This document shows positions 1 through 64,000 of a stretch of 64,000 nucleotides of DNA, one piece after another. The stretch spans positions 2,367,391 to 2,431,390 of the forward strand of contig OX638326.1 in the NCBI GenBank assembly GCA_951812775.1, in the 5' to 3' direction. Position 1 is the first letter of the stretch. Each line of letters opens with the position of its first letter. The notes under the pieces were generated by a model. It was not told the origin of the DNA, made no database searches, and saw only the letters and a program-made list of their open reading frames with translations. This DNA is from an uncultured Alphaproteobacteria bacterium (lineage in GTDB: Bacteria > Pseudomonadota > Alphaproteobacteria > MPNO01 > UBA2964). Both the position numbers and the translations under genes were made by a program.

Positions 1-111
1 CCCCACGATGGCCCTAAACACCGAGTTCCATTGCGAAAAGACGTTGGGGAAACGAGGTGCAGCCCGTTGCATTCGATGCAATTACCAAAAGTCCGGGGCC
101 AAAAATCATCC
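1..111. other. Window edge with no supported gene
   Basis: These bases lie downstream of the minus-strand M20 hydrolase gene. A plus-strand open frame starts here but runs antisense through that gene, and its translation has no recognisable domain. I see no convincing hairpin terminator. Confidence 0.5.
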
Positions 112-1569
112 TTACAGGAATTCGGGCTTATCCTTAATGTAATGCTCGCTCATCGGTTTACGAAACGCGTCCATCATTTCGCGATTAAGATCGACGGGCG
201 GCTTTTGATCCGCTGGTATGAGCGGTTCATAAACAACATCACCTATTTCGTCAGCAAAAGTGTCTTTAGCCCGTTTAACCAGGGCCGGGTCGGAAAGCAA
301 ATCCACCACCGTGCCGGCGAGCGTTTTGGCCCCCGCAACTGAACCTTTATGGGCGATTGTCGTTGCCAGCGCCGCGCCACCTGCCCAGTGATGAAACGGA
401 ACGTTCGGAACATTCGATGGGAAGCCAACCCGTCCCATGGGAACTTTCCACGACACGTCGCCACAGTCATTCGAGGGTGCCCGTTGTGCCGTTGGACCAA
501 GCAAAGGTTTAACTTCGGTTTTTAACCCTTCCGCCGTCACATCGGCTGCGTCCTGCAGCGTTTTTGCAAAAGTCTGCTCATCCTCCGTCCATTCGGGGAC
601 ACCAACGAGTTCCAGATTACCTTGCACCACTTCTGCCAACCCCTGATTAGTCCGCACGGGCCAAACCGCACTCATTACCTCGATTTCGACCTCGGTATTG
701 GTCATCATCGCCGCGCCCTGAGCGATTTTCTTGCCCTGTTCGAAAACCTTCCGCGCGCCTTCTGCAGTTGGCGCCCGAAAAGTCCACCAGACCATCGCCT
801 TTGCCGGAATTGTATTTGGCTGATCGCCGCCATCTTTAATCACGCGATGGGCCCGCATGTCCGGTTCCATATGTTCCCGAAATTGTGCCATTCCCATATC
901 CATAAGAACGACGCCATCCAGCGCATCCCGCGCCCGCCATGGTGCAGTCGACGCATGCGCGGTTTCCCCTTTGAAGGTGAAATAGGCTGAAACGGCAGCT
1001 GAATGGGTAAGACCGTAAACCGTCGCCATTTCGCCGCCGATATGATCGTGAAGGGCTACATCAACATCGTCGAACCAGCCATCACGGACGTAGTAAGGAC
1101 GGCTGATCAGCTGTTCTTCTCCGGGCGCTCCAAAGACTTTTAAGGTGCCTTTAAGGCCAAACTCGTCCATCGCACGTTTGGCTGCGATCGCGCCTGACAC
1201 CATGACCGCCGCATTACAATTGTGACCCTCACAGTGCCCCGGCCCAAAGGTGGTTATATTCTTTTGCTCGGTTTCGCCTGATGCCTGGCTATTATTGGGA
1301 TTGGCATCATATTCCGTATGAAGCGCAATGACCGGCTTACCGTATCCATATGTCGCGCAGAATCCGGTTGGGAAACCTGAGATGCCCCGCTCGACCGAGA
1401 ACCCTTCCTTCTCCAACGTCTCTGTCATGAGCTTGGCGCTCTCGACCTCCTGCATGCCAAGTTCACCAAAGTAAAATACTGAGTCGCCAATTGTCGCCAC
1501 AGCGTCGGCATTGCATTCAACGAACTCGAAGACAAAGGTCTTTTCCGGTGCAAGATTGCTGTCAGCCAT
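112..1569 (-). CDS. M20-family metallohydrolase (AbgB-like amidohydrolase)
   Basis: About 485 residues. It resembles the M20/M40 metallohydrolases annotated as p-aminobenzoyl-glutamate hydrolase subunit B, which cleave amide bonds with a two-metal centre. Visible landmarks are HTEYDANP (metal Asp region), GPGHCEGHNCNAA (the His-rich ligand motif) and GAPGEEQ (the general-base Glu pair). The start is set at the second of two adjacent ATG codons because GGGAG then sits six bases upstream; the first ATG (1572) is also possible. It ends a four-gene minus-strand run (sulfurtransferase, VOC, radical SAM, this gene) with short gaps. The substrate cannot be read from the sequence; amidohydrolase activity is inferred from the family. 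Confidence 0.85.
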   Translation of the reverse strand: MADSNLAPEKTFVFEFVECNADAVATIGDSVFYFGELGMQEVESAKLMTETLEKEGFSVERGISGFPTGFCATYGYGKPVIALHTEYDANPNNSQASGETEQKNITTFGPGHCEGHNCNAAVMVSGAIAAKRAMDEFGLKGTLKVFGAPGEEQLISRPYYVRDGWFDDVDVALHDHIGGEMATVYGLTHSAAVSAYFTFKGETAHASTAPWRARDALDGVVLMDMGMAQFREHMEPDMRAHRVIKDGGDQPNTIPAKAMVWWTFRAPTAEGARKVFEQGKKIAQGAAMMTNTEVEIEVMSAVWPVRTNQGLAEVVQGNLELVGVPEWTEDEQTFAKTLQDAADVTAEGLKTEVKPLLGPTAQRAPSNDCGDVSWKVPMGRVGFPSNVPNVPFHHWAGGAALATTIAHKGSVAGAKTLAGTVVDLLSDPALVKRAKDTFADEIGDVVYEPLIPADQKPPVDLNREMMDAFRKPMSEHYIKDKPEFL

Positions 1570-1652
1570 CATTCTCTCCCTGCGAGAAATACTGACCCAA
1601 TTGCACACCGGACAGGGGTAAAGGTCTAGTGCCTATTCAATCCCCTGAACGA

Positions 1653-2612
1653 CTAGCCCTGACTACAGGCACCGCCACCCAGCACACAAAACTTGGCGCA
1701 ATGGGGATGATTGAGTGGCACATCTTTCGAAGACTCGGCCAGCGTCGTGCCGAGTTCAAATTGCTCATCATACGGCAACAGGGTACAGGCAATAACTGCG
1801 GGCTTCTCTGCACCTTTACGTTTGACGACCATTCGAGACGAAGCGCACATCATCGCGCTCGGATCGACATCAAGGATTGACCAGCACTGGTCTGTAATCT
1901 CCAGTACATCCTGTGAGGCATTCATTTCGGGAAACAAAACAAGCTTTGCCGGGTCATTCGTATCCAACGCGATATCGTGCTCTGCAAAGAGCGCTGCATA
2001 CCCTTCACGCATGGCGGCTTCTTCTTCACCCCACGGCGTGCGTCCGGCAACATCAAACTCAAAATTATGCTCTGAAAGCCAAATCAGCCCGTCTATCATC
2101 GGCTGCCAGCTACCCGCGCCACGCTCGGCTTCGTGAAGTTCCTGCGTGTAATGATCGACCGACACGCGAATAACCAGCTTATCGTCAAACCAGTATTTCA
2201 GCTTCTTAAGCGCTGATTCGTGATGTCGCATCGGCTTCATCGCGTTGGTCAATACAAGCGCGCGAAATCCGCGCGACAAGGTCACCTCAAGCATTTGAAT
2301 CATATCCGGATTCATAAAGGGTTCACCGCCGGTAAACCCGATTTCCTCCGTCGCTAAATCTTCATCGCGTATTTCATCGAGATAGGACCGCATTTTCTCA
2401 ATAGTGATATAGGACAACCGGTCATTCCGCGGGCTGGATTCGATATAGCAGTTCTCGCAAGTCAGATTGCACAGCGTGCCCGTGTTAATCCACAGCGTTT
2501 TAAGGCCGTCCAACGATACCCGTGCCCGCGTCTCACCACCGGCGGTAACATCCGGATCCTGAAACTTGGCCGGATCGAGGGTTTTGACTTCCGGTTGGCT
2601 TACGCCGTCCAT
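1653..2612 (-). CDS. Radical SAM protein with C-terminal cysteine cluster
   Basis: A 319-residue radical SAM enzyme. The CxxxCxxC motif that binds the catalytic [4Fe-4S] cluster is C48, C52, C55 (CNLTCENC), followed by GFTGGEP, the usual GGEP-type SAM-binding segment. The last 80 residues hold six more cysteines (DQCW, MMCA, IACT and HCAKFCVLGGGACS near the end), suggesting a SPASM/twitch-like auxiliary cluster. It starts 13 bases after the VOC gene and is probably cotranscribed with it and the sulfurtransferase. Peptide or small-molecule maturation is a family-based guess; I see no candidate precursor peptide nearby. Confidence 0.85.
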   Translation of the reverse strand: MDGVSQPEVKTLDPAKFQDPDVTAGGETRARVSLDGLKTLWINTGTLCNLTCENCYIESSPRNDRLSYITIEKMRSYLDEIRDEDLATEEIGFTGGEPFMNPDMIQMLEVTLSRGFRALVLTNAMKPMRHHESALKKLKYWFDDKLVIRVSVDHYTQELHEAERGAGSWQPMIDGLIWLSEHNFEFDVAGRTPWGEEEAAMREGYAALFAEHDIALDTNDPAKLVLFPEMNASQDVLEITDQCWSILDVDPSAMMCASSRMVVKRKGAEKPAVIACTLLPYDEQFELGTTLAESSKDVPLNHPHCAKFCVLGGGACSQG

Positions 2613-2625
2613 TTTAACATTCCAT

Positions 2626-3240
2626 TTAACGCTTCAGTGAAGGATCGCGGAGCGACATGTCCTGATCTGGCGGCGCTGAATCAACCGCGTCTTCCAGAGA
2701 GGCAACTGGTCGCCATTCATCGGCAGGTCGCGCTTCCTCATCGGGTCCGACTTGATCGAGAAGACAATATATTTCGAGGAAATGGCCGTCCGGATCTCGA
2801 AACTCAACCGCGACCTGACAACCCGCGCGCCGCCGCCCGGAAAACTCAATATGGACTTTGTGCTTTTCCAAGTGGTCACGGGCCCTGAAGACCTCATCGA
2901 GTGTTTCAACCTGAAACGCCATGTGGTGCATTTCAGTATTATCCACTTCTCGCTCTGACCCACCGACAAGCGCTACGCCGTGATGATCGTGATTAAATCT
3001 CATAAATACCATTTTGCCCGGCATCATACTGTCCGGATAAACATCCGAGACACGAAATCCTAATACCTGCGTATAAAATTCTGTAGACCGCTGAACATCT
3101 TTTACGTTCAAAACAACGTGACCGATCTTAGTGATATCGAAGGGCATTTCGTTTGGTGGCGAAATTTCTTTCAACGTCACCATTTCAGAATCCTTCAAGG
3201 CATCCTGGTCAACGAAATCGCGCTTAAATTCTTTGGCCAT
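2626..3240 (-). CDS. VOC-superfamily protein (glyoxalase/extradiol dioxygenase fold)
   Basis: 204 residues with one vicinal-oxygen-chelate domain between about residues 38 and 165. Likely metal ligands are H41 (IGHVVLNV), H105 or H106 (EMHHMAFQV) and E156 (GHFLEIY), the normal two-His one-Glu pattern, so it is probably a metal-dependent enzyme rather than a resistance binder. A 37-residue N-terminal tail and an acidic C-terminal tail flank the domain. It sits between the sulfurtransferase and the radical SAM gene with gaps of about 30 and 13 bases. The reaction is not predictable. Confidence 0.85.
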   Translation of the reverse strand: MAKEFKRDFVDQDALKDSEMVTLKEISPPNEMPFDITKIGHVVLNVKDVQRSTEFYTQVLGFRVSDVYPDSMMPGKMVFMRFNHDHHGVALVGGSEREVDNTEMHHMAFQVETLDEVFRARDHLEKHKVHIEFSGRRRAGCQVAVEFRDPDGHFLEIYCLLDQVGPDEEARPADEWRPVASLEDAVDSAPPDQDMSLRDPSLKR

Positions 3241-3270
3241 CGTCGGCCTCCTAATTTTCAGAAAAAGGAA

Positions 3271-4089
3271 TCAGCTTTCTATCGGCAAATCAGGATCGTT
3301 ACCCCACTCAGACCAGGACCCGTCATAGCCTTTGATTTTGGTATAGCCCAGGGATTTGAGTACCATATAGGTATGTGATGACCGGTGATGTGTTTGACAA
3401 TGGGCGATGATTTCTTTGTCAGCTGTAACACCCCGTTCCTCCAGCATCGCGGTTATCTCCGCTGCTGCTTTAAGGCGTAAGTTTCGGTCCCGATCAATTG
3501 CCAACATCCAATCGAAATTGACAGCGCCCGGTATATGGCCACCACGCGCAGAACGTATATCGTCGCCGGAATGCTCTGCGGGCGTTCGGCAATCCAATAC
3601 AATCACGCCATCATCGCTGAGATGCTCAAGGATATAATCCTTGCCCGCGAGGGCATCATCGCCAATCGTAACGGGATAATCACTGGGTGCTGGCACGTTA
3701 GGTTCAATTTCACGTGGGTGACCTTCGCCGCCCCAGCTATGAAACCCACCATTGAGTAGTGACTCATTCGGGTGTCCGACAACATCGAGGGTCCACAGGA
3801 AGCGGCTGGCCTTACCCGTGCCCTCGGTATCATAGGCGACGACATGGTGGTCCGGCGTAAGTCCAATAGACGATAACGCCGCTGAAAGTTGTTCAGCATT
3901 TGGGATGGTTCCCATCGCTGGCGGACGGGGGCCAATCAACGAAGCAAAGGCCAGGTTTACAGCGCCTGGAATATGCCCTTCGGCGTAAAGCCCAGGTTCA
4001 TTCAAATCAACGATCAACAGCCCTTCTGTTCCCAGAACAGCTTCAAGTTCCGAGGGTTCGACAATCAGGGGCAATATAGGGTCAGCCAT
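3271..4089 (-). CDS. Tandem-rhodanese sulfurtransferase
   Basis: 272 residues forming two rhodanese domains. The N-terminal domain (about 8-125) is the inactive type and has AEGHIPGAVNLAF. The C-terminal domain (about 145-270) carries the catalytic cysteine C231 in HCQTHHRSS, followed by the typical GYDGSWSEWGN ending. These enzymes move sulfane sulfur from thiosulfate or 3-mercaptopyruvate to an acceptor. The active-site loop CQTHHRSS differs from both the CRKGVT loop of rhodanese and the CGSGVT loop of mercaptopyruvate sulfurtransferase, so the donor is uncertain. It is first in the minus-strand operon ending with the M20 hydrolase. Confidence 0.9.
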   Translation of the reverse strand: MADPILPLIVEPSELEAVLGTEGLLIVDLNEPGLYAEGHIPGAVNLAFASLIGPRPPAMGTIPNAEQLSAALSSIGLTPDHHVVAYDTEGTGKASRFLWTLDVVGHPNESLLNGGFHSWGGEGHPREIEPNVPAPSDYPVTIGDDALAGKDYILEHLSDDGVIVLDCRTPAEHSGDDIRSARGGHIPGAVNFDWMLAIDRDRNLRLKAAAEITAMLEERGVTADKEIIAHCQTHHRSSHTYMVLKSLGYTKIKGYDGSWSEWGNDPDLPIES

Positions 4090-4176
4090 TAAACTGGTCT
4101 TTCTTTCATGATGAATATTTCGCCGAACCCTAGCCTAAGGCAGCGCCACACGAAAGAAGCAGAATCATGCCGGTGA

Positions 4177-5640
4177 TCACAATCCCGCGTAGAACGCCGC
4201 CACTCCGAGGAGAGTACAACTGGCCAATGTCGGAATCACACCGACCCTAAAGCGAAGCATCGCGATCAACGCGCCAGCAGAAAGAATAACCGCAGCTATT
4301 TCCACGCTATTCCAGACGGGAACATAGAGCCGCAAGGGACCGAAAGTTTGCTCGCCCACTTTGGAGAACGCGACATGGAGCCCAAACCACACAGCGAGAT
4401 TGAGCACGACACCAACGATCGCGGCGGTAATCGCGGAGAGGGCCGCTGACAACGATTTGTTACCGCGCAAAGCTTCGATGTAGGGCCCACCGAGGAAAAT
4501 CCACAAATAGCACGGTACAAAGGTAACCCAGGTCGTAATCGCCGCACCGAGGACTCCGGCCAACATTGGATCGAGTGTGCCGGGATTGCGATACGCCCCC
4601 ATAAACCCGACAAACTGCACTACCATAATCAATGGACCGGGCGTGGTTTCGGCCATGCCGAGACCGTCGAGCATTTCACCCGGCGCCAGCCAGCCATAGG
4701 TCGAAACAGCCTGCTGAGCGACATAGGCCAGCACCGCGTACGCGCCGCCAAATGTCACCACTGCCATTTTGCTGAAGAAAAGGCTCTCCTGGGTAAAGAC
4801 GTTGTTTATGCCCAGCCAAGCAATCAGAACGGCTACTGGTCCCAGCCACAGGACCAGACATATCGCGAGAACCCGTATCGCCCGCGCGATAGATGGCTTT
4901 GTATGATCAAGCTTGCCCGCCGCTGCCGCAATATCGATCGCATCTTTTTCGGTTGGCGCCGCTTCGCCATGGCCCGAGCTTCCTGAAAATAGATCAGCGT
5001 TGATTCTCCCACCAACGTAGCCAGTCAGCGCCGCGGCAATAACGATTAACGGAAAGGGGACCGCAAAGAAAAAGATCGCGACAAAAGCCGCGACGGCAAT
5101 AGCTATCATCAAATTGTTTGTCAGTGCTCGGCTGCCGATCCGCAACACCGCCTGAACAACAATCGCCAAGACGGCGGCTTTGATACCAAAGAAAATCGCC
5201 TGCACTATCGAGAGGTCGTTAAAACCAGCATATAAAATGCTGAGCAACAAAATGACGACGGCACCAGGCAATATAAAAAGGGTACCGGCGACGATGCCGC
5301 CCCATGTGCGATGCAATAACCAACCGATGTAAGTCGCGAGCTGTTGAGCCTCTGGTCCCGGCAAGAGCATGCAATAATTCAGAGCATGTAAAAATCGGGC
5401 TTCACTGATCCATTTTTTATCTTCAACGAGAACGCGATGCATGAGCGCAATTTGCCCTGCCGGCCCGCCAAAGCTTAGGGCCGCAATTTTGGCCCAAGCG
5501 CCAAGCGCTTCTCGAAAACTGACCGGGATACCGGATTTATTCGAACTATCTCTGACTTCTATATCTGCCAATTCTGATGACCTATTGGGAGTAAAGTGGC
5601 GGCAACCTTGCACGCACGAATTCTGGCGACAAGGCCACAT
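4177..5640 (-). CDS. chrA: ChrA-family transporter (chromate transporter)
   Basis: A two-domain inner-membrane transporter of the CHR family, which exports chromate using the proton motive force. The first domain has SFGGPAGQIALMH and LLPGPEAQQLATYIG; the second repeats the pattern with TFGGAYAVLAYV and TTPGPLIMVVQFVGF. About ten hydrophobic segments are visible. The long frame begins at 5640, but the first 24 residues (MWPCRQNSCVQGCRHF...) look non-native, and a TTG at about 5568, preceded by TAGGTC, may be the true start. It is divergent from the molybdenum hydroxylase operon. A substrate other than chromate is possible because many family members are untested. Confidence 0.85.
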   Translation of the reverse strand: MWPCRQNSCVQGCRHFTPNRSSELADIEVRDSSNKSGIPVSFREALGAWAKIAALSFGGPAGQIALMHRVLVEDKKWISEARFLHALNYCMLLPGPEAQQLATYIGWLLHRTWGGIVAGTLFILPGAVVILLLSILYAGFNDLSIVQAIFFGIKAAVLAIVVQAVLRIGSRALTNNLMIAIAVAAFVAIFFFAVPFPLIVIAAALTGYVGGRINADLFSGSSGHGEAAPTEKDAIDIAAAAGKLDHTKPSIARAIRVLAICLVLWLGPVAVLIAWLGINNVFTQESLFFSKMAVVTFGGAYAVLAYVAQQAVSTYGWLAPGEMLDGLGMAETTPGPLIMVVQFVGFMGAYRNPGTLDPMLAGVLGAAITTWVTFVPCYLWIFLGGPYIEALRGNKSLSAALSAITAAIVGVVLNLAVWFGLHVAFSKVGEQTFGPLRLYVPVWNSVEIAAVILSAGALIAMLRFRVGVIPTLASCTLLGVAAFYAGL

Positions 5641-5690
5641 GCAATCTTATAGAGCTGGTCTGTGACGACTTAATGAAAATGATTGAGTTA

Positions 5691-5716
5691 CATATTGTTT
5701 ACTACCCAACAATATG
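5691..5716. promoter_or_regulatory. Palindromic operator candidate upstream of the Mo-hydroxylase operon
   Basis: A perfect inverted repeat with 9-base arms (CATATTGTT and AACAATATG) and an 8-base spacer lies in the divergent gap between the ChrA gene and the small subunit gene, about 70 bases before the chosen start. The size suits a dimeric repressor or activator. Which regulator binds is unknown. The same 9-8-9 geometry, with a different sequence, appears at 40589-40614. Confidence 0.5.
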
Positions 5717-5785
5717 ATATCGAAGGATTTCTTGATCCCAGGCGCCCTAAAGCTTGGATTTTCGCCCCAAACAAGGTGGGAGCTG

Positions 5786-6271
5786 ATGAAAAACTTTGTC
5801 TCAATGACGCTCAATGGACGTGCCCGTGACGATGCGATCCCGGGCAACATGCTCCTGATTGATTTTCTTAGAGAGATCGTTGGCTATACAGGCACCAAAA
5901 TTGGCTGTGACGGTGGTGAATGTGGTTGCTGCACTGTCCTCATTGATGGCAAGCCGAGACACGCCTGCCTTACCCTCGCCGCCGTCTGTGATGGGGCTGA
6001 AGTTGAAACCATCGAATCCCTTGAAACCGAGGGCAGACTGTCAGCAATCCAACGCGGATTTCATGAAAAACTGGGCGCTCAATGCGGCTTTTGTACCCCC
6101 GGTATGGTAATGGCCGCCGAGGGCCTCCTGCGCGAAAACCCCGATCCAAATGAAGATGAAATAAGAAAAGGCATGGCAGCCAATATTTGCCGCTGCACTG
6201 GCTATGTAAAAATTATTGAGGCGGTTCAGGCAGCGGCGCAGGAAATCGCTTCGAAGGAGGATGCAGCATGA
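5786..6271 (+). CDS. Molybdenum hydroxylase small subunit, two [2Fe-2S] clusters
   Basis: About 161 residues, the electron-transfer subunit of a xanthine-oxidase-family enzyme. The plant-type ferredoxin motif CDGGECGCC binds the first [2Fe-2S] cluster, and the all-helical C-terminal domain has CGFCTPG and CRCTGY for the second. The open frame extends 24 residues further upstream, but the ATG at 5786 is preceded by AGGTGGGAG at good spacing and matches the usual family N-terminus. It overlaps the large subunit by ATGA. By the content of its operon it corresponds to HcrC of 4-hydroxybenzoyl-CoA reductase. Confidence 0.9.
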   Translation: MKNFVSMTLNGRARDDAIPGNMLLIDFLREIVGYTGTKIGCDGGECGCCTVLIDGKPRHACLTLAAVCDGAEVETIESLETEGRLSAIQRGFHEKLGAQCGFCTPGMVMAAEGLLRENPDPNEDEIRKGMAANICRCTGYVKIIEAVQAAAQEIASKEDAA

Positions 6272-8622
6272 ATGAGAACATGCCCATCGATCCAGAAAAG
6301 GTAGAACCGGTTAAGTCTATTGGCGTTCCCATGCCGCTGGTCGATGGACCGGAAAAAGTATCGGGAAAAGCAAATTACACAGCCGATTTTGTTGAAAAAG
6401 ATGCTCTGGTTGGTCGAATTCTACGCTCTCCTGTTTCCCATGCCGAGATATTGAGCATCGAGATCGCTGCTGCTGAAGCCTTGCCGGGTGTTGTTGCTGT
6501 CGTTACCGGCGAAGATTTTGTCGGACAGTTTGGTGTCCTGCCCATCGCCCGGACGGAATGGCCGATAGCGCGCGACCGGGTACGTTATCGTGGCGAACCA
6601 ATCGCAGCGGTAGCCGCAGTTGAGGTCGAAACCGCTCAAAAGGCCCTCGATCTCATAGAATTCGAATATGAAGAACTGCCCGCCTATTTCACCGCGGAAG
6701 ATGCGATGGCTGAGGGGGTAACGCCGTTACACGAAAAACGCCCGAATAACGTTGAACGTCATGTTGAGTATGATCTCGGCGAAGTCGATAAGGGTTTCGA
6801 AGACGCAGCGCTAATTCGCGAAGGCACTTATGATTGTGCTGAAGTCTGTCAGGTCCAGACGGAACCACATGCCGCCATCGCGGCATATGACGGCGAACGT
6901 GACCAGATCACCGTTCATGCCAGCACTCAGGTTCCCTATTACGTTCACCTGATGCTTGAGCAGACACTGGGTATGCCGCGCTCAAAAATTCGCGTCATCA
7001 AACCGCATATCGGTGGCGGGTTCGGGTCGCGCACGGAATGTTTGCACGTCGAGCTTGTCGCAGGTGCGCTGGCCCGAAAATGCAAAGGTACCGTGCGAAT
7101 TACCTTGAGCCGTGAGGAAACTTTCATCACCCATCGCGGCAGGCCGGAGCAAAAAACAACGCTCAAGATGGGGATGAGCAAAGACGGCCGTATTACCGCT
7201 GTCGACACGACGACGACACAACGCGGTGGTGCCTATGCGGGTTATGGCACCGTAACGATCCTTTATTCAGGTTCCATGGTCTTTGCGCTCTATGATATCC
7301 GGAACGCCCGCTATAACGGGTACCGGGTTCTGACCAATACGCCACCTTGCGGCGCCTTTCGCGGCCACGGCACGGTCAATGTGCGCTTTGCCTTTGAAAG
7401 CCTGATGGATGATATGGCGACCGAACTTGGGCTCGACCCCTTCGAAGTCCGCCGCAAGAATTTGCTCGAGGCACCAACCTTCACCGCCAATGATTTGATG
7501 GTGAACAGCTATGGGTTGCCGGAGTGTCTGGACATCGTCGAGAAAGCCAGCGACTGGAAAAAACGCAAAGGGAAAATGGAACCATTCCGGGGTCTTGGTA
7601 TCGCGTGCTCGCATTATGTTAGTGGCGCGTCCAAGCCGGTAAACTGGACTGGTGAACCGCACGCCACCGTCAATATCAAGCTCGATTTTGATGGCAGCCT
7701 GACGATCCTCACTGGAGCACCCGAAATTGGTCAGGGATCAAGCACTATCCTGACACAATGCGTTGCTGAAGTTCTGGGCCTGGACGTCACCCGAATTCGT
7801 ATTGTGACCTCTGACAGCCTCGTGACGCCAAAGGATAACGGCGCTTATTCGTCACGTGTCACCTATATGGTTGGCAATGCCGCCATTGATGCAGCAACAA
7901 ACCTCAAAACAATTTTGACAGAAGCGGCCGCCCGCAAGATGGATGTGCAGCCCGAAGACGTTGAATGTCTCGGTGAAGTCTATCGCGCCGGATCCCAGGA
8001 TCAGGGCATGACCTTCGAGGAAGTTGTATACGCGGCACTTGAAGGAACCGGCACGATTACCGCACGCGGGAATTTCGATACTATCCCGGAGAGTTGGGGT
8101 GGCGATAAATATCGCGGTGCCGCAATTGGCGGATCGATGGCATTTTCATACGCCGCGCAGGTTGTCGAGATCGCGATCGACCCGGATACGGCAGACATCC
8201 ATGTCGAAAAAGTCTGGGTCGCCCATGACTGCGGCAAGGCGCTGAACCCGCTCTCCGTCGAAGGCCAGATTGAAGGGTCTGTTTGGATGGGGATGGGTCA
8301 AGCCATGACCGAGGAAACCCGCTACCATAATGGCCTTGGGATCACGGGCAATATGCTGGATTACCGGGTACCGACGATTATCGAGAGCCCACCGATTGAA
8401 ACGCATATTGTGGAGTCAAATGACCCACATGGTCCGTTTGGAGCCAAGGAAGCGGGCGAGGCATCGCTTGCTGGTTTCTTACCGGCCCTGACCAATGCTA
8501 TCGCCGATGCGCTCGATATCCGTGTCTCCGAATTACCCACTACGCCGGACCGGTTGATGGAAATTATGGAAGACAAGAAACGCGAATCCCGCAAATCGGA
8601 AAAAGAAAAGGCAGGTGCATAA
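6268..8622 (+). CDS. Molybdenum hydroxylase large (Mo-cofactor) subunit
   Basis: 784 residues, full length for the catalytic subunit that binds molybdopterin. Visible landmarks include GGGFGSRTE (cofactor binding), CGAFRGHGT, and GAKEAGEAS near the C-terminus, where the Glu of the GxxExGE-type motif is the catalytic base. The gene overlaps both neighbours (ATGA before, one base shared with the FAD subunit after), so the three subunits are translationally coupled. The companion FAD subunit has an iron-sulfur insert, so the closest functional match is 4-hydroxybenzoyl-CoA reductase alpha (HcrA). Related heteroaromatic dehydrogenases cannot be excluded. Confidence 0.9.
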   Translation: MNENMPIDPEKVEPVKSIGVPMPLVDGPEKVSGKANYTADFVEKDALVGRILRSPVSHAEILSIEIAAAEALPGVVAVVTGEDFVGQFGVLPIARTEWPIARDRVRYRGEPIAAVAAVEVETAQKALDLIEFEYEELPAYFTAEDAMAEGVTPLHEKRPNNVERHVEYDLGEVDKGFEDAALIREGTYDCAEVCQVQTEPHAAIAAYDGERDQITVHASTQVPYYVHLMLEQTLGMPRSKIRVIKPHIGGGFGSRTECLHVELVAGALARKCKGTVRITLSREETFITHRGRPEQKTTLKMGMSKDGRITAVDTTTTQRGGAYAGYGTVTILYSGSMVFALYDIRNARYNGYRVLTNTPPCGAFRGHGTVNVRFAFESLMDDMATELGLDPFEVRRKNLLEAPTFTANDLMVNSYGLPECLDIVEKASDWKKRKGKMEPFRGLGIACSHYVSGASKPVNWTGEPHATVNIKLDFDGSLTILTGAPEIGQGSSTILTQCVAEVLGLDVTRIRIVTSDSLVTPKDNGAYSSRVTYMVGNAAIDAATNLKTILTEAAARKMDVQPEDVECLGEVYRAGSQDQGMTFEEVVYAALEGTGTITARGNFDTIPESWGGDKYRGAAIGGSMAFSYAAQVVEIAIDPDTADIHVEKVWVAHDCGKALNPLSVEGQIEGSVWMGMGQAMTEETRYHNGLGITGNMLDYRVPTIIESPPIETHIVESNDPHGPFGAKEAGEASLAGFLPALTNAIADALDIRVSELPTTPDRLMEIMEDKKRESRKSEKEKAGA

Positions 8623-9602
8623 TGGAGTTAATGCCCGACTTTGATTTGCATCGCCCGACCGACGTCGAGGAAGCGGTGAGGTTACGCGCCGAAACTGAGG
8701 GCGCGCTTTATGTCGCCGGTGGCACAGATATGATCGTCAATGTCCGGCGCGGCATTGAACAGCCCGCCGCCCTCATCGATCTTTCCTCAGTCAAAGAACT
8801 GCAGGAAATCGTTGAAGATGACGATGGCCTCCACATTGGCGCCGCCGTCACTCTCGAAATTCTTGCCGGCGACACACGTGTTCAAGAAAGCTTCACGGCC
8901 GTTGCTGAAGCCGCCACCGCTGTCGCCGGACCGACACATCAAAGCTACGGCACTGTCGGTGGCAATCTCTGTCTCGACACACGGTGTCTTTTCTATAATC
9001 AGTCCGAATGGTGGCGGAAATCGAACGATTACTGCATGAAAGAGCGTGGCGATATCTGCCATGTCGCCCCTGGCGGCAAACGCTGCTTCGCAGCATTCTC
9101 CGGGGATGTTGCCCCCGCCGCTTTAGTTCACAAAGCCGAGGTCGATTTGGTCAGCGCAACCGGTCGCCGACGCGTGTCCCTGGCCGACATCTATCGTAAT
9201 GACGGAATGAACCATCTTGCAATTGAGCCTGGCGAGCTGCTGGCGGTTCTTCATTTGCCCAAAGCTGAATCAGGCCAACCCTCCACTTATGAGAAAGCGC
9301 GGGTTCGAGGATCAATTGACTTCCCGCTGGCAGGTGCGGCGGTCTGGCTTAATCAATCAGGCGACAAAATCGAAGAATTGCGGATTGCCCTGACAGCGGT
9401 AAATCCTTATCCGCATCTGGTGAAAAATCTGGATAAATTCAGCGGCGTTAAACTCGACGATAATGTTTTGAACGAGATTGCTGAAATGGTTCAGAGCCAG
9501 GCGAAACCCATGCGGACGACAACGGTTAAACCGTGGTATCGCCGTCGCGTTGTCGGCGCGATTGCCCGCCGATTGACGGCCAAACTTTCGCAAGCCAGCT
9601 AG
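8622..9602 (+). CDS. FAD subunit with extra [4Fe-4S]-type insert (HcrB-like)
   Basis: 326 residues. The FAD motif VAGGTDMIVN (31-40) and TVGGNLC (111-117) identify the medium subunit of a xanthine-oxidase-family enzyme. Between the two FAD subdomains an insert of about 40 residues brings C122, C138, C146 and C155 (TRCLFYNQS, DYCMKE, DICHV, KRCFAAFSGD). Ordinary CoxM-type subunits lack this insert. It is the hallmark of the beta subunit of 4-hydroxybenzoyl-CoA reductase, where it holds a [4Fe-4S] cluster that lets the enzyme run as a reductase. A reductive role on an aromatic thioester or related substrate is therefore inferred. Confidence 0.9.
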   Translation: MELMPDFDLHRPTDVEEAVRLRAETEGALYVAGGTDMIVNVRRGIEQPAALIDLSSVKELQEIVEDDDGLHIGAAVTLEILAGDTRVQESFTAVAEAATAVAGPTHQSYGTVGGNLCLDTRCLFYNQSEWWRKSNDYCMKERGDICHVAPGGKRCFAAFSGDVAPAALVHKAEVDLVSATGRRRVSLADIYRNDGMNHLAIEPGELLAVLHLPKAESGQPSTYEKARVRGSIDFPLAGAAVWLNQSGDKIEELRIALTAVNPYPHLVKNLDKFSGVKLDDNVLNEIAEMVQSQAKPMRTTTVKPWYRRRVVGAIARRLTAKLSQAS

Positions 9603-9657
9603 ACCCCTAAGCATATCCTGTCGTAACCTCGCAGGCCTACCGTAGCGGGAAGATAAA

Positions 9658-10773
9658 ATGCGCCAGGATGTAATTCAAAAACAGAAAGCAGCAATGGCTG
9701 CTGCCGGACTCGATGTACTGGTTGCTATCTCGCCTGAGAATTTTGCCTATGGCACAGGGTTTGTTGTGCCGTCTCAACCGCTAATGCGCTGGCGGCACGC
9801 GATTTGCGCGGTTAATTCCGATGGCAAAGCCGGTATCGTTGCCGTCGATATGGAAGAGACCACGGTTCGCGGCAAACTGCCTGATGCCGATATTCGTATC
9901 TGGGGCGAATTTACCGACAAGCCGATGAATGCGCTGGCCCAGCTGATCTCCGATCTCGGCGCAACCAACGGCAAGGTCGGCCTTGAGATGAATTATTTGC
10001 CGGCGGGGGATCACGACCATTTGAAACGATTGCTCCCTGGCGCGATGCTGATCGCCGCCGCCGAAATATTCGACCAGCTGCGACAGATCAAAACGCCGGA
10101 AGAGATAGACCTTCTACAACGCCTGTCACGCATTTCCGACACAGCGATTGCCGCCTCTTTCGACGCCGTAAAAGCGGGTATGACGGAAATGGATATGGCG
10201 GCGGCCCTCACCCGCAGCGTTTACGAACAAGGCGCCGAACATTTCAAACTGATGATCGTCGCCACCGGACCGCGATCAGAATTGCCAAATGTCGGCCCGA
10301 CCGAGCGAATTCTTGAACCGGGCGATATTTGCCGCGTGGAAATTTTCTCGATCATCGACGGCTATCACGCGGGAGTCTGTCGCACCGCATCCGTGGAAGA
10401 CCCACCGGAAAAAGCCGTCGAGATATGGAAGAATCTGGTCGAGTGCAAATACCGGGTGCTCGACGCAATCAGACCAGGGGCCAGCGCCAAGCAGGTCTAT
10501 GAAATTTTCCTGGAGAAGTTTGGCGAGTTAGGTCTGCCACCGATCTCCTTCGTTGGACACGGGATCGGGCTGCATCTGCATGAAGACCCCTACCTTGGAA
10601 AATATGATGACTACACACTCGAAGCTGGCATGGTTCTCGGCATAGAACCATTGGTCTATCAGTCCGGACATGGTTTCGGCCTGCAGCTTAAGGATATGGT
10701 CACCGTCACCGACACAGGCGCCAAACTTCTGTCCGACTCAACCGATACAGATACGCTCTACCGAATTGGATAG
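9658..10773 (+). CDS. M24-family creatinase-like protein lacking metal ligands
   Basis: 371 residues with an N-terminal creatinase domain (about 5-135) and a C-terminal pita-bread domain. Of the five metal ligands of aminopeptidase P/prolidase, alignment by motif gives E228 (for Asp), G239 (for the second Asp), H301, E330 and K345 (for Glu). At least two ligands are gone, so it is more likely a metal-independent C-N hydrolase like creatinase or ectoine hydrolase than a peptidase. The His in VGHGIGLHLHEDP is retained. It follows the Mo-hydroxylase genes by 55 bases with a weak ribosome-binding region (GCGGGAAGATAAA). Confidence 0.85.
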   Translation: MRQDVIQKQKAAMAAAGLDVLVAISPENFAYGTGFVVPSQPLMRWRHAICAVNSDGKAGIVAVDMEETTVRGKLPDADIRIWGEFTDKPMNALAQLISDLGATNGKVGLEMNYLPAGDHDHLKRLLPGAMLIAAAEIFDQLRQIKTPEEIDLLQRLSRISDTAIAASFDAVKAGMTEMDMAAALTRSVYEQGAEHFKLMIVATGPRSELPNVGPTERILEPGDICRVEIFSIIDGYHAGVCRTASVEDPPEKAVEIWKNLVECKYRVLDAIRPGASAKQVYEIFLEKFGELGLPPISFVGHGIGLHLHEDPYLGKYDDYTLEAGMVLGIEPLVYQSGHGFGLQLKDMVTVTDTGAKLLSDSTDTDTLYRIG

Positions 10774-10777
10774 GACT

Positions 10778-11869
10778 CTATAACCCGTATAGCACCCGCG
10801 GGTTCGTGCGTAGAATACTGTCCTGCAGTTTTTCCGATAAATCACTTCGCGATTGCAGAGAGTCCACAAGCATCGGTTCTGCCGAAGGATCGTTGTGGCC
10901 GTAATCCGAGCCGATAATGATATTATCGTTGCCGATAAAGTCCGCGAGATACGGGATATCTTCATCCGCCTCGCAGGCAATAAACATCCGGTATTCGTGG
11001 AACAGGTCCTGGCTGTTGGAGAACTTCCAGTTCTTAGCCAACAGGCGTCGAAGAATGTGAACGATAAAGGGCCCCCACCCGGCGGAAGCCTCAACGAACC
11101 CAAAGCGCAGCTTTGGGAACATCTCAGGAATGCCGTTATGGACGAGGTCTCTAAAGGCAAAGAGGGGCAATACCCGGCCATGCGCAAAGGAATGATTGCG
11201 CTCGAGATTATAGAGATCAACCAGCGACGGGGCACCCGATCCGGTATGGATGCAGATTGGTAAGTTTAGTTTTTCAGCTTCTTTATAAAGCGGGAAGAAG
11301 TGCGGGTTATCAAGTGTGAGATCGCCTTCCATACCGCGAAAGAAAATACCGGTCGCGCCATTTTCCTTGGCGACATGCATTTCCTCAATTGACGCCTCAA
11401 TAGACCGCAGGGGCAATACCGCCACCCAGCGCAGCCGCTCCTCATCCGCCCGCCAGACCTGGGCCAGCCATTTGTTGTAAGCCCGACATAGTGAGATTTC
11501 GAGGGCGGGATCATAGGTCAGATAGACCAGAAACAACGTCGGATAAATCACCTGAATCTGAATGCCGAGCCGATCCATATCGGCCAGTCGGATTTTGGGG
11601 TCAGTTATCTCGCGGCTCGCAATGGTGATATCACCACGGGAAGATTGCGATGTCGCTTCCGAAGGTGTGACGAGACGAAACCCACCCATGCCGGAGGGTT
11701 TGGGGTAAATGTTGCCATCAATCAGCCAAAAGGCATCAGAGGCGCCATACAGCGTATCCTCGGGCACAGAAACTCTGACCGGTCGCCTAGGATACATTTC
11801 TTCATCGATAAATTCCCAGATACCGTCGGACTCAGCAATATGGGTATCGGCGTCAACTACACCAAGCAT
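10778..11869 (-). CDS. Amidohydrolase-2 family protein (ACMSD/OHCU-like)
   Basis: 363 residues of the amidohydrolase_2 superfamily, which includes 2-amino-3-carboxymuconate-6-semialdehyde decarboxylase and related hydratases and decarboxylases. The N-terminal DADTHIAE carries metal ligands at D8 and H10, and IIIGSDYGHND near residue 305 supplies the late active-site Asp. Other conserved points are FRGMEGDL and CIHTGSG. It converges with the M24 gene, leaving only four bases between the stop codons. Its place among ring-modifying genes suggests decarboxylation or hydration of a ring-cleavage or CoA-free intermediate, which is inference. Confidence 0.85.
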   Translation of the reverse strand: MLGVVDADTHIAESDGIWEFIDEEMYPRRPVRVSVPEDTLYGASDAFWLIDGNIYPKPSGMGGFRLVTPSEATSQSSRGDITIASREITDPKIRLADMDRLGIQIQVIYPTLFLVYLTYDPALEISLCRAYNKWLAQVWRADEERLRWVAVLPLRSIEASIEEMHVAKENGATGIFFRGMEGDLTLDNPHFFPLYKEAEKLNLPICIHTGSGAPSLVDLYNLERNHSFAHGRVLPLFAFRDLVHNGIPEMFPKLRFGFVEASAGWGPFIVHILRRLLAKNWKFSNSQDLFHEYRMFIACEADEDIPYLADFIGNDNIIIGSDYGHNDPSAEPMLVDSLQSRSDLSEKLQDSILRTNPRVLYGL

Positions 11870-12049
11870 CTCTTTTCTCCCTATTTACCGCGTTCAGCTT
11901 TAATGCCGCGCGTTTATTAAAGGGAAGTGTGTCGAAAAACTGATCGGTTCACAACCAGGGTTGATCCCAACCTTCTCCATAAATCCTGGTGTATTGAGAC
12001 GCATTCCCTTGGTATAAATTTCCAGCAAAGAAATTTGGGGGATAAAAAC

Positions 12050-12868
12050 ATTCTCACTCTCTATGACTACGGCAATTCGGTGTGCTGTCAGAAAGTTCGC
12101 ATCACACTCTGTGCAAAAGAACAGAACTGGGACGCCGTCACGATCGATCTGTTCAAGGGCGAGCAGTACAACCCCGATTATCTGAAAATGAATCCTAAGG
12201 GGGTCGTGCCAACACTTGTTCATGATGGCAAGGCGATAACCGAATCCACGCTTATCTGTGAATATATCGACAGCGTCTTTCCCGACCCGCCGCTCATGCC
12301 AACCGATCCCTGGCAGTGCACCCGCGCGCAGTTCTGGAGCAAGCTGGTCGATGAGGGACTGTTCGAAGGCGTCATGGTTATCAGCTTTTCAGCCATGTTC
12401 CGTGAGCGATTGAAACAGGCGCCGCCGGAATTACTGCGGGCCCGATTCCAGAATGTCGGCGACCCGAACCGGCGGGACCGCATGAAATCAACGCTTGAAG
12501 ATGGCGTCGACTCTCCCTTCGTCCTTCGGGCTGTCTACGCCTATGAAAAAGCCTTCAAAATCCTGGAAGAGACTTTGGGCGATGGTGGCTCCTGGATTAT
12601 GGGAGACAGCCCGACCCTCGCCGACATCGCCTTGATGCCATTTATCGCGCGGCTCGACTGGCTTGAACTACTAGACGTCTGGCTTACCGAACGGCCGAAG
12701 TGCCGCGACTGGTGGGCAATGGCGCAAGAATGGCCGAGCTATCGGCGCGGCCTTGCCGATCTGGTCACGGAAGAAGAAATTGCGGAAATGCGCGAGCATG
12801 GACCAAAACTAGAAGGACAACTCAACGTCCTTCGTAGCAGCTTGCACGACGGCAGTTGGAATAGTTGA
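12050..12868 (+). CDS. Glutathione S-transferase family protein, possible ATT start
   Basis: About 272 residues. The thioredoxin-like domain runs from LTLYDYGNSVCCQK through the glutathione-binding turn GVVPTLVHDG and ITESTLICEYID; an all-helical domain follows. The fold should begin at ILTLYDYG, where the codon is ATT (12050), with GGGGGA seven bases upstream; the paralogue at 15697 begins MFTLYHHG at exactly this point. No ATG, GTG or CTG is suitably placed; a TTG lies at 12035, and the frame stays open back to 11927. The start is therefore unusual or mutated. Glutathione conjugation or isomerisation of a ring-cleavage product is likely. Confidence 0.8.
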   Translation: MLTLYDYGNSVCCQKVRITLCAKEQNWDAVTIDLFKGEQYNPDYLKMNPKGVVPTLVHDGKAITESTLICEYIDSVFPDPPLMPTDPWQCTRAQFWSKLVDEGLFEGVMVISFSAMFRERLKQAPPELLRARFQNVGDPNRRDRMKSTLEDGVDSPFVLRAVYAYEKAFKILEETLGDGGSWIMGDSPTLADIALMPFIARLDWLELLDVWLTERPKCRDWWAMAQEWPSYRRGLADLVTEEEIAEMREHGPKLEGQLNVLRSSLHDGSWNS

Positions 12869-12872
12869 GCCC

Positions 12873-14048
12873 TTAAATAAAGGGTGTCTTCGGGTCGAGT
12901 CCAAATACCACCCGGCCATAGGTGGTCCCGGCGAGATCCCAGTTGAGAACAATATGATTGGCCGCGGCCCGCACGTCCCGGTACCGTCTTTGCACGGCGT
13001 TACTCTGGAAGATGCCATGCGAGCCTGCCGCCCCGAAAAGCCGGTCAACCGCCTGACGGCACAAGCGGCTGGCATAGGCCTGATCCCGGCGGTTGCGCGC
13101 CCTTGTTTCAAGGGGCAGTGATCGCCCGTCACGCATCGCCTCCATCGCCTCCGATAAATCCCGCTTGATCAGGAGCCGCGTGCAGTCGATCTCAGCTGAT
13201 GCTTCAGCGATGTGCATCTGCATGGTCTGGAATTCTGTGACCGCTGTACCAAAAGAGTTCCGGCCAGTCAGACCTGAGACGACATCCTCCAGCATGGCTT
13301 CCGCGATACCGAGAGAGGTCGCACAAAAATGAAAAGGTACCGTCGTTACATGAGGCAACCGATAGAGGGGCGCGACGTCGGGTCGACCACGTGCCTCCCA
13401 ACCGCCAATGGCGGCGGGCAACGGCAGGATGCGGTGGTCGGGCACAAAAGCACCATCGACGACGACGTTCTTGGAACCGGTCCCCGCCATGCCCATCACA
13501 TGCCAATTATCATCAATCGACACCTCAGCGCGGGGGACCAGGCACAGGCTAGGCGTTGGCCGGCCATCTTCACCGGGAAGCAAACTGCCAAGCAGCAACC
13601 AGTCAGCATGATCGCAACCGCTGGAAAATCCCCAGCTACCGGACAGCTTCCAACCACCCTCGCCGCGTTCATTGGTGCCCGATGGCAAGAAACCGGCGGA
13701 GATTGTCGCGTTTTCGTTCGCGCCCCAGACGTCGTCGATCGCCGCGGGATCAAACATGCCGGTCAATATGGCATGGTCTGTCCACACCCCGCAGACCCAG
13801 GCGGTTGCCGCACAGCCTCGCGCCAGCGCGGTAATGATATCGATGATCTCATCGAGCGCTGGCTCAGCGCCGCCATATTGGGACGGCTGTCCCAAACGAT
13901 GCAACCCCGCCGCTTTAAGCTCAGCGACCGTATCATCCGGTAATCTACGAAGAGACTCTGTATCGGCGGCGCGCTTTTCCAGATTGACCCTTAAGGCATT
14001 TGCGCTTTCCAGCAAACTTGCACCATCGATCTCTAATACGGTGGACAT
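12873..14048 (-). CDS. Acyl-CoA dehydrogenase-fold flavoprotein monooxygenase (HsaA/DszC type)
   Basis: 391 residues with the acyl-CoA dehydrogenase fold used by two-component flavin monooxygenases. Segments such as CAATAWVCG, GWKLSGSWGFSSGCDHADW and GMAGTGSKNVVVDGAFVP are typical of the HsaA, DszC and HpaH-like groups, which use FMNH2 or FADH2 from a separate reductase. No reductase gene is visible nearby. The acyl-CoA dehydrogenase catalytic Glu is not obvious, which favours hydroxylation over dehydrogenation. It is downstream of the LysR gene on the same strand and converges on a GST gene. Confidence 0.8.
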   Translation of the reverse strand: MSTVLEIDGASLLESANALRVNLEKRAADTESLRRLPDDTVAELKAAGLHRLGQPSQYGGAEPALDEIIDIITALARGCAATAWVCGVWTDHAILTGMFDPAAIDDVWGANENATISAGFLPSGTNERGEGGWKLSGSWGFSSGCDHADWLLLGSLLPGEDGRPTPSLCLVPRAEVSIDDNWHVMGMAGTGSKNVVVDGAFVPDHRILPLPAAIGGWEARGRPDVAPLYRLPHVTTVPFHFCATSLGIAEAMLEDVVSGLTGRNSFGTAVTEFQTMQMHIAEASAEIDCTRLLIKRDLSEAMEAMRDGRSLPLETRARNRRDQAYASRLCRQAVDRLFGAAGSHGIFQSNAVQRRYRDVRAAANHIVLNWDLAGTTYGRVVFGLDPKTPFI

Positions 14049-14098
14049 TTAAAGCACTTTCCCTGACATCGTTATATCAACCGAGCCTAAAATATGGG

Positions 14099-14976
14099 TC
14101 AAGCGGCAGCAAGATAGTCGACGAACTGTTTGACGAGACCATCTCGCGGCGCGTTAGGCGGCCACACCGCGAACACGCCGATCTGTTCTGGCTCCCAATC
14201 TGGCAAAACGTAGCTCAGCGCGCCGCTATTCACATCCGCCTTTGTCAGAAACTCGGGCAGGACTGACACTCCGGCGCCAGCGAGCGTTAATCGATGGAGT
14301 GCATGGGCATCATTTACGCTTATTTGGGAGTGGCGTTTGGAAATCGTCGCTCTTTTTTGCCACTTCGTAAGGTCTCTTTTTTGCCCCAGACCTGCCCCAG
14401 CTCCAGCCAGTCCCAATCTTCAAGATCACGAGGGGAAGTCGGTTTTGACCGCTTGGCACAGTATGTCTGTCCGGCGACGAGCCGACGGCGGACGTCAAAA
14501 AGTTTTCTGGCGATCAGCGTACTATCCTTTAGCCAGCCCATTCGGATCGCGACATCGAAACCTTCACCGATTAAGTCGCGCCGAACATCCGTAAAATTTA
14601 TCGACAGCTGCACGAGGGGATTGGCCAGAGAAAATTCTGCGAACCGGTCCACGAGCATAGATTGCCCCAGAGCCGCCGGTGCCGTTATTCGCAACACACC
14701 GGACAACTGACTTTTTTGATCAGCAATTGCCTGGAGACCGGCCTCTGCCGCCTCAATCATCGAACGCACCGCGGCAAGTAAGCGTTCTCCATCTGCGGTC
14801 AGCGATAATTTGCGGGTCGAATGATAAAGAAGGGCGGTACCGAGCTGCTGTTCAAGTTGCGTTACGTGGTGACTGACAACAGAAGGCGACAGGCGCAGGA
14901 CCCGCGCCGCTTCACGAAACGATCCGTGATCAACGGTTTTTGCGAAGATGGCTATCTGCTTTAGGTGGTCCAACAT
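14099..14976 (-). pseudogene. LysR-family regulator broken by a one-base frameshift
   Basis: Residues 1-60 form a normal LysR helix-turn-helix (SFREAARVLRLSPSVVSHHV). The first frame runs to about 14320 and ends ...RRFPNATPK. The second frame, to 14099, resumes with ISVNDAHALHRLTLAGAGVSVLPEF, exactly the expected continuation. Adding one base in CCCAAAT at 14322-14327 (minus-strand reading) joins them into a protein of about 292 residues, normal for the family. So either the gene is freshly inactivated or the base was missed in sequencing. It is divergent from the SnoaL-like gene and precedes the flavin monooxygenase gene. Confidence 0.85.
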
Positions 14977-15096
14977 TATATAATTTTTTCGAACAATATC
15001 TTTTGTTTATTCTATATTATCGTTTACTTGTTCGTGACCATATTCTCCCTGTTGGTAACCACTGACAGATATTTAGAACCTGTAGGAGAATAGAAA

Positions 15097-15543
15097 ATGA
15101 AAACATTGAGGACGCTCGCCGCCGCCACCGCATTGCTGATTGTGCCAATGACAGGGGGCGCTTTGGCAAATGACAAAGCAACGGTACAAAAATTCTATGA
15201 CTTTCTGAGCAACCCCGCCTCAAAAGCGCATGCAGCTGCGTTCATGAAAGTGGCGGCCAATAGCTGGGAGAGCATTGGCGATTATTCCGGCAAAAAGAAG
15301 AACCGTAAAAAATTCGTCGGACAGCTCGCCTATTTCGGAAAACTGATCCCGAATATGAGCTGGAAGGTGAAAGAAATGATTCAATCCGGCAATCGGGTCA
15401 TCGTGCGCAGCCGGGCGATGGGCACACCGGCCGGAAAGTTTTTTGGTGTCGATGGGAAAGGCAAAAGCTTCGACATCATGGCCATTGATATCCACACGCT
15501 CAAAGACGGCAAAATCGTCCGGTCCTATCATGTTGAAGATTGA
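15097..15543 (+). CDS. Exported SnoaL-like (NTF2-fold) protein
   Basis: 148 residues. A signal peptide of about 24 residues (MKTLRTLAAATALLIVPMTG..., cleavage after ALA) is followed by a small NTF2-like domain of the SnoaL/ester cyclase class, with KVKEMIQSGNRVIVRSRAMGT and a terminal DGKIVRSYHVED. Such domains bind hydrophobic ligands or act as cyclases or isomerases. TGTAGGAGAATAG before the ATG is a strong ribosome-binding site. The upstream gap holds separated TTCGAACAA and TTGTTCG half-sites that could be LysR-type binding sites. Periplasmic location is inferred from the signal. Confidence 0.8.
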   Translation: MKTLRTLAAATALLIVPMTGGALANDKATVQKFYDFLSNPASKAHAAAFMKVAANSWESIGDYSGKKKNRKKFVGQLAYFGKLIPNMSWKVKEMIQSGNRVIVRSRAMGTPAGKFFGVDGKGKSFDIMAIDIHTLKDGKIVRSYHVED

Positions 15544-15591
15544 GCCGGCGCGCTTCGGCAGTTGAAAGGAAAATAACCTCTTCTGGAGCAG

Positions 15592-15639
15592 CAGCCAGGC
15601 ATCGCGCTGTCTGGCTGTGCTTCAACTTCTAACGTTAGA
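15592..15639. promoter_or_regulatory. Hairpin followed by a 12-bp palindrome between SnoaL and GST genes
   Basis: CAGCCAG (15592-15598) pairs with CTGGCTG (15611-15617), giving a 7-bp stem that may be a weak terminator without a T-run. Just after it, TCTAACGTTAGA (15628-15639) is a perfect 12-bp palindrome about 60 bases before the GST start, and ATTCG-AAAA-CGAAT lies still closer. These may be regulator sites for the GST gene. I have no identified regulator. Confidence 0.3.
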
Positions 15640-15696
15640 CTCCGCCCCATTCCATACATAGACTTGATTCGAAAACGAATATGAGAGAGGCCCAAA

Positions 15697-16509
15697 ATGT
15701 TCACGCTCTATCACCACGGGTCATCCGTCTGTGCCGCCAAAGTACGCTTCGCCATGGCGGAAAAAGGCCTCGACTGGGACGGCGTCTATATCGACATCCT
15801 CAAAGGCGATCAGTTCGAGCCGGAATATCGCAAGATCAACCCTAAATCGGTCGTCCCAACCCTGGTGCATGACGATCTGATCATCACCGAATCTACGGTC
15901 ATCTGTGAATATCTGGATCACATAGAGCCAGAGACCAGCCTGCACCCGACCAACGCTGCTGAGTTCGCCAAGGTCCGATACTGGACCAAAGCGATCGATG
16001 AAGAGCTTCACCCCGCCTGCGGTGCGCTGACATTCGCCTGCTCACACCGCCATACCATCTTGGGCAATATGGACAAGGAGGAGCTTGAGGCGTTTTTCTC
16101 TGCAACGCCGGACCAATCGGTCACCGTCGATTGGCGCGATATGAAAATGATGGTCGTCCGCCAGGGGTTTGATGCACCGGGCGTCAAGGACAAGGTCAAG
16201 CTTTACGATACCTATTTGCATAAGATGGAAGACGCGCTCAACGGACAGGACTGGCTGGTCGCAAACCGGTTCACCATCGCCGATATTGCCCTCACCCCCT
16301 ATGTAAACCGTCTCGCCATGATGAGCTTGCAGGGCATGTGGAAAAATGGCCGTCTCCCCAATGTCGAAGCCTGGTTCGACCGGATCATTGCCTGCCCCGC
16401 TTTCAAGCCCAATTTGCTGGACTGGGTGCCGGAAGAGCTGACCAATCAGCTCCGGCAGAACGGTGCCAAAAGCTGGCCGGAGGTCGCGGAGATATTGGAG
16501 ATCAAATAG
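15697..16509 (+). CDS. Glutathione S-transferase family protein
   Basis: 270 residues. The N-terminal thioredoxin-like domain begins MFTLYHHGSSVCAAKVRF and carries SVVPTLVHDD and ITESTVICEYLD; the helical C-terminal domain has the N-capping segment NRFTIADIALTPYV. GAGAGAGG sits before the ATG. It is a divergent paralogue of the GST at 12050, sharing the same glutathione-site spacing, and both flank the flavin monooxygenase and LysR genes. A role in isomerisation or ether/thioether cleavage of an aromatic product is plausible but not shown. Confidence 0.9.
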   Translation: MFTLYHHGSSVCAAKVRFAMAEKGLDWDGVYIDILKGDQFEPEYRKINPKSVVPTLVHDDLIITESTVICEYLDHIEPETSLHPTNAAEFAKVRYWTKAIDEELHPACGALTFACSHRHTILGNMDKEELEAFFSATPDQSVTVDWRDMKMMVVRQGFDAPGVKDKVKLYDTYLHKMEDALNGQDWLVANRFTIADIALTPYVNRLAMMSLQGMWKNGRLPNVEAWFDRIIACPAFKPNLLDWVPEELTNQLRQNGAKSWPEVAEILEIK

Positions 16510-16569
16510 GTATTGGCCCTTCGATGTCCAAACCTAGTTGAAAAACGGACATCACCAGAAGCCAGATCT

Positions 16570-16597
16570 ATGTCCGCTTATGACCCGGAGCGGACAT
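16570..16597. repeat. Inverted repeat between convergent genes
   Basis: ATGTCCGCT (16570-16578) and AGCGGACAT (16589-16597) form a perfect 9-bp inverted repeat with a 10-base loop, between the convergent stops of the GST and beta-barrel genes. A third CGGACAT lies at about 16546. It could be a bidirectional terminator or a dispersed intergenic palindrome; TGTCCGCT/AGCGGACA elements are familiar from other proteobacterial intergenic regions, recalled and not checked. Confidence 0.5.
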
Positions 16598-16618
16598 CAG
16601 ACTCTCTCTGGACCGTTC

Positions 16619-17791
16619 TTAAAACGTATAAGGCAGAGTCACACCAAAAGCGACATCGTCACCAGTACCGCCAAGGCCGAAACTTACGGACGGTTCAATG
16701 TAAAGGCCTTTCGCCAACCACGATGTTAACCCGAACTGCATGCTATAGGTGTTTTGCTGGCGCAATGTTGCATTGTCGAAACTGGTCGCACCGCTAAATA
16801 CACCTGACACGGACGTGCTAAGAGTAAGCGTGTCGTTGAGTGCTAGGGCATAACCCATGGAAATATCTAAGCTGTCTTTTGCTTCTAAGCGTGTGACATC
16901 GGTAAAATCTCGACTGAATGTGTGACGATAGTTGGCATTAGCGAATAAAACTGCTGGGTCAATACTCTTGACCAAGGCTACCCCTCCACTGATCGCAAAT
17001 GAGCTGTCCCCAGTCGGGATACGCCCATCTAAAGTCAAGATAACGTCAGGGTAGCCCGCACCATCGTGCAATATTGTCCGACGGATTCCGAGATTGATAT
17101 CGCCGATTTCTACGCGGCCACCTTCGGAAAGCTTGGTGCTACCAAGATACACATCGTTATCTTGACTGCGGAGCGTGGTGCTGGTGATGATCTCTGTTTC
17201 ATTGCCCACTCCAACTCGTCCTAGCAATAATGTCGTGAGCGTTTCCTCTTCAACAGCCGCAAGCCCAACCCCATTACCAATTTCTACGAGGTCCTGACTA
17301 TCCTGCTTGGAATAAAACTGGCCAAACTCGATCGTCACTTCGCTTGGTGCCAGCAACACCTTTTGGCTCCGCAGGAAGACATCATCGGCGTCACGCTCTT
17401 TGGGGGCAACGCCTACCGTTCTGTCAGCAGGAACTGAGCTGCTGGGTTGTGAGGTTGGTGCGTTTTGGGCGAGGCGGGTGCCAGTCGCCTTGACTCGCTG
17501 GTGATTACCCTGGCTGAGAACCAGCTTGTCGGAACGGGATGGCGGAAGAGTGGATTCTATTATTGTCCAGTCACCGTTGAGCCACGCGAGCAGGGCTTTG
17601 CGGTTGAAGCGCCAACTCGCTCCAATGCGTCGCGCAGGAACTTTGTTCTGAGCGGCGTAACGTTCTAATTCCACTGTGCTGACACGTAAAAGCTGTGCTG
17701 CTTCGTTAAGCGTCAGGACAGAGTGTTTGGTTAACGGCGGAGTCGTTGCCATGGCCGGACCAGCTGCCGCGCTGAGCACCCACAACATCAA
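16619..17791 (-). CDS. Exported protein fusing a MerR/excisionase-like HTH to an outer-membrane beta-barrel
   Basis: 390 residues in this frame. After the signal segment (LSAAAGPAMA) comes a domain that looks like an excisionase or MerR-type winged helix (LTLNEAAQLLRVSTVE, ending in RRIGASWRFNRKALLAWL). A proline- and serine-rich linker follows, then about 240 residues of alternating hydrophobic strands ending in phenylalanine (VTLPYTF), typical of outer-membrane barrels. The natural start appears to be the ATG at 17844, which has AAGGTAG upstream and reads MKK, but it is one base out of frame. A sixth A in the run at 17837-17841 would restore a normal signal peptide. A DNA-binding-like domain outside the cytoplasm is odd. 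Confidence 0.7.
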   Translation of the reverse strand: MMLWVLSAAAGPAMATTPPLTKHSVLTLNEAAQLLRVSTVELERYAAQNKVPARRIGASWRFNRKALLAWLNGDWTIIESTLPPSRSDKLVLSQGNHQRVKATGTRLAQNAPTSQPSSSVPADRTVGVAPKERDADDVFLRSQKVLLAPSEVTIEFGQFYSKQDSQDLVEIGNGVGLAAVEEETLTTLLLGRVGVGNETEIITSTTLRSQDNDVYLGSTKLSEGGRVEIGDINLGIRRTILHDGAGYPDVILTLDGRIPTGDSSFAISGGVALVKSIDPAVLFANANYRHTFSRDFTDVTRLEAKDSLDISMGYALALNDTLTLSTSVSGVFSGATSFDNATLRQQNTYSMQFGLTSWLAKGLYIEPSVSFGLGGTGDDVAFGVTLPYTF

Positions 17792-17857
17792 AGCGCACGT
17801 GCTAATGCACTGCCAGAAAGTATTGGATAAAGCGACTTTTTCATTGGACTACCTTAA

Positions 17858-18628
17858 AAGTTCAGGCAACCGGACAAACGGGTTACCTACCGCGAGCATC
17901 TCACGGACTGTCATGATTTCGGGCTGTGGCAGCCCTTTTCGGGAGAGGGTCAGCAAACCTTTCGGAGATATCCTCGCGGACTTGTTGCTTGCCATTGGTT
18001 CGATGACAAAGATGATTCCCTTGCCGTCTTTTTGCAGCAGAGCTCATTGGGGATTCTCGCGGGGCTGATCATGGTCGCGTGCGGTCTCCTCTACTGGTAT
18101 TTGAGGCGATGCTTTTCACCTCTTTCGGCATCAATTGGCTCGTTAAAGAAATTGGCGGATGGTGATATGTCCGTTGAGGTAGAAGTTCGCTCCAATGATG
18201 AAATCGGCTCTCTTGGGAATGCTATCAACCAGTTTAAAGAAAAGATGCAGGATGCGGAGCGTCTAAGGCAGAAACAAGCTGAGGCCGATGAACAGGCACT
18301 CAAACTGGAAAAGCAGCGTGAAGATGAAAAACGGCAGGCTGAGCAGGAAGCTATTAGTCAGCGAGAACGGGAAGCTGCCGAACGGCAACAACGTACGGAG
18401 TTGATTGAAGCGCTGATTGCTGCATTTGATGAGAAGGTAACCACGGTTCTCGATACTGTTGGGTCAGCTGCAAACAAAATGCAGTCATCTGCAGAATCCA
18501 TGTCTAACACCGCCGATCATACCAGCCAGCGTGCCACTGCGGTTGCAGGGGCTTCTGACGAGGCCACGGGTAATGTTCAGGTCGTCGCCGCTATGGCTGA
18601 CTTCTGCTCAGCCTCGCTTTGCCCCTGA
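17858..18628 (+). pseudogene. Methyl-accepting chemotaxis protein fragment
   Basis: An open frame without a credible start. It encodes the end of a periplasmic Cache-like domain (HWFDDKDDSLAVF), a transmembrane helix (ILAGLIMVACGLLYWYL), a HAMP domain (SLKKLADGDMSVEVEV...NDEIGSLGNAI), a charged coiled coil and the first part of the signalling domain (TAVAGASDEATGNVQVVAA). At about 18600 homology stops abruptly where the restriction enzyme fragment begins on the other strand. Both the sensor N-terminus and most of the signalling tip are missing, so it cannot work as a chemoreceptor. A deletion or element insertion is the likely cause. Confidence 0.8.
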
Positions 18629-18915
18629 ATCGAGCGTAGCAAACTCTCATCCTCCGTTACCCAAAACGTGTTCCGGCGTTCTTCCCAACCCTTTGCTTCC
18701 AGGCCAGACTTAAATGCTGCATTCATATCGACAGGGCTATAGAGCGTTCTGCCCTTTCGCGTCTTTTCTGTCGACACTTTTGTCCGGCAGGCTTCAGCAT
18801 CGACTTGAGCATCGACTTGAGCAATGACGCCCAATAGTTCCGCCCAGAGCTCGGAGTGGTGAACAAGCAGATATTCCTCACCATTTAAATGGGAATATCT
18901 GGCTTTCACCCGCAT
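18577..18915 (-). pseudogene. 3'-truncated BstYI-like type II restriction endonuclease
   Basis: The 112-residue frame matches, from memory, the N-terminal half of BstYI (recognition RGATCY): YSHLNGEEYL, DAEACRTKVSTEKT, LYSPVDMNAAFK, LEAKGWEERRN. The part that should carry the catalytic acidic residues (the EVQFGK-type region) is absent, because the sequence joins a chemoreceptor fragment at about 18595. A 12-base in-frame tandem duplication gives QVDAQVDAEA. It begins in the TAATG overlap with the methyltransferase, a normal restriction-modification arrangement. It should have no nuclease activity. Confidence 0.8.
18797..18820. repeat. 12-bp perfect tandem duplication
   Basis: GCATCGACTTGA occurs twice in a row (18797-18808 and 18809-18820), inside the restriction enzyme remnant. 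Being a multiple of three, it adds four residues without changing frame. It resembles the frame-breaking tandem duplications at 37218, 38362 and 38909. Confidence 0.85.
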
Positions 18916-19835
18916 TAATGACCACCGTTCGGCAGAACCGGGTTATAAACCGGTTTTCCCATGGGGCGGGTGCGCAGTGCCCCGCTACGCCACGCGGCAA
19001 CGCGCTGCTGCGCCAGTTCGACATATTCAGGAACAATATCGCAACCGTAAGCGTCGCGCCCATGCATCAATGCAGCGATAACCGCAGAACCCACTCCCAT
19101 ATATGGGTCAAGAACCACGTCGTTTTCATCGGTCATCGAGAGAACCAGTCTCTCAACCAATTCAACCGGAAATTGGCAGGGGTGGATTGTCTTTTCTGGA
19201 TGGTTATTCTTGACGTTCGGGAACTCCCAGACATCGGACGGGTTCTTACCCTTCGGGTTGCCGGACAGTTTGCCGGTATTCGGCCCTTTGAAATGTTTTT
19301 TGCCTGGATATTTTGATGGAACGCGGATCGGGTCCAAGTGCCACGTGTAATCGTCCGCACGTGTCCACCAATTGATTGTCTCATATCGGCCTGACAGCCG
19401 CCGTGTACAGTGCAAGCCGTGCCCGAAATGCCAGATAATCCGATTCCGCATTTTCAGGCCGCATCTTTGGAAGATTGGGTATGTGAGGATATCCAACGGC
19501 ATTATCTCGCCGTTCTGCACGAAGTTTCCGACCTGCCAGCAAATGGACCCCTTTGGATGCAGAACGCGCACACATTCCTCGATAACGTGCTTTTGCGCCT
19601 CCAAATAGCTGTCCAAGGACGATTTGGCTTCGTAGTCTTTCCCCAAATTGTAAGGAGGTGACGTAACAATCAGTTTGCACTGCCCATCCGGGATCGAGCG
19701 CAAAAATTTCAAATTATCAAGACAGGCCAGCACAGGAACGCGATTATCGTAGGAGCGAACGACCGGCCTTGGGAACAGTGAACGAGCAAGGGCAGCGGGA
19801 TCATTGATGACAGGGGGAATTACGGCGTTATTCAT
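18915..19835 (-). CDS. DNA methyltransferase of a BstYI/BglII-type system (probable N4-cytosine)
   Basis: 306 residues, apparently intact. The catalytic motif TSPPYNLGKDYE (motif IV) comes before the SAM-binding motif LDPYMGVGSAVIAA (motif I), the beta-class order. SPPY is usual in N4-cytosine enzymes and a minority of N6-adenine ones. It overlaps the transposase frame upstream by ATGA and the endonuclease remnant downstream by TAATG, so all three were probably one transcript. With the endonuclease broken it may act as an orphan methyltransferase; RGATCY or GATC-containing specificity is inferred from the partner. Confidence 0.9.
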   Translation of the reverse strand: MNNAVIPPVINDPAALARSLFPRPVVRSYDNRVPVLACLDNLKFLRSIPDGQCKLIVTSPPYNLGKDYEAKSSLDSYLEAQKHVIEECVRVLHPKGSICWQVGNFVQNGEIMPLDILTYPIFQRCGLKMRNRIIWHFGHGLHCTRRLSGRYETINWWTRADDYTWHLDPIRVPSKYPGKKHFKGPNTGKLSGNPKGKNPSDVWEFPNVKNNHPEKTIHPCQFPVELVERLVLSMTDENDVVLDPYMGVGSAVIAALMHGRDAYGCDIVPEYVELAQQRVAAWRSGALRTRPMGKPVYNPVLPNGGH

Positions 19836-20599
19836 CGTGCTTCCCCCACAATCAGATCGCGATACATGAGCCGTTTGCCGATCATCCCCCCAACGATATC
19901 GCGCATTTGATCGATGGTATGCCGGTCGCGGATATTGTGACGGCCTGCGAACTCATTAACATATCGATCAAGGTGCTTTGGGCTGATATTATGGAACGTC
20001 CCTTTGTGCGCTCGCTTAAGCATCGCCCAGAAACTTTCGATTCCATTCGTATGGGCTTGACCGCGCACATATTCGCCAACTGAGTGATTGACAGCTTCAT
20101 GATCACGTCGCACACTTTTATAGCCCGCAGCATCGTCCGTGTAGACCTTTGCGGTCAAATCGCTCACACTTTCAGTGAACCTTCGTAACGTCGCGCCATC
20201 GGTGTTCTTTACTGATCGCGCCGTCACGCGGTTGGTTGTGCGGTCCTTTGCGCCGATAACGGCGGTCTTGCCAACCGGTCCGCGCCCGCTCAGATGTTTG
20301 CGTTTCGCCTTTGGCATATTCTTGCGCTTACCGCCCATGTAGGTTTCGTCGATCTCGACGGGACCGACGAATAATCCTTGTTCGCTAGCAAACGCTTCGC
20401 GGAGCCGATGCGCCATAAACCAAGCCGATTTCTGGGTGATTTTTAAATCGCGATGAAGTTTCATGCTCGAAACACCTTGCAGGCTCGTCGCATTCAAATA
20501 AATCGCGAATGCCCACTTACGGAGAGGTATCTTGGATTGTTCCATGACCGAACCGTGACGTACTGAAAAGAACTTACGGCAATCACGGCATCTATAAGG

Positions 20600-20637
20600 G
20601 AGAGGCTTGCGATTTGCCTTCGGTGCCGTGTTGCGGC
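20600..20637. repeat. 38-bp direct repeat, copy 1, flanking the IS5 insertion
   Basis: This 38-base segment of the IS1595 transposase gene is repeated exactly at 21887-21924. Here it is separated from the left IS5 end by 15 bases of unassigned sequence (20638-20652). IS5 elements normally duplicate only 2-4 bases, so the length is anomalous. Confidence 0.9.
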
Positions 20638-20652
20638 GTGATTTGACCGGGT

Positions 20653-21886
20653 GGGCGCGTCTGAGTGTCGGTTTTTTCGAGCCGTTTTGCGTCGATTTGA
20701 TCGGTTTAGCCGGTCGAACCGGCCGTTCCGGCGTCATGTGGGCGCACTTCGCCCCTGGAGCCAGAGGAAACGGCGCATGTTATACGCCAGATTGGTCATG
20801 CCGATCTTGGCCTCGGCCCGGGCGATGCCGATGGTCCGAACCGAGAGCGCCATCAAGCCTTTCTGATGGGCGAAGACATGCTCGACGGCGGAGCGTACCG
20901 CCGAGCGCGCCGCGTTGGCCTTGGCCAGGGTCGCCGGCATCGGCTTGCCGCGCGGCTTGCGGAAGTGGATCTGGGAGCGCTTGCCTTGGCGCGCCAGCAT
21001 CTTCTCGTTACGCTTGGACCGATAGGCGGTATCCGCCCAGACCGGGCTCGCCGTGTTCTCCGGATCGATCAGACCGGCGAGCTGGCGGCCGTCATTGGCG
21101 GCGGCATCGGTGACGCGCCACTTGCGGATCAACCCGTGCCGCCGGTCCGTGGAGATGTGGTTCTTGTAGCCAAACGCCGGCACCATGATCTCCGGCCCCT
21201 TGGGGTGCCCATCCTCCAGACGCTTCACTCGGCCACGCTTCATGGTCCAGCGCGCATCCCGGTCTTTCTGGGCCAGCTTGGCCGGCTTGTCCTTCCACTC
21301 CTCTGGCACCTTGCCGGCCTTCAACGCCACCTTCTCCGGAACGCTGTTGCGCTGCCTGGGCGCCGCGACGATCGTGGCATCGACGATCTGGCCCGACATC
21401 GCCAGGTAGCCATGGCCGCGCAGGTGTTCGTCGAAGCGATCGAACAACGTCTCGATCGCCTTGGCCTGCACCAGCAACTCACGGAACAGCCAGATCGTCT
21501 TGGCGTCCGGCACCCGGGCGTGAAGCCCCAGGCCCAGGAACCGCATGAAAGACAGCCGGTCGCGGATCTGGAACTCGGTTTGATCATCCGAGAGATTGTA
21601 TAGTGCCTGCAACACCAGGATCTTGAACATCAGAACGGGGTCATAGGGAGGCCGGCCACCCTGGCGCCGGTCCGAGCGACGTAGCGCCCGGATCAAGGGC
21701 TGGCGAAACAACTCGAAATCGACCAACTCACCAAGCCGAAGCAACGGATCACCCGCCGCCGACAGTGCCGCGTAACGCTCATCAAGATCGAAAAAACCGG
21801 GCTGATCCGACATTCCATCCTCCATCAAGCCGATGAGAGAAGTGAAGCAGATCATGGCCAAAATGACGAGGTGTTTAGAGGCGCCC
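20653..21886 (-). mobile_element. IS5-family insertion sequence inside the IS1595 transposase gene
   Basis: About 1.23 kb. Imperfect terminal inverted repeats are GGGCGCGTCTGAG at the left and, reading inwards from the right, GGGCGCCTCTAAA. The right end (21886) is directly followed by the second copy of a 38-base direct repeat. One transposase gene fills the element. Its sequence is markedly richer in G and C than the flanks, consistent with recent arrival. Confidence 0.75.
20734..21813 (-). CDS. IS5-family transposase
   Basis: About 359 residues. The start MSDQPGFFDLDERY at 21813 is preceded by GGAGGATGGA, and the frame further upstream is not native. It has the N-terminal DUF772-like segment (GRPPYDPVLMFKILVLQ) and a DDE catalytic core: VDATIVAAP for the first Asp, WADTAYRSKRNE for the second and RSAVEHVFAHQKG for the Glu. 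It ends within 80 bases of the left inverted repeat. It seems intact, so the element may still be mobile. Confidence 0.9.
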   Translation of the reverse strand: MSDQPGFFDLDERYAALSAAGDPLLRLGELVDFELFRQPLIRALRRSDRRQGGRPPYDPVLMFKILVLQALYNLSDDQTEFQIRDRLSFMRFLGLGLHARVPDAKTIWLFRELLVQAKAIETLFDRFDEHLRGHGYLAMSGQIVDATIVAAPRQRNSVPEKVALKAGKVPEEWKDKPAKLAQKDRDARWTMKRGRVKRLEDGHPKGPEIMVPAFGYKNHISTDRRHGLIRKWRVTDAAANDGRQLAGLIDPENTASPVWADTAYRSKRNEKMLARQGKRSQIHFRKPRGKPMPATLAKANAARSAVRSAVEHVFAHQKGLMALSVRTIGIARAEAKIGMTNLAYNMRRFLWLQGRSAPT

Positions 21887-21924
21887 GAGAGGCTTGCGAT
21901 TTGCCTTCGGTGCCGTGTTGCGGC
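21887..21924. repeat. 38-bp direct repeat, copy 2
   Basis: Identical to 20600-20637 and abutting the right terminus of the IS5-type element. It encodes RNTAPKANRKPL of the interrupted transposase, so the interrupted protein has this peptide in both halves. Confidence 0.9.
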
Positions 21925-22101
21925 TTCCGCATTTTGGGCAAAGCCGGTCTTCCGGCGTAGGCCATCGCACATCCTCAAACCAATCTTCCGCTGATGTTTC
22001 ACAGGGGAACATCTCTGCCAACTCAATCAAGCTGATACCTTCGCGGTGATGTTTACCAGGTGCGTTGTTTGCCATATCATTCTCCTATGTCCCATACATT
22101 A

Positions 22102-22137
22102 GGACAATACGCCTGGTTAGTCAAGTATATAATTCCC
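22102..22137. mobile_element. Terminus of IS1595-type element 1
   Basis: Read on the minus strand, the end begins GGGAATTATATACTTGACTA and continues to the transposase start. A clearly related end, GGGAATTATATACCTGAGTA, occurs at 39308. The shared end and the adjacent transposase start codons identify the outer boundary. The opposite end of this element, beyond the restriction-modification genes, is not visible and was probably lost in the deletion at about 18600. Confidence 0.75.
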
Positions 22138-22138
22138 A

Positions 22139-22669
22139 ATGCAATCCATCGCTAATGCCAGCCGAACCACCCTCCTGCTCAGTTTGCTGACCCTGTCAGC
22201 CTGTGCGACAAACACCGGGCCGTCGGGATTTCTCACCAGCTATGACGGTTTTAGACCGGGACCCAAAGGCGGCGTCGACCGGTTCTGGACACCGCCAAGC
22301 ATAAAAACTGAAGCCGACTTCAAGGCGTCCATCCGAAAATATAATAAAGTCCTGATCGACCCGATCTGGCTGTCGATGAAAAATAAACAGGAAACCTATG
22401 ACGGCATCGATCCCAAGAAGTTAAATCAACTCGTCGATCTGTTTCAAAAGGAAATAGCAAATGCGATCAGCGGCCAATATCAGATCGTCAATCAGCCCGG
22501 TCCCGGCATCCTCCGCCTTTCCCTTGCCCTCACCGGCGTGGAAAGTCCCAACCGACTTCTTGCAGCGACCAGCACGTTGAGCCCTGTTGGGCTCGGTAAA
22601 ATTATGCAGTTCCGTCCCATCAGGCAATTTGGCCGCAAGGTGGCGGCAGTCGTCCTTGTCGCACCATAG
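22139..22669 (+). pseudogene. Lipoprotein of the DUF3313 type, 3' truncated
   Basis: The first 23 residues form a lipoprotein signal (LLLSLLTLSACATN, lipobox LSAC). The following region (GFLTSYDGFRPGPKGG, SIRKYNKVLIDPIWL, ILRLSLALTGVES) resembles the DUF3313 outer-membrane-associated lipoproteins. After ATSTLSPVGLG, at about 22600, the frame leaves the family and becomes the antisense of an exonuclease III fragment. The 3' third is lost. It lies immediately outside the IS1595 end. Confidence 0.7.
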
Positions 22670-22783
22670 TCGCTTTTTAATCCCAACCAGCGGAACCCGC
22701 GACAGGATAGCGACACCGTTATAACTTTTCATGCCGCGAAACAGGATGTGCTCAAAGCCAAGCTTTCGCACGTCATCCGCCGG
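22601..22783 (-). pseudogene. Internal fragment of an exonuclease III (xth) family gene
   Basis: About 60 codons in one frame read ADDVRKLGFEHILFRGMKSY, then NGVAILSR, WCDKDDCRHLAAKLPDG and ELHNF. This is the middle of an exodeoxyribonuclease III family protein (GxKSYNGVAILSR and DELHNF segments). Neither end of the gene is present. It is fused in frame to the start of a luciferase-like gene upstream and abuts the DUF3313 fragment downstream. Confidence 0.75.
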
Positions 22784-22963
22784 GATAACCACGGCATTTT
22801 TGGTTCTCATGGCAAATGCCATGCAGGACACCAGCGATTCCCGGTAGCCGATATGTTCGGTCATCCAAAGCCCGGTCGCGCCTGCCTCTTCGGCCAGGGC
22901 GGCGACCCGGAAGGTCTCGGGGGCATCTTCAAACCCGTCGAAACGTATGCCTATCTTGGGCAT
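22778..22963 (-). pseudogene. 5' fragment of a luciferase-like oxidoreductase gene
   Basis: 62 codons (PKIGIRFDGFEDAPETF, EAGATGLWMTEHIGYRESLV, SCMAFAMRTKNAVVIPA) parallel the first 62 residues of the intact gene just upstream at 23995. It is therefore a second paralogue cut after its first strand-helix units. It continues in frame into the exonuclease III fragment, forming a hybrid reading frame that should not give a working enzyme. Confidence 0.8.
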
Positions 22964-22996
22964 GGGCTGTTCCTTTCAGCGAACCAAAACGGGTCC

Positions 22997-23995
22997 CTAT
23001 CGATCTGCGGTAAACTCGCGGATAACTTCTAGTGCCAGGGCCTTCTCTTCATCCGTGCCGCTGACCTCGATCACTGGCTCATCAACACCAGCATCGATAT
23101 AGGCCTGTAGCTGCTCTCGGCACTCGTCCGGCGTACCGGCAACTGTGAACTTCGGCACTGCTTCCGGCGGGACGAGCTGGGCGGCTTCTTCAAGCTTGCG
23201 TTCTTTGACCATCTCCATAATCGAGGCGTGATCGATCTCGATATCGACCGACGCGATATTGTCTGCCTGTGCTGAGTTCCGGAACAGGAAAGCGATCTTG
23301 CGGCGGTTGGCTTCCACGGCATCGGTGCCATTCTTGGAACAGGCGAAATACACAAACCCGGCCTTGCGCACCTCGGACGGATCACGACCCGCCTTTTCTA
23401 TGCCTGCTTCAGCGTAGGCAGCACATTTCTGAATAGACGGCAGCGACAGGCCACCCGAATAAAGCACGCCATCAGCAATGCGTCCGGCAAGGCCGAGTAC
23501 CTGTGGGCCGGTCGAGGCGATAAAGATCGGAATTGGCTTTGGAGGTTTGAACGCCAACCGGGCACCGCGCAGCTGCCAGATCAGCCCTTCCTGATCAACG
23601 GTCTCACCATTCCAAAGTGCACGCAGGGCTTCAACATATTCCCGAATGACTCGCACCGGTTTTTCAGGATGTGGTACCCCGGACTCTCGCAAATTCAGCA
23701 GGTTGCCCACCGAAACACAGATACCGACCCGGCCGGGCGCGGCTTCCGCCATCGTTGCAAACTGCATCGCCGTCGGCATTGGGTGCCAGATATAAGGCAT
23801 GACAGCGGTGGGAACGACCATCGCCCGATTGGTCTTCAAGGCAAAAGCCATGCAGGAAACCGCCGCCTCACGATAGCCAAGATGTTCCGCCATCCAGATG
23901 GTATCGGCGCCTGCGTCCTCCGCCTGTGCCGCAACGTCAATGGTTTCCCCAACGGGATCGAACCCGTCAAACCGCATACCGAGCCTTAATGCCAT
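22997..23995 (-). CDS. LLM-class flavin/F420-dependent oxidoreductase
   Basis: 332 residues with the bacterial-luciferase-like TIM barrel. LGMRFDGFDPVGET, DTIWMAEHLGYRE and GRVGICVSVGN fit the subgroup containing methylene-tetrahydromethanopterin reductase and F420-dependent dehydrogenases. The family uses F420 or FMN; with a complete F420 biosynthesis operon starting about 2.3 kb away, F420 is the likelier cofactor. It is followed on the same strand by a truncated paralogue and preceded by two octopine-dehydrogenase-family genes, probably one transcript. The substrate is unknown. Confidence 0.85.
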   Translation of the reverse strand: MALRLGMRFDGFDPVGETIDVAAQAEDAGADTIWMAEHLGYREAAVSCMAFALKTNRAMVVPTAVMPYIWHPMPTAMQFATMAEAAPGRVGICVSVGNLLNLRESGVPHPEKPVRVIREYVEALRALWNGETVDQEGLIWQLRGARLAFKPPKPIPIFIASTGPQVLGLAGRIADGVLYSGGLSLPSIQKCAAYAEAGIEKAGRDPSEVRKAGFVYFACSKNGTDAVEANRRKIAFLFRNSAQADNIASVDIEIDHASIMEMVKERKLEEAAQLVPPEAVPKFTVAGTPDECREQLQAYIDAGVDEPVIEVSGTDEEKALALEVIREFTADR

Positions 23996-24007
23996 CGTCG
24001 TGTCTCC

Positions 24008-25117
24008 CTAATCGTCAAATCCGTTTTCCAGCAGATCAAGAAATCGTTCCTTCGTCACCCCGGCCAGCCCCATTTTTTCCAGCGTCAACGCGTCCGCTGT
24101 CAGATCGCGCCCCAGCGATACCGACGCCAGATGGATGACATGATCAATCGTTGGCGTGGGTACAGCCGCCAAGCGGCCAAGCTCCGAATAGATAATATGG
24201 CCATAGGGCACGTCTTCGAGGAAATAGCGATGCTCAAGCTGTGGCGGTGCCGGGATCCATTTATCTGGCACACTCTGGTGAAAAGCTTCATAGGCGAGGC
24301 CTGTTTCACGGGCGGCTTCCGTGGTGTAGCCCATCTGATAAAACAGCTCGACAAATGGCATGGTCCTGGCGCCGAGCGCCGCCGCCACGGCGACCCGCTC
24401 GCGATCCACCGCGTCGATCAGCCGGCCGACGGACGGCGTGATCCCATCATAATAATGCCGGAAATCACCACCGGTTGCTTCGACCCGACCGGCATTGCAC
24501 AAAAACGCCGGTGGATGATGGATGGCATTTCCATAGGGAAAGACCGTCTCCAATACGTTCGAGAAAAGCTGCACTGCCGGATAGACAGTACTGACGATGT
24601 CAAACTGGCGTTTTGTTTCCACGCCCGGAAAGCCGCCAAACACCATAAAGTCCGACACGCGGGAAATCCGGCAGGTGGTGGGCCCGGTACGACGACAGAG
24701 ATAGGGCAAGGCCGCGGTCTCGCAAAAGACGGGGTTCTTGATGCCATTGGCACACAGAATATGCGGTATGAGCATCAGCGTGTGACCGGGTGAGACGAAC
24801 AAGGTCTGATCATCCGTCAAATGCGGTGCTGCCGCTGAAATCCATTTTTCGTGCAGATGCGCCGGGCTGACGATCATCACCAGCTCAGCCCCTGCCATAG
24901 CGGTAGCCGCATCTGACGTGATCACCGGTATCTTGGCGAAGCCTTTTCCAAACGGCGCGTCATATTCGATTCCGCCAATTTCCTGCAGGGGCTTGAGCGC
25001 GCTTTCATCCTGGCTATAAAGCCGAATTTCAAAACCGAGGGTTGTCAGGTGGGCTGCTGCCGACATACCGCCGCCACCGGCCCCAAAAATTGCAATATTT
25101 TTGACAGGGGAGGTCAT
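24008..25117 (-). CDS. NAD/NADP octopine-dehydrogenase family protein (copy 2)
   Basis: 369 residues. The N-terminal Rossmann motif IAIFGAGGGGMSAAAHLT (7-24) binds NAD(P). The C-terminal helical domain of the octopine/nopaline dehydrogenase type has NAIHHPPAFLCNAGRVEATGG and a possible catalytic His in HHP. The family forms or oxidises opine-like secondary amines, but many members are uncharacterised. It overlaps the upstream paralogue by four bases (ATGA). With the paralogue and the LLM gene it forms a unit divergent from the F420 operon. Confidence 0.85.
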   Translation of the reverse strand: MTSPVKNIAIFGAGGGGMSAAAHLTTLGFEIRLYSQDESALKPLQEIGGIEYDAPFGKGFAKIPVITSDAATAMAGAELVMIVSPAHLHEKWISAAAPHLTDDQTLFVSPGHTLMLIPHILCANGIKNPVFCETAALPYLCRRTGPTTCRISRVSDFMVFGGFPGVETKRQFDIVSTVYPAVQLFSNVLETVFPYGNAIHHPPAFLCNAGRVEATGGDFRHYYDGITPSVGRLIDAVDRERVAVAAALGARTMPFVELFYQMGYTTEAARETGLAYEAFHQSVPDKWIPAPPQLEHRYFLEDVPYGHIIYSELGRLAAVPTPTIDHVIHLASVSLGRDLTADALTLEKMGLAGVTKERFLDLLENGFDD

Positions 25118-26220
25118 TGCGTTCCCTCCTCGACAAAGCGTAGAACACCTTCGGCATCCAGACCGCCGAGACCCATCGCTTCCAATGTCAAACCATCCGT
25201 CGCGTAGGGAATGCCCATCATCTCAGATGTCAGATGAATATGCGCATCAATTGTCGGTGTGGGAACGCCAGCGAGCCTGCCAAACCCGGCAAACGGCACC
25301 AGCCCATATCCGACATCCTCATGGATATAGCGATGATCCAGCGACGGCGGACTCTTGATCTTCCAGTTGGGTTCGCTCTCGACACAGGCGCGCGAGACGT
25401 CGCCTGTGTCCATCGCCTCTTTGGTTGTCAGACCCGCCTGATAAAAATTCTCAAGGAAACTGGCGGTAGGAACACCTAGCGCTTGGGCAACTGCCATACG
25501 CTCTGCGTCAAGCTCGGCTATGACCCGGCCAACGGCGGGCGTAATGCCTTCGCGATAAAACAGGAAGTCGCCACCGGTATCCTCGATCCAGCCGGCATTC
25601 ATCAACATGCCCGGTGCATGAAACACCGCGTTGATATTGGTCAGGGCGGTTTCCAGCACACTGCTGACCAGCGTGATCTCGGGATATAGGGGTTTAACGA
25701 GATCAAACATTTCCGCCGCATGCTTACCGGGGAACGCCGCGAATTTGAGCTTCTTGGTATAGGAGAAAATATCGACCGACGCCGGTCCCGTTTTACGACA
25801 GATATAGGTGAGCGTGACGGTCTCGCAGGTCTTTACCGCCTCTGCATAACCCGCTTTCCGTAGTTCGTTGACAAAATGCAGTGCGCCGCCGGTATGACCG
25901 GGGTTTACGAATACCGGGATATCCGGTGTCAAGAGCGGCGCCAATGCCTTTGCATAAAACCCGTGTGCCACGGAGGGGACCACCAACATAATAATGTCCG
26001 CCCCGGACACCGCTTCCGCGACATCGGTCGTCAACAGGTTCACCGGGAATAGTCCCTGCTGAACACCCGCGGCCTGAACACCACCCTGTTCTCGTATCGG
26101 CTCAAGGCTTTCCGAGCGTCTCGCGTGGAGCCGGATCTCAAATCCGCGCGCCGTAAGATCTGCTGCTGCAGCACAGCCGCCATGCCCGCCCCCTAATATC
26201 GCAACTGTTTTAACGGTCAT
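25114..26220 (-). CDS. NAD/NADP octopine-dehydrogenase family protein (copy 1)
   Basis: 368 residues. The Rossmann motif is VAILGGGHGGCAAAADLT near the N-terminus, and the C-terminal domain has NAVFHAPGMLMNAGWIEDTGG and TIDAHIHLTSEM. It is about as long as copy 2 and shares its architecture, so the pair arose by duplication; they may form a heteromer or act on related substrates. It is first in a minus-strand unit and divergent from cofGH, with 95 bases between the starts. No transport genes lie nearby. Confidence 0.85.
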   Translation of the reverse strand: MTVKTVAILGGGHGGCAAAADLTARGFEIRLHARRSESLEPIREQGGVQAAGVQQGLFPVNLLTTDVAEAVSGADIIMLVVPSVAHGFYAKALAPLLTPDIPVFVNPGHTGGALHFVNELRKAGYAEAVKTCETVTLTYICRKTGPASVDIFSYTKKLKFAAFPGKHAAEMFDLVKPLYPEITLVSSVLETALTNINAVFHAPGMLMNAGWIEDTGGDFLFYREGITPAVGRVIAELDAERMAVAQALGVPTASFLENFYQAGLTTKEAMDTGDVSRACVESEPNWKIKSPPSLDHRYIHEDVGYGLVPFAGFGRLAGVPTPTIDAHIHLTSEMMGIPYATDGLTLEAMGLGGLDAEGVLRFVEEGTQ

Positions 26221-26315
26221 TCATCCACAGGGGCCTGTCGCCCGTCTTTTCCTCATCCAAGATCGGCAGTATGGTCCTATAAATTAGTTCCGTCATCCGT
26301 ATCAGGATTGCCTCA

Positions 26316-28646
26316 TTGGGCGTGCAAACATTTTCTACTGAATATCCGCTGAGTGTCCCGCTCTCTGAGTTGCTTGGAAAAGCGGCTAACTTGCGCGATT
26401 CCTGCCATGCCGACCGCCTGTCCTATTCGCGGAAAGTGTTTATTCCACTGACCCGGCTGTGCCGCGACAGCTGCAGCTACTGCACCTTCGCCACGACACC
26501 CCGGAATGTTCCCGCCCCTTATTTGACGCCCGAGGAGGTTTTAAAGATCGCCCGTGATGGTAAAGCGGCGGGCTGCAAGGAAGCCCTCTTTACGCTCGGC
26601 GATAAGCCGGAGCTGCGTTACGAAGCTGCCCGCGAGGCCCTGACCGAATTGGGTTATGCCTCAACAATCGAGTATCTCGCCGCGATGTGTGCATTGGTAT
26701 TCGAGGAAACCGGTTTGCTGCCACACGCCAACCCCGGTGCGATGACACAAAGAGAAATCCACATCCTAAGGCCGGTCACGGTTTCGATGGGGATGATGCT
26801 GGAATCCACCGCCCCTGCCCTGTGCGAACCGGGCGGGGCGCATTTCGGCTCGCCAGACAAGGAACCTGCAGCACGTTTGGAAACTTTGCGCTCAGCGGGT
26901 TTGGCAAAAGTTCCCTTCACCACGGGTATTCTCATCGGGATCGGTGAGACACGGGAACAGCGACTTAACGACTTGCAGACAATCCGCGACTTCCGCGAAG
27001 AACACGGTCATATTCAGGAAATCATCATCCAGAATTTCCGCGCCAAACCGACAACACGGATGGCAAATGCACCTGAACCGGACCTAACTGACCTCTTATG
27101 GACCATCGCCTGTGCCAGGCTGATTTTTGGTGCAACGATGAATATTCAGGCACCGCCGAACTTGAGCCCGGAGGTCTATCCACGACTGGTCTCCGCCGGT
27201 CTCAATGATTGGGGCGGCATTTCACCGGTAACACCAGATCACGTGAACCCAGAAGCGGCCTGGCCGGAAATCCCGGTGTTGGCTCAACGGTCGGCAGAGG
27301 TTGGAAAGGTGTTGGTCGAAAGGCTCGCTGTCTATCCTTCCTATGTCGAGGAAGCTTCACATTGGATGGCGCCAGCAATGGCGACCGCTGCTATTCGGTT
27401 TAGTGATGCAGAGGGGCTGGCACGCCCTGAAGACTGGGCCCCGGGTCTCGATCTTTCTCCGCCTGCTATGATGTCACAACGGTCCCAACCGTCGCTTGAT
27501 ATCCAGAACATTCTTGGAATGGCAGTGGATGGTAACTCACCGACTGAAACTGAAATCACCCGACTGTTCGCGGCCCGCGACAGAGATTTCGACATCATCT
27601 GCGAAACCGCCGATACGCTGCGCCGTTCGACTGTTGGCGACGATGTTACCTATGTCGTGAACCGCAATATCAACTACACCAATATCTGCACCTATCGCTG
27701 TACGTTTTGCGCCTTCTCCAAAGGTAAGACTGCGGAAACGCTGCGCGGCAAACCCTACCGGCTGGAGATGCAAGAGATTGGGCGTCGCGCCACGGAAGCC
27801 TGGAATCGCGGTGCTACCGAGGTTTGCCTGCAAGGCGGAATTCATCCGGAGTATACCGGCGCGACTTATCTTGAGATCTGCGCCACTATCAAAGACGCTG
27901 CCCCCGAAATGCATATTCATGCATTCTCACCATTGGAGATTACCCAGGGCGCAAGGACACCAGGCCTTTCTATTGAGACGTTTTTGTCACGCCTCAAGGA
28001 AGCAGGGTTGGCATCACTACCGGGAACCGCCGCTGAAATTCTCGATGATGGTGTCAGGAAAACCCTATGCCCTGACAAGCTAAACACTCAAGAATGGCTC
28101 ACTGTCATGGAAACGGCCCATCGATTGGGCCTCCGCACCACTGCCACCATCATGTATGGCCATATGGAACACCCGGTCCACTGGGCACGCCACTTACTGA
28201 AGGTCAGAGCGCTCCAGGAACGCACCGGTGGATTCACAGAATTTGTTCCTCTGCCCTTTGTGCATATGGAAGCCCCCGCCTATCTCAAGGGGCTTGCGCG
28301 GCGTGGCCCGACCTACCGGGAAGCTGTTTTGATGCATGCTATCGCCCGGATAGTCCTGCACCCTCTTATCCCGAATATTCAGGTCTCCTGGGTGAAAATG
28401 GGGGCGGAAGGTATTCAGGCCTGCCTGAATGCCGGCGTCAATGACCTCGGCGGTACTTTAATGAATGAGAGCATTTCGCGCGCCGCAGGAACGGTTCACG
28501 GCCAGGAATGTAATCCAAGAGAGATGGAACGAATGATCAAGAACGCGGGACGACACGCCGTTCAGCGCACAACACTGTATAATAAAGTGACCGGCGAACG
28601 CGCGGAGGCTTCGTATCAAGCCGAGCCTCTCGCCGCAATTGCTTAA
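26316..28646 (+). CDS. fbiC: F0 synthase, fused CofG-CofH (FbiC)
   Basis: 776 residues, the fused form of 7,8-didemethyl-8-hydroxy-5-deazariboflavin synthase. Two radical SAM domains build the deazaflavin F0 from tyrosine and a flavin precursor. The N-terminal CofG half has C49, C53 and C56 (CRDSCSYC); the C-terminal CofH half has C458, C462 and C465 (CTYRCTFC). Length and order match actinobacterial FbiC. The chosen start gives MGVQTFSTEYPL, but the open frame begins with a TTG in a region without a strong ribosome-binding site. It heads a five-gene F420 operon. Confidence 0.95.
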   Translation: MGVQTFSTEYPLSVPLSELLGKAANLRDSCHADRLSYSRKVFIPLTRLCRDSCSYCTFATTPRNVPAPYLTPEEVLKIARDGKAAGCKEALFTLGDKPELRYEAAREALTELGYASTIEYLAAMCALVFEETGLLPHANPGAMTQREIHILRPVTVSMGMMLESTAPALCEPGGAHFGSPDKEPAARLETLRSAGLAKVPFTTGILIGIGETREQRLNDLQTIRDFREEHGHIQEIIIQNFRAKPTTRMANAPEPDLTDLLWTIACARLIFGATMNIQAPPNLSPEVYPRLVSAGLNDWGGISPVTPDHVNPEAAWPEIPVLAQRSAEVGKVLVERLAVYPSYVEEASHWMAPAMATAAIRFSDAEGLARPEDWAPGLDLSPPAMMSQRSQPSLDIQNILGMAVDGNSPTETEITRLFAARDRDFDIICETADTLRRSTVGDDVTYVVNRNINYTNICTYRCTFCAFSKGKTAETLRGKPYRLEMQEIGRRATEAWNRGATEVCLQGGIHPEYTGATYLEICATIKDAAPEMHIHAFSPLEITQGARTPGLSIETFLSRLKEAGLASLPGTAAEILDDGVRKTLCPDKLNTQEWLTVMETAHRLGLRTTATIMYGHMEHPVHWARHLLKVRALQERTGGFTEFVPLPFVHMEAPAYLKGLARRGPTYREAVLMHAIARIVLHPLIPNIQVSWVKMGAEGIQACLNAGVNDLGGTLMNESISRAAGTVHGQECNPREMERMIKNAGRHAVQRTTLYNKVTGERAEASYQAEPLAAIA

Positions 28647-28656
28647 GGAGAATGTG

Positions 28657-29349
28657 ATGTCAGATGAAAGACCCGTCATCGCGGTTATCGGCGGTACCGG
28701 CCGTCAGGGTTCGGGGCTGGCCGCACGCTGGGCGAAAGCGGGCTACCCCGTCATTATCGGATCGCGTGATGCCGCCCGCGCCCAGGAAACTGCCGATGAA
28801 ATCTCCGCAAGAGCACCGGCTTCCGGCGGAGGGGGTAAAGTACGGGGCACTGACAATCTGACAGCGGCTACAGAGGGCGAGATCATCGTCCTCGCCGTCC
28901 CTTATTCCAATCAACTGAACACGCTGAAACCACTTGCGGATGCACTTGCGGGAAAAATATTAATCGATGTTACAGCACCTCTGGTTCCACCAAAGGTCGG
29001 AACGGTCCAATTACCGGAAGGCGGTTCGGCTGTTGTTGCGGCACAGGAAATGCTGGGAGATGAGGTTACCGTCGTCGCTGCTTTTCAAAATATCGCCGCA
29101 CAACACCTGGCGGATCTTGAGCATAAAATTGATTGCGATGTTCTGGTTTGCGGGAACAAAAAGGCTGCCAGAGAAATCGCGATCCGGCTCGTGTCTGATG
29201 CGGGAATGACTGGGTGGCACGCCGGCCCCCTCGCCAATGCCGCGGCGGCCGAGGCCATGACGTCAGTGCTTATCTTTATCAATCGCGCCCATAAAATACC
29301 CGGCTCGGGTATTCGTATAACCGGGACGCCCGCTGAGCCCGAAGACTGA
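28657..29349 (+). CDS. npdG: NADPH:F420 oxidoreductase
   Basis: About 230 residues. The start at 28657 has AAGGAG six bases upstream and overlaps nothing, whereas the longer frame begins inside the cofGH end. The Rossmann motif AVIGGTGRQGSGLAARWAKA and GSRDAARAQ (the Ser-Arg pair favouring NADPH) are diagnostic of Npd/Fno enzymes, which exchange hydride between F420 and NADP. KIPGSGIRITG closes the protein. Its presence in the biosynthesis operon supports active F420 turnover rather than relict genes. Confidence 0.9.
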   Translation: MSDERPVIAVIGGTGRQGSGLAARWAKAGYPVIIGSRDAARAQETADEISARAPASGGGGKVRGTDNLTAATEGEIIVLAVPYSNQLNTLKPLADALAGKILIDVTAPLVPPKVGTVQLPEGGSAVVAAQEMLGDEVTVVAAFQNIAAQHLADLEHKIDCDVLVCGNKKAAREIAIRLVSDAGMTGWHAGPLANAAAAEAMTSVLIFINRAHKIPGSGIRITGTPAEPED

Positions 29350-29352
29350 ACG

Positions 29353-30183
29353 ATGGATGCCTCACCAGTCAGATCGGATAACGTGGCCGCAAATCAGACT
29401 GCCAGCCAACTTTCCATTACCGCATTACCCGGCATTCCGCTGATCAATCCTGGAGATGATCTGGCCGGCATTATCGGTAGGGGCTTGAAGGATTGCGACA
29501 TATCGCTTCAGGACGGAGACATACTGGTCCTGGCACAAAAAATTATCTCAAAATCCGAGGGCCGCTATGCCGCCCTGGACTCTGTATCACCATCGGTCGC
29601 CGCCATGGAACTTGCTGGGGAGGTGGACAAAGATCCGCGGCTCGTGGAGCTCATTCTTTCTGAATCAAAAACGGTGGTCAGAAAACGCAAAGGCGTTTTA
29701 ATCGTCGAACATAACCTCGGAATTGTCATGGCCAATGCAGGTATCGATGCCTCCAACGTAGAGCCGCTGGAAGACGACAAGTCCGGTGAAGCGGCACAGC
29801 AAGTATTGCTTTTGCCGGAGAACCCCGACGCCAGTTGCAAAGACCTTCGTGATCGTTTCCAAACAAAGACCGGCGCCGATATCGCCGTGATAATCAACGA
29901 CAGCGTCGGGCGGGCTTGGCGGAACGGTACTGTCGGGATGGCTATTGGCACCGCCGGCATAGATGCATTGCTTGATCTCAACGGCAGACCCGATCTTTTC
30001 GATCGTCCTCTCCAGGCCACTCAGGTGGGTCTCGCTGACGAACTTTCTTCCGCCGCTTCTATCGTCATGGGGCAAGCCGACGAAGGACGCCCGGTGGTTC
30101 ATATACGTGGCTACGGCACAGCTTCCGGACACGGAAATGCTCAGGACCTGATTCGTGCCGAGGAACAGGATTTGTTCCGCTGA
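29353..30183 (+). CDS. cofE: Coenzyme F420-0:L-glutamate ligase
   Basis: 276 residues. This GTP-dependent ligase adds the gamma-glutamyl tail to F420-0. Family motifs seen are LPGIPLINPGDDLAGII, AQKIISKSEGR, NDSVGRAWRNGTVGMAIG and a terminal GQADEGRPVVHIRGYG. It is the single-domain form: the C-terminal nitroreductase-like domain of mycobacterial FbiB, which reduces dehydro-F420-0, is absent. It follows npdG by three bases. That absence bears on which three-carbon precursor the organism uses. Confidence 0.95.
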   Translation: MDASPVRSDNVAANQTASQLSITALPGIPLINPGDDLAGIIGRGLKDCDISLQDGDILVLAQKIISKSEGRYAALDSVSPSVAAMELAGEVDKDPRLVELILSESKTVVRKRKGVLIVEHNLGIVMANAGIDASNVEPLEDDKSGEAAQQVLLLPENPDASCKDLRDRFQTKTGADIAVIINDSVGRAWRNGTVGMAIGTAGIDALLDLNGRPDLFDRPLQATQVGLADELSSAASIVMGQADEGRPVVHIRGYGTASGHGNAQDLIRAEEQDLFR

Positions 30184-30199
30184 GGTACAGGCTTACGAT

Positions 30200-31150
30200 A
30201 TGATCCTCGCATTGGCAGGTGGCGTTGGCGGCGCCAAGTTGGCACACGGGCTGGCCCGCAATATTGATCCTTCAGAATTGGTGATCGCGGTGAATACGGG
30301 TGATGATTTTCTTCACCTCGATTATTTCATCTGCCCCGATTTGGACTCGGTCCTTTATAAGCTCGCGGGCATCAATGACATCGAGCGTGGTTGGGGTATT
30401 CGTGATGAGAGCTGGAACTTCATGGAGTCCCTCAAGAAAGTTGGGGGCGAAGACTGGTTCCAGCTCGGTGACAAGGATCTTGCCACCCATATCGAACGAT
30501 CTAGGCTTCTATCCGAAGGGCAAACACTTTCGGAAGTCACTCGGGCGCTGTGTCGGAAACATAATGTCGTCCATACCATCGTGCCGATGACTGATCACCG
30601 AGTCGGCACAATCGTAGATACTCAAGAAGGTGATTTCTTTTTTCAGGACTATTTTGTGCGCCTGCGTTGCGAGCCTGCTTTCACCGGCGTTCATTATAAA
30701 GGCATGGAGGACGCCACACCCTCACCGCAATTCAGCAAGGCTCTCGAAAGCGCCGACCTTAAAGCAATTATATTTTGTCCCTCCAATCCTTTCGTCAGTA
30801 TTGATCCGATTCTCAATGTTCCCGGCGTAACCGGCGCACTCAGAACAACCGAAACCCCGGTCATTGCCGTGTCTCCGATCATCGGAGGCCAGGCCATAAA
30901 AGGACCAGCGGCCAAGATGATGGCGGAGTTGGACCTCCCGGTATCTCCGCTCGGGATCGCTCAGCATTATGGGGGATTGATCGACGGGTTGATAATCGAC
31001 AATGAAGACAGAATGCTTGTAGGACCTATCATGGCTACTGGCATTGATGCTTACGCCACAAATACGCTGATGCGTTCAGCTGAGGATGAAAGCCTTCTGG
31101 CGCAAGAAACCTTGAGCTTTGTACGCGGGCTTTCAGGAAATAGGCCTTGA
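30200..31150 (+). CDS. cofD: 2-phospho-L-lactate (or analogue) transferase to F0
   Basis: About 316 residues from the ATG at 30200, where the protein begins MILALAGGVGGAKLAHGLAR, the usual CofD N-terminus; the longer frame overlaps cofE. CofD transfers the phospho-lactyl-type group from the nucleotide-activated intermediate to F0. VNTGDDFLHLDYFICPDLDSVLY and SPIIGGQAIKGPAAKMM are typical. It lies between cofE and cofC. Whether the donor carries 2-phospholactate, phosphoenolpyruvate or 3-phosphoglycerate cannot be decided here. Confidence 0.95.
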   Translation: MILALAGGVGGAKLAHGLARNIDPSELVIAVNTGDDFLHLDYFICPDLDSVLYKLAGINDIERGWGIRDESWNFMESLKKVGGEDWFQLGDKDLATHIERSRLLSEGQTLSEVTRALCRKHNVVHTIVPMTDHRVGTIVDTQEGDFFFQDYFVRLRCEPAFTGVHYKGMEDATPSPQFSKALESADLKAIIFCPSNPFVSIDPILNVPGVTGALRTTETPVIAVSPIIGGQAIKGPAAKMMAELDLPVSPLGIAQHYGGLIDGLIIDNEDRMLVGPIMATGIDAYATNTLMRSAEDESLLAQETLSFVRGLSGNRP

Positions 31151-31155
31151 TCTGG

Positions 31156-31770
31156 ATGTCTGTCGCCGCGGTCATTCCTGTCAAACCCCTTGTCGAAGGC
31201 AAAAGCCGCCTCGCGTCGGTTCTGACCGATGAACAACGAGTGATACTGAATAAGAATTTATACCGCCATGTCCTCAAAACAGTCATCGCAACACCTGCAA
31301 TTAACGATGTACTTGTCATTAGCAGTGATGAGGAGGTCCTGACCCTCGCCGAAGAGGCGGGTGCTCACGCGATTCCGGAAGGGGAAAATTCCAACCTGAA
31401 TGCTGCTCTTGAGATTGCCCGAAAAGCAGGGACAATACTCGGTGCTTCTGCTTTGCTGGTGGTCCCCGCCGATCTGGTCACGCTCAAGACTTCGGACCTG
31501 ACCGCCATTCTCTCGACGGCAGAACGAAGTAATACCGTGGAATCAATTGTGATTGCGCCGGACGCCAATCATCAGGGTACCAACGCTCTATTTCTTCGAC
31601 CGGTTGATGCGATTGCTTTCTCATTCGGCGAAAACAGTTTCGAAACGCACCGAAAAACCGCCGAGGAAGCGGGCTGTCGCATTGCAATAGTTGAACGGCC
31701 AAATTTAAGTTTCGATGTCGACGAGCCCGACGACCTGAAACATCTGGAAGACCATTTCTGGCGTGATTAG
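31156..31770 (+). CDS. cofC: 2-phospho-L-lactate guanylyltransferase-type enzyme
   Basis: About 204 residues. It begins SVAAVIPVKPLVEGKSRLASVL, the nucleotidyltransferase N-terminal loop of CofC/FbiD, and has VPADLVTLKTSDL for metal binding. It activates a phosphorylated three-carbon acid with GTP for CofD. The start ATG at 31156 lies six bases after the cofD stop; a TTG overlapping that stop is an alternative. Last gene of the F420 operon; it converges with the MFS gene, overlapping its 3' end by four bases. Confidence 0.9.
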   Translation: MSVAAVIPVKPLVEGKSRLASVLTDEQRVILNKNLYRHVLKTVIATPAINDVLVISSDEEVLTLAEEAGAHAIPEGENSNLNAALEIARKAGTILGASALLVVPADLVTLKTSDLTAILSTAERSNTVESIVIAPDANHQGTNALFLRPVDAIAFSFGENSFETHRKTAEEAGCRIAIVERPNLSFDVDEPDDLKHLEDHFWRD

Positions 31771-33032
31771 TCGCGCTCCTGCTGCTTGGCGATAAATGCC
31801 TCAATCGGCTCTTTAACCCGCCAGGCAAACAAAAAGACGATGAGGCAAACCATACCACTTATGGCAATCGGTTTGCTGAGGCCGAACAGCTCCGAAAGCG
31901 CGCCCATCACCAGCGACCCAATTGCGGCGCCACCGATCCATAGTAAACCGTATAGCGCCATAACCCGGCCGCGCATTGTTTCCTCTGCGACCGCCTGGAC
32001 CAGCGATTGGATACAGGTCCCCACCAATGAATATTGTATGCCAAAAAAGACCATGCAGATCACCGCCACGTAAAAATGGGGCGTATTCGTCATAACGACC
32101 AGGACAATAGACCCGACCAAAACTGCATAGGCGGTAATCCGCGCCAATCCGTCAAATCGGCCACGCTGGGCAATGGTGAAGCCTGCTGCAACCGCACCGA
32201 TACCCATGGCGGATGTTAAAATGGCGAGACCACCCGCACCCTGACCAAAGATTCCCGAAGAAAACCCGGGCAGGAGTTCAACCAACGGTCGGGTCAAAAA
32301 AGATGAGCCAAACAAAATCAACAGGGAGGGACCGATAACAGGATGTGACGCGGCATAACGATAGCCTGCGATAATATCCCCCATGATCGAAAGACCAGAC
32401 GCCGGTCGTTTCGGCATTGGGGGAATCCGCACCCTCCACAGCGCCGCGAAGAACCAGAAATACAAAACCGTATTGATCAGAAAAACAGCGTTTACCCCCC
32501 AATAATGGAGAATTGCCGCCCCAAAGGCCGGGCCGACGACACGCGCGCTGTTCCAGGTAAAACCGCCAAAGGCAATTGCCGCCGGCAAATCCTCGCGAGG
32601 CACCAGAGCAGGCGGCAGGGAACTTCTAATCGGCTGAAAAAGGGCGTGATCAACGCCGGTGAGAAATGCGAACAAAAGCAGGAGTTCTATATTCAACCAA
32701 CCGGCATAGGCCGTTATCATCAAGAGTGCCGTTACGATGACATTCAGGGATTGAATAATACGGGCCATGACGATCCGTTCAAAACGATCGGCCATATAGC
32801 CGGAAACCGGACTCAACAGGACAACCGGCACTAAATCCGCAAACCCCATGACGCCAAGCCACCAGGGCGATTTCGTCAGCTCCCAGGTCAGCCAGCCAAT
32901 AGCAAGACGCTGTGCCCACACGCCGCACTGTGAGGGAAAATTGCCAATCGCAAAGATCGCAAAATTGCGATGCGAAAAGGCGCCGATAAGACCGCGGTTT
33001 TTAGGCCTCTCTATTGTCACGCTTTGCAACAC
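31767..33032 (-). CDS. MFS transporter, EntS/MFS_3-like
   Basis: 421 residues with about twelve hydrophobic segments. The loop GYMADRFERIVMARI after TM2-3 is the MFS signature region (GxxxDRxxR). The protein resembles the MFS_3/EntS-type exporters, some of which export siderophores. SLVGTCIQSLVQAVAEETMRGRVMALYG is typical of this branch. It ends with a charged tail, and its 3' end overlaps cofC by four bases on the other strand. Export of a small molecule is inferred; the substrate is unknown. Confidence 0.85.
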   Translation of the reverse strand: MLQSVTIERPKNRGLIGAFSHRNFAIFAIGNFPSQCGVWAQRLAIGWLTWELTKSPWWLGVMGFADLVPVVLLSPVSGYMADRFERIVMARIIQSLNVIVTALLMITAYAGWLNIELLLLFAFLTGVDHALFQPIRSSLPPALVPREDLPAAIAFGGFTWNSARVVGPAFGAAILHYWGVNAVFLINTVLYFWFFAALWRVRIPPMPKRPASGLSIMGDIIAGYRYAASHPVIGPSLLILFGSSFLTRPLVELLPGFSSGIFGQGAGGLAILTSAMGIGAVAAGFTIAQRGRFDGLARITAYAVLVGSIVLVVMTNTPHFYVAVICMVFFGIQYSLVGTCIQSLVQAVAEETMRGRVMALYGLLWIGGAAIGSLVMGALSELFGLSKPIAISGMVCLIVFLFAWRVKEPIEAFIAKQQERD

Positions 33033-33117
33033 CTTGTGGTTATGGGCAAAAATTTTTCTATGATGATATTATGCTGCTACACGGCCACTGTCGCCGGTCA
33101 GGAACTAGCTAATCAAG

Positions 33118-33788
33118 ATGAACGGATCATCCAACAACAAGAACCCAGAGACTAACACGGCGGAAACCGCCGCGCTGGATCTCGGCGACGAGACCATACC
33201 GGAAGAGGCGCGCGAAGCCATCAGGCTTCTCATATCGGAGATCAATGCGCTACGCGAAGAAATTGAGGCCAATAACGACCGCATTGCGGAGCTTGAAACA
33301 TTGGCTGACCGAGACCCCCTTGTACCTGTCGTAAACCGACGAGCCTTTGTCCGGGAACTCAGCCGGGCGAAGGCCTATGCAGAACGTTATGGCGGAACAA
33401 ATTGCCTGCTTTATCTGGATATCGATGGCATGAAACTTCTTAACGACCAGCACGGCCACGCCACCGGTGACGCCGCGCTGACGAAGCTTGCAGATATTCT
33501 GCAAAAAATATTCGCGCATCGGATCTGGTCGGACGTCTCGGCGGTGATGAGTTTGGAGTTCTTCTGGCCCAGGCAAATCGCAAAACTGCCGAGGAAAAGG
33601 CATCACGACTTCAGGACCTCATTCAACATGCTGAAATTAAAGTTGCCGACGGCACCATGACACTTTCCGCGACATTCGGTATCGTCGAGATGACATCGGA
33701 AATGAGCCCGACGGAGGCCCTGATTCAAAATGCCTCAGCCAATATGCTCCGCCATAAAATCCTGTGTGCGTTCCCAGGCCAGAGATGA
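33118..33788 (+). pseudogene. GGDEF-domain protein frameshifted in an A-run
   Basis: The N-terminal part has a coiled coil (RLLISEINALREEIEANNDR) and the first half of a diguanylate cyclase domain (LYLDIDGMKLLNDQHGHATGDAAL). In the first frame it degrades after ADILQKI. In the next frame SDLVGRLGGDEFGVLLAQ follows, with the intact GGDEF active-site motif. Seven rather than six A residues at 33503-33508 would give LQKNIRASDLVGRLGGDEF without a gap. The end (ANMLRHKIL) overlaps the convergent dienelactone hydrolase gene. Without repair no cyclase is made. Confidence 0.8.
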
Positions 33789-34406
33789 CGCTTCTGCATC
33801 ATAACGTTCCGGTCGAACATGGCTGTCAAAGCCATGGCGAATACCCTCATAAATAAACCAGCTGACTTCGGGGCAACGATCCTTAAACATGGCAACATCT
33901 TCCGGCGGCACCGCTGTATCAAGCGACCCGACATGGCTAATGATGGGGCATCGGGCGTGTTCATCCGGAAAGTCGCACATATTGGATCCGTAATAGGCGA
34001 TAGCAGCATCGAACTCGCATCGGCACGCAGCCAGCCAGGTAATCGTACCCCCAAAGCAATACCCCGAAATTGCGACCTTACCCGCTGATGCGATATGAGC
34101 CGCTGCGGTCGTTACATCATCAAGCACCTGGTCATAGTTCACAGCATGGCTGATCTCTTTGCCCCGCCGCATGCCGTCAGCATCGTAGGGTAAGACCAGA
34201 TCATTTGCAGTCCGATCGAACAAAGCAGGTGCAATGGCGCAATAGCCCGCAGATGCGTATTTGTCGCACACGCTTTTGAGGTACTCATTTACGCCATACA
34301 TCTCCATCCCGATGACGATCCCGCCACGAGAAACTCCCTCCGGTTCGGCGAGACAGGCGCTAAATTGATGACCATCAGATGCTGTCAGACCGACTGTCGT
34401 TCCCAT
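33735..34406 (-). CDS. Dienelactone hydrolase family protein
   Basis: 223 residues with the alpha/beta-hydrolase fold. The nucleophile elbow GYCFGG supplies a catalytic Cys, HVGSLDTAVPP the Asp, and GIRHGFDSH the His, the Cys-Asp-His triad of carboxymethylenebutenolidase. These enzymes open dienelactones in chlorocatechol-type pathways, but the family is broad. It converges with the GGDEF remnant, overlapping it by 54 bases, and stands alone. Little else nearby is functional. Confidence 0.85.
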   Translation of the reverse strand: MGTTVGLTASDGHQFSACLAEPEGVSRGGIVIGMEMYGVNEYLKSVCDKYASAGYCAIAPALFDRTANDLVLPYDADGMRRGKEISHAVNYDQVLDDVTTAAAHIASAGKVAISGYCFGGTITWLAACRCEFDAAIAYYGSNMCDFPDEHARCPIISHVGSLDTAVPPEDVAMFKDRCPEVSWFIYEGIRHGFDSHVRPERYDAEASSLAWERTQDFMAEHIG

Positions 34407-34496
34407 AATGCCCTCGATAGACGAATGTTGTTCCCCACCATACTATCGGAGACAGTCAGACAACCAACCCCGGTCGCACGAATTAGGAATCACTGA

Positions 34497-34679
34497 ATGC
34501 TGAAACTTCGATTTGCCGCAGGCGGCTATGATCGGCTCGACGCGCTTCAATATGGCATTGTCAAACCGGACGGCATTGAGCTGGACTTCAACGAGATCAA
34601 CGCCCCGCGTCGTATCTTTGACGGCATGCTGGGTGACGGGCCGACTCCGTACCTATTGAAGATCTATTTGTTCCGGTGA
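34497..34679 (+). pseudogene. 5' fragment of a 4,5-dihydroxyphthalate decarboxylase/NMT1-like gene
   Basis: 60 codons. LRFAAGGYDRLDALQYGIVKP and DGIELDFNEI resemble the N-terminus of the periplasmic-binding-fold proteins annotated as 4,5-dihydroxyphthalate decarboxylase (cf. YDRTxAL...GxVxPEGIxL). The frame ends after GDGPTPYLLKIYLF, far short of the usual 330 residues. It is one of several truncated catabolic genes in this zone. Confidence 0.6.
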
Positions 34680-34686
34680 CGTAGCA

Positions 34687-35094
34687 TCAGTCGGCCTCCG
34701 GCCCTTCGAGAAACTTGTTGGGTTTCAGAAACATCGCCAGCAGCAGACAGCCATCCGGTGACCAGGCATCATGCTTGCTACCCGCCGGGCGCCAGGCATA
34801 GTCACCGGCTTTGCACACGCCTTCAAAATCACACAGGCTGCCTTCAAGCACATAACTCTGTTCAATGTCTGTGTGCTCATGCATCGGCAGTTTGGCGCCC
34901 GGTTGCCAGCGAAACAGCGCCGTCATCACACCACGCTGTTCATCCTTAAGCAGAATCTTCATTTCAATCCCGTCATAATAGGTATCCATCCAGGGCAACC
35001 CATCAACATCGAGATAGCGCGTACTCGAAGGGTTCATCGCACTATCATCAAAATTCGGCGTATGGGGCTCCGTCGGGGCAACTGTATCAGGCAT
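34687..35094 (-). CDS. Small cupin-domain protein
   Basis: About 135 residues. The start at 35094 (MPDTVAPTEPH) has AGGAG at good spacing, unlike the longer frame. A single cupin barrel carries the motif-1 region AKLPMHEHTDIEQSYVLEG, with H, H and E metal ligands, and motif 2 in AWRPAGSKHDAWS. Such proteins bind a metal and act as isomerases, dioxygenases or sensors. It seems intact although surrounded by fragments. The function is not predictable. Confidence 0.8.
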   Translation of the reverse strand: MPDTVAPTEPHTPNFDDSAMNPSSTRYLDVDGLPWMDTYYDGIEMKILLKDEQRGVMTALFRWQPGAKLPMHEHTDIEQSYVLEGSLCDFEGVCKAGDYAWRPAGSKHDAWSPDGCLLLAMFLKPNKFLEGPEAD

Positions 35095-35241
35095 GACAAC
35101 ACTCCTTCTGTGGTCGTGGCGCGTCCTGTAAACCATAGGGGAGGACAGATATAAAAACTACGCGGATCAGCCAATGCATAATGTCACTGTAAGGCAGGAA
35201 ATCATCGACCGGGTGGGGGAGCGGGCTACTATTGGCGTACC

Positions 35242-36012
35242 CTATTTTACCTGCGCACCGGAATCCCGGATCGTCAGCCAGCCAAGCAGCGCGAGAATCG
35301 CTCCACCGACAATAAAGAATGACGCTTCAAGTCCAAACAGCTTTGCGGCTGCCCCCATGAGAATTGGCAGGAACACCGCTGCCAAACGACCCGCCGTTAC
35401 CCGTAGCCCCGCTCCCTTGCCCTGCGCCTCACCGGCAGCCTGAGCCACCATGGAAATTTCCATTGCCTGTGCCACGCCCGCACGTCGCGCCCCGGATCGC
35501 CATGGCAATCACGAACAGGGTATAAAGGCCAAACACACTGGCGACCGGTGCCCAGTCGATGTTGATACCGAGAAAATCGAACACCGCGGCTATCGGTGAT
35601 ACATCAATGGTAAACCCGGTCCAGCCAATGATCGGCGTGATAGTCATCATGACAACGCCCTGCGCGATAGAGAAAAGCAGAATGCGGCGATTTGGGAATT
35701 TGGTGGCAAGCCAGCCGGTACTGATCGCCCCGACTCCCCCGACCGCCCCCAACACTGAGAAGAGAATGCCAATGAGGGTGCCGGATATGCCAATGCCATC
35801 GAGATAGATGACGTAGAAGTTTGACGGCATGGCGACCCCCGAATGGCGCAGGATCGTGACCACAAAAACCAGTCCAATGGCCGGAATTGCCACAAGTCGG
35901 AAGGCATCGAGATAGTCATTCAGTTTGGGCAGGACATCGCGGATAGTGGTCTCGGGTTTTGGAACCGTCTGCGCATTTTGTTTCGTCGGCACGGGCACCG
36001 GCGTTGTTTCCC
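35242..36012 (-). pseudogene. C-terminal half of an MFS transporter, also frameshifted
   Basis: Only the central loop and TM7-12 of a twelve-helix transporter remain: FRLVAIPAIGLVFVVTIL, TLIGILFSVLGAVGGVGAI, ISMVAQAAGEAQGKGAGLR, FFIVGGAILALLGWL. There is no N-terminal half; sequence beyond about 36012 belongs to the phage-like gene. The frame changes after FVIAMAIRGA and resumes with RRAGVAQAMEIS in the next frame, explained by a missing C in the run at 35490-35493. A gene remnant. Confidence 0.75.
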
Positions 36013-36901
36013 ATTGCCTATAACGATAACAGGTGCCGTAGATAAGCCTGCGCTTCCGGTCCTTTGGATTGGAGTATCCTGGCAAGCTCTTCATTAATAC
36101 GTTGCTTGGCCTTATCCCCCCTGCCAACGAGTGTTGCCGCCGCTTTTGTCGCCGCATCGACAGGCCGCCCCAACCTAAGCAGGTTCAAAGGGCTACCGCC
36201 TCTTAAGCGTTCGAGATTCTGGAAAACTGAACCAGGGGCCGGTTTCATATGGGGTTTCATATTATGGAAATTAGCCGCCCTATTGACGTGTTTCCCCAGA
36301 TAATCCATCTGATCCGGTTCCAGCACAAGGGCAAGCTTTTCCTGTACGGCCTCTTTCGAGAGCCAATTGGTAATCTCTACATTTACAGTCGGCCATCTTA
36401 GCCAGCTATCCTGCCAGCTTACCATATCGAAATCTATCGCGACGTTGCCTTGGTCATGCTTGATCTTATCCCGCACCTCCTGCCTGACCCACCTCAACTC
36501 GGCCTTATCCATATCCATATCATCAAACATTTCGCGAGCATCATCTGCAGTTGTTTTGTCAGCCATAAGTTCCTTACCGAACTCCCTGGCCTCGTATTCC
36601 CTGAACTCGTCATCGGACACATTCACTGCGTTTTTGTATTCAGGAACCGCTTCTTTCAACGCTTCTCTCAAATCACGGGAAAGGTTCTTGTATGCCCTGC
36701 CCAGGTCCGTGGTTCCATATTTTGCGCGCTTACCGTTAGCAGCATAAGCATACACTTCCGGGCCCATCGCCAATGCATCCTCTGCGATGCTCCTCGCAGT
36801 AAAACTCGCAGAAGAATAAAGAATACCTTCCGGGTCCATCTCCAATGCATCCTCTGAGATGATTCCATCTTTTGCGTGCTTACCGTTAGCAGCATCCACC
36901 C

Positions 36902-37470
36902 CATTAAGTACTCTTGTTATGTGATCAATCTGCATAACATCCGGCAGTTGACGGAAAGTCATAGTGCCATCATCAGCAATATTCATCAGAATCTGTTTGG
37001 AAGCATACCCCTCAAGATGCATCAGTTCATTAGCTTCCTTGATAACGGATTCCGGCACCCGGGTCAGGATATCTCTTACTATCCGGCGTCCGGCATCCGA
37101 TGCGTAATCAACTTCTTTCAACGCTTTTCTCAAATCACGAGAAAGCTTTAGGTATCCCCTACTCCAGGTCATGATTCCATCTACAGCATAGCGAACTCTA
37201 AAAGCTAGAGCGCCCTCATAGTTAGCCAAAATAGTTAGCCAAATCCTCAAGTCCTATTGTTATGTGATCAATCTGCATAACATCCGGCATTTGACGGAAA
37301 GTCATAGTGCCATCATCAGCAAGGCTCGCCATGATCTGATTGGAACCATACCCCTCAAGATGCATCAGTTTATTGGCTTTATTAATAGCGGATTCCGGCA
37401 CCCGGGTCAGGATATCTTTTTCTATCCGGCGTCCGGCATCCGATGCGTAATCGATGGGCTTTGCATAGGC
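36902..37470. repeat. Diverged direct repeats, offset 343 bp
   Basis: Segments starting near 36914 and 37257 share TTGTTATGTGATCAATCTGC and most of the following 200 bases, with scattered substitutions. They encode the duplicated 75-residue unit of the phage-like gene. The divergence shows this duplication is older than the perfect 13-mer repeat next to it. Confidence 0.8.
37218..37243. repeat. 13-bp perfect tandem duplication breaking the phage-like gene
   Basis: ATAGTTAGCCAAA occurs twice in direct succession (37218-37230, 37231-37243). Since 13 is not a multiple of three it shifts the frame; removing one copy restores continuous coding. Confidence 0.9.
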
Positions 37471-37981
37471 TCGCTTGTATAAAGCATCAATCTGGTTACT
37501 CATGTCGCCATGCGGGGTCATATTGCTTGACCCGGATGTACCGGGAACCCCCAGCGTCTTATCCAATGCCTTATTCAGGTCCTTACCGACCTGTTTCGAA
37601 CGCAGCTTCAGGGCGGCTATTAAAGAATTGTGGGTACCAATGTTCGTCCCGGCAGCCTTCTTCAACAAACCAGCAAAATAAGGATTAGCTTCAGCCAACA
37701 TCGCTTGCGGCCCGGCCCGGGACATATTCTGCAAATCGGATTCATCGACAACTTTAGAAAGAAGATCAGAAGCTGTTCGGCTCATACCGGAGTTGCGATT
37801 TTCGTGATCTTTCAAGAGCCTGATAAAACCGTAAACAAATGAAACGGTTAGCATAATGGCGACCAGTACACCGCCAGTAATCAATAGAATCTGATCCATA
37901 TTCCACAAAATAGCGACTAACCAGAAATATTTCAACCAGCGTTGTGAAACGCCGGTCTTCCTGCCAATGGAGTAATAGAAG

Positions 37982-38170
37982 ATGACCGAGGTGCTGCATG
38001 ACGGTGCCAAGGCAACATTTGAAGAAGATGTCGTCATGATCGAGGCCCAGCAGGAACGACTCGGTGGAATCAGCTTCGATGGTCTGACCGACATCAACGC
38101 TGACAACCCGCCCCTCCGGATGCGCCGCATCATGGACGAGCCGATCGCGGCGGAAAGTGTTACTGGATAG
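37982..38170 (+). pseudogene. 3' fragment of a Rieske aromatic O-demethylase alpha-subunit gene
   Basis: 62 codons. ATFEEDVVMIEAQQERL, DINADNPPLRMRRIMDEPI and AAES match the C-terminal end of vanillate O-demethylase-type (VanA-like) Rieske oxygenases. The Rieske and iron-binding domains are missing. It begins about 80 bases from the N-terminal start of the phage-like gene on the other strand, indicating a junction there. Nonfunctional. Confidence 0.7.
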
Positions 38171-38191
38171 TGAAATTGGGGTTAGACATTT

Positions 38192-38613
38192 TTAGTGATC
38201 GTAAACATTAAACCCGGGATCAAACCAAACGACGTGGAATCTATCCTGATCTCGATAACCGATCATCGGAGCTTTTCCTACACATCTAAATGACAACAAT
38301 GTCATGTCAGGCATAATATGGATCGGGATTTTAACATTAATTGCGTCGTGCGCTATTTTCTCGCAGCCTAATCGCAGCCTAATCCATGTCGCGGAGCAGA
38401 CTTGATTCCCCGCCCAGTAAGAGCGCTCAACCTGCACAGTTGATCTAAAACGGCGGATTTAGCCTCACCATCCTTGTCAGCTAGATCAAAATCCTTTTGC
38501 AAATAGTAGAACGAAAATACCGGCGGAACGGAATCATAGTTTAACTTTGGCGCATCATGACTTTGTATGCGCTTTCCTTTTCGTTCTTTAGGTTTCTTAA
38601 GTTTATTCTTCAA
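38192..38613 (-). pseudogene. Putative Panacea-partner toxin gene, frameshifted by an 11-bp duplication
   Basis: The first frame (from 38613) gives a basic N-terminus (MKNKLKKPKERKGKR), then PPVFSFYYLQKDFDL and LSALTGRGIKSAPRHGLGC, and stops. The second continues EKIAHDAINVKIPIH, FRCVGKAPMIGYRDQDRFHV and VWFDPGFNVYDH. Deleting one copy of an 11-base tandem repeat at 38362-38383 joins them as HGLGCEKIAHD, about 135 residues. The start overlaps the end of the Panacea gene, the usual tight coupling of antitoxin and toxin. Toxin identity is inferred from position only; I do not recognise the fold. Confidence 0.6.
38362..38383. repeat. 11-bp perfect tandem duplication
   Basis: CGCAGCCTAAT is present twice in a row (38362-38372, 38373-38383) within the putative toxin gene. 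It introduces a stop (GCGATTAGGCTG reading) after APRHGLGCD. Confidence 0.9.
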
Positions 38614-39074
38614 CGAGCGTCGTAAAATATCCTTTCAGAGAATCCGCAAGTATCGGCCCGGAAGGCGAACCGTTATTCCAGGCATCCTTCCAGGGGTCTT
38701 CTTCATGTGTCATATCGCAAAGACGCCAGGCTGAATATTGACCATAGACATCGTAGACTTCATCCAGGAGATCGCATTCATCCGCCGAAAAAGCCGCCCC
38801 TGGATCAAAACCTTCGGGCGGCGGAACAGGGTTGGAGCCATGCCGGGCAAATGCCTTATAAAGCTCAGGGACAACAGGACCATGCCGCCAGGCTTCAATG
38901 GTTTCATTGAAGAGCGGTCGGTCAAAAACCGAAGAGCGGTCGGTCAAAAACCGCTAAATTGAAACCTTGCGCATAATAAACCAGCTTTTGAATCTTAAGA
39001 TTTGAGAACATGTCACCTGCATCATCATCAGACTTTGACAAAAAATAGTTGGCGACATCACGAGCTGTTGCCAT
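38603..39074 (-). pseudogene. Panacea-domain (SocA/GepA-like) antitoxin gene broken by a 22-bp duplication
   Basis: From the ATG at 39074, which has AGGAGA upstream, the protein reads MATARDVANYFLSK, KIQKLVYYAQGFNLAVFDRP and then stops in the duplicated segment. In the shifted frame it continues DRPLFNETIEAWRHGPVVPE, LYKAFARHG. IQKL.YYAQ and IEAW.HGPVVPELY are signatures of the Panacea domain, an antitoxin domain that pairs with many different toxins. Removing one copy of the 22-base repeat at 38909-38952 restores about 148 residues. It overlaps the next gene by 11 bases. Confidence 0.85.
38909..38952. repeat. 22-bp perfect tandem duplication
   Basis: A 22-base unit beginning GAAGAGCGGTCGG and ending AAAAACC is repeated exactly twice (38909-38930, 38931-38952) in the Panacea gene. 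22 is not a multiple of three, so the reading frame is lost. Confidence 0.9.
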
Positions 39075-39086
39075 AGGTGTTCTCCT

Positions 39087-39236
39087 TCAATCCTCTCGTA
39101 CGAGATATGGAATGCTTTCGTGCTTATTCTTCTCTTGGCCACCAAGACAGGTTTCATCTTCTTCTGTACTGAACATTTCTGCGACCTGCAATAATGCCAG
39201 CCCTTTGCGGTGAGATTTCCCCGGTGCCTTACCCAT
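39087..39236 (-). pseudogene. N-terminal remnant of a second IS1595-type transposase
   Basis: 49 codons. The first 25 (MGKAPGKSHRKGLALLQVAE, MFSTE) parallel the start of the split transposase at 22075 (MANNAPGKHHREGISLIELAEMF). Coding then becomes unrelated and stops at 39087, directly before the ribosome-binding site of the Panacea gene. Most of the transposase has therefore been deleted, leaving its promoter-proximal end in front of the toxin-antitoxin pair. Confidence 0.8.
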
Positions 39237-39269
39237 GAACCCTCTCCCTTCCAGTAACAATCCAGAAGA

Positions 39270-39308
39270 GGGGAGTCAACGCCTTTGTTACTCAGGTATA
39301 TAATTCCC
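39270..39308. mobile_element. Terminus of IS1595-type element 2
   Basis: Reading on the minus strand from 39308, GGGAATTATATACCTGAGTA closely matches the terminus at 22137, and both lie about 65-75 bases before a transposase start. This marks the outer edge of a second, decayed element holding the Panacea pair. No opposite end is visible near 38170. Confidence 0.75.
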
Positions 39309-39412
39309 AAATTTAAACTTCATTATTAGTTGTATTTATATGGACTGAATCGATTGGTCGCGGAGAGATTACAAGCTTTAATAGAATTTTAATTTGGATA
39401 TTGTTGACTTTC

Positions 39413-39877
39413 ATGGCAACAATAAGAAACTTACCCAAAGAAGGTAAGCCAGAGGAGTATGGACTCCCTGGCCGGGAGTCACGAGTACCAATTCGGCAAC
39501 TTTTTGTAACAGCTGAACTTTTTAACCGGATCGAAGGAAATGCAGAACTTGATGATGAACGCAAACGAGTAGGTGGCCGTTTGTTGATAGATCATCCGGA
39601 ACAAACATTTTGCGATTTTCGCTGTTCCGAGCGACCACCCGCCGGAAATTTACGACGCATGATACCGACTAGCGAGGGGATATGGAAATTACATACCCCT
39701 GGATTGAGAATTTACGGCCGGTATCCGCAATCGGGTTCGTTCGTATTTGTTACTGCACCGCTAGAGAACAAAACAAGGTCAGTTCGACAAATTAACAAGA
39801 CTCCGGCGGCTGGGTCCTCCATTGGGTATGCTCCCGCACAAATCGTGATGGACGGTGAAGACAGTGTCGGCGCTTAA
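39413..39877 (+). CDS. Unknown protein, possible RelE-like toxin fold
   Basis: About 154 residues, not firmly recognised. The middle has LRRMIPTSEGIWKLHTPGLR, IYGRYPQSGSFVFVTAPLE, a run of alternating strands ending in basic residues, reminiscent of RelE/HigB-like domains, but I see no decisive residues. The start is placed at an ATG (MATIRNLPKEG) with no clear ribosome-binding site; a TTG lies four codons upstream. It overlaps the following gene by 23 bases, so the two are probably coupled. The pair lies just outside an IS1595 terminus. Confidence 0.55.
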   Translation: MATIRNLPKEGKPEEYGLPGRESRVPIRQLFVTAELFNRIEGNAELDDERKRVGGRLLIDHPEQTFCDFRCSERPPAGNLRRMIPTSEGIWKLHTPGLRIYGRYPQSGSFVFVTAPLENKTRSVRQINKTPAAGSSIGYAPAQIVMDGEDSVGA

Positions 39878-40277
39878 GTTCGGAAACGTCGCTCTATGCG
39901 AACATGTGGTACCGTCCGGAAAAGGTAAGTATACATTGATTAACGTGTTCGCTGGCGATGTTATCGTACCTTCTTTTCCAGCGATGGTAACGTTCGGCTT
40001 TTACGCAGAAGTTGTTCCTGATGCTAACGGACCCATGGATTTGGCTCTTAAGTTAAAAACAGATCAGAAAGTTATTGGGCGTATTGATGGTGAATTAGAA
40101 GATTCGAAACCCGGGCTTCCAACACCGCCAGTCATTCCTCTGGCCACACCAGAATTTGAAAAGGAATGCACCTTTTCATTGGTTGCTGAATCAAAAAGCT
40201 ATCGATCCAAAACCATTCTCAAAAAGAAAATTTTAAAACTTGAAAATCAAGACAGCTCTGCAATGGCGTTGATTTAG
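39855..40277 (+). CDS. Unknown protein (DUF6941-like), partner of the preceding gene
   Basis: About 140 residues, starting at one of two GTG codons (39855 or 39864). The opening LKFGNVALCEHVVPSGKGKY, then TLINVFAGDVIVPSFPAMV, resembles a small family of unknown function (DUF6941, from memory), predicted as a beta-rich domain. The C-terminal tail is lysine rich (KSYRSKTILKKKILKLE). It overlaps the upstream gene, and the base composition is more AT-rich than the neighbouring operons, suggesting horizontal arrival. An immunity or antitoxin role is only a possibility. Confidence 0.55.
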   Translation: MKTVSALKFGNVALCEHVVPSGKGKYTLINVFAGDVIVPSFPAMVTFGFYAEVVPDANGPMDLALKLKTDQKVIGRIDGELEDSKPGLPTPPVIPLATPEFEKECTFSLVAESKSYRSKTILKKKILKLENQDSSAMALI

Positions 40278-40374
40278 CGTTCGCTTCCCATTTACATAAA
40301 TCCGTATACCGAATTGACCCGTGTATACGCGCGATCCACAGGCTTCTGCTGTCGTAAAAAAAGGAGGAAAAACC

Positions 40375-40479
40375 ATGCAAGAAGAGCTGACAAAGCTGAT
40401 ACGGCTGATACGGCTGACTTTGCTGATAATCTTGACTATCATCGGGCTTGCAGTTGCAGGGCTTGCTCTGGTGTCGTAA
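40375..40479 (+). CDS. 34-residue hydrophobic small protein
   Basis: ATG at 40375 is preceded by AAAGGAGG, an almost ideal ribosome-binding site. The protein MQEELTKLIRLIRLTLLIIL (then TIIGLAVAGLALVS) is a short charged helix followed by one membrane helix. TCGTAAAAAA occurs both before the ribosome-binding site and at the stop. A GC-rich hairpin follows five bases after the stop. The good signals support expression; a type I toxin or small membrane regulator would look like this, but no family is recognised. Confidence 0.6.
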   Translation: MQEELTKLIRLIRLTLLIILTIIGLAVAGLALVS

Positions 40480-40483
40480 AAAA

Positions 40484-40501
40484 GGGGGGCAAACGCCCCC
40501 C
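40484..40501. terminator. Strong hairpin after the small membrane protein gene
   Basis: GGGGGGC (40484-40490) pairs perfectly with GCCCCCC (40495-40501) around an AAAC loop. There is an A-run before it and no T-run after, so on the plus strand it is an incomplete intrinsic terminator; on the minus strand the T-run follows the stem. Confidence 0.7.
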
Positions 40502-40575
40502 GATTCCCGGTTATCTAAAAGGTAAAACACCCTTTCGAGTTTTCGTTGACTCCTTCCCCGCCTTATGATGTGATA

Positions 40576-40614
40576 TTTCATGAATGAAACGTTGTTTAAT
40601 ATATAAAACAACGT
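40576..40614. promoter_or_regulatory. Double palindromic operator before the ABC-Rieske operon
   Basis: TTTCAT-GA-ATGAAA (40576-40589) abuts a perfect inverted repeat ACGTTGTTT...AAACAACGT (40589-40614, 8-base spacer AATATATA). It lies 25 bases before the first gene of the operon that includes an IclR regulator. IclR proteins bind such palindromes as dimers or tetramers, so autoregulated control of the operon is a reasonable inference. Confidence 0.6.
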
Positions 40615-40638
40615 GTCTGGCGATAAAACGCGGAGAGG

Positions 40639-40932
40639 ATGATGGACCATAATCCCTGTCTAAAAGGCGGTGTGCCCCCGAACGCCGATACCGGGCGTGG
40701 CCGTATCGAAGACCCCGCCGCCATCGTGAATGTCCCGTGGCAAACCCGCCCCGCACCTCCCACCGATCATGAGCTGGCTCTGTGCGAAGCGCTCACTGAA
40801 ATATTTGACGCCGGGATTGAGGAACTTTCGGAAATCGTCGCCGCCTTAAACGACAAAGGTGTCAAAGCCGCGGACGGGTCAGACTGGACCGAAGACAGCT
40901 TTCAGGCCGAAATGAAAAAGCAAAGCGGCTGA
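40639..40932 (+). CDS. Small recombinase-like helix-turn-helix protein
   Basis: 97 residues. The C-terminal half (LCEALTEIFDAGIEELSEIV, AALNDKGVKAADGSDWTED) looks like the helix-turn-helix of resolvase-type recombinases, without any catalytic domain. The N-terminal half is proline rich and acidic (NVPWQTRPAPPTDHE). Small proteins of this description are found beside Rieske oxygenase genes. It is the first gene of the operon, starting with CGGAGAGG before the ATG and followed seven bases later by the ABC ATPase. A regulatory or accessory role is guessed. Confidence 0.7.
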   Translation: MMDHNPCLKGGVPPNADTGRGRIEDPAAIVNVPWQTRPAPPTDHELALCEALTEIFDAGIEELSEIVAALNDKGVKAADGSDWTEDSFQAEMKKQSG

Positions 40933-40939
40933 GCTCTCC

Positions 40940-41761
40940 ATGACCGGCTCACCTGACATTCGGATCGAATATCGCGGCGTCGCCAAGCAGTTCGCGGGCA
41001 ACAGCCTGAAGGATGGCGGCGAAGAGATTATTCAGGCCGTTAAAGACGTGGACTTGAAAGTCGCCGATGGTGAAGTGGTCTCGCTGATCGGCCCCAGCGG
41101 GTGCGGCAAAAGCACGTTGCTCAATATGGGGTCAGGGCTCTATCTGCCAAGTGATGGTGAAGTCTATGTCGATCAGGAAAAGGTCGATGCCCCCAATCCG
41201 CATGTCGGGTTTATGTTGCAAAAAGATTTGCTGTTGGCCTGGCGGACTATCCAGAAGAATGTTGAATTCGGATTGGAAATTCAGGGCATCCCGACCCATG
41301 AACGGCACGAACGCTCGATGGACCTGCTGGAGAAATGCCGTCTGACCGGCTTTGAAAACCATTACCCGCATCAGCTATCCGGGGGTATGCGCCAGCGCGC
41401 CGCCCTCGCCCGCACCCTCGCCGTTGACCCCAAGGTCCTTCTGCTTGACGAACCGTTCTCCGCGCTCGACGCCCAGACAAAAATGATCTTGCAGCAGGAT
41501 CTGGCGGAAACCCTGTCGGCGGAAAAGAAAACAGCACTCTTTATCACCCATGACCTGGTTGAGTCCGTGGCACTCTCGGACCGTGTCTTTGTGATGAGCG
41601 CGCGCCCCGGCACCATCATCGAGGAAATTGACGTGAGCCTGCCCGACCGGGCCAATCCGATGGCACGGCGGCAGGACTCGCAAAAACAGATCGGCGAATA
41701 TGTGGCCCAGCTCATGGGGTTGCTGCATGTCGGCGAAACGGCAACCGAGATTCAGATTTAA
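40940..41761 (+). CDS. ABC transporter ATP-binding protein, NitT/TauT family
   Basis: 273 residues. Walker A GPSGCGKST, Q-loop MLQKDLLLAW, signature LSGGMRQRAALAR, Walker B VLLLDEPFSALD and switch His in FITHDL are all present. It energises uptake by the permease and binding protein encoded next. The closest relatives are the SsuB/TauB and hydroxymethylpyrimidine importers. The gene lies between the small HTH gene and the binding protein gene with gaps of 7 and 39 bases. Confidence 0.95.
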   Translation: MTGSPDIRIEYRGVAKQFAGNSLKDGGEEIIQAVKDVDLKVADGEVVSLIGPSGCGKSTLLNMGSGLYLPSDGEVYVDQEKVDAPNPHVGFMLQKDLLLAWRTIQKNVEFGLEIQGIPTHERHERSMDLLEKCRLTGFENHYPHQLSGGMRQRAALARTLAVDPKVLLLDEPFSALDAQTKMILQQDLAETLSAEKKTALFITHDLVESVALSDRVFVMSARPGTIIEEIDVSLPDRANPMARRQDSQKQIGEYVAQLMGLLHVGETATEIQI

Positions 41762-41800
41762 TTGTAACGCGTGGCCATAACTTTAACCGTGGAGGAAAAA

Positions 41801-42790
41801 ATGAGTTTATCAAAAACCACCAAACTGGCGATCACCCCGGCGCTGATGCTCGGGGCGGCTCTCGCCCTAACCCCTGTTCAAAAGGCAGCCGCAGAAGATG
41901 TAACCTATCTGCTGCCCGCCCCTGCCTTCCTGCCGGCTTTCGGACCCTGGATGCTGGCCCAGGCCAAGGGCTATTACAAGGCCGAAGGGCTTAACGTTAG
42001 GTTCCAGCGCGCCCGTGGCGGTGTTGATGTCGCCAAACAGGTCGGTGCCGGAAACGCTGTCATCGGTGGCGGTATCGGGGACACCCCGGTAATCGTGCGC
42101 CCGAACGGTATTCCCGTGAAAGCCGTTGCCGTGCTCGGTGGTGGCTCCCTGGTGCAGCTCATCGCCCATGCCGATCACGGCATCAATGGTCCTGCCGATC
42201 TCAAAGGCAAGACGGTTACGGCGCTGTCATTGCAGGATACGACCTATTACGCCCTGCTCGGCATGATGGCCAATTCGGGGCTCAGCCGAAAAGACGTCAA
42301 TGTACAGGGCGCTGGCCCGGCCGGTGTCTGGAAACTGTTTATCGCCGGCAAGGCCGATGCGATGGCAGGCGTACCGGACTGGATCGGTATTGCCCAGGCC
42401 GCTGGCAAGAAGGTCAAAATCTTCCCCGCCGACAAGTATTTCAAGAGTATGGCGCAGGCAATTCTGGCCTCCGACAAGGTGATCAAAAACAATCCTTTGC
42501 TCATCGAACGGCTGGTCCGCGCGACACTCAAAGGCATGCGGGACATCATGGTCGACCCGGAGTCAGCCGCGAAAGTCTATGTCGGACACGTCAAGAAGAA
42601 TGCCAAAAAGCTGAAATACATCACCAACGTCTTCAAGCTCTATAACAAATATGTTTATGCCGGGCAGAAGACCCATGGCGCGATGGATGAAGCACGGCTC
42701 GCGACTTTGCAGGATTTCTACGCAAAGCAGGGCATCATCCGCAAAAAAGTCCCTGTGAAGGATCTCTATACCAACCAGTTCGTGCGCTAG
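41801..42790 (+). CDS. ABC transporter substrate-binding protein, NitT/TauT family
   Basis: About 329 residues. The start MSLSKTTKLAITPALML has GGAGG seven bases upstream; the longer frame is not needed. A signal peptide of about 30 residues ends at KAAAEDV. The mature protein has the periplasmic-binding fold of the SsuA/TauA/ThiY type (FGPWMLAQAKGYYKAEGLNV, VAKQVGAGNAVIGGGIGDTP). The ligand may be an aromatic acid, sulfonate or pyrimidine; the Rieske oxygenase downstream favours an aromatic or related compound. It delivers the ligand to the permease. Confidence 0.9.
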   Translation: MSLSKTTKLAITPALMLGAALALTPVQKAAAEDVTYLLPAPAFLPAFGPWMLAQAKGYYKAEGLNVRFQRARGGVDVAKQVGAGNAVIGGGIGDTPVIVRPNGIPVKAVAVLGGGSLVQLIAHADHGINGPADLKGKTVTALSLQDTTYYALLGMMANSGLSRKDVNVQGAGPAGVWKLFIAGKADAMAGVPDWIGIAQAAGKKVKIFPADKYFKSMAQAILASDKVIKNNPLLIERLVRATLKGMRDIMVDPESAAKVYVGHVKKNAKKLKYITNVFKLYNKYVYAGQKTHGAMDEARLATLQDFYAKQGIIRKKVPVKDLYTNQFVR

Positions 42791-42832
42791 GGTCGGATTG
42801 GTTTCTCTGGAGAGCCATTGGAGCATGTAGGG

Positions 42833-43621
42833 ATGACGAACAAAAACACAGCCACCAGAAACAGCGTGTGGGCCAGCCTTGGCCTGCTCGCCCTCTTTCT
42901 GGTGGGCTGGGAATGGGGGCCGGGATTGCTCAATATCCCGCCCTATATCATCCCGACGGCTTCATCGGTCTATTTTGAATTCATCCGGGCGGTGGGGCAT
43001 GAACAGCTGTTCTACCACTCCTGGATAACCTTCGCGGAAACGGCGATCGGCTTTATTCTCGGCGCTCTTCTCGGGATGGTCATCGGCTACATATTGGGCA
43101 TATCGGCCCGCGCCGAGTTTATCCTTTCACCTTATATTCTCGCGCTACAGATCGCCCCCAAAGTCGCCTTCGCGCCTTTGTTTGTGTTGTGGTTCGGCTA
43201 CACGCTTTACCCCAAGATTCTGGTCGCGGTGCTGATTGTGTTCTTCCCGATCATGGTCAATGTTCTGGGGGCCATCCGCACGGTTGATCCCGATCTGATC
43301 AATCTCGCCCGGACATTCAGCGCCTCGCGCTGGCAGATATTCCGGATGATCGAATTTCACGATGCGCTGCCACCCTTGTTTTCCGGTTTGCGCATCGCCT
43401 CGACCCTGGCGGTTATCGGCGTGGTGGTCGGCGAAATGGTCGGCGGCAATCTGGGGCTCGGCTTCCTGCTGGTGTTTGGCGAGGGGGCCGGCAATACCGC
43501 GCTGGTATTTGTCACCATCATCATGCTCACCGTCGTCGGCATCATCGCCTATGGCGGTGTCGTGCTGCTGGAGAAGAAAGTTCTGCATTATCTACCGAAG
43601 AAGGATTACGCCCCGGTCTGA
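42833..43621 (+). CDS. ABC transporter permease, NitT/TauT family
   Basis: About 262 residues with six membrane helices. The EAA loop that contacts the ATPase reads INLARTFSASRWQIFRMIEF, followed by LPPLFSGLRIASTLAVIGVV and GEMVGGNLGLGFLL. The ATG at 42833 follows GTAGGG; an upstream TTG at 42818 is possible. Together with the two preceding genes it makes a complete importer. It precedes the Rieske oxygenase by 23 bases with AAGGAGGG between. Confidence 0.95.
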   Translation: MTNKNTATRNSVWASLGLLALFLVGWEWGPGLLNIPPYIIPTASSVYFEFIRAVGHEQLFYHSWITFAETAIGFILGALLGMVIGYILGISARAEFILSPYILALQIAPKVAFAPLFVLWFGYTLYPKILVAVLIVFFPIMVNVLGAIRTVDPDLINLARTFSASRWQIFRMIEFHDALPPLFSGLRIASTLAVIGVVVGEMVGGNLGLGFLLVFGEGAGNTALVFVTIIMLTVVGIIAYGGVVLLEKKVLHYLPKKDYAPV

Positions 43622-43644
43622 ACATCGGGCGTAAGGAGGGAAAC

Positions 43645-44685
43645 ATGGCTGACATTGATGTATCACCCGATGACATCGAATCCCGTTTCAAAACCGGTCT
43701 GCTGAACCTTTGGTATCCCGTCCTGCCAAGCTGGGCGCTCGGTGATCAACCCCTCGGCATCACCCGCCTGTCCCAGAACATCGCATTGTGGCGGGACAAG
43801 GACGGTACTGTTCACGCCATCGAAGACCGGTGCCCGCATCGCGGTGCACGGCTGTCCCTTGGCTGGAATCTCGGTGACAGATTGGCCTGCCGGTATCACG
43901 GAATTGAAGTGAATGGTGATGGCACGGTCGAAAGCGTGCCAGCCATTGAGAACTGTTCAATGGAAGGGCAGCACACCACCCGTTCCTATCCGGTCAGAGA
44001 AGTCAAAGACGCGATCTTTCTCTATTTTGGCGATGACGCCCATGCCGAACCGCCGGAACTCGAATTCCCGGAACAGCTGGCCAGCGATGAATTTGGCCAC
44101 CGGCTGTGCACGGCAACCTGGAAATGCAATTACCGATACGCGGTCGATAATGTCATGGACCCGATGCATGGTGCCTATCTGCACGCACAATCCCATTCGA
44201 TGGCGTTCGGCGACAAGACCGCCAAAATGCGTATTCGGGAAACCAATAGCGGCCTGGTGTTTGAAAAAGTCGGCCAGCGCGATGTTAATTTCGATTGGGT
44301 GGAAATCGGGTTTTCCGGAGGCATGTGGATGCTCCTCTCAATTCCCTACCGCAAGAACGCCGGACCCGGCGGCAGCTTTTATATCGTCGGCTATGTCACG
44401 CCCATCGATGAGGAACACTGCCAGGTCTATTTCTGGCGCACCCGAAAAGTCGAAGGCTGGCAGCGTGATGTCTGGAAATTCATGTACAAGACCCGACTCG
44501 AAGGGCTGCACTGGGATGTCCTGGAACAGGATCGCGTCGTTCTCGAAGACCTTGCCCCCGATGCCCGCGATACAGAAGGCCTCAATGCCCATGATGTCGG
44601 ACTAACCCGCGTCAGAAGATTGATGAGCGGGATGGCCAAGCAGCAACTAATTGATCTCGCCGCCCGTCAGGCGGCAGCCGAATAA
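43645..44685 (+). CDS. Rieske non-heme iron oxygenase alpha subunit
   Basis: 346 residues. The Rieske [2Fe-2S] ligands are C63, H65, C82 and H85 (CPH and CRYH, 16 residues between). The catalytic iron site is N169-D172-H175-H180 in NVMDPMHGAYLH. Length and motifs fit the oxygenases that work without a beta subunit, such as phthalate, vanillate and carbazole types. It takes electrons from a reductase that is not encoded here, so a shared ferredoxin/reductase elsewhere is needed. As first enzyme after the importer it probably starts the catabolic pathway. Confidence 0.95.
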   Translation: MADIDVSPDDIESRFKTGLLNLWYPVLPSWALGDQPLGITRLSQNIALWRDKDGTVHAIEDRCPHRGARLSLGWNLGDRLACRYHGIEVNGDGTVESVPAIENCSMEGQHTTRSYPVREVKDAIFLYFGDDAHAEPPELEFPEQLASDEFGHRLCTATWKCNYRYAVDNVMDPMHGAYLHAQSHSMAFGDKTAKMRIRETNSGLVFEKVGQRDVNFDWVEIGFSGGMWMLLSIPYRKNAGPGGSFYIVGYVTPIDEEHCQVYFWRTRKVEGWQRDVWKFMYKTRLEGLHWDVLEQDRVVLEDLAPDARDTEGLNAHDVGLTRVRRLMSGMAKQQLIDLAARQAAAE

Positions 44686-44712
44686 TGACCTATTCAACTG
44701 AAAGGACCGATC

Positions 44713-45255
44713 ATGCCTGATTCAGCAGAATTTCAGAGAGAAGACATCGAAACCTGGAACCAGCCCGAAGATAAATCCTTTGATGAATGGATGGAATCCC
44801 GGATTGCCCGGTTCGAAACCCGTACCTATGACTGGGACGCGCTAAAATTCCAGGCTGATTTCGATCCCAAATACGCACGCGCCCAGTGCCGTTATATGGG
44901 AACGGGCGGCGCAGGCGTCGAACATGATGAGAACGTCGTCCCTTCCGAACACTTCACCTTTTCGACAATGATCCTGCCTGCAGGCAGTGAAGGACCATCA
45001 CACATCCACATCGATGTTGAAGAGGTTTTCTTCATGCTGCGCGGTAGCATCCGACTGATCATCAATGATGACAGCAACAGCTATGAGACGGTCCTCAAGG
45101 AACGTGACCTTGTTTCTGTACCGCCGGGCGTCTATCGCGAGCTGGTCAATATTGGCAAGGAAGAAGCCTTAATGCTGGTTATGCTGGGCAGCAAGAAACC
45201 GGTGATCCCGACCTATCCGCCGGATCACCCGCTTTCCCAGCTAAAACGCAAATAA
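44713..45255 (+). CDS. Cupin-domain protein in the Rieske operon
   Basis: 180 residues with one cupin barrel. Motif 1 GPSHIHIDVEEVFFMLRGSI gives His, His and Glu metal ligands, and motif 2 is SVPPGVYRELVN. About 60 residues precede the barrel and a proline-rich segment ends the protein (PTYPPDHPLSQLK). Such cupins can be dioxygenases, isomerases or decarboxylases of pathway intermediates. It is separated from its neighbours by under 30 bases, indicating cotranscription. The substrate is unknown. Confidence 0.85.
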   Translation: MPDSAEFQREDIETWNQPEDKSFDEWMESRIARFETRTYDWDALKFQADFDPKYARAQCRYMGTGGAGVEHDENVVPSEHFTFSTMILPAGSEGPSHIHIDVEEVFFMLRGSIRLIINDDSNSYETVLKERDLVSVPPGVYRELVNIGKEEALMLVMLGSKKPVIPTYPPDHPLSQLKRK

Positions 45256-45272
45256 TTGCCAGCACAGTAGTA

Positions 45273-46112
45273 ATGGATTCCATTCCAACAGAGCATCCGG
45301 TGGATAGCCTGTTTCCGCTGCAAACAGTGGAAACCAAAGATCGCGTCTTTTCCTATCGGGACTCCGGCCACGGCCCGGCGATGGTGCTGCTGCATGGCAT
45401 AGGATCCGGATCCGGATCATGGATCCATCAGCTCGAAGGACTCGCCAGCAATCATCATGTAATCGCCTGGGATGCGCCGGGCTACGGCGAGACGACGCCT
45501 GTCACAAACGCCTCCCCTGTCGCGTCTGAATATGCTGCTGGGTTGGAGGTTCTGATCACCACATTGGGAATCAAACCCGCCGTGCTGATCGGCCATTCCT
45601 TTGGCGCTCTCACAGCCGGCAGTTACGCCAGTACCCATAGCGAATTACCGATGCTTATTCTCGCCGATCCGGCCAATGGGTATGGCGCGGTGGATGAAGA
45701 AACCCACGCCAGCAAACGAGACCCGCGAATCGACGCAATGCGATCACTCGGCCCGGCAGGGCTCGCCGAAAAGCGATCCGGCGCCTTGTTATCGGCAGAA
45801 GCATCCCCGGAAGCACGCGCTATCGTGAAATGGAATATGAGCAAGTTAAATCCAGCGGGCTACATACAAGCAGCGCATGTTCTTGCAAACAGCCATCTGA
45901 TTGGGGATGCACCATCCTACGCAGGACCGGTCCTGGTGATGTGCGGCAGCGAAGATACGGTAACGCCAGAAGCGGTCTGTCGACCGGTTGCAGAGGCTTA
46001 TCCTCATGCCGAATACCGGTCCCTGCCCGGTGTCGGTCACGCCTCCTATATCGAGAATGGATCACAGTTCAATGCCGCCGTGCTGGATTTCATTGCGGGG
46101 CAGCATGGCTAG
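45273..46112 (+). CDS. Alpha/beta hydrolase
   Basis: 279 residues. The nucleophile elbow is GHSFGAL (Ser), the oxyanion region LLHGIGSGSGSW, the Asp region CGSEDTVTPE, and the catalytic His is in GVGHASY. This matches meta-cleavage-product hydrolases and related C-C or ester hydrolases. It starts 17 bases after the cupin gene and its stop overlaps the IclR start. A likely role is hydrolysis of a ring-cleavage product, inferred from the operon. Confidence 0.9.
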   Translation: MDSIPTEHPVDSLFPLQTVETKDRVFSYRDSGHGPAMVLLHGIGSGSGSWIHQLEGLASNHHVIAWDAPGYGETTPVTNASPVASEYAAGLEVLITTLGIKPAVLIGHSFGALTAGSYASTHSELPMLILADPANGYGAVDEETHASKRDPRIDAMRSLGPAGLAEKRSGALLSAEASPEARAIVKWNMSKLNPAGYIQAAHVLANSHLIGDAPSYAGPVLVMCGSEDTVTPEAVCRPVAEAYPHAEYRSLPGVGHASYIENGSQFNAAVLDFIAGQHG

Positions 46113-46926
46113 AGCAGCGCCCCTTGACCCGACTTCGGATGCCGAACGCTATATCGTGCCGGGCCTGCAGCGCGGGCTGCAGATATTGCGCGCGTTTGAC
46201 CGCCAACGGACCCAGCTCGGCGCGCCGGAAATCGCCAGAGAACTCGGCATTCCGCGCTCCACTGTCTTTCGTCTCATGCAAACGCTGGAATATATGGGCT
46301 TGCTGGAAAAAGTTGATCATTCGAGCGAGTACCGGCTGGGCATCGGCGTCCTGTCGCTTGGCTTTGAATGTCTCGCGTCGATGGAGGTTACCGAACTCGC
46401 CCGGCCGATCCTCGATCGGTTGCGTGACGAAACCGGGTTCTCGTCGCACCTCGCGATCCGCGATGGCGCGGACGTGGTGTTTGTTGTCAAATCCGCCGCC
46501 AAAGCTGCTTTCGCCAGCTCGGTTACGATCGGCACCCGTTTCCCGGCGCACGCGACTATTCTGGGACGGGTAATGCTTGCGGATCTCAGTGATTCCGAAC
46601 TGCAGACTGTATACCCAACCGGCAAATTACCACGCTATTCCGACCAGACACCGGAAACAGTGACTGCCCTCAAGAAAATTCTCGAAGGTGATACGAGCCG
46701 CGGCTACGCGCTGAGTGCTGCGTATTTCGAGCACGGGATTGGCTCAATTGCGGCACCGGTTCGCGATAGCAGCGGACGCGTCATCGCCGCCATCAATGTA
46801 ATTTTTCAAGACGGCAAGGTTGAAAAAAACGACTATATCGACCGGGTATTACAGGCGGCCAGTGACCTATCACGGCAACTCAACTATCACCCGGCCGTCA
46901 ATAAGCAGGAAAGACGAACAGGATGA
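46105..46926 (+). CDS. IclR-family transcriptional regulator
   Basis: About 273 residues from the ATG at 46105 (MARAAPLDPTSDAERYI). The N-terminal winged helix reads LGAPEIARELGIPRSTVFRL, then MQTLEYMGLLEKV; the C-terminal effector domain has AYFEHGIGSIAAPVRDSSG. The longer frame overlaps the hydrolase gene and is rejected. IclR proteins sense small aromatic or organic acids. Being inside the operon, it probably controls it through the palindrome at 40576-40614. The end overlaps the SDR gene by ATGA. Confidence 0.9.
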   Translation: MARAAPLDPTSDAERYIVPGLQRGLQILRAFDRQRTQLGAPEIARELGIPRSTVFRLMQTLEYMGLLEKVDHSSEYRLGIGVLSLGFECLASMEVTELARPILDRLRDETGFSSHLAIRDGADVVFVVKSAAKAAFASSVTIGTRFPAHATILGRVMLADLSDSELQTVYPTGKLPRYSDQTPETVTALKKILEGDTSRGYALSAAYFEHGIGSIAAPVRDSSGRVIAAINVIFQDGKVEKNDYIDRVLQAASDLSRQLNYHPAVNKQERRTG

Positions 46927-47708
46927 AGATCGACCTCACCGGCCATACCGCCGTCATCACCGGCGGCACATCTGGCATTGGTCTCGCAACCGCAAATTTG
47001 TTTTTGGAGGCCGGTGCCAATGTCGCGATATGCGGCCGTGACCGTCCGCGGCTCGAAGCCGCCACCCAAACTCTGCCGGATGGCCCCACGCTTGCCGTGC
47101 AATGTGATGTCTTGGACAAAAAAAACGTTGCTGATTTCGCAGCGCAGGTCACGGCGGCATTCGGGGGAGTCGACACGCTTATCAATAATGCCGGTCAGGC
47201 GCGGGTTTCAAATTATGAAAACACCACCGACGAGGCCTGGCGCGAAGAGCTCGATCTGAAATTCTTTGGTATCCTTAACCCGTCCAAGGCATTTCAGCCG
47301 GCACTCGAGAAATCCGATAATGCGGCCATAGTCTGCACCAGTTCCTTGCTGGCCCGCCAACCGGAGCCCCACCTGGTTGCCACCGCCGCCGCCCGTGCCG
47401 GCCAACTCAGCCTAGCCCATTCGATGGCGCGGGAGCTCGCCGCCAAAAATATCCGGGTCAATTCAATCCTGATCGGCGTCGTTGAGTCGGCGCAATGGAG
47501 CAGACGCTATGAAGCGCTGCCTGAAGGAAAACCCGCCTATGATGTCTGGCTAAAGCAACAGGCTGAAATCAAAGGTGTGCCGCTGGGTCGATTTGGCACA
47601 CCGGAAGAAGCAGCGCAGGCATTATTTTTTCTGGGCACACCGCTCTCTTCCTACACCACCGGGTCAACCATCGATCTTTCAGGGGGGGTGTCACGCCATG
47701 TCGGGTAA
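46923..47708 (+). CDS. SDR-family protein with altered catalytic residues
   Basis: 261 residues. The cofactor motif TGGTSGIG (13-20) and NNAG (88-91) are normal. The catalytic Ser is present (S140 or S141), but where Tyr and Lys of YxxxK should be, the sequence is T154-A-A-A-R158. This T/S-AAR replacement occurs in an atypical SDR subset, so a standard dehydrogenase mechanism is doubtful. The C-terminus LSSYTTGSTIDLSGGVSRHVG is typical. It overlaps both neighbours and is part of the same operon. Confidence 0.9.
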   Translation: MKIDLTGHTAVITGGTSGIGLATANLFLEAGANVAICGRDRPRLEAATQTLPDGPTLAVQCDVLDKKNVADFAAQVTAAFGGVDTLINNAGQARVSNYENTTDEAWREELDLKFFGILNPSKAFQPALEKSDNAAIVCTSSLLARQPEPHLVATAAARAGQLSLAHSMARELAAKNIRVNSILIGVVESAQWSRRYEALPEGKPAYDVWLKQQAEIKGVPLGRFGTPEEAAQALFFLGTPLSSYTTGSTIDLSGGVSRHVG

Positions 47709-49344
47709 GGCAACTGTCGGCGAAGTCATCACCGCCTTTCTGGAGGAATGTGGCGTCGGCGCCGCCTTTGGTGTGATTTCAATCCACAACATGCCGTTTC
47801 TCGACGCCATCGGGCAGCGCGGCAAAATCCGTTATGTCAGTGCCCGCAGCGAACCCGGTGCGATCAACATGGCTGACGCCTATGCCCGCGTTGGCGCCCG
47901 TCTCGGTGTTGCCTTTACCAGTACCGGGACAGCGGCGGGAAACGCATCAGGGGCAATGGTTGAAGCCCAGACGGCGGGAACATCTCTGCTGCATATCACC
48001 GGTCAGATTGATCTTGAGCATGTCGACAAGGAACATGGATTTGTTCATGAAGCCCGCGACCAACTCACCATGTTGAAGGCTGTTTCCAAAAGTGCCTGGC
48101 GGGTCACGGACGCAAAGGCGGCTCCGGATGTTTTTAAACAGGCGATCCGGGACGCGATGACAGCGCCGACAGGGCCGGTAAGCGTCGAGGTGCCGATTGA
48201 TATTCAACAGACAGAGATTGATTGGCCGGATGATCTGTCTCCCTTGCCAATCACTCTGGTTGAGCCAGATAACGTTGCGCTTGATGCCTTGGCCGAAAAA
48301 CTCGCCAAGGCTAAACGTCCGATGCTCTGGCTTGGCGGCGGCGCGCGACATGCCGGTGACGCGACAAGCAAATTCATTGATATGGGATTTGGTATTGTGA
48401 CCAGCACGCAAGGCCGTGGTGTGGTGCCGGAAAATCATCCAGCGACGCTCGGGGCCTACAACATGTATGGTGCCATCGAGAGCTTCTATGACAGTTGCGA
48501 CGCCATGCTGGTCGCCGGGTCACGCCTCCGCGGCAATGAAACCCTGAAATATCAGCTGCGGTTGCCACGCCCGTTATGCCAGATCGACGTCGATGATCGC
48601 GCCGCGGCCAACCGGCCCTATGTCCCCGATCAATTCCTGCAGGGCGATTGTGCATTGGCCCTCAACGCCTTGGCGGATCGCCTTGCTGGCAAATTGGATA
48701 TCGATCCCAGCTTTATGGGTGACCTCCAGGCAGCTCGCGCCAAAGCGGAAACCTTTCTGCAGGAAGGCCTCGTTCCCTATGGCGATCTGCTAACAGCGAT
48801 ACAATCAAATGGTGGCGATGATTTTCTGTGGGTTCGCGATGTCACGATTTCCAACAGCACCTGGGGTAATCGCGCCATCCTTCTCAACGGGCCGCGCGAT
48901 GGCGTTCATGCAGCGGGCGGCGGTATCGGCCAGAGCATTCAAATGGCGATCGGAGCCGCTATCGCAGAACCAGACAAAAATGTCATCTGCCTTGCCGGTG
49001 ACGGCGGCTTACAGGTCAATATAGGCGAGCTGGCGACCGCCACACAGGAAGGTGTTCGGATCACCCTTATCCTGATGAACAGTCAGGATTATGAAGTCAT
49101 CAAAAACATCCAGGACGCGCAGTATGGCGGCCGCCGGTATTTTTCCGATATCTACACACCGGACTTTGCCGCCCTCGCCGATGCAAATGGCTGGCAGTTT
49201 GCAAAGCTCACCGATCTCGACACGGCCAGTTCAGTGATCGGAAATGCCCTTAAATCCAACGGCTCAACCATGATCGAAGTTGATATGGCGTCAATTGGCG
49301 CCTACGCTCGGCCCTTCGGCGGCCCGCCGGTAAAGAAAGACTGA
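47698..49344 (+). CDS. Thiamine-diphosphate enzyme of the acetolactate synthase superfamily
   Basis: About 548 residues from the ATG at 47698 (MSGKATVGEVITAFLEECGV), preceded by a G-run. The catalytic Glu lies in SARSEPGAINMADAYARVG. The ThDP and Mg motif is AGDGGLQVNIGELATATQEG with LILMNSQDY. The middle domain has WLGGGARHAGDA. Relatives decarboxylate or ligate 2-oxo acids (acetolactate synthase, benzoylformate decarboxylase, sulfoacetaldehyde acetyltransferase). The exact reaction is not predictable. It overlaps the SDR gene by 11 bases. Confidence 0.9.
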   Translation: MSGKATVGEVITAFLEECGVGAAFGVISIHNMPFLDAIGQRGKIRYVSARSEPGAINMADAYARVGARLGVAFTSTGTAAGNASGAMVEAQTAGTSLLHITGQIDLEHVDKEHGFVHEARDQLTMLKAVSKSAWRVTDAKAAPDVFKQAIRDAMTAPTGPVSVEVPIDIQQTEIDWPDDLSPLPITLVEPDNVALDALAEKLAKAKRPMLWLGGGARHAGDATSKFIDMGFGIVTSTQGRGVVPENHPATLGAYNMYGAIESFYDSCDAMLVAGSRLRGNETLKYQLRLPRPLCQIDVDDRAAANRPYVPDQFLQGDCALALNALADRLAGKLDIDPSFMGDLQAARAKAETFLQEGLVPYGDLLTAIQSNGGDDFLWVRDVTISNSTWGNRAILLNGPRDGVHAAGGGIGQSIQMAIGAAIAEPDKNVICLAGDGGLQVNIGELATATQEGVRITLILMNSQDYEVIKNIQDAQYGGRRYFSDIYTPDFAALADANGWQFAKLTDLDTASSVIGNALKSNGSTMIEVDMASIGAYARPFGGPPVKKD

Positions 49345-49358
49345 CAGGGAGCAACACC

Positions 49359-50132
49359 ATGGCCACACAAATGAAAACCGATTCCACAGACGGCATTATC
49401 GACCACATCGTCGCGATCCGTGACAAATGGCATTTTAAGCGCCATCCGATGATGAAGCTCCTTGCCGAAGGCGAGCTCGACCTTCGTGTCCTCGCCGTCT
49501 ATATGGCGCAACATGCAAAATATGTGAGGTATGGATTGCAGGCATTTGGCCATGTTTATGCCCGCGGCCCTGCCGATGTCCGAAAGATGCTGGTCGAAAA
49601 TATTGCCGAGGAAGAAGGTCTGATTGGCGGCAACACAGATCATGGTGCGCATGATCATATGCAGATGATTTACGATTTTTGTGAAAAGGCCGGGATGAGC
49701 CAGGAAGAGGTCCTGAATGTCGACATGACCCCGGCCTGGTATGGCCGCGCATTGTATTATTTACATTGCGCCCGCGAGGAGCCTATCGGTGTTATTCTCG
49801 CGATGTTCTTCACACAGGAAGGACAGATGCCGGCCCTCAATGGCGAAATTGTTCTACCGGCCTTTGAAAAACATTACGGCATTAAACGCACCGATCGGGC
49901 GGCGGTTTTCTTTGCTGAACATGAGTTGGCCGATGAAGATCATTCGCGGCGCCAGCTCGATCTCGCGGCAAAATATTTGGATAGCCCCGCGCTCGAAGCC
50001 CGCGCTGAAGAGGTTGCCGAAGAAATGTGCCGCCTGCGCTGGGGCTGCACATCGGAAACCTATCGGCATGAACACCTAAAAGACCTGGAGGAGCTGCCAC
50101 CCGGCGTTCCGTGGCAGTGGCGCGACAGCTAA
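49359..50132 (+). CDS. Heme-oxygenase-like (TenA/PqqC-type) protein, possible di-iron oxidase
   Basis: 257 residues, all helical, related to PqqC, TenA and the heme-oxygenase-like di-iron oxidases. Candidate metal ligands occur in AEEEGLIGG (E84-E86), AHDHM (H98, H100), TQEGQMP (E154) and HELADEDHSRRQ (H188, D192, H195). If these form a di-iron site, it would be an oxygenase or C-C cleaving oxidase rather than a thiaminase. It ends the operon; GGGAGC precedes its ATG. Its 3' end overlaps cobT (other strand) by four bases. Confidence 0.8.
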   Translation: MATQMKTDSTDGIIDHIVAIRDKWHFKRHPMMKLLAEGELDLRVLAVYMAQHAKYVRYGLQAFGHVYARGPADVRKMLVENIAEEEGLIGGNTDHGAHDHMQMIYDFCEKAGMSQEEVLNVDMTPAWYGRALYYLHCAREEPIGVILAMFFTQEGQMPALNGEIVLPAFEKHYGIKRTDRAAVFFAEHELADEDHSRRQLDLAAKYLDSPALEARAEEVAEEMCRLRWGCTSETYRHEHLKDLEELPPGVPWQWRDS

Positions 50133-51151
50133 TCTGCGATTTTTTCCGCCACCCCGGCCTGATCAAATGATCCCATACCGGTATGACAGGCCACGGCAGC
50201 GTGCAGAATGGAAACCGCCAGGGCGGCGCCTGATCCCTCACCCAATCGCATTCCAAGATCGAGCAAGGCTTTTTTCTCAAGCGACGCCAGAAGTTTGAGA
50301 TGACCCGGTTCAGCCGACACATGGCCAACGACACAATGATCCAGCGCCGCTGGATTAACGGCCTGCAATACGGCGGCGGCGGCGGTACAGACATACCCAT
50401 CAAGCACAATCGGAATACGCTGCAGACGCGCTGCAATAATGGCGCCGGCCATGGCTGCAAGTTCCCGCCCGCCGACATGGCGCAGGACCTCCAGCCCATC
50501 GGTCATGGCGTCTTTATGCTTTGCGACGCCTTCGTTCACCACTCGAATTTTATTGGTCAGCGTATCTCCCGCTACACCCGTGCCGGGACCGACCCAGGTT
50601 TCGCCGTCCTGGTTGAATAGACCATGACAGACAGCAGCAGCTGCCGTTGTATTACCGATCCCCATCTCGCCAAGGCACAGGACATCAAGACCTTCTTCTA
50701 CCGCCGACATGCCAAAGGCCATCGCTTCGGCGCATTCATCATCCTCCATGGCGGGTTGTTCCATAAAATTGCGGGTGGGAATTTCAACGGCGACCTCATA
50801 AATCCTCAACTCGCAGCCTTGAATCTGGCAGAGCTGATTGATCGCCGCCGCGCCTTTTTTAAACCCCTCCACCATCTGTTCCGTAACTTCTGGTGGAAAG
50901 GCAGACACCCCCTCAGCCGTTACACCGTGACTACCGGCGAACACAGCAACCTGGCATCTTTCTGCTTTCGGCGGATGGTGTCCCTGCCAGCCACTGAGCC
51001 ATTCGGCGAGTTCTTCAAGACGCCCCAACGCGCCAGGTGGCTTAACGAGTGTTGCTTCCCGCAATTTGGCTGCAGCCATCGCGCCATCATTTGCGCCGGG
51101 AAGATCGCGCAGCAAATCACGTACTTGATCAAGAGATTGAATCGGGTCCAT
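50129..51151 (-). CDS. cobT: Nicotinate-nucleotide:dimethylbenzimidazole phosphoribosyltransferase
   Basis: 340 residues. It makes alpha-ribazole phosphate for the lower ligand of cobalamin. Family landmarks are the loop LGEMGIGNTTAAAAV, the phosphate-binding VGPGTGVAGDTL and GEGSGAALAV near the end; the catalytic Glu is expected in the C-terminal segment. It is the only cob gene besides cobD on the minus strand. It is divergent from cobS with about 100 bases between the starts. Confidence 0.95.
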   Translation of the reverse strand: MDPIQSLDQVRDLLRDLPGANDGAMAAAKLREATLVKPPGALGRLEELAEWLSGWQGHHPPKAERCQVAVFAGSHGVTAEGVSAFPPEVTEQMVEGFKKGAAAINQLCQIQGCELRIYEVAVEIPTRNFMEQPAMEDDECAEAMAFGMSAVEEGLDVLCLGEMGIGNTTAAAAVCHGLFNQDGETWVGPGTGVAGDTLTNKIRVVNEGVAKHKDAMTDGLEVLRHVGGRELAAMAGAIIAARLQRIPIVLDGYVCTAAAAVLQAVNPAALDHCVVGHVSAEPGHLKLLASLEKKALLDLGMRLGEGSGAALAVSILHAAVACHTGMGSFDQAGVAEKIAD

Positions 51152-51253
51152 TGAAACTATTGTCGTTTAAGGTCAGTTTATGCACCAGTAAGCCTAATCT
51201 TACGTGAGAGCAAGAAGGCACCGGCTATGACGGTGAAACTTGTATAATACACC

Positions 51254-52009
51254 ATGGCAGTTGTCTCTGAAATCAAGCTTTGTATCGGTTTGCTGACCCG
51301 TTTTAAGGTCACGTTTGACCCCGGTGAGCCATTGGCAGAGATGACAACCGCCTGCCGGTGGTTTCCTCTTATCGGGGTATTTATCGGTGCGCTCTCTGGC
51401 GCTGTCCTGTTTATCGGAAACTTTCTGGAGCTCCCGGAAGGTGTGACGGCACTCTTGGCTATTGCGGTCGCAATAGTGCTGACCGGTGCGATGCATGAAG
51501 ATGGCTTCGCCGATATCGCGGACGGTTTCGGTGGTGGAAAAGACCAAGACCAAAAATTGGAGATAATGCGAGACAGCCGGCTTGGCGTTTATGGCACGCT
51601 TGCGCTGATTGTGGACACGGCATTGCGTTGGGCTTTGCTGACCCAGCTCCTCTCCTTTGGCTGGGAGTTCGCCGCCGGCTGTTTGATCGCCGCCGGTGCA
51701 AGTTCGCGATTGGTGACACTTTCACTGATGAAATCCCTGCCTGCCGCAAGAACCGAGGGGCTTGGCGCAAGCACCGGCACACCGGAAACAACAGCCATTT
51801 ATACCGCGATCCTCATTACTTTTCTGGCGACGCTCGCCTCAAAAGACCTGGCCTTCATTATTGCCATCGCTATCAGTGTTGCTGTTGCCGCCACCGCGCT
51901 GCATTGGCTTTCTAAAAACCAGATTGGCGGTCAAACGGGTGATGTGCTTGGTGCCGGCCAGCGTCTCGGAGAAACCTTTGCCCTTTTATGTCTGGTGAGT
52001 ATCGCATGA
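51254..52009 (+). CDS. cobS: Adenosylcobinamide-GDP ribazoletransferase (cobalamin synthase)
   Basis: 251 residues, a multi-helix inner-membrane enzyme joining adenosylcobinamide-GDP with alpha-ribazole. The Mg-binding motif DGFADIADGFGGG (90-102 region) and DSRLGVYGTLALI are conserved. The start ATG has weak upstream signals (TACACC). It overlaps the phosphatase gene by ATGA at 52006, indicating translational coupling. Confidence 0.95.
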   Translation: MAVVSEIKLCIGLLTRFKVTFDPGEPLAEMTTACRWFPLIGVFIGALSGAVLFIGNFLELPEGVTALLAIAVAIVLTGAMHEDGFADIADGFGGGKDQDQKLEIMRDSRLGVYGTLALIVDTALRWALLTQLLSFGWEFAAGCLIAAGASSRLVTLSLMKSLPAARTEGLGASTGTPETTAIYTAILITFLATLASKDLAFIIAIAISVAVAATALHWLSKNQIGGQTGDVLGAGQRLGETFALLCLVSIA

Positions 52010-52623
52010 CACCTGTTACCACACGGTTTTGGTGGATTCGTCATGCACCGGTGATCAATCCGGACAGAATTCTCTATGGACAAAGTGATATTGCCGCTGA
52101 CCTGTCAGACGATAGCGCTTTCATCGCCCTCGCTGAAAAACTGCCCGACGATGCGGCCTGGATCACCACCACACTGGTGCGTGCCCAACAGACCGCAGAG
52201 AAAATTGCCAAACTCAAATCCCTTAGAATCGAGATAAATCATCACGACACCCTCCGCGAACAGTTTTTTGGCGATTGGGAGGGCCGAAGCTGGGACAGTA
52301 TTCCGGCAGAAGAACAGGCCCCTTACTGGGCTGACGCCGTAAACAACCACCCGCCGAACGGGGAAAGTTTTTCTGACATATCGAACCGTGTGGCTGAGAC
52401 AGTTCACGGACTGCTGGCAGCCCATCGTGACGGCAATATTATATGTGTTGTCCACGCGGGATCCATCCGGGCGGCTATCGCGATGGCAGCCCAGTCCGGG
52501 CCGCGGGCCGGGCTCTCTTTTCACGTCGCACCACTTTCCTTGACTCGAATTGATGCTATCGAGCGCGAAGAAGACATCTGGTGGCGTATCGAAAGCGTGA
52601 ATATTGCGCCAAATACCGCCTAA
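52006..52623 (+). CDS. cobC: Histidine phosphatase, alpha-ribazole phosphatase-like
   Basis: About 205 residues. The phosphohistidine motif is WIRHAP near residue 11, and the second His lies in CVVHAGSIRAAI. The protein begins at the ATG overlapping the cobS stop. It fits the phosphatase that removes phosphate from alpha-ribazole phosphate or from cobalamin phosphate. The enterobacterial name CobC is used here; alphaproteobacterial CobC is an unrelated aminotransferase. The next element is the cobalamin riboswitch. Confidence 0.85.
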   Translation: MTPVTTRFWWIRHAPVINPDRILYGQSDIAADLSDDSAFIALAEKLPDDAAWITTTLVRAQQTAEKIAKLKSLRIEINHHDTLREQFFGDWEGRSWDSIPAEEQAPYWADAVNNHPPNGESFSDISNRVAETVHGLLAAHRDGNIICVVHAGSIRAAIAMAAQSGPRAGLSFHVAPLSLTRIDAIEREEDIWWRIESVNIAPNTA

Positions 52624-52639
52624 CGACTTGGCAAGTGCC

Positions 52640-52825
52640 TCGCGATGATATTGACTGTCTTTGTCAAACCGACAGGACAGGGAAATCGGTTTAAATCCGA
52701 TGCTGCCCCCGCAACTGTGAAGGGTTTGATGCGTACCAATCAGGAAAATTCCTGATATCCACTGGATAAATCCGGGAAGGAGGTACCATCGATAAGCCCG
52801 AGCCAGGAGACCTCCCTGACGGTAT
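52640..52825 (+). ncRNA. Cobalamin (AdoCbl) riboswitch
   Basis: The conserved core is clear: GACAGGACAGGGAAATCGGT, then CCCCCGCAACTGTGAAG (52705-52721), and the B12 box AGCCAGGAGACCTCCC at 52801-52816. Paired segments such as AGGAAAATTCCT lie between them. It precedes cobU by about 30-50 bases and should repress the cobU-cobW-cobN-cobO-cobQ run when cobalamin is plentiful. The three genes upstream are outside its control. Confidence 0.95.
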
Positions 52826-52875
52826 GTTTTTAACCCGCTTAAACGCCTCGGGTGGAGGAGAAAGCGAATTCGACG

Positions 52876-53397
52876 TTGATAAATAAAGCCCCCAACACGA
52901 CAGGGATAACACTGGTCCTCGGCGGCGCCCAGTCGGGAAAAAGTACGTTTGCGGAAGGTATAATGCCGGACGCAGACGAACTCATTTACATCGCCACAGC
53001 CGAAGCGCGCGACGATGAGATGAAAGCGCACATTACCATACATCGAAAACGGCGGAGGGCCTCCTGGAGAACGGTCGAGGCACCGTTGGATTTGACCGGC
53101 GCTCTAAAATCAGCGGATGGCACACCTGCCCTCCTTGATTGTCTGACCCTCTGGCTGTCAAATCTGATGGAAGCCGGACGCGATATCGATCAGGAAACAC
53201 AATCGCTCACAACCTGTCTTCAGACACTATCCGCCCCCGTCGTCATCGTTTCCAACGAGGTCGGGCAGGGAATCGTTCCTGACAATGCCCTTGCCCGGCT
53301 GTTTCGCGATCTTGCCGGACGATTAAATCAAGCCATCGCCGAGGTCGCCGATCAGGTGTACTTCGTTACCGCTGGCATCCCAACCCAGTTGAAATAG
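52876..53397 (+). CDS. cobU: Adenosylcobinamide kinase/guanylyltransferase
   Basis: About 173 residues (CobP in alphaproteobacterial usage). Walker A GGAQSGKS is near the N-terminus, with YIATAEARDDEM, HRKRR and DCLTLWLSN characteristic of the family. The start is uncertain: the frame opens at a GTG (52852) that coincides with the GGAGGAG site, so I place it at the TTG at 52876, about eleven bases beyond that site. It phosphorylates adenosylcobinamide and adds GMP. It is the first gene under the riboswitch. Confidence 0.85.
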   Translation: MINKAPNTTGITLVLGGAQSGKSTFAEGIMPDADELIYIATAEARDDEMKAHITIHRKRRRASWRTVEAPLDLTGALKSADGTPALLDCLTLWLSNLMEAGRDIDQETQSLTTCLQTLSAPVVIVSNEVGQGIVPDNALARLFRDLAGRLNQAIAEVADQVYFVTAGIPTQLK

Positions 53398-53407
53398 GAG
53401 AAATTTC

Positions 53408-54442
53408 GTGGTGGCACAAAAGATCCCCGTCACCGTCATCACAGGCTTTCTGGGCGCAGGAAAAACCAGCCTGATCCGACATCTGATCAGCCATGCCCAA
53501 GGCAAGAAAATGGCTCTTCTGATCAACGAGTTTGGTGATCTGGGTGTTGATGGTGAGCTGCTGAAAGGGTGTAGCGACGAGGCCTGCACCGAAGACGATA
53601 TTGTTGAGCTGACCAACGGCTGCATCTGTTGCACGGTCGCTGATGATTTTCTGCCAACGCTTGGCCAGATTTTAGATCGCGAAGAAAAACCCGACCATAT
53701 TGTCATTGAAACCTCAGGCCTCGCATTGCCCAAGCCTCTGGTAAAGGCCTTTCAATGGCCGGAAGTCCGGTCCCGCACCACGGTGGACAGTGTCGTCGCC
53801 GTCATCGACGGACCAGCTGTTCATACCGGGATGTTTGCCGAGGACCCGGATGCCGTGCAGATGCAACGCGAGGCCGATGAAACGCTCGATCATGAAAGTC
53901 CGCTCGCGGAAGTCTTTGAGGACCAATTAGCATGCGCCGATATCGTTGTCCTCAGCAAAGCTGATTTGATGTCTGACGAAATCACGGCTGACGTTGAAAA
54001 GACCGTGCGCACGGAAACGCGCGCAGGCGTGCAAATTCTCCCCGCCGAGAACGGTGCACTGGACCCAAAACTGCTGCTCGGATTAGGCGCATCGGTTGAA
54101 GACGATCTTGACCAACGCCCGTCGCATCACGATGCCGGGGGCGAAGAACATGATCACGATGATTTCGAAAGTTTTGTCGTCGAAATCAAGCCAATAGACG
54201 ACACAGTTCTTTTGGCCGAACGTGTTCAGAATGCACTGGCAATTGACGGTGTCCTGCGCGTTAAGGGCTTCGGTCCCGTCGAAGGCAAAGATGCCCGCCT
54301 CGCTATCCAGGGCGTTGGATCAAGGTTGGATCATTATTACGACCGGCCGTGGCATCCGGATGAATCTCGGCAAGGCCGATTGGTCGTTATTGGGCTAACC
54401 GGGTTTGACAAGCAGGCCGTCACAAATATTTTAGCCAGCTAA
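53408..54442 (+). CDS. cobW: CobW GTPase, cobalamin-associated metallochaperone
   Basis: 344 residues. Walker A TGFLGAGKTS (12-21), the metal-binding CxCC at C72-C74-C75 (GCICCTV), SKADLM as G4, and a His-rich stretch HHDAGGEEHDHDD near residue 240. CobW is thought to supply cobalt to CobN. The start is GTG with AGGAG seven bases upstream. The gene sits ten bases before cobN, which fits that job. Confidence 0.95.
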   Translation: MVAQKIPVTVITGFLGAGKTSLIRHLISHAQGKKMALLINEFGDLGVDGELLKGCSDEACTEDDIVELTNGCICCTVADDFLPTLGQILDREEKPDHIVIETSGLALPKPLVKAFQWPEVRSRTTVDSVVAVIDGPAVHTGMFAEDPDAVQMQREADETLDHESPLAEVFEDQLACADIVVLSKADLMSDEITADVEKTVRTETRAGVQILPAENGALDPKLLLGLGASVEDDLDQRPSHHDAGGEEHDHDDFESFVVEIKPIDDTVLLAERVQNALAIDGVLRVKGFGPVEGKDARLAIQGVGSRLDHYYDRPWHPDESRQGRLVVIGLTGFDKQAVTNILAS

Positions 54443-54451
54443 TTCCGCCAG

Positions 54452-57400
54452 ATGCACCTCCTCGTCACCCAGCCCGGACAAATCCCAGATGGCGAAGAAG
54501 CCGTCGATCTGGATCAATCCGCGGGTGATATCGTCATTTTGTCGGCCGCGGCGAGCGATCTCGCCATTATCAGTACCGCACGGGCACGCCTTTCCGACTT
54601 TCCCTTTACGGTTCGGCTCGCCAACCTGATGCAGCTCAACCACAACATGTCGATCGATCTGTATCTTGAGAAAACAATCTCGGCGGCAAGGCTTGTGATC
54701 GTCCGTCTGCTCGGCGGCATCGGATATTGGACCTATGGCATGGAACAGCTCCACGCGCTTTGCCGAAGCAAAGGTATTTTACTGGCAGCTGTCCCGGGAG
54801 ATGATCGCCCGGACGCTGAGCTGATTGAGTTCTCGACCACACCCATGCCCGATGCACACCGTTTGTGGCAGTATCTTGTTCATGGCGGTGCCAATAATGC
54901 CGAAAATCTTCTGGCATTCGCCGCCACTCAACTAGGGGGCCCCTATGACTGGCAGGAGCCGACCCCTCTAACCCGCGCAGGGCTTTACTGGCCCGGGAAC
55001 TATCAGACTGACCTGAAAGCGATTTCGCGACACTGGCAGTCCGTTCAATCCACTGTTCCGATTGTCTTTTACAAGGCGCTGCTTCAAGCAGATGATCTCG
55101 CCCCAATTGACGCGTTGTGTGACGCGTTGGCTGATCAAGGTCTCAATCCGCTACCGATCTATGTCAGTAGCCTCAAGGACGAATTTTCAGCTGCCTTTGT
55201 GGAACAATGCCTAACCGACACTGACCCTGACGTTATTATAAATTGCACAGGCTTCGCCGTTTCCACGCCTGGCGAAGATACCGTCGACACGCCCTTTACC
55301 GTAGCTGATTGCCCGGTTCTGCAGGTTGTACTGTCAGGCGGCGACAAAGAAAGCTGGAACGCCAATACGCGAGGCTTAAGTCCGCGCGATCTGGCGATGA
55401 ATATTGCCTTGCCGGAGGTCGATGGCAGGCTCATTACCCGTGCCATCTCCTTCAAAAACAGCGCCGAGTTCGACAGTGAGACAGAAGTCGCTATCGTCAA
55501 ACATGACCCTGTGGCCGACAGAATAGACTTCGTTGCAAAAACAGCACGACGCTGGGTCGACCTCCGGAGAACGCCATCAAAAGACCGCAAGGTTGCCGTT
55601 ATACTCGCCAACTATCCAAACAAGGATGGCCGGCTCGGCAACGGCGTTGGTCTCGACACGCCTGCCGGTGTTGTCACCACCTTGGCAAGCCTTATACAGA
55701 ACGGATACGAGACAGGAGAAGATACGCCGAACACCGCCGACGAATTAATGAAACGCCTGCTCGCCGGCCCGACGAATGCGGCCGGATCACGCTCAGGCGG
55801 ATTTTCATTGGCAGTGGAAAGCTACAAAGAATTTTTCGCAACGCTGCCTGACGAGGTGCAGCGGGAAATCACCGAAAGATGGGGGGGCGTCAAAGACGAC
55901 CCCTTTATCGCGGGTGACGATTTCATTTTACCAATTCACTGTTTTGGCAATATCATTGTCGGGGTTCAACCTGCGCGCGGCTACAACATTGATCCTATCG
56001 CCAGCTATCATGATCCCGGTCTCGTTCCGCCGCATGGCTATCTGGCATTTTATCTTTGGATACGCGAAATTTTTAGAGCACAGGCCGTTGTTCATTTCGG
56101 CAAGCACGGCAATCTGGAATGGCTGCCGGGCAAAGCGTTGGCGCTCTCGGAGACCTGCTATCCGGAGCTTGCCTTTGGTGGCCTACCGCACCTTTACCCG
56201 TTTATCGTCAATGATCCCGGTGAAGGGACACAGGCAAAAAGGCGCGTCCAGGCCGTCATCATCGACCATCTGACTCCACCTCTCACGCGGGCGGAAAGCT
56301 ACGGACCCTTGAAAGATATCGAACAGCTGGTCGATGAATATTATCAGGCTTCTGGTATGGACCCCCGGCGGCTCGCACCCCTTTCTTCCGAGATTCTGTC
56401 CCTCAGTGCACGTATCGGTCTGGACAGGGATGTCGGAATAGATAAATCCGACGATGACAGCGAAGCCCTCGGCAAGATCGATAATTATCTGTGCGAGCTG
56501 AAGGAGCTTCAAATTCGAGATGGGCTGCATATTTTCGGGAAGTCACCCCAAGGAAATCAGGCGCGCGATCTGTTGATTGCCCTGACCCGTATGCCCCGAA
56601 ATGACGGCAACGGCGCGAATGCCTCGCTCATTCAGGCACTGGCAGCAGATCTTGAGCTGACCGGGTTTGATACCCTCGACTGCGAACTTGGTGCCGAATG
56701 GCAACGTGCAACTCCGGCAGCCCTTCAGGATGTCGACACGGCACCTTGGCGTACCAACGGTGATACTGTGGAACGGCTTGAGTTCCTGGCAGCGAAATTG
56801 GTTGGTGGAGAACAAAAGATCGATACGGGTTGGACGAAAACCAAATCCGTTCTCGAGTTTATCGATCAAACCTTACGCCCGATGATCGAGAATTGCGGCG
56901 AGAGCGAACTCCACGGGCTCGTTCTAGGGCTAGAAGGTAAATTCGTTGCCCCGGGGGCGAGCGGGGCCCCGACCCGGGGACGTCTGGACGTCCTGCCGAC
57001 CGGTCGCAATTTTTATTCTGTCGATTGCCGCGCTGTGCCGAGTCCCGCTGCCTGGAAGCTCGGATGGAAATCAGCAACGCTGCTTATCGAACGGCATTTT
57101 CAGGATAATGGAGCCTATCCGGAACGGGTCGCGTTAAGCGCCTGGGGTACCGCGAATATGCGAACGGGTGGCGACGATATTGCCCAGGCTTTGGCATTAA
57201 TGGGCGCACAACCTGTATGGGACAAACAGGCCAACAGGGTGACGGGATTTGAGATTATGCCGGTCACGGTATTGGGGCGACCACGGGTGGATGTCGTGTT
57301 CCGCGTGTCGGGTTTCTTCCGCGATGCTTTCCCCTTCCAACTGGATCTGATCGATTCCGCGGCCCGCGCAATTGCCGCGCTTGACGAAGAAGCCTCGGAT

Positions 57401-58192
57401 AATCCTCTGGCGGCGCAGACCCGACGAGACCAAAGGATTTTAGAGGATATCGGTTGTACGCCCGCAGATGCTTTGAAACGCGCGGGTTATCGGGTCTTTG
57501 GCTCTAAACCGGGGGCTTACGGGGCCGGTTTGCAGGCATTAATCGATGAACATTGCTGGGAATCGGACGAGGACCTTGCTGCGGCTTATCTCGCCTGGGG
57601 TGGCTACGCTTATGGCGGTGGCAGCGAAGGCGAGGCGGAACAGGAATTATTCGCGGCACGCCTCAAGAATGTTGAGGTGATCATTCATAATCAGGACAAC
57701 CGCGAACACGACCTGCTGGACAGCGATGACTATTATCAGTTTGAAGGTGGCATTGCCGCCACCGTGCGCCATCTGTCCGGCGATCAACCGGTGATCTATC
57801 ACAATGATCACAGCCGGCCCGAAACCCCGAAAATCGGTACCCTCCAGGAAGAAATTTCCCGCATCGTGCGCGCCCGGGCTGCCAATCCCAAATGGATAGA
57901 TGGCGTCATGCGTCACGGGTACAAAGGCGCTTTCGAGATCGCCGCGACCGTCGAGTATCTGTTCGCCTTTGCCGCAACAGCCCGGGTCGTTGAAGACCAC
58001 CATTTCGATCAGGTGTTCGATGCATATCTTGGCGACGACGCGGTTCGTGACTTTATCGCGAAGAACAATGCTCCGGCTCTCAATGAAATAGCCGAGCGCT
58101 TTCAGGAAGCCATTGAGCGCGATTTGTGGCATCCGAGATCAAATACCGTACATCACATTCTTCAGCAACTCGCAGGAGAGACAAGACCATGA
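54452..58192 (+). CDS. cobN: Aerobic cobaltochelatase subunit
   Basis: 1246 residues, full length for CobN, which inserts cobalt into hydrogenobyrinate a,c-diamide with CobS/CobT-type AAA+ partners. Conserved segments include VHFGKHGNLEWLPGKALALS, FIVNDPGEGTQAKRR, GSKPGAYGAGLQALIDE and YAYGGGSEG. The partner subunits are not in this window. It overlaps cobO by ATGA. Its presence implies the oxygen-dependent pathway. Confidence 0.97.
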   Translation: MHLLVTQPGQIPDGEEAVDLDQSAGDIVILSAAASDLAIISTARARLSDFPFTVRLANLMQLNHNMSIDLYLEKTISAARLVIVRLLGGIGYWTYGMEQLHALCRSKGILLAAVPGDDRPDAELIEFSTTPMPDAHRLWQYLVHGGANNAENLLAFAATQLGGPYDWQEPTPLTRAGLYWPGNYQTDLKAISRHWQSVQSTVPIVFYKALLQADDLAPIDALCDALADQGLNPLPIYVSSLKDEFSAAFVEQCLTDTDPDVIINCTGFAVSTPGEDTVDTPFTVADCPVLQVVLSGGDKESWNANTRGLSPRDLAMNIALPEVDGRLITRAISFKNSAEFDSETEVAIVKHDPVADRIDFVAKTARRWVDLRRTPSKDRKVAVILANYPNKDGRLGNGVGLDTPAGVVTTLASLIQNGYETGEDTPNTADELMKRLLAGPTNAAGSRSGGFSLAVESYKEFFATLPDEVQREITERWGGVKDDPFIAGDDFILPIHCFGNIIVGVQPARGYNIDPIASYHDPGLVPPHGYLAFYLWIREIFRAQAVVHFGKHGNLEWLPGKALALSETCYPELAFGGLPHLYPFIVNDPGEGTQAKRRVQAVIIDHLTPPLTRAESYGPLKDIEQLVDEYYQASGMDPRRLAPLSSEILSLSARIGLDRDVGIDKSDDDSEALGKIDNYLCELKELQIRDGLHIFGKSPQGNQARDLLIALTRMPRNDGNGANASLIQALAADLELTGFDTLDCELGAEWQRATPAALQDVDTAPWRTNGDTVERLEFLAAKLVGGEQKIDTGWTKTKSVLEFIDQTLRPMIENCGESELHGLVLGLEGKFVAPGASGAPTRGRLDVLPTGRNFYSVDCRAVPSPAAWKLGWKSATLLIERHFQDNGAYPERVALSAWGTANMRTGGDDIAQALALMGAQPVWDKQANRVTGFEIMPVTVLGRPRVDVVFRVSGFFRDAFPFQLDLIDSAARAIAALDEEASDNPLAAQTRRDQRILEDIGCTPADALKRAGYRVFGSKPGAYGAGLQALIDEHCWESDEDLAAAYLAWGGYAYGGGSEGEAEQELFAARLKNVEVIIHNQDNREHDLLDSDDYYQFEGGIAATVRHLSGDQPVIYHNDHSRPETPKIGTLQEEISRIVRARAANPKWIDGVMRHGYKGAFEIAATVEYLFAFAATARVVEDHHFDQVFDAYLGDDAVRDFIAKNNAPALNEIAERFQEAIERDLWHPRSNTVHHILQQLAGETRP

Positions 58193-58815
58193 CAGATCAA
58201 AGCCCAAATGAAGATGCAGAAGCCCATGCACGTGCCAACGAGAAACGCCGTAAGCACAAGGAAGCCAAGGATCGCATTCTCGCCAAGAAGACCAAAACCG
58301 GCGGTCTTTTGATTGTTCACACCGGTAAAGGCAAAGGCAAAACAACCGCCGCCATGGGAATGGTAATGCGCTGCATAGGGCACGGCATGAAAGTCGGAAT
58401 CGTACAATTCGTTAAAGGCGCCTGGGAAACCGGCGAACGCGATGTGCTGGATAAATTTCCGGACCAGATTGACATCGCCGTTATGGGCGAGGGTTTTACA
58501 TGGGAAACCCAGGATCGCAGCCGTGATATCGCAGCTGCCAACAAAGCCTGGGAGCGCGGCAAAGAGATGATCGCCAGCGGGGAGTACGGCTTTGTGTTGC
58601 TCGACGAGATCAATATCGTCTTGCGGTACGACTATATCGATATCGATGATGTGGTTTCGTTTTTGAGCAGCAAGCCCTCTTCGGTCCATGTCGTCTGTAC
58701 CGGGCGTAACGCCAAACCGGCTTTGATCGAGGCTGCCGACCTGGTCACAGAAATGACCGAGATCAAACATCATTTCCGCGCCGATTTTAAAGCGCAAAGC
58801 GGGATAGAATTCTGA
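58189..58815 (+). CDS. cobO: Cob(I)yrinic acid a,c-diamide adenosyltransferase
   Basis: About 208 residues from the ATG at 58189, which overlaps the cobN stop and has GCAGGAGAG upstream; the longer frame runs inside cobN. The ATP loop is HTGKGKGKTTAAMG, and LLDEINIVLRYDYI, then the terminal HHFRADFKAQSGIEF are typical. It attaches the adenosyl group to the corrinoid. The N-terminus is a charged helix (ARANEKRRKHKEAKDR). Confidence 0.95.
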   Translation: MTDQSPNEDAEAHARANEKRRKHKEAKDRILAKKTKTGGLLIVHTGKGKGKTTAAMGMVMRCIGHGMKVGIVQFVKGAWETGERDVLDKFPDQIDIAVMGEGFTWETQDRSRDIAAANKAWERGKEMIASGEYGFVLLDEINIVLRYDYIDIDDVVSFLSSKPSSVHVVCTGRNAKPALIEAADLVTEMTEIKHHFRADFKAQSGIEF

Positions 58816-58835
58816 ACACCACCGCTCATGCCCTG

Positions 58836-60287
58836 ATGTTTCAAGGGACCGGCTCAGATGTCGGAAAATCCGTGCTGGTCGCGGGGCTATGCCGTGCTTT
58901 CAAACGGCGGGGCAAAAAGGTTTTGCCCTTCAAGCCGCAGAATATGTCCAACAATGCCGCGATTGCCAAAGGCGGCACGGAAATCGGCCGGGCTCAGGCT
59001 TTGCAAGCGCTGGCCTGCGGTGTCGCGCCGCGTACGGACATGAATCCTGTTCTGTTAAAGCCACAATCCGAAATCGGGGCCCAGCTTATCGTCCAAGGTG
59101 AAGTCAAGGGAAATTACGACGCCCGCGCCTACCAGACCCATAAGGCCAGCCTGTTGCCCGAGGTCATCGCGGCGTTTGAACGGTTACAGCAGGAAGCAGA
59201 TATCGTTTTGGTGGAAGGGGCTGGCAGTGCGTCGGAAGTGAATCTTCGTGAAGGCGATATCGCCAATATGGGATTCGCCACAGCAACGCAAACCCCCGTC
59301 ATCCTGATTGGTGATATTGATCGTGGCGGCGTCATCGCCAGCATCGCCGGGACCCATAGCCTGCTCCCTGACAACGAAAGGAAACTTCTTAAAGGCTATC
59401 TCGTTAACAAGTTTCGTGGCGATGTTAGCCTATTCGACAATGCCCTTGATATACTGGGAACGCAGACCGGTCTGCCCTGCCTTGGTATCGTGCCCTATCT
59501 CTCCGAAGCGAAAACCCTGCCGGCGGAGGATAGTGTTGCGCTAGAGCATACTGAAACAGTGGCAGTTGGCGGCAATATCAAAATCGCCGTTCCACAGCTC
59601 CTGCACATCGCAAATTTCGATGACCTCGACCCGCTGATTGCGGAACCCGATGTCTCAATGATTTTGGTCCCACCGGGCTCACCCCTGCCGGGAGATGCCG
59701 ATCTGATCATTCTACCAGGGACAAAAGCCACGATCCCCGCCCTCACCCATCTACGGGCGCAAGTGTGGGATATCGACCTCACAGCTCATATTCGCCGCGG
59801 CGGCAAAGTGCTTGGCATATGCGGCGGGTATCAGATACTGGGCAAGTCGATTGACGACCCGGGCGGTCTGGAGGGCCCTGCAGGCGAAGTTGAGGCGCTG
59901 GGCCACCTAAATATTGAAACCGTCATCAAGGGTCCAAAAACCCTAACCGAAGTTTCGGGCGTTGCCGTCGATGATCTCGGTGCGGTGTCGGGATATGAAA
60001 TGCACATGGGTCAAACAACCGGTGCCGATACGGCCAATCCGTTTCTTAATCTCAAAGATCATCCGGATGGCGCGATCACTGCTGACAGGCGGATTATCGG
60101 TTGTTATGTCCACGGCCTCTTTGCGTCGGATAACTTCCGCCATTCATTTCTGAAAAGCTTGAAATCACGACAACAAGGCCTGGTTAACTTCGAGGCCAGT
60201 ATCCACGAAACGCTGGACTCCATCGCCGATCACCTTGAGAAAGCAATCAATCTTGACCAGCTTCTGAAACTGGCGGCTAACCCATGA
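58836..60287 (+). CDS. cobQ: Cobyric acid synthase
   Basis: 483 residues from the ATG used. The N-terminal ATP-binding motif QGTGSDVGKS and the C-terminal class I glutaminase with Cys in LGICGGYQILG and His in GCYVHGLF are both present. It amidates the corrin side chains. Relatives usually have several residues before ALMFQG, so the true start may be a CTG at about 58815. The end overlaps cobD (other strand) by about 11 bases. Confidence 0.95.
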   Translation: MFQGTGSDVGKSVLVAGLCRAFKRRGKKVLPFKPQNMSNNAAIAKGGTEIGRAQALQALACGVAPRTDMNPVLLKPQSEIGAQLIVQGEVKGNYDARAYQTHKASLLPEVIAAFERLQQEADIVLVEGAGSASEVNLREGDIANMGFATATQTPVILIGDIDRGGVIASIAGTHSLLPDNERKLLKGYLVNKFRGDVSLFDNALDILGTQTGLPCLGIVPYLSEAKTLPAEDSVALEHTETVAVGGNIKIAVPQLLHIANFDDLDPLIAEPDVSMILVPPGSPLPGDADLIILPGTKATIPALTHLRAQVWDIDLTAHIRRGGKVLGICGGYQILGKSIDDPGGLEGPAGEVEALGHLNIETVIKGPKTLTEVSGVAVDDLGAVSGYEMHMGQTTGADTANPFLNLKDHPDGAITADRRIIGCYVHGLFASDNFRHSFLKSLKSRQQGLVNFEASIHETLDSIADHLEKAINLDQLLKLAANP

Positions 60288-61242
60288 AAACGAATGCCAT
60301 GGCAATCACCAGACCAAACAATAAAATACAGGCCCGAACAAACAAGACTAGCGCGCGTTCAATATCTGCGCAGACCGGGTCGCCTAAATCGCTGCCAATC
60401 CAGGGCTCGTCGATCTCTTGCCCTTCATATAGCCGGGGGCCGGAGAGACGGATGCCCAGCGCGCCCGCCATCGCTGCTTCAGGATATCCGGCGTTCACGG
60501 AACGATGTTTGCGTGCATCAGCCATCATAGTGCGCCAGGCCGTCGCGTTAAAACAGGCCGCCACCCAAAGGATCAAGCCTGAAAGCCGTGCCGGAATAAA
60601 ATTCGCAATATCATCTGCTCGAGCAACGACGCTCCCAAAATGAAGATATTTCTCTGTTCGATGACCAATCATGCTGTCCGCCGTATTGACGGCCTTATAA
60701 GCAAGGACACCAGGCAAACCGAAAATCGCGCCCCAAAATACCGGAGCGACGACACCATCGGAGAAATTCTCTGCCAGCGACTCAATTGCGCTGGCGGCAA
60801 TGCCTTCTTCTTCCAGCGTCGTCATATCGCGGCCAACAATTTTTGCAACGGCCTCGCGCGCGCCTACCAGACCAGCTTCCGAAAACGCGCTTGCAACATC
60901 CCGCACGTGGAGAAAAAGACTACGCTGTGCAATCAGAACCGACATCAGCAAGCCCTCGACGATCCAGCCATACGCCCAGTGCTGCAACAACACATGCAGC
61001 GCCATACCGACGGCTCCGCTGATGCCAACCACAACAAAAGCGGCAAGGGCCCCGAGCAGAATACGGCGTATCGGAGACCGTTCAGACCGATTCCAACTTC
61101 GGTCCAAAAAGCCAATCAACCGTCCGATCAGAACCACAGGATGTGGCACCTGGCGGTAAATTCTGTCCGGATCGCCAATGAGGGCATCGGCCAGCAGGGC
61201 AATGGCCGTTATGACGAGGAAAAGCGATGGTGAGGGGATCAT
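60277..61242 (-). CDS. cobD: Adenosylcobinamide-phosphate synthase
   Basis: 321 residues (CbiB), an inner-membrane protein that attaches the aminopropanol arm. The N-terminus is a membrane helix followed by DALIGDPDRIYRQVPHPVVLIG, the diagnostic loop. NFSDGVVAPVFWGAIFGLPG and YKAVNTADSMIGHRT are also conserved. It converges with cobQ and diverges from cbiX with about 55 bases between starts. It is on the opposite strand to the riboswitch-led genes. Confidence 0.95.
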   Translation of the reverse strand: MIPSPSLFLVITAIALLADALIGDPDRIYRQVPHPVVLIGRLIGFLDRSWNRSERSPIRRILLGALAAFVVVGISGAVGMALHVLLQHWAYGWIVEGLLMSVLIAQRSLFLHVRDVASAFSEAGLVGAREAVAKIVGRDMTTLEEEGIAASAIESLAENFSDGVVAPVFWGAIFGLPGVLAYKAVNTADSMIGHRTEKYLHFGSVVARADDIANFIPARLSGLILWVAACFNATAWRTMMADARKHRSVNAGYPEAAMAGALGIRLSGPRLYEGQEIDEPWIGSDLGDPVCADIERALVLFVRACILLFGLVIAMAFVFMG

Positions 61243-61297
61243 TTATGCCCGAGTTTAGTGATAGATTGCTGCAAACAAGTTTAGCGGGCCAGAGATA

Positions 61298-62299
61298 ATG
61301 GGAAAGACCGGAATTTTACTTTGTGGACATGGCAGCCGGAGCACCGGTGCGGTTTCCGAATTTGAAGGGTTGGCAAACGCCTTAACGGATCGTTTCCCGG
61401 ACAATCCGGTTTCCTACGGCTTTCTCGAATTTGCCACGCCGATCATTCAGGACGGACTTGCGTCACTGATCGACCAAGGTGTCACAAAAGTGCTGGCCGT
61501 CCCGGGAATGTTATTCGCAGCGGGGCACGTAAAAAACGATGTGGTTTCAGTTCTGAATGACTATGCGGCATCACGCGATGGTATCGAGATTGGCTTTGGA
61601 CGCGATCCCGGTATTGATCCCAAAATGCTGGCAGCCGCCCGTGACCGGATAGAACAGGCCGAACAGGACGCCCCGGGTGAGATTGACCGCGAAGAGACGT
61701 TGTTGATGGTCATCGGTAGAGGCACATCTGATCCCGACGCCAATGGAAATATCGCCAAGATTGCCCGAATGCTGGGCGAAGGGATGGGGTTTGGTTGGAC
61801 CGAAACCGCTTATTCGGGTGTCACCTTCCCACTGGTCGCACCGGGGTTGGAGCACGCCGTCAAGCTCGGCTACAAGCGTGTCATCGTTTTTCCCTATTTC
61901 CTGTTTACCGGCATTCTGGTGCAACGAATATATGACATTACCGATCAGATCGCGTCGCGGTTTCCCGACACAGGGTTTCTGAAGGCTGGATATCTCAATG
62001 CCCACCCGTCTGTGGTGGATACCTTTGTCGATCGGGTTCAGGGAATCGAAGGCGGTGACAACAATATGAACTGCCTGACCTGTATCTACCGCGAACAGGT
62101 TGTTGGTTTCGAAGCTTCTGTCGGCCAACCGCAACAGGGGCACCACTATCATGTCCAAGGGGTTGGCACCGGCGATGCGACGTCCCACACACATGAACAC
62201 GACAATGAGACCGGGAATTCTCACGACCATACCCACGCGCCACATCCGCATGCTGACCATCCCCATGGTCCCGGCAAACGCGATCCCAACGCCGCCTAA
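61298..62299 (+). CDS. cbiX: CbiX-type long chelatase with MxCxxC and His-rich tail
   Basis: 333 residues in two chelatase-fold halves (about 1-125 and 130-250). The catalytic His is in CGHGSR (H11). A C-terminal extension has M257-N-C259-L-T-C262, the MxCxxC that holds an iron-sulfur centre in long CbiX, then GHHYHVQG and a tail with many histidines. CbiX inserts cobalt into sirohydrochlorin early in the anaerobic route. Here it lies next to cobH in an operon context that also has the late chelatase CobN, so its present role is unclear. Confidence 0.9.
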   Translation: MGKTGILLCGHGSRSTGAVSEFEGLANALTDRFPDNPVSYGFLEFATPIIQDGLASLIDQGVTKVLAVPGMLFAAGHVKNDVVSVLNDYAASRDGIEIGFGRDPGIDPKMLAAARDRIEQAEQDAPGEIDREETLLMVIGRGTSDPDANGNIAKIARMLGEGMGFGWTETAYSGVTFPLVAPGLEHAVKLGYKRVIVFPYFLFTGILVQRIYDITDQIASRFPDTGFLKAGYLNAHPSVVDTFVDRVQGIEGGDNNMNCLTCIYREQVVGFEASVGQPQQGHHYHVQGVGTGDATSHTHEHDNETGNSHDHTHAPHPHADHPHGPGKRDPNAA

Positions 62300-62305
62300 A
62301 AAACA

Positions 62306-62947
62306 ATGGGAAACGGTATGTCATATCTCAAGGATCCGGACGCAATATACGCGGCGTCGTTTGCGGCAATCGCGAAAGCCGTCAATCTTGATGACGTACC
62401 TAAACCCCTGCACGCGATAGCAACACGTCTGGTCCATAGTTGCGGCATGCCGGAAATCCTGCCCAACCTGCATTGGGCGGGCGATCCGGTATCATCTGCT
62501 CGCGAAGCGCTGCAATCGGGCGCCTCAATACCGGTTGATGCCTCCATGGTTGCCGCTGGCATCACCGAACGCTTTCTACCCGCAAAAAACGACGTCGTCT
62601 GCACGCTCAATGCCTCGGACACGCGCGAGATAGCACAGCAAAACAGCACAACACGGTCCGCCGCGGCTGTTGACTTGTGGCTGCCGCATCTTGCTGGTGC
62701 GGTGATCGCAATTGGCAATGCCCCAACGGCTTTGTTTCGGTTACTGGAACTTCTTCAAGATCCAACAACACCACGGCCTGCCGCCATTTTCGCCTTTCCG
62801 GTCGGTTTTGTCGGCGCACCGGAATCCAAAGAAGCACTCATCGACGCCGCTCTAAATATCCCTTATCTCACTCTTAGAGGCCGCCAGGGCGGTAGTGCCT
62901 TTGCCGCCGCAGCTATCAACGCGGTCGCTCTGGGGGATAACCAATGA
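62306..62947 (+). CDS. cobH: Precorrin-8X methylmutase
   Basis: 213 residues. It moves a methyl group from C-11 to C-12 to form hydrogenobyrinic acid. The catalytic His is in RLVHSCGMPEIL; IGNAPTALFRLLELL and GFVGAPESKEAL are conserved. ATG at 62306 and an in-frame ATG at 62318, the latter after GGGAAACGGT, are both feasible. The stop overlaps the cobL start by ATGA. Confidence 0.95.
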   Translation: MGNGMSYLKDPDAIYAASFAAIAKAVNLDDVPKPLHAIATRLVHSCGMPEILPNLHWAGDPVSSAREALQSGASIPVDASMVAAGITERFLPAKNDVVCTLNASDTREIAQQNSTTRSAAAVDLWLPHLAGAVIAIGNAPTALFRLLELLQDPTTPRPAAIFAFPVGFVGAPESKEALIDAALNIPYLTLRGRQGGSAFAAAAINAVALGDNQ

Positions 62948-64000
62948 GCGATCAAACGCCCTGGCTTAGCGTCATTGGAATTGGCGATGGTGGGCTCGAC
63001 AGCCTGACCCCAATCGCCAGGTCAGCACTTGATACTGCCGAAGTAATTTTCGGTGGTAAACGACATCTGAAATTTCTCGGAAACGACCCACGAGATTTGC
63101 AAAACTGGTCCTCGCCATTTGCTGAGTCGATTGAGCGGATACTCGCCTACAGGAACCAGGCCGTTGCCGTTCTCGCGACGGGCAATCCCCTCTGGTATGG
63201 CGCGGGGTCAACATTATGCAAAACCATTTCCCCAGAAGAGATTCGGTTTTATCCGTCACCCTCCGCCTACGCCTTGGCGGCGGCACGTATGGGTTGGGCG
63301 ATTGAAAATACAGCCTGCCTTACCGTGCACGGGCGCAAGCTTGAGAATCTCATCCCCTCTATTACACCGCAGGCTAAAGTTTTTATTCTGTGCCATAACG
63401 GCGACACGGCAGCGGAGGTCGCCGCGATGCTGACCAGCCGCGGCTTTGGCGATAGTGAAATGACGATTCTTTCTCATCTCGGTGGTGCGGATGAAAAGAT
63501 CCGCAGCAACATTGCCAACAAGTGGAAAGACCGTGATCTTCCAAACCTGACCACGCTGGCTGTCCGGTGCGTTGCCGAACCTAAAGCACAGATTCTATCA
63601 ACGACACCTGGGTTGCCCGATAACGTTTTTGAACATGACGGCAAGCTAACCAAACGCGAAATCCGGGCGACAACCATGGCGGCATTGGTGCCCCTGCCCG
63701 ATCAACATCTTTGGGATGTCGGTGCAGGCTGTGGCTCAATCGCGATTGAATGGTGCCGTGCCGTTTCCCGAGCAACGGCCTGTGCCGTTGAGATGAATCA
63801 CGACCGACAATCGACAATCCGGTCAAATGCCCTGGCGCTTGGTGTTCCGGACCTTGAGATGATCGCTGGCCGCGCACCTGAAGCCCTTAATTCCTTAACC
63901 CAGCCCGACGCGATCTTTATCGGTGGCGGGTTATCAACAAAGGGGGTCGTCGACATCTGTTGGAATGCTTTGAATGCCCGCGGAAGGCTGGTTGCCAATG
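62944..64000 (+). CDS. cobL: Precorrin-6Y C5,15-methyltransferase (decarboxylating), cut by the window end
   Basis: The frame starts ATGAGCGATCAAACG in an overlap with cobH and runs to the window edge without a stop, about 352 residues. The N-terminal tetrapyrrole methylase domain begins WLSVIGIGDGGLDSLTP and has ATGNPLWYG. The C-terminal SAM domain has LWDVGAGCGSIAIEWCR and FIGGG. The fused two-domain form methylates C-5 and C-15 and decarboxylates the C-12 side chain. About 50 residues appear to lie beyond the window. Confidence 0.93.
   Translation, partial: MSDQTPWLSVIGIGDGGLDSLTPIARSALDTAEVIFGGKRHLKFLGNDPRDLQNWSSPFAESIERILAYRNQAVAVLATGNPLWYGAGSTLCKTISPEEIRFYPSPSAYALAAARMGWAIENTACLTVHGRKLENLIPSITPQAKVFILCHNGDTAAEVAAMLTSRGFGDSEMTILSHLGGADEKIRSNIANKWKDRDLPNLTTLAVRCVAEPKAQILSTTPGLPDNVFEHDGKLTKREIRATTMAALVPLPDQHLWDVGAGCGSIAIEWCRAVSRATACAVEMNHDRQSTIRSNALALGVPDLEMIAGRAPEALNSLTQPDAIFIGGGLSTKGVVDICWNALNARGRLVAN

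Follow-up and report, generated by a model that had tools for sequence, protein, structure and literature searches.

A 390-codon open reading frame (ORF) on the minus strand of the window, the 64,000-nucleotide stretch of DNA analysed here, is best read as encoding a pore in the outer membrane that belongs to a FapD/FapF-type export module. In this reading (estimated probability: about 0.7), an excisionase-type winged helix-turn-helix (wHTH) domain replaces the coiled coil of FapF, and the window holds a relic copy of the module. The features on which this reading is built are listed in Table 1. Residues 25-72 of the translated product match the HTH_17 family (Pfam; Bitscore: 45.8, gathering cut-off: 27; E: 7.1e-12), while the C-terminal part, which ends in ...LPYTF, matches the NCBIfam FapF model (NF058560; E: 4.8e-19) and the solved FapF chains (E: 1.5e-14). 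An AlphaFold2 model, built on an alignment of 41 sequences from the window and the fetched loci, contains a wHTH (helices 27-34, 38-46 and 63-70; strands 52-55 and 58-62; pLDDT about 80), a disordered linker, a plug helix (residues 134-141) ahead of the first strand, and barrel strands spanning residues 151-388 (pLDDT mostly >90). The HTH, Ser/Pro-containing linker and outer-membrane barrel of the original prediction are thus all borne out, and neither of the outcomes named there as a refutation, a missing HTH fold in residues 25-75 or a missing C-terminal barrel, was obtained. Its suggestion that the HTH may plug the barrel is not supported, as a helix of its own forms the plug, in the model as in FapF. 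When the HTH was modelled without the rest of the protein the result was poor (pLDDT 68), with weak structural matches (best Z 3.0; BldC, RacA and MerR types), and a search of the PDB with the HTH sequence alone returned zero matches.

Table 1. Features of the HTH-barrel locus in the window, and leader-bearing ORFs at other FapF-like loci
Feature	Location	Strand	Details
HTH-barrel ORF (FapF-like pore with N-terminal HTH)	16619..17791	-	390 codons from TTG 17791; ATG 17788 is an alternative start
Winged HTH domain	17567..17725	-	Residues 23-75
Disordered Ser/Pro linker	17396..17566	-	Residues 76-132
Plug helix and FapF-like barrel	16622..17395	-	Residues 133-390
Ancestral start and first half of signal peptide	17788..17844	-	Reads MKKSLYPILSGSALARAL; stop TGA 17790-17788; out of frame with HTH-barrel
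3' remnant of FapD-like C39 peptidase gene	17849..18040	-	Last ~63 codons and stop; N-terminal and catalytic part missing
HAMP-containing chemoreceptor-like fragment	18032..18628	+	Abuts truncated C39 gene; marks rearrangement
Sec-signal ORF with double-glycine-type leader LSTAELDAIVAGG	L125 1704-2696	+	Beside FapD/FapF-like genes
Sec-signal ORF with double-glycine-type leader LSPEDLAALNGG	L128 5781-6218	+	Beside FapD/FapF-like genes
Sec-signal ORF with leader LKDAEMADLRG	L139 6280-7101	+	Between C39 and barrel; by position FapE

The best structural match of the modelled barrel is FapF (PDB 5o65; Z: 26.6; rmsd: 2.1; 235 aligned residues), the alignment beginning at the plug helix (model residue 135; FapF residue 89), and Foldseek also matched the barrel to the FapF fold (E: 4e-17). 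Autotransporters and porins score far lower, and the COG4313 channel Pput2725 (PDB 4rl8; Z: 23.7; rmsd: 2.5 over 235 residues; 12% identity) somewhat lower; the latter shares the barrel fold but is an uptake channel for which no C39 partner is reported (PMC6173800). With FapF, the fibril amyloid transporter of Pseudomonas (PDB 5o65, 5o67 and 5o68; NF058560), the window type has in common the barrel fold, plug helix, disordered linker, a preceding N-terminal domain and a C39 peptidase partner gene (PMC5557850). The N-terminal domain of FapF, which is required for secretion and controls the plug (PMC5557850, PMC6173795), is however a trimeric coiled coil, where the window pore has the wHTH. Furthermore, FapF carries two PTG motifs at the β5-β6 loop, whereas one PTG only (IPTGDSS) is present in the window ORF and its two relatives described below. 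Given these two differences and a score far below the FapF equivalog cut-off (68.4 against 700 bits; NF058560), the window ORF is not a FapF equivalog; instead it belongs to the broader superfamily of FapF-like pores, as part of a FapD/FapF-type module, and has an unusual domain at its N-terminus.

Among 84,980 species genomes (GTDB), a pattern scan yielded one relative, on a contig of an alphaproteobacterial metagenome-assembled genome (L002), which is 59% identical over its full length. Its HTH scores 32.5 bits for HTH_17 (Pfam gathering cut-off: 27) and its pore 48.8 bits against NF058560 (cut-off: 700). The encoded protein has a normal signal peptide, and its start lies 4 nt downstream of an intact gene for a Sec-exported C39 peptidase (Pfam E: 7e-20; FapD-like E: 9e-39). 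A third case is found in G963, a genome from a different class within the phylum. Here a C39 gene followed by a signal peptide and HTH closes contig 258 (L088), and a linker and barrel stand at the start of contig 169 (L086; E: 1e-85); because the contig ends show no overlap, we can only infer that the two are parts of one gene. The L088 peptidase gene (6448-7242, plus strand) is read with one in-frame stop (6745-6747), and G963 also harbors a second FapF-like barrel with a C39 gene (L087, 1-2696, plus strand), the N-terminal domain of which is cut off where the contig begins. A search for FapF-like barrels in about 1960 genomes of the phylum gave, with one GTDB match, 62 distinct proteins. 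The HTH is joined to the barrel without a break only in those of the window and L002, while many others show, by eye, heptad-like helices at its position. Viral contigs held no relative, the plasmid collection gave a weak barrel match only, and the same genus and order held no full-length match. Literature outside subscription journals gave no report combining FapF with a helix-turn-helix. The HTH group is small, with three members of which one is split over two contigs. As in both relatives a signal peptide precedes this HTH and a FapD-like C39 gene lies immediately upstream, the architecture is real and old, and it is rare. The adjoining Sec-exported C39 gene is present in L002 and L088, while the window retains its 3' remnant only. 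The original prediction had mentioned similar architectures next to C39 peptidases at export loci of the functional-amyloid-like kind, and the FapF-like barrel and the peptidases beside its relatives support this link.

Candidate cargo proteins are encoded at the loci of both relatives. Four small exported paralogues lie in tandem beside the C39 and exported-HTH genes of L088 (1182-4920, minus strand), three of them with a AMTSAEMDSVQGK-like leader, and L002 encodes a small exported protein downstream on the opposite strand (5713-6141). The three L088 proteins and that of L002 share, after the Sec signal, a motif like MTSAEMDSVQG, which we take to resemble the double-glycine leader cut by C39 peptidases and which is the sole convincing part common to the candidates of the two loci. 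When the flanks were extended at 20 FapF-like loci, of the coiled-coil type or other, every one contained a C39 gene, and several also carry Sec-signal ORFs with a leader of the double-glycine type. The L139 ORF, standing in the fapE position, bears on the question of the FapD substrate. With a relaxed motif, leaders were counted in 10 of 462 signal-bearing ORFs of the C39/barrel loci, against none of 176 in the controls (0/84 in the window; 0/92 in C39-less loci) and a mean of 1.9 and maximum of 8 over 300 shuffles, a count that is a lead and not a test, the motif having been relaxed after the first examples were seen. Judged by these sequence features, the leader-bearing exported proteins beside several FapF-like loci are likely cargo. 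The idea itself is not new, because the Neisseria nap island already combines a C39 peptidase (NapP), a FapF-related channel (NapF) and small GG-motif peptides in the same three-part set (PMC11798529); unlike for the window-type pore, no HTH is mentioned for NapF in the passages of this description covered here.

Comparison of the window ORF with L002 shows the strongest conservation in the HTH (74% amino acid identity, against 63% for the barrel and 27% for the linker), while identity at codon position 3 is 29-36% across the three segments. Since that of the HTH is only 36%, the domain was under strong constraint at the protein level. This conservation bears on the possibility, which we hold to be real but doubtful, that the HTH serves chiefly for oligomerisation or spacing and binds no ligand itself. 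It does stand where FapF has its trimerisation-driving coiled coil (PMC5557850), and is followed by the same linker and plug arrangement as in FapF, but its conservation above the level of the barrel goes beyond the needs of a mere spacer.

The copy in the window appears to have decayed. The original prediction saw no C39 peptidase nearby, which was mistaken, as the 3' end of such a gene lies directly upstream and shares 66% identity with the last part of the L002 peptidase. No Peptidase_C39 domain was found elsewhere in the 4.15-Mb single-contig source genome (the same search was positive in 8 of 14 control genomes), and the best hit there to the L002 cargo candidate (E: 0.15) did not amount to a relative. 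Beyond the chemoreceptor-like fragment, at whose junction with the C39 remnant no clear IS-end repeats were seen, lie BglII-like endonuclease gene fragments, a DNA methylase gene and two transposase genes. The methylase (N6_N4_Mtase) adjoins a 112-amino acid BglII-endonuclease-like fragment (18577-19835, minus strand), together a probable remnant of a restriction-modification pair. The transposase genes, of the IS1595 and IS5/DDE_Tnp_1 types, abut one another (19832-22026, minus strand), and an exact 38-nt direct repeat (20600-20637 and 21887-21924) falls within this stretch. The GC3 of the window ORF (0.53, against 0.61-0.73 in six neighbours) is consistent with a foreign origin.

The exported N-terminus that had been predicted stands in part: a signal peptide-like sequence is present, but it is split over two frames. 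ATG 17844, the start implied by the original prediction, is preceded by a Shine-Dalgarno-like AAGG, and its identification as the ancestral start is supported by the 4-nt gap between the C39 stop and this ATG, the same as in L002. The frame of the HTH and barrel is open only from TTG 17791 or ATG 17788 onwards and starts with MLWVLSAAAGPAMA, which has a hydrophobic core but lacks a positive n-region; LMLWVLSAAAGPAMA, in this frame, is the rest of a normal-looking signal peptide. In both relatives the signal peptide and HTH share one frame. The break could be a mutation or a sequencing error. A programmed frameshift is not favoured, because the ATG and HTH frames differ by -1 at GCGCTTTGATG, which is presumably not a canonical slippery heptamer. 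A LysR-type regulator gene in the window (14099-14976, minus strand) is frame-split as well, into overlapping parts carrying HTH_1 with the N-part of LysR_substrate and the LysR_substrate C-part. With the C39 gene truncated by a rearrangement and the signal peptide divided between two frames, export by the window copy probably no longer works and the copy is probably a relic, with the caveats that the ORF is open over 390 codons, so that expression is possible, and that the frame break may be a sequencing error. That the gene is still functional, being translated from TTG 17791 or ATG 17788 with a short signal peptide and served by a peptidase from elsewhere or by none, seems to us unlikely. 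The open codons, the overlap of TGA 17790-17788 with ATG 17788 (TGATG), which might allow reinitiation, and a hydrophobic core and AMA cleavage-like site still in frame would permit it; the lack of a Peptidase_C39 domain in the genome, the lost upstream part of the operon, the out-of-frame n-region and the failure to find a minus-strand promoter-like site upstream of the ORF speak against it.

The window HTH belongs to the same sequence family as the excisionase/BldC/MerR-type HTH domains (HTH_17, TIGR01764) and shares their predicted wHTH topology, but differs from them in being exported, fused to an outer-membrane barrel and endowed with an acidic recognition helix. The net charge of this helix is -2, -2 and -1 in the three members, related sequences that make up a small sample, while 28 other HTH_17 domains average +1.4. 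It is improbable that the HTH still binds DNA, as a pore-tethered domain holding extracellular or incoming DNA, for example in the biofilm matrix or in DNA uptake. The family membership, the weak structural matches, mostly to DNA-binding proteins, and the arginines conserved in the wing region (VPxRR...WRF) would fit such a role, while the acidic helix weakens the original suggestion that incoming DNA is bound and the C39 peptidase partner gene points to a peptide cargo. The charge of the helix, together with the place of the HTH where FapF has a coiled coil, favours a protein-binding domain in the periplasm. More tentatively, and at somewhat less than even odds, the excisionase-type HTH may have been co-opted outside the cytoplasm as a peptide receptor which recognises the double-glycine-type leader of cargo exported by Sec, or the C39 peptidase, and thereby opens the plug. 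That an HTH gene and a barrel gene were joined by chance or by faulty assembly, as might be suspected from the rearranged surroundings with their transposases and gene fragments, has a negligible probability and is refuted by the same domain order in L002 (59% identical over its full length) and G963.

We suggest that in the intact relatives the Sec system would carry small proteins across the inner membrane, that a second leader, of the double-glycine type, would then be removed from them by the C39 peptidase in the periplasm, and that the trimmed product would exit via the plugged barrel. The HTH would be placed on the periplasmic side, tethered by the flexible linker, and would most likely be a protein-binding domain for recruitment or gating, with the leader, the cargo or the peptidase as its partner. 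Cargo recruitment and gating in FapF-type pores and the substrates of FapD-like peptidases have been described as open questions (PMC5557850, PMC6173800), for which the natural HTH variant, with its compact and highly conserved periplasmic domain, and its leader-bearing neighbours offer small testable pieces, namely the HTH, the leader peptide and the peptidase. The HTH pore would be an example of an HTH acting outside the cytoplasm and, should the proposed receptor role be true, of a DNA-binding fold that serves as a secretion gate.

Follow-up and report, generated by a model that had tools for sequence, protein, structure and literature searches.

Within the window, the whole stretch of 64,000 nucleotides analysed here, two operons diverge from a short intergenic region. 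The minus-strand operon begins with ODH1 (25114..26220; 368 amino acids), a member of the Octopine_DH family, followed by its paralogue ODH2 (24008..25117, minus strand; 369 amino acids), which has the same catalytic residues, and by LLM (22997..23995, minus strand; 332 amino acids), a luciferase-like hydride transferase whose nearest solved relatives are F420-dependent Mer enzymes. The start of ODH2 lies over the stop of ODH1, so that the four bases 25114-25117 are common to both genes. Beyond LLM is what remains of a further LLM gene, LLM2 (22778..22963, minus strand), a 62-residue N-terminal piece inside the open reading frame 22421-22963 that is 97% identical to the intact LLM2 gene of locus L004; insertion sequences lie near this remnant. 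The plus-strand operon (26316 to 31770) carries the F420 synthesis genes of the host together with NpdG, in the order CofGH-NpdG-CofE-CofD-CofC: a CofGH fusion (FO synthase; 26316..28646; 1135.2 bits against a curated cut-off of 1018), NpdG/Fno, the NADPH-dependent F420 reductase (28639..29349; TIGR01915, 199.3 against 149.8 bits), CofE, the F420-0:glutamate ligase (29353..30183; TIGR01916, 257.5 against 180.65 bits), CofD, the 2-phospho-L-lactate transferase (30155..31150; 287.9 against 257.45 bits) and CofC, the guanylyltransferase (31147..31770; above the Pfam cut-off). An earlier note on this DNA had described two tandem ODH genes of about 369 residues overlapping by four bases, then an LLM gene, all divergent from an F420 operon, and both the reading frames and the divergent arrangement are borne out. 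The 95 bases between the two operon starts (26221..26315) contain short blocks that are conserved across related loci, and a promoter scan was uninformative (5 sites found, 5.2 expected). Since the orthologues of ODH1, ODH2 and LLM recur in identical order in related genomes, the layout of the trio is not due to chance.

Both ODH proteins match Octopine_DH (PF02317; cut-off 30 bits, scores 139.9 and 152.1) and share 45% identity over 365 aligned columns. In trees built, for ODH and LLM alike, after exclusion of matches covering less than 70% of the query, ODH1 and ODH2 formed two clades, each spanning the families. The predicted ODH1 model has the fold of CENDH, the N-(1-D-carboxylethyl)-L-norvaline dehydrogenase of Arthrobacter 1C from the opine dehydrogenase family (1bg6; TM 0.87/0.91, 35% identity). 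As in CENDH, the Asn, His and Asp positions are conserved: ODH1 N197, H201 and D302 align with CENDH N198, H202 and D297, of which we take the latter two to be the catalytic His and Asp, and the residues of ODH2 are equivalent. His201, Arg297 and Asp302 were present in 46 of 46 ODH sequences, and the position of CENDH N198 held Asn in 32 and Gly in 13, with one unread. After strand 2, an acidic residue of CENDH is aligned with Ala-Arg-Arg in ODH1, a difference suggesting that ODH1 may use NADP(H). Unlike CENDH, the ODHs of the window are two co-retained paralogues tied to F420 and LLM genes. Judged from these residues, ODH1 and ODH2 would most likely react at a C-N bond, that is, at a secondary amine or an imine adjacent to a carboxylate. 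Alternatively, both could act on the C-OH/C=O bond of a 2-hydroxy or 3-hydroxy acid, opine being a family name only. We consider this possible, if unlikely: ketopantoate reductases and D-mandelate dehydrogenases appear further down the list of PDB fold matches of ODH1, and at seven distant loci the gene adjoining an ODH belongs to a single cluster, the one such gene scored being a homologue of 3-hydroxybutyryl-CoA dehydrogenase. However, CENDH, the nearest solved structure, forms amines and leads that list by far (4.6e-33, with octopine dehydrogenase next at 9.3e-19), and its N198, H202 and D297 are matched in both proteins.

LLM contains a Bac_luciferase domain (190.7 bits against the Pfam cut-off of 27.9). 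Its best match in both sequence (8.5e-37) and fold (TM 0.89) is Mer, the F420-dependent methylenetetrahydromethanopterin reductase (8qpl, 1z69). When the predicted model (pLDDT 88.9) was compared with the PDB, matches 1-24 were F420-dependent enzymes, several being repeated chains, and the first FMN-type enzyme stood at rank 25; on this model, LLM looks F420-dependent. Unlike Mer, LLM scored below both curated Mer models (172.2 against 276 and 141 against 348.7), and among the LLM relatives with more than 40% identity (27 of 34 rows) the position of Mer Glu6 was occupied by Arg (21 sequences) or Ser (6 sequences), with no Glu. According to the accessible text of a study of Mer, a Gln mutant of Glu6 retains 0.4% of kcat (PMC11094777). 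A Mer function for LLM was rejected on the curated cut-offs and the absent Glu6.

An ODH1 orthologue was found in 16 of 27 genomes of the order, and three of the four families include both ODH1-positive and ODH1-negative genomes. LLM accompanied ODH1 in 15, an M24 (creatinase/prolidase-fold) hydrolase in 15, an MR/MLE enolase-superfamily enzyme in 16 and CofG in 16 of these 16 genomes, against 0, 0, 1 and 6, respectively, of the 11 ODH1-negative genomes; genomes of one order are non-independent samples, and the enolase count pools two subgroups, G009 and G010 having no enolase but one with 44-50% identity to the rest. The sole ODH1-positive genome without LLM is G004 (67% complete), where a contig ends within ODH2. 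Among the 11 genomes with a completeness of 90% or more and a contamination of 5% or less, LLM, M24 and enolase were each present in 7/7 with ODH1 and 0/4 without it, and CofG in 7/7 and 2/4, respectively. The association of ODH1 with CofG in the order (16/16 versus 6/11, p = 0.0057) is weak evidence, as it arises partly from incomplete genomes. Because CofG occurs in six of the 11 ODH1-negative genomes and in 11 of 11 genera, the presence of F420 alone is not diagnostic, and the F420 link rests on gene adjacency and the fold of LLM. We looked, as the earlier note had proposed, for conservation of the trio beside F420 genes: the distance between ODH1 and CofGH is no more than about 6 kb in 14 of 16 genomes, spread over three families, with other genes rearranged nearby, and the ODH/LLM genes and CofG are on separate contigs in G009 and G025. 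Given the shared presence and absence and this proximity across three families, the pathway link between the trio and the F420 genes, which the note had inferred, is real at the gene level. The adjacency could also be an inherited order with no functional link, LLM using FMN. Six of the 22 CofG genomes of the order are indeed without the ODH/LLM set and FMN enzymes do occur among the relatives of LLM, but the proximity persists while other genes are rearranged and FMN-type enzymes enter the fold matches only after the F420-dependent ones, and we regard this explanation as improbable.

The earlier note had further suggested that the ODH pair might be a two-subunit dehydrogenase. The four-base overlap suggests coupled translation in the window, and 15 of 16 genomes retain both genes. 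However, ODH1 and ODH2 are on different contigs in five genomes (G013, G016, G018, G020 and G024) and are spaced by about 7 kb in G015 and 1.5 kb in G025, and G009 (93% complete) has ODH1 alone, ODH2 not being found there. Because the two genes are separable, ODH1 stands alone once and both proteins are catalytically equipped, the suggestion is unsupported; we rejected an obligate two-subunit enzyme on gene linkage and catalytic residues and consider it very improbable.

Beyond the order, class and phylum searches scored at most five candidates per genome (at most eight in the M24 search), and one search of relatives covered close relatives. Among 385 class genomes, with at most five candidates scored in each, a close LLM (E <= 1e-50) was present in exactly the four with a close ODH1, and 56 of the 60 CofG genomes had no close LLM. 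M24, with at most eight candidates scored per genome, was found among 235 class genomes only in the two that belong to the genus of the window. The earlier note had named a wide occurrence of the ODH pair without LLM or F420 genes as the finding that would speak against a link. In the order, ODH1 was never seen without CofG; single, more distant ODHs were, since CofG was missing from 12 of 17 class genomes that lie outside the order and have an ODH (at most five candidates per genome scored). In the class outside the order, ODH and F420 genes in general were not significantly linked (CofG in 5/17 ODH-positive versus 51/363 ODH-negative genomes, p = 0.088). One genome (G319, locus L089) has a second tandem ODH pair 8 kb from CofGH and 4.5 kb beyond CofC; the tree groups this pair apart from ODH1 and ODH2, on long branches, and it was not accepted as independent support. 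An ABC permease gene stands beside this pair, and an Fgd gene replaces NpdG at the locus.

The M24 gene of the window (9658..10773, plus strand) lies 12 kb from LLM, with two transposase genes intervening, and M24 and enolase share the presence/absence pattern of ODH even where they are located elsewhere in the genome. In the window and in related loci of the genus, M24 adjoins genes for a 4-hydroxybenzoyl-CoA reductase-type enzyme (5714..9602, plus strand; gamma 5714-6271, alpha 6268-8622, beta 8622-9602), the alpha (1125.4 against 994.55) and beta (431.1 against 404.55) subunits of which exceed their curated cut-offs and the gamma subunit of which is just under (246.5 against 257.8); by gene position only, this enzyme is suggested to be part of the pathway. 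Enolase, M24 and ODH are also close together in 13 of 13 M24-holding plasmid records (M24-ODH at most 6.4 kb), which represent Aminobacter, Shinella and Phyllobacterium, close relatives. The cluster, with its layout read in three of these records, comprises enolase - M24 - amidohydrolase - ODH - DpsA. The plasmid enolase is 62-68% identical to the enolases of the window's genome, four genomes of family f2 and G015, and 44-45% identical to those of G009 and G010; for M24 the identity is 53-63%, and the plasmid ODH is about 38% identical to ODH1. Unlike the window, the plasmid cluster has one ODH and a DpsA-like partner, LLM had no match in the plasmid collection (plasmid sequences only) and no cof gene is listed in the three stretches. 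This clustering without LLM or F420 genes suggests that enolase, M24 and an opine-type dehydrogenase form an older catabolic core, the chemistry of which may run without F420, as no LLM match was found on the plasmids searched. That the ODH/LLM set modifies F420 itself, in a cofactor-maturation step, is hardly credible despite its position beside the cof genes and was rejected, since other F420 producers do without the set (ODH1 is absent from 6/22 CofG genomes of the order, and a close LLM from 56/60 in the class sample, at up to five candidates each) and its partner families are also found on plasmids, where the stretches read show no F420 gene.

We favour, with a confidence that is evenly balanced, a reading in which two separate NAD(P)-dependent dehydrogenases and an F420-dependent hydride transferase serve one catabolic pathway. 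The locus would then be the redox part of a dedicated F420-using catabolic pathway. NpdG, a member of its family by score, would pass hydride between NADPH and F420, the direction being presumed, and LLM, from its fold and context, would be an F420-dependent hydride transferase with a pathway intermediate as its substrate, which it most likely reduces with F420H2. ODH1 and ODH2, each catalytically complete and of the CENDH fold, would take related intermediates as substrates, and the creatinase-like M24 hydrolase and the enolase-superfamily enzyme, which share their pattern, may cooperate with them. The substrate of the pathway is probably a carboxylic acid that contains nitrogen; as candidates, opines, N-carboxymethyl amino acids, mycosporine-like amino acids and N-heterocycles were considered and none was adopted, as the evidence separates none of them. 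A more specific version is speculative and, as a whole, rather doubtful: the hydride transferase and the two opine-type dehydrogenases might act in turn on one C-N centre while NpdG keeps the pools of NADPH and F420H2 in balance, the whole grafted onto the older enolase/M24/ODH core, which in other settings would work without F420.

Among known systems, the F420H2-dependent picrate hydride transferase presumably pairs with NpdG. According to the available text of a 2021 review, this LLM-family enzyme of Rhodococcus, Nocardia and Nocardioides feeds catabolism, as proposed here for LLM, and the picrate system, likened here by description, differs in belonging to Actinobacteria, in acting on nitroaromatics and in that no opine-type dehydrogenase is named in that text (PMC8498797). 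The same text counts among the unanswered questions for what purpose F420 is made by its newly found producers, Proteobacteria among them; as it reports only trace F420 in two cultured alphaproteobacteria, it infers that the role is minor or niche (PMC8498797). Because it adjoins the F420 genes and is kept together in several families, the ODH/LLM set is a good candidate reason for F420 production in little-studied alphaproteobacteria, and one that is concrete and bounded: a few enzymes with a common presence/absence pattern, physically near the F420 genes. In the open-licence literature we found no paper that brings octopine dehydrogenase together with coenzyme F420, creatinase or muconate cycloisomerase, nor one that links nopaline dehydrogenase to Xaa-Pro peptidase or mandelate racemase, and we noticed no comparable system among the papers listed on alphaproteobacterial F420, npdG/picrate, opine dehydrogenase gene clusters, F420 imine reductase or recent F420 catabolism. 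To our knowledge, the in-turn C-N pathway, if true, would be the first case in Alphaproteobacteria of F420 serving a dedicated catabolic role. The core is also present on rhizobial plasmids, several of them recorded from cultures, and a search for the substrate could start there.

The two paralogous dehydrogenase genes ODH1 (25114-26220, minus strand, 368 aa) and ODH2 (24008-25117, minus strand, 369 aa) both score far over the Pfam cut-off for Octopine_DH, are 45% identical, have bases 25114-25117 in common and are followed by LLM (22997-23995, minus strand, 332 aa), a luciferase-like hydride transferase gene over the Pfam cut-off for Bac_luciferase. On the plus strand, CofGH, NpdG, CofE, CofD and CofC begin 95 bases from ODH1, and the reading frames, Pfam scores and divergent start bear out the earlier description of ODH1-ODH2-LLM as a run opposite an F420 operon. 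Within 26221-26315, the blocks ATACTG and GGAAAAGA are invariant across eight aligned ODH1-CofGH intergenic regions and possibly form a shared control site. ODH1 and ODH2 are the only Octopine_DH genes found by a search of the host genome (4.15 Mb, single contig). A second luciferase-like gene, LLM2, is present in the window as a 62-residue stub (22778-22963) close to insertion sequences: 18915-22026 on the minus strand is one overlapping run near the truncated gene, made up of IS1595-type and IS5-type transposase genes (both over cut-offs) and a gene for an N6/N4 DNA methylase. In a related genome (G002), about 6 kb separate LLM from M24, a creatinase/prolidase-fold hydrolase gene, and part of the window's inserted stretch is in common.

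In a search of 27 genomes of the order, 16 had an ODH1 orthologue (64-100% identity), and LLM-family (E <= 1e-60) and M24 (E <= 1e-70) genes were each found in 15 of these 16 and in none of the 11 others; the one genome without LLM and M24 is 67% complete, and its ODH2 is cut short where the contig stops. MR/MLE enolase genes (E <= 1e-70), counted over two subgroups 44-50% identical to each other, were present in 16/16 genomes with ODH1 against 1/11 without, the exception belonging to the window's genus and being 69% complete; G009 and G010 carry the second subgroup only and G015 both types. Among the 11 genomes with completeness of 90% or more and contamination of 5% or less, LLM, M24 and enolase were each present in 7/7 with ODH1 and 0/4 without. 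The corresponding values for CofG were 16/16 against 6/11 overall and 7/7 against 2/4 in the high-quality subset. By genus, ODH1, LLM, M24 and enolase were jointly present in six of 11 and jointly absent in five, two of the latter being single genomes 79% and 83% complete; G017 and G019 have only a distant ODH (29-31% identity). Since three of the four families include genomes in both states, gain or loss of the genes as a set seems to have happened more than once, and, because the enolase gene of the window's genome is 1.3 Mb distant (C1:3728977), co-location alone does not explain the pattern.

F420 is found in all 11 genera of the order, so its presence is not diagnostic, and the tie of the set to F420 is one of position. 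In 14 of the 16 genomes, drawn from three families, no more than about 6 kb separates ODH1 from CofGH, with rearrangement of the genes around them; in G009 and G025 the two are on separate contigs. The gene-level link to F420 drawn in the earlier note therefore holds; the chemistry of the set we infer. A scan of species genomes gave eight loci with close relatives of ODH1, and in seven of them the layout is that of the window, with the ODH pair and the F420 operon pointing away from each other (in one, L005, a contig end inside ODH2 leaves LLM out of view). LLM2 is next after LLM in five of the eight. In the eighth locus (G025), LLM2-ODH1 is followed, after two short ORFs, by ODH2-LLM, and the window's F420 proteins were unmatched in the 10-kb flank on each side. 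Record titles are alphaproteobacterial, rhodospirillacean or proteobacterial for seven loci and Flavobacteriales for one (NHFY01000027.1); this record holds the same locus, with 81% ODH1 identity, and is probably mislabelled or mixed. At 3176-9674 of the G003 locus, CofGH, NpdG and an MFS gene are split over frames or contain stops, unlike the intact ODH and LLM genes, which may be an assembly error.

We considered wider samples of the class (385 genomes) and phylum (398 genomes), with no more than five candidates scored in each genome. On this basis, 21 class genomes had ODH-family matches (E <= 1e-30), 60 had CofG and nine had both; outside the order, the overlap (5/17 ODH-positive genomes) was not significant (p = 0.088). 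Close LLM matches (E <= 1e-50) occurred in four class genomes, exactly those with a close ODH1, and in the phylum sample only the window's own genome had an ODH1 match at E <= 1e-50. Thus, among the candidates scored, the exact set is seen in this order only, and distant ODHs do other things. At seven distant loci (L090, L094, L096, L098-L101) the ODH gene adjoins or overlaps a gene of one cluster as a recurring pair; the one member of that cluster to be scored, at L098, is homologous to 3-hydroxybutyryl-CoA dehydrogenase (PRK08269).

Plasmids of Aminobacter, Shinella and Phyllobacterium carry ODH1 relatives of about 38% identity, nearer than the distant class relatives (27-34%). An M24 orthologue (E <= 1e-60) and the enolase were found in the same 13 plasmid records, which are close relatives and not independent cases; all 13 are among the ODH matches listed, with ODH at most 6.4 kb from M24 (in one record the distance spans the record start). 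Three plasmid stretches hold enolase, M24, amidohydrolase, ODH, DpsA-like, amidohydrolase, tautomerase, isochorismatase-family and RidA genes. Searched at E <= 1e-30, the plasmid collection gave no match to LLM, and the gene table of the three stretches, which is incomplete, lists no F420 gene. We conclude that the core of enolase, M24 and ODH is probably an older catabolic module, to which two ODHs and F420 chemistry belong in this order. A malate synthase G gene of the Aminobacter stretch, unlisted in the Phyllobacterium and Shinella stretches, weakly hints at glyoxylate as a product.

The earlier proposal that ODH1 and ODH2 perhaps form a two-subunit dehydrogenase is not borne out. In a tree made by a quick method and with long outgroup branches, the ODH1 and ODH2 clades (SH-aLRT 100 and 94, respectively) each span all four families. 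The two genes are on separate contigs in five genomes of family f2 and about 7 kb and 1.5 kb apart in G015 and G025, respectively; in G009 a genome search found ODH1 and not ODH2. N197, H201 and D302 of ODH1 align to N198, H202 and D297 of N-(1-D-carboxylethyl)-L-norvaline dehydrogenase (CENDH; PDB 1bg6), ODH2 has the same residues, and we take these positions, from CENDH work, to be functional active-site residues. His, Arg and Asp occur in 46/46 ODH sequences, and the Asn position is Asn in 32 and Gly in 13. The ODH1 structure model (pLDDT 85.1) has 1bg6 as its best match (TM 0.87/0.91). That each protein has a complete predicted active site and that the genes are often apart favours two enzymes over a heteromer, and the 4-base overlap is therefore read as coupled expression only. 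In ODH1, Ala-Arg-Arg takes the place of the CENDH Asp that follows strand 2, a sequence difference that suggests NADP(H) as cofactor.

The top sequence match of LLM is Mer, the F420-dependent methylenetetrahydromethanopterin reductase (8.5e-37), and its model (pLDDT 88.9) has a TM of 0.89 to Mer; fold matches 1-24, several of them repeated chains, are F420-dependent enzymes, the first FMN-type enzyme being rank 25. We rejected LLM as Mer itself, both on its score, under both curated cut-offs, and on the position of Mer Glu6, which is Arg or Ser in 27/27 sequences; PMC11094777 gives 0.4% of kcat retained for the Glu6->Gln mutant. Known F420-dependent relatives in LLM's family, according to PMC8498797, perform nitroaromatic ring reduction in catabolism and cyclic imine reduction in biosynthesis. 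NpdG in the operon would supply F420H2 from NADPH, and from this fit we infer that LLM works in the direction of a reductase. The families are known, and in searches of openly licensed papers we came across no description of the ODH/LLM/F420 combination.

Other neighbours vary by genus and point to no single substrate. A 4-hydroxybenzoyl-CoA reductase-type operon (5714-9602, plus strand) has alpha and beta subunits over the curated cut-offs and gamma just under, with alpha scoring 955.5 bits to 1rm6 and beta aligned over its full length; homologues in related loci show that such genes precede M24 in the window's genus. This enzyme usually belongs to anaerobic aromatic degradation, and the operon here is in an alphaproteobacterium. 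Between ODH1 and CofGH, f2 genomes carry acyl-CoA ligase genes and, in some cases, a UbiD gene; G015 has an additional LLM gene next to one for hydantoinase A.
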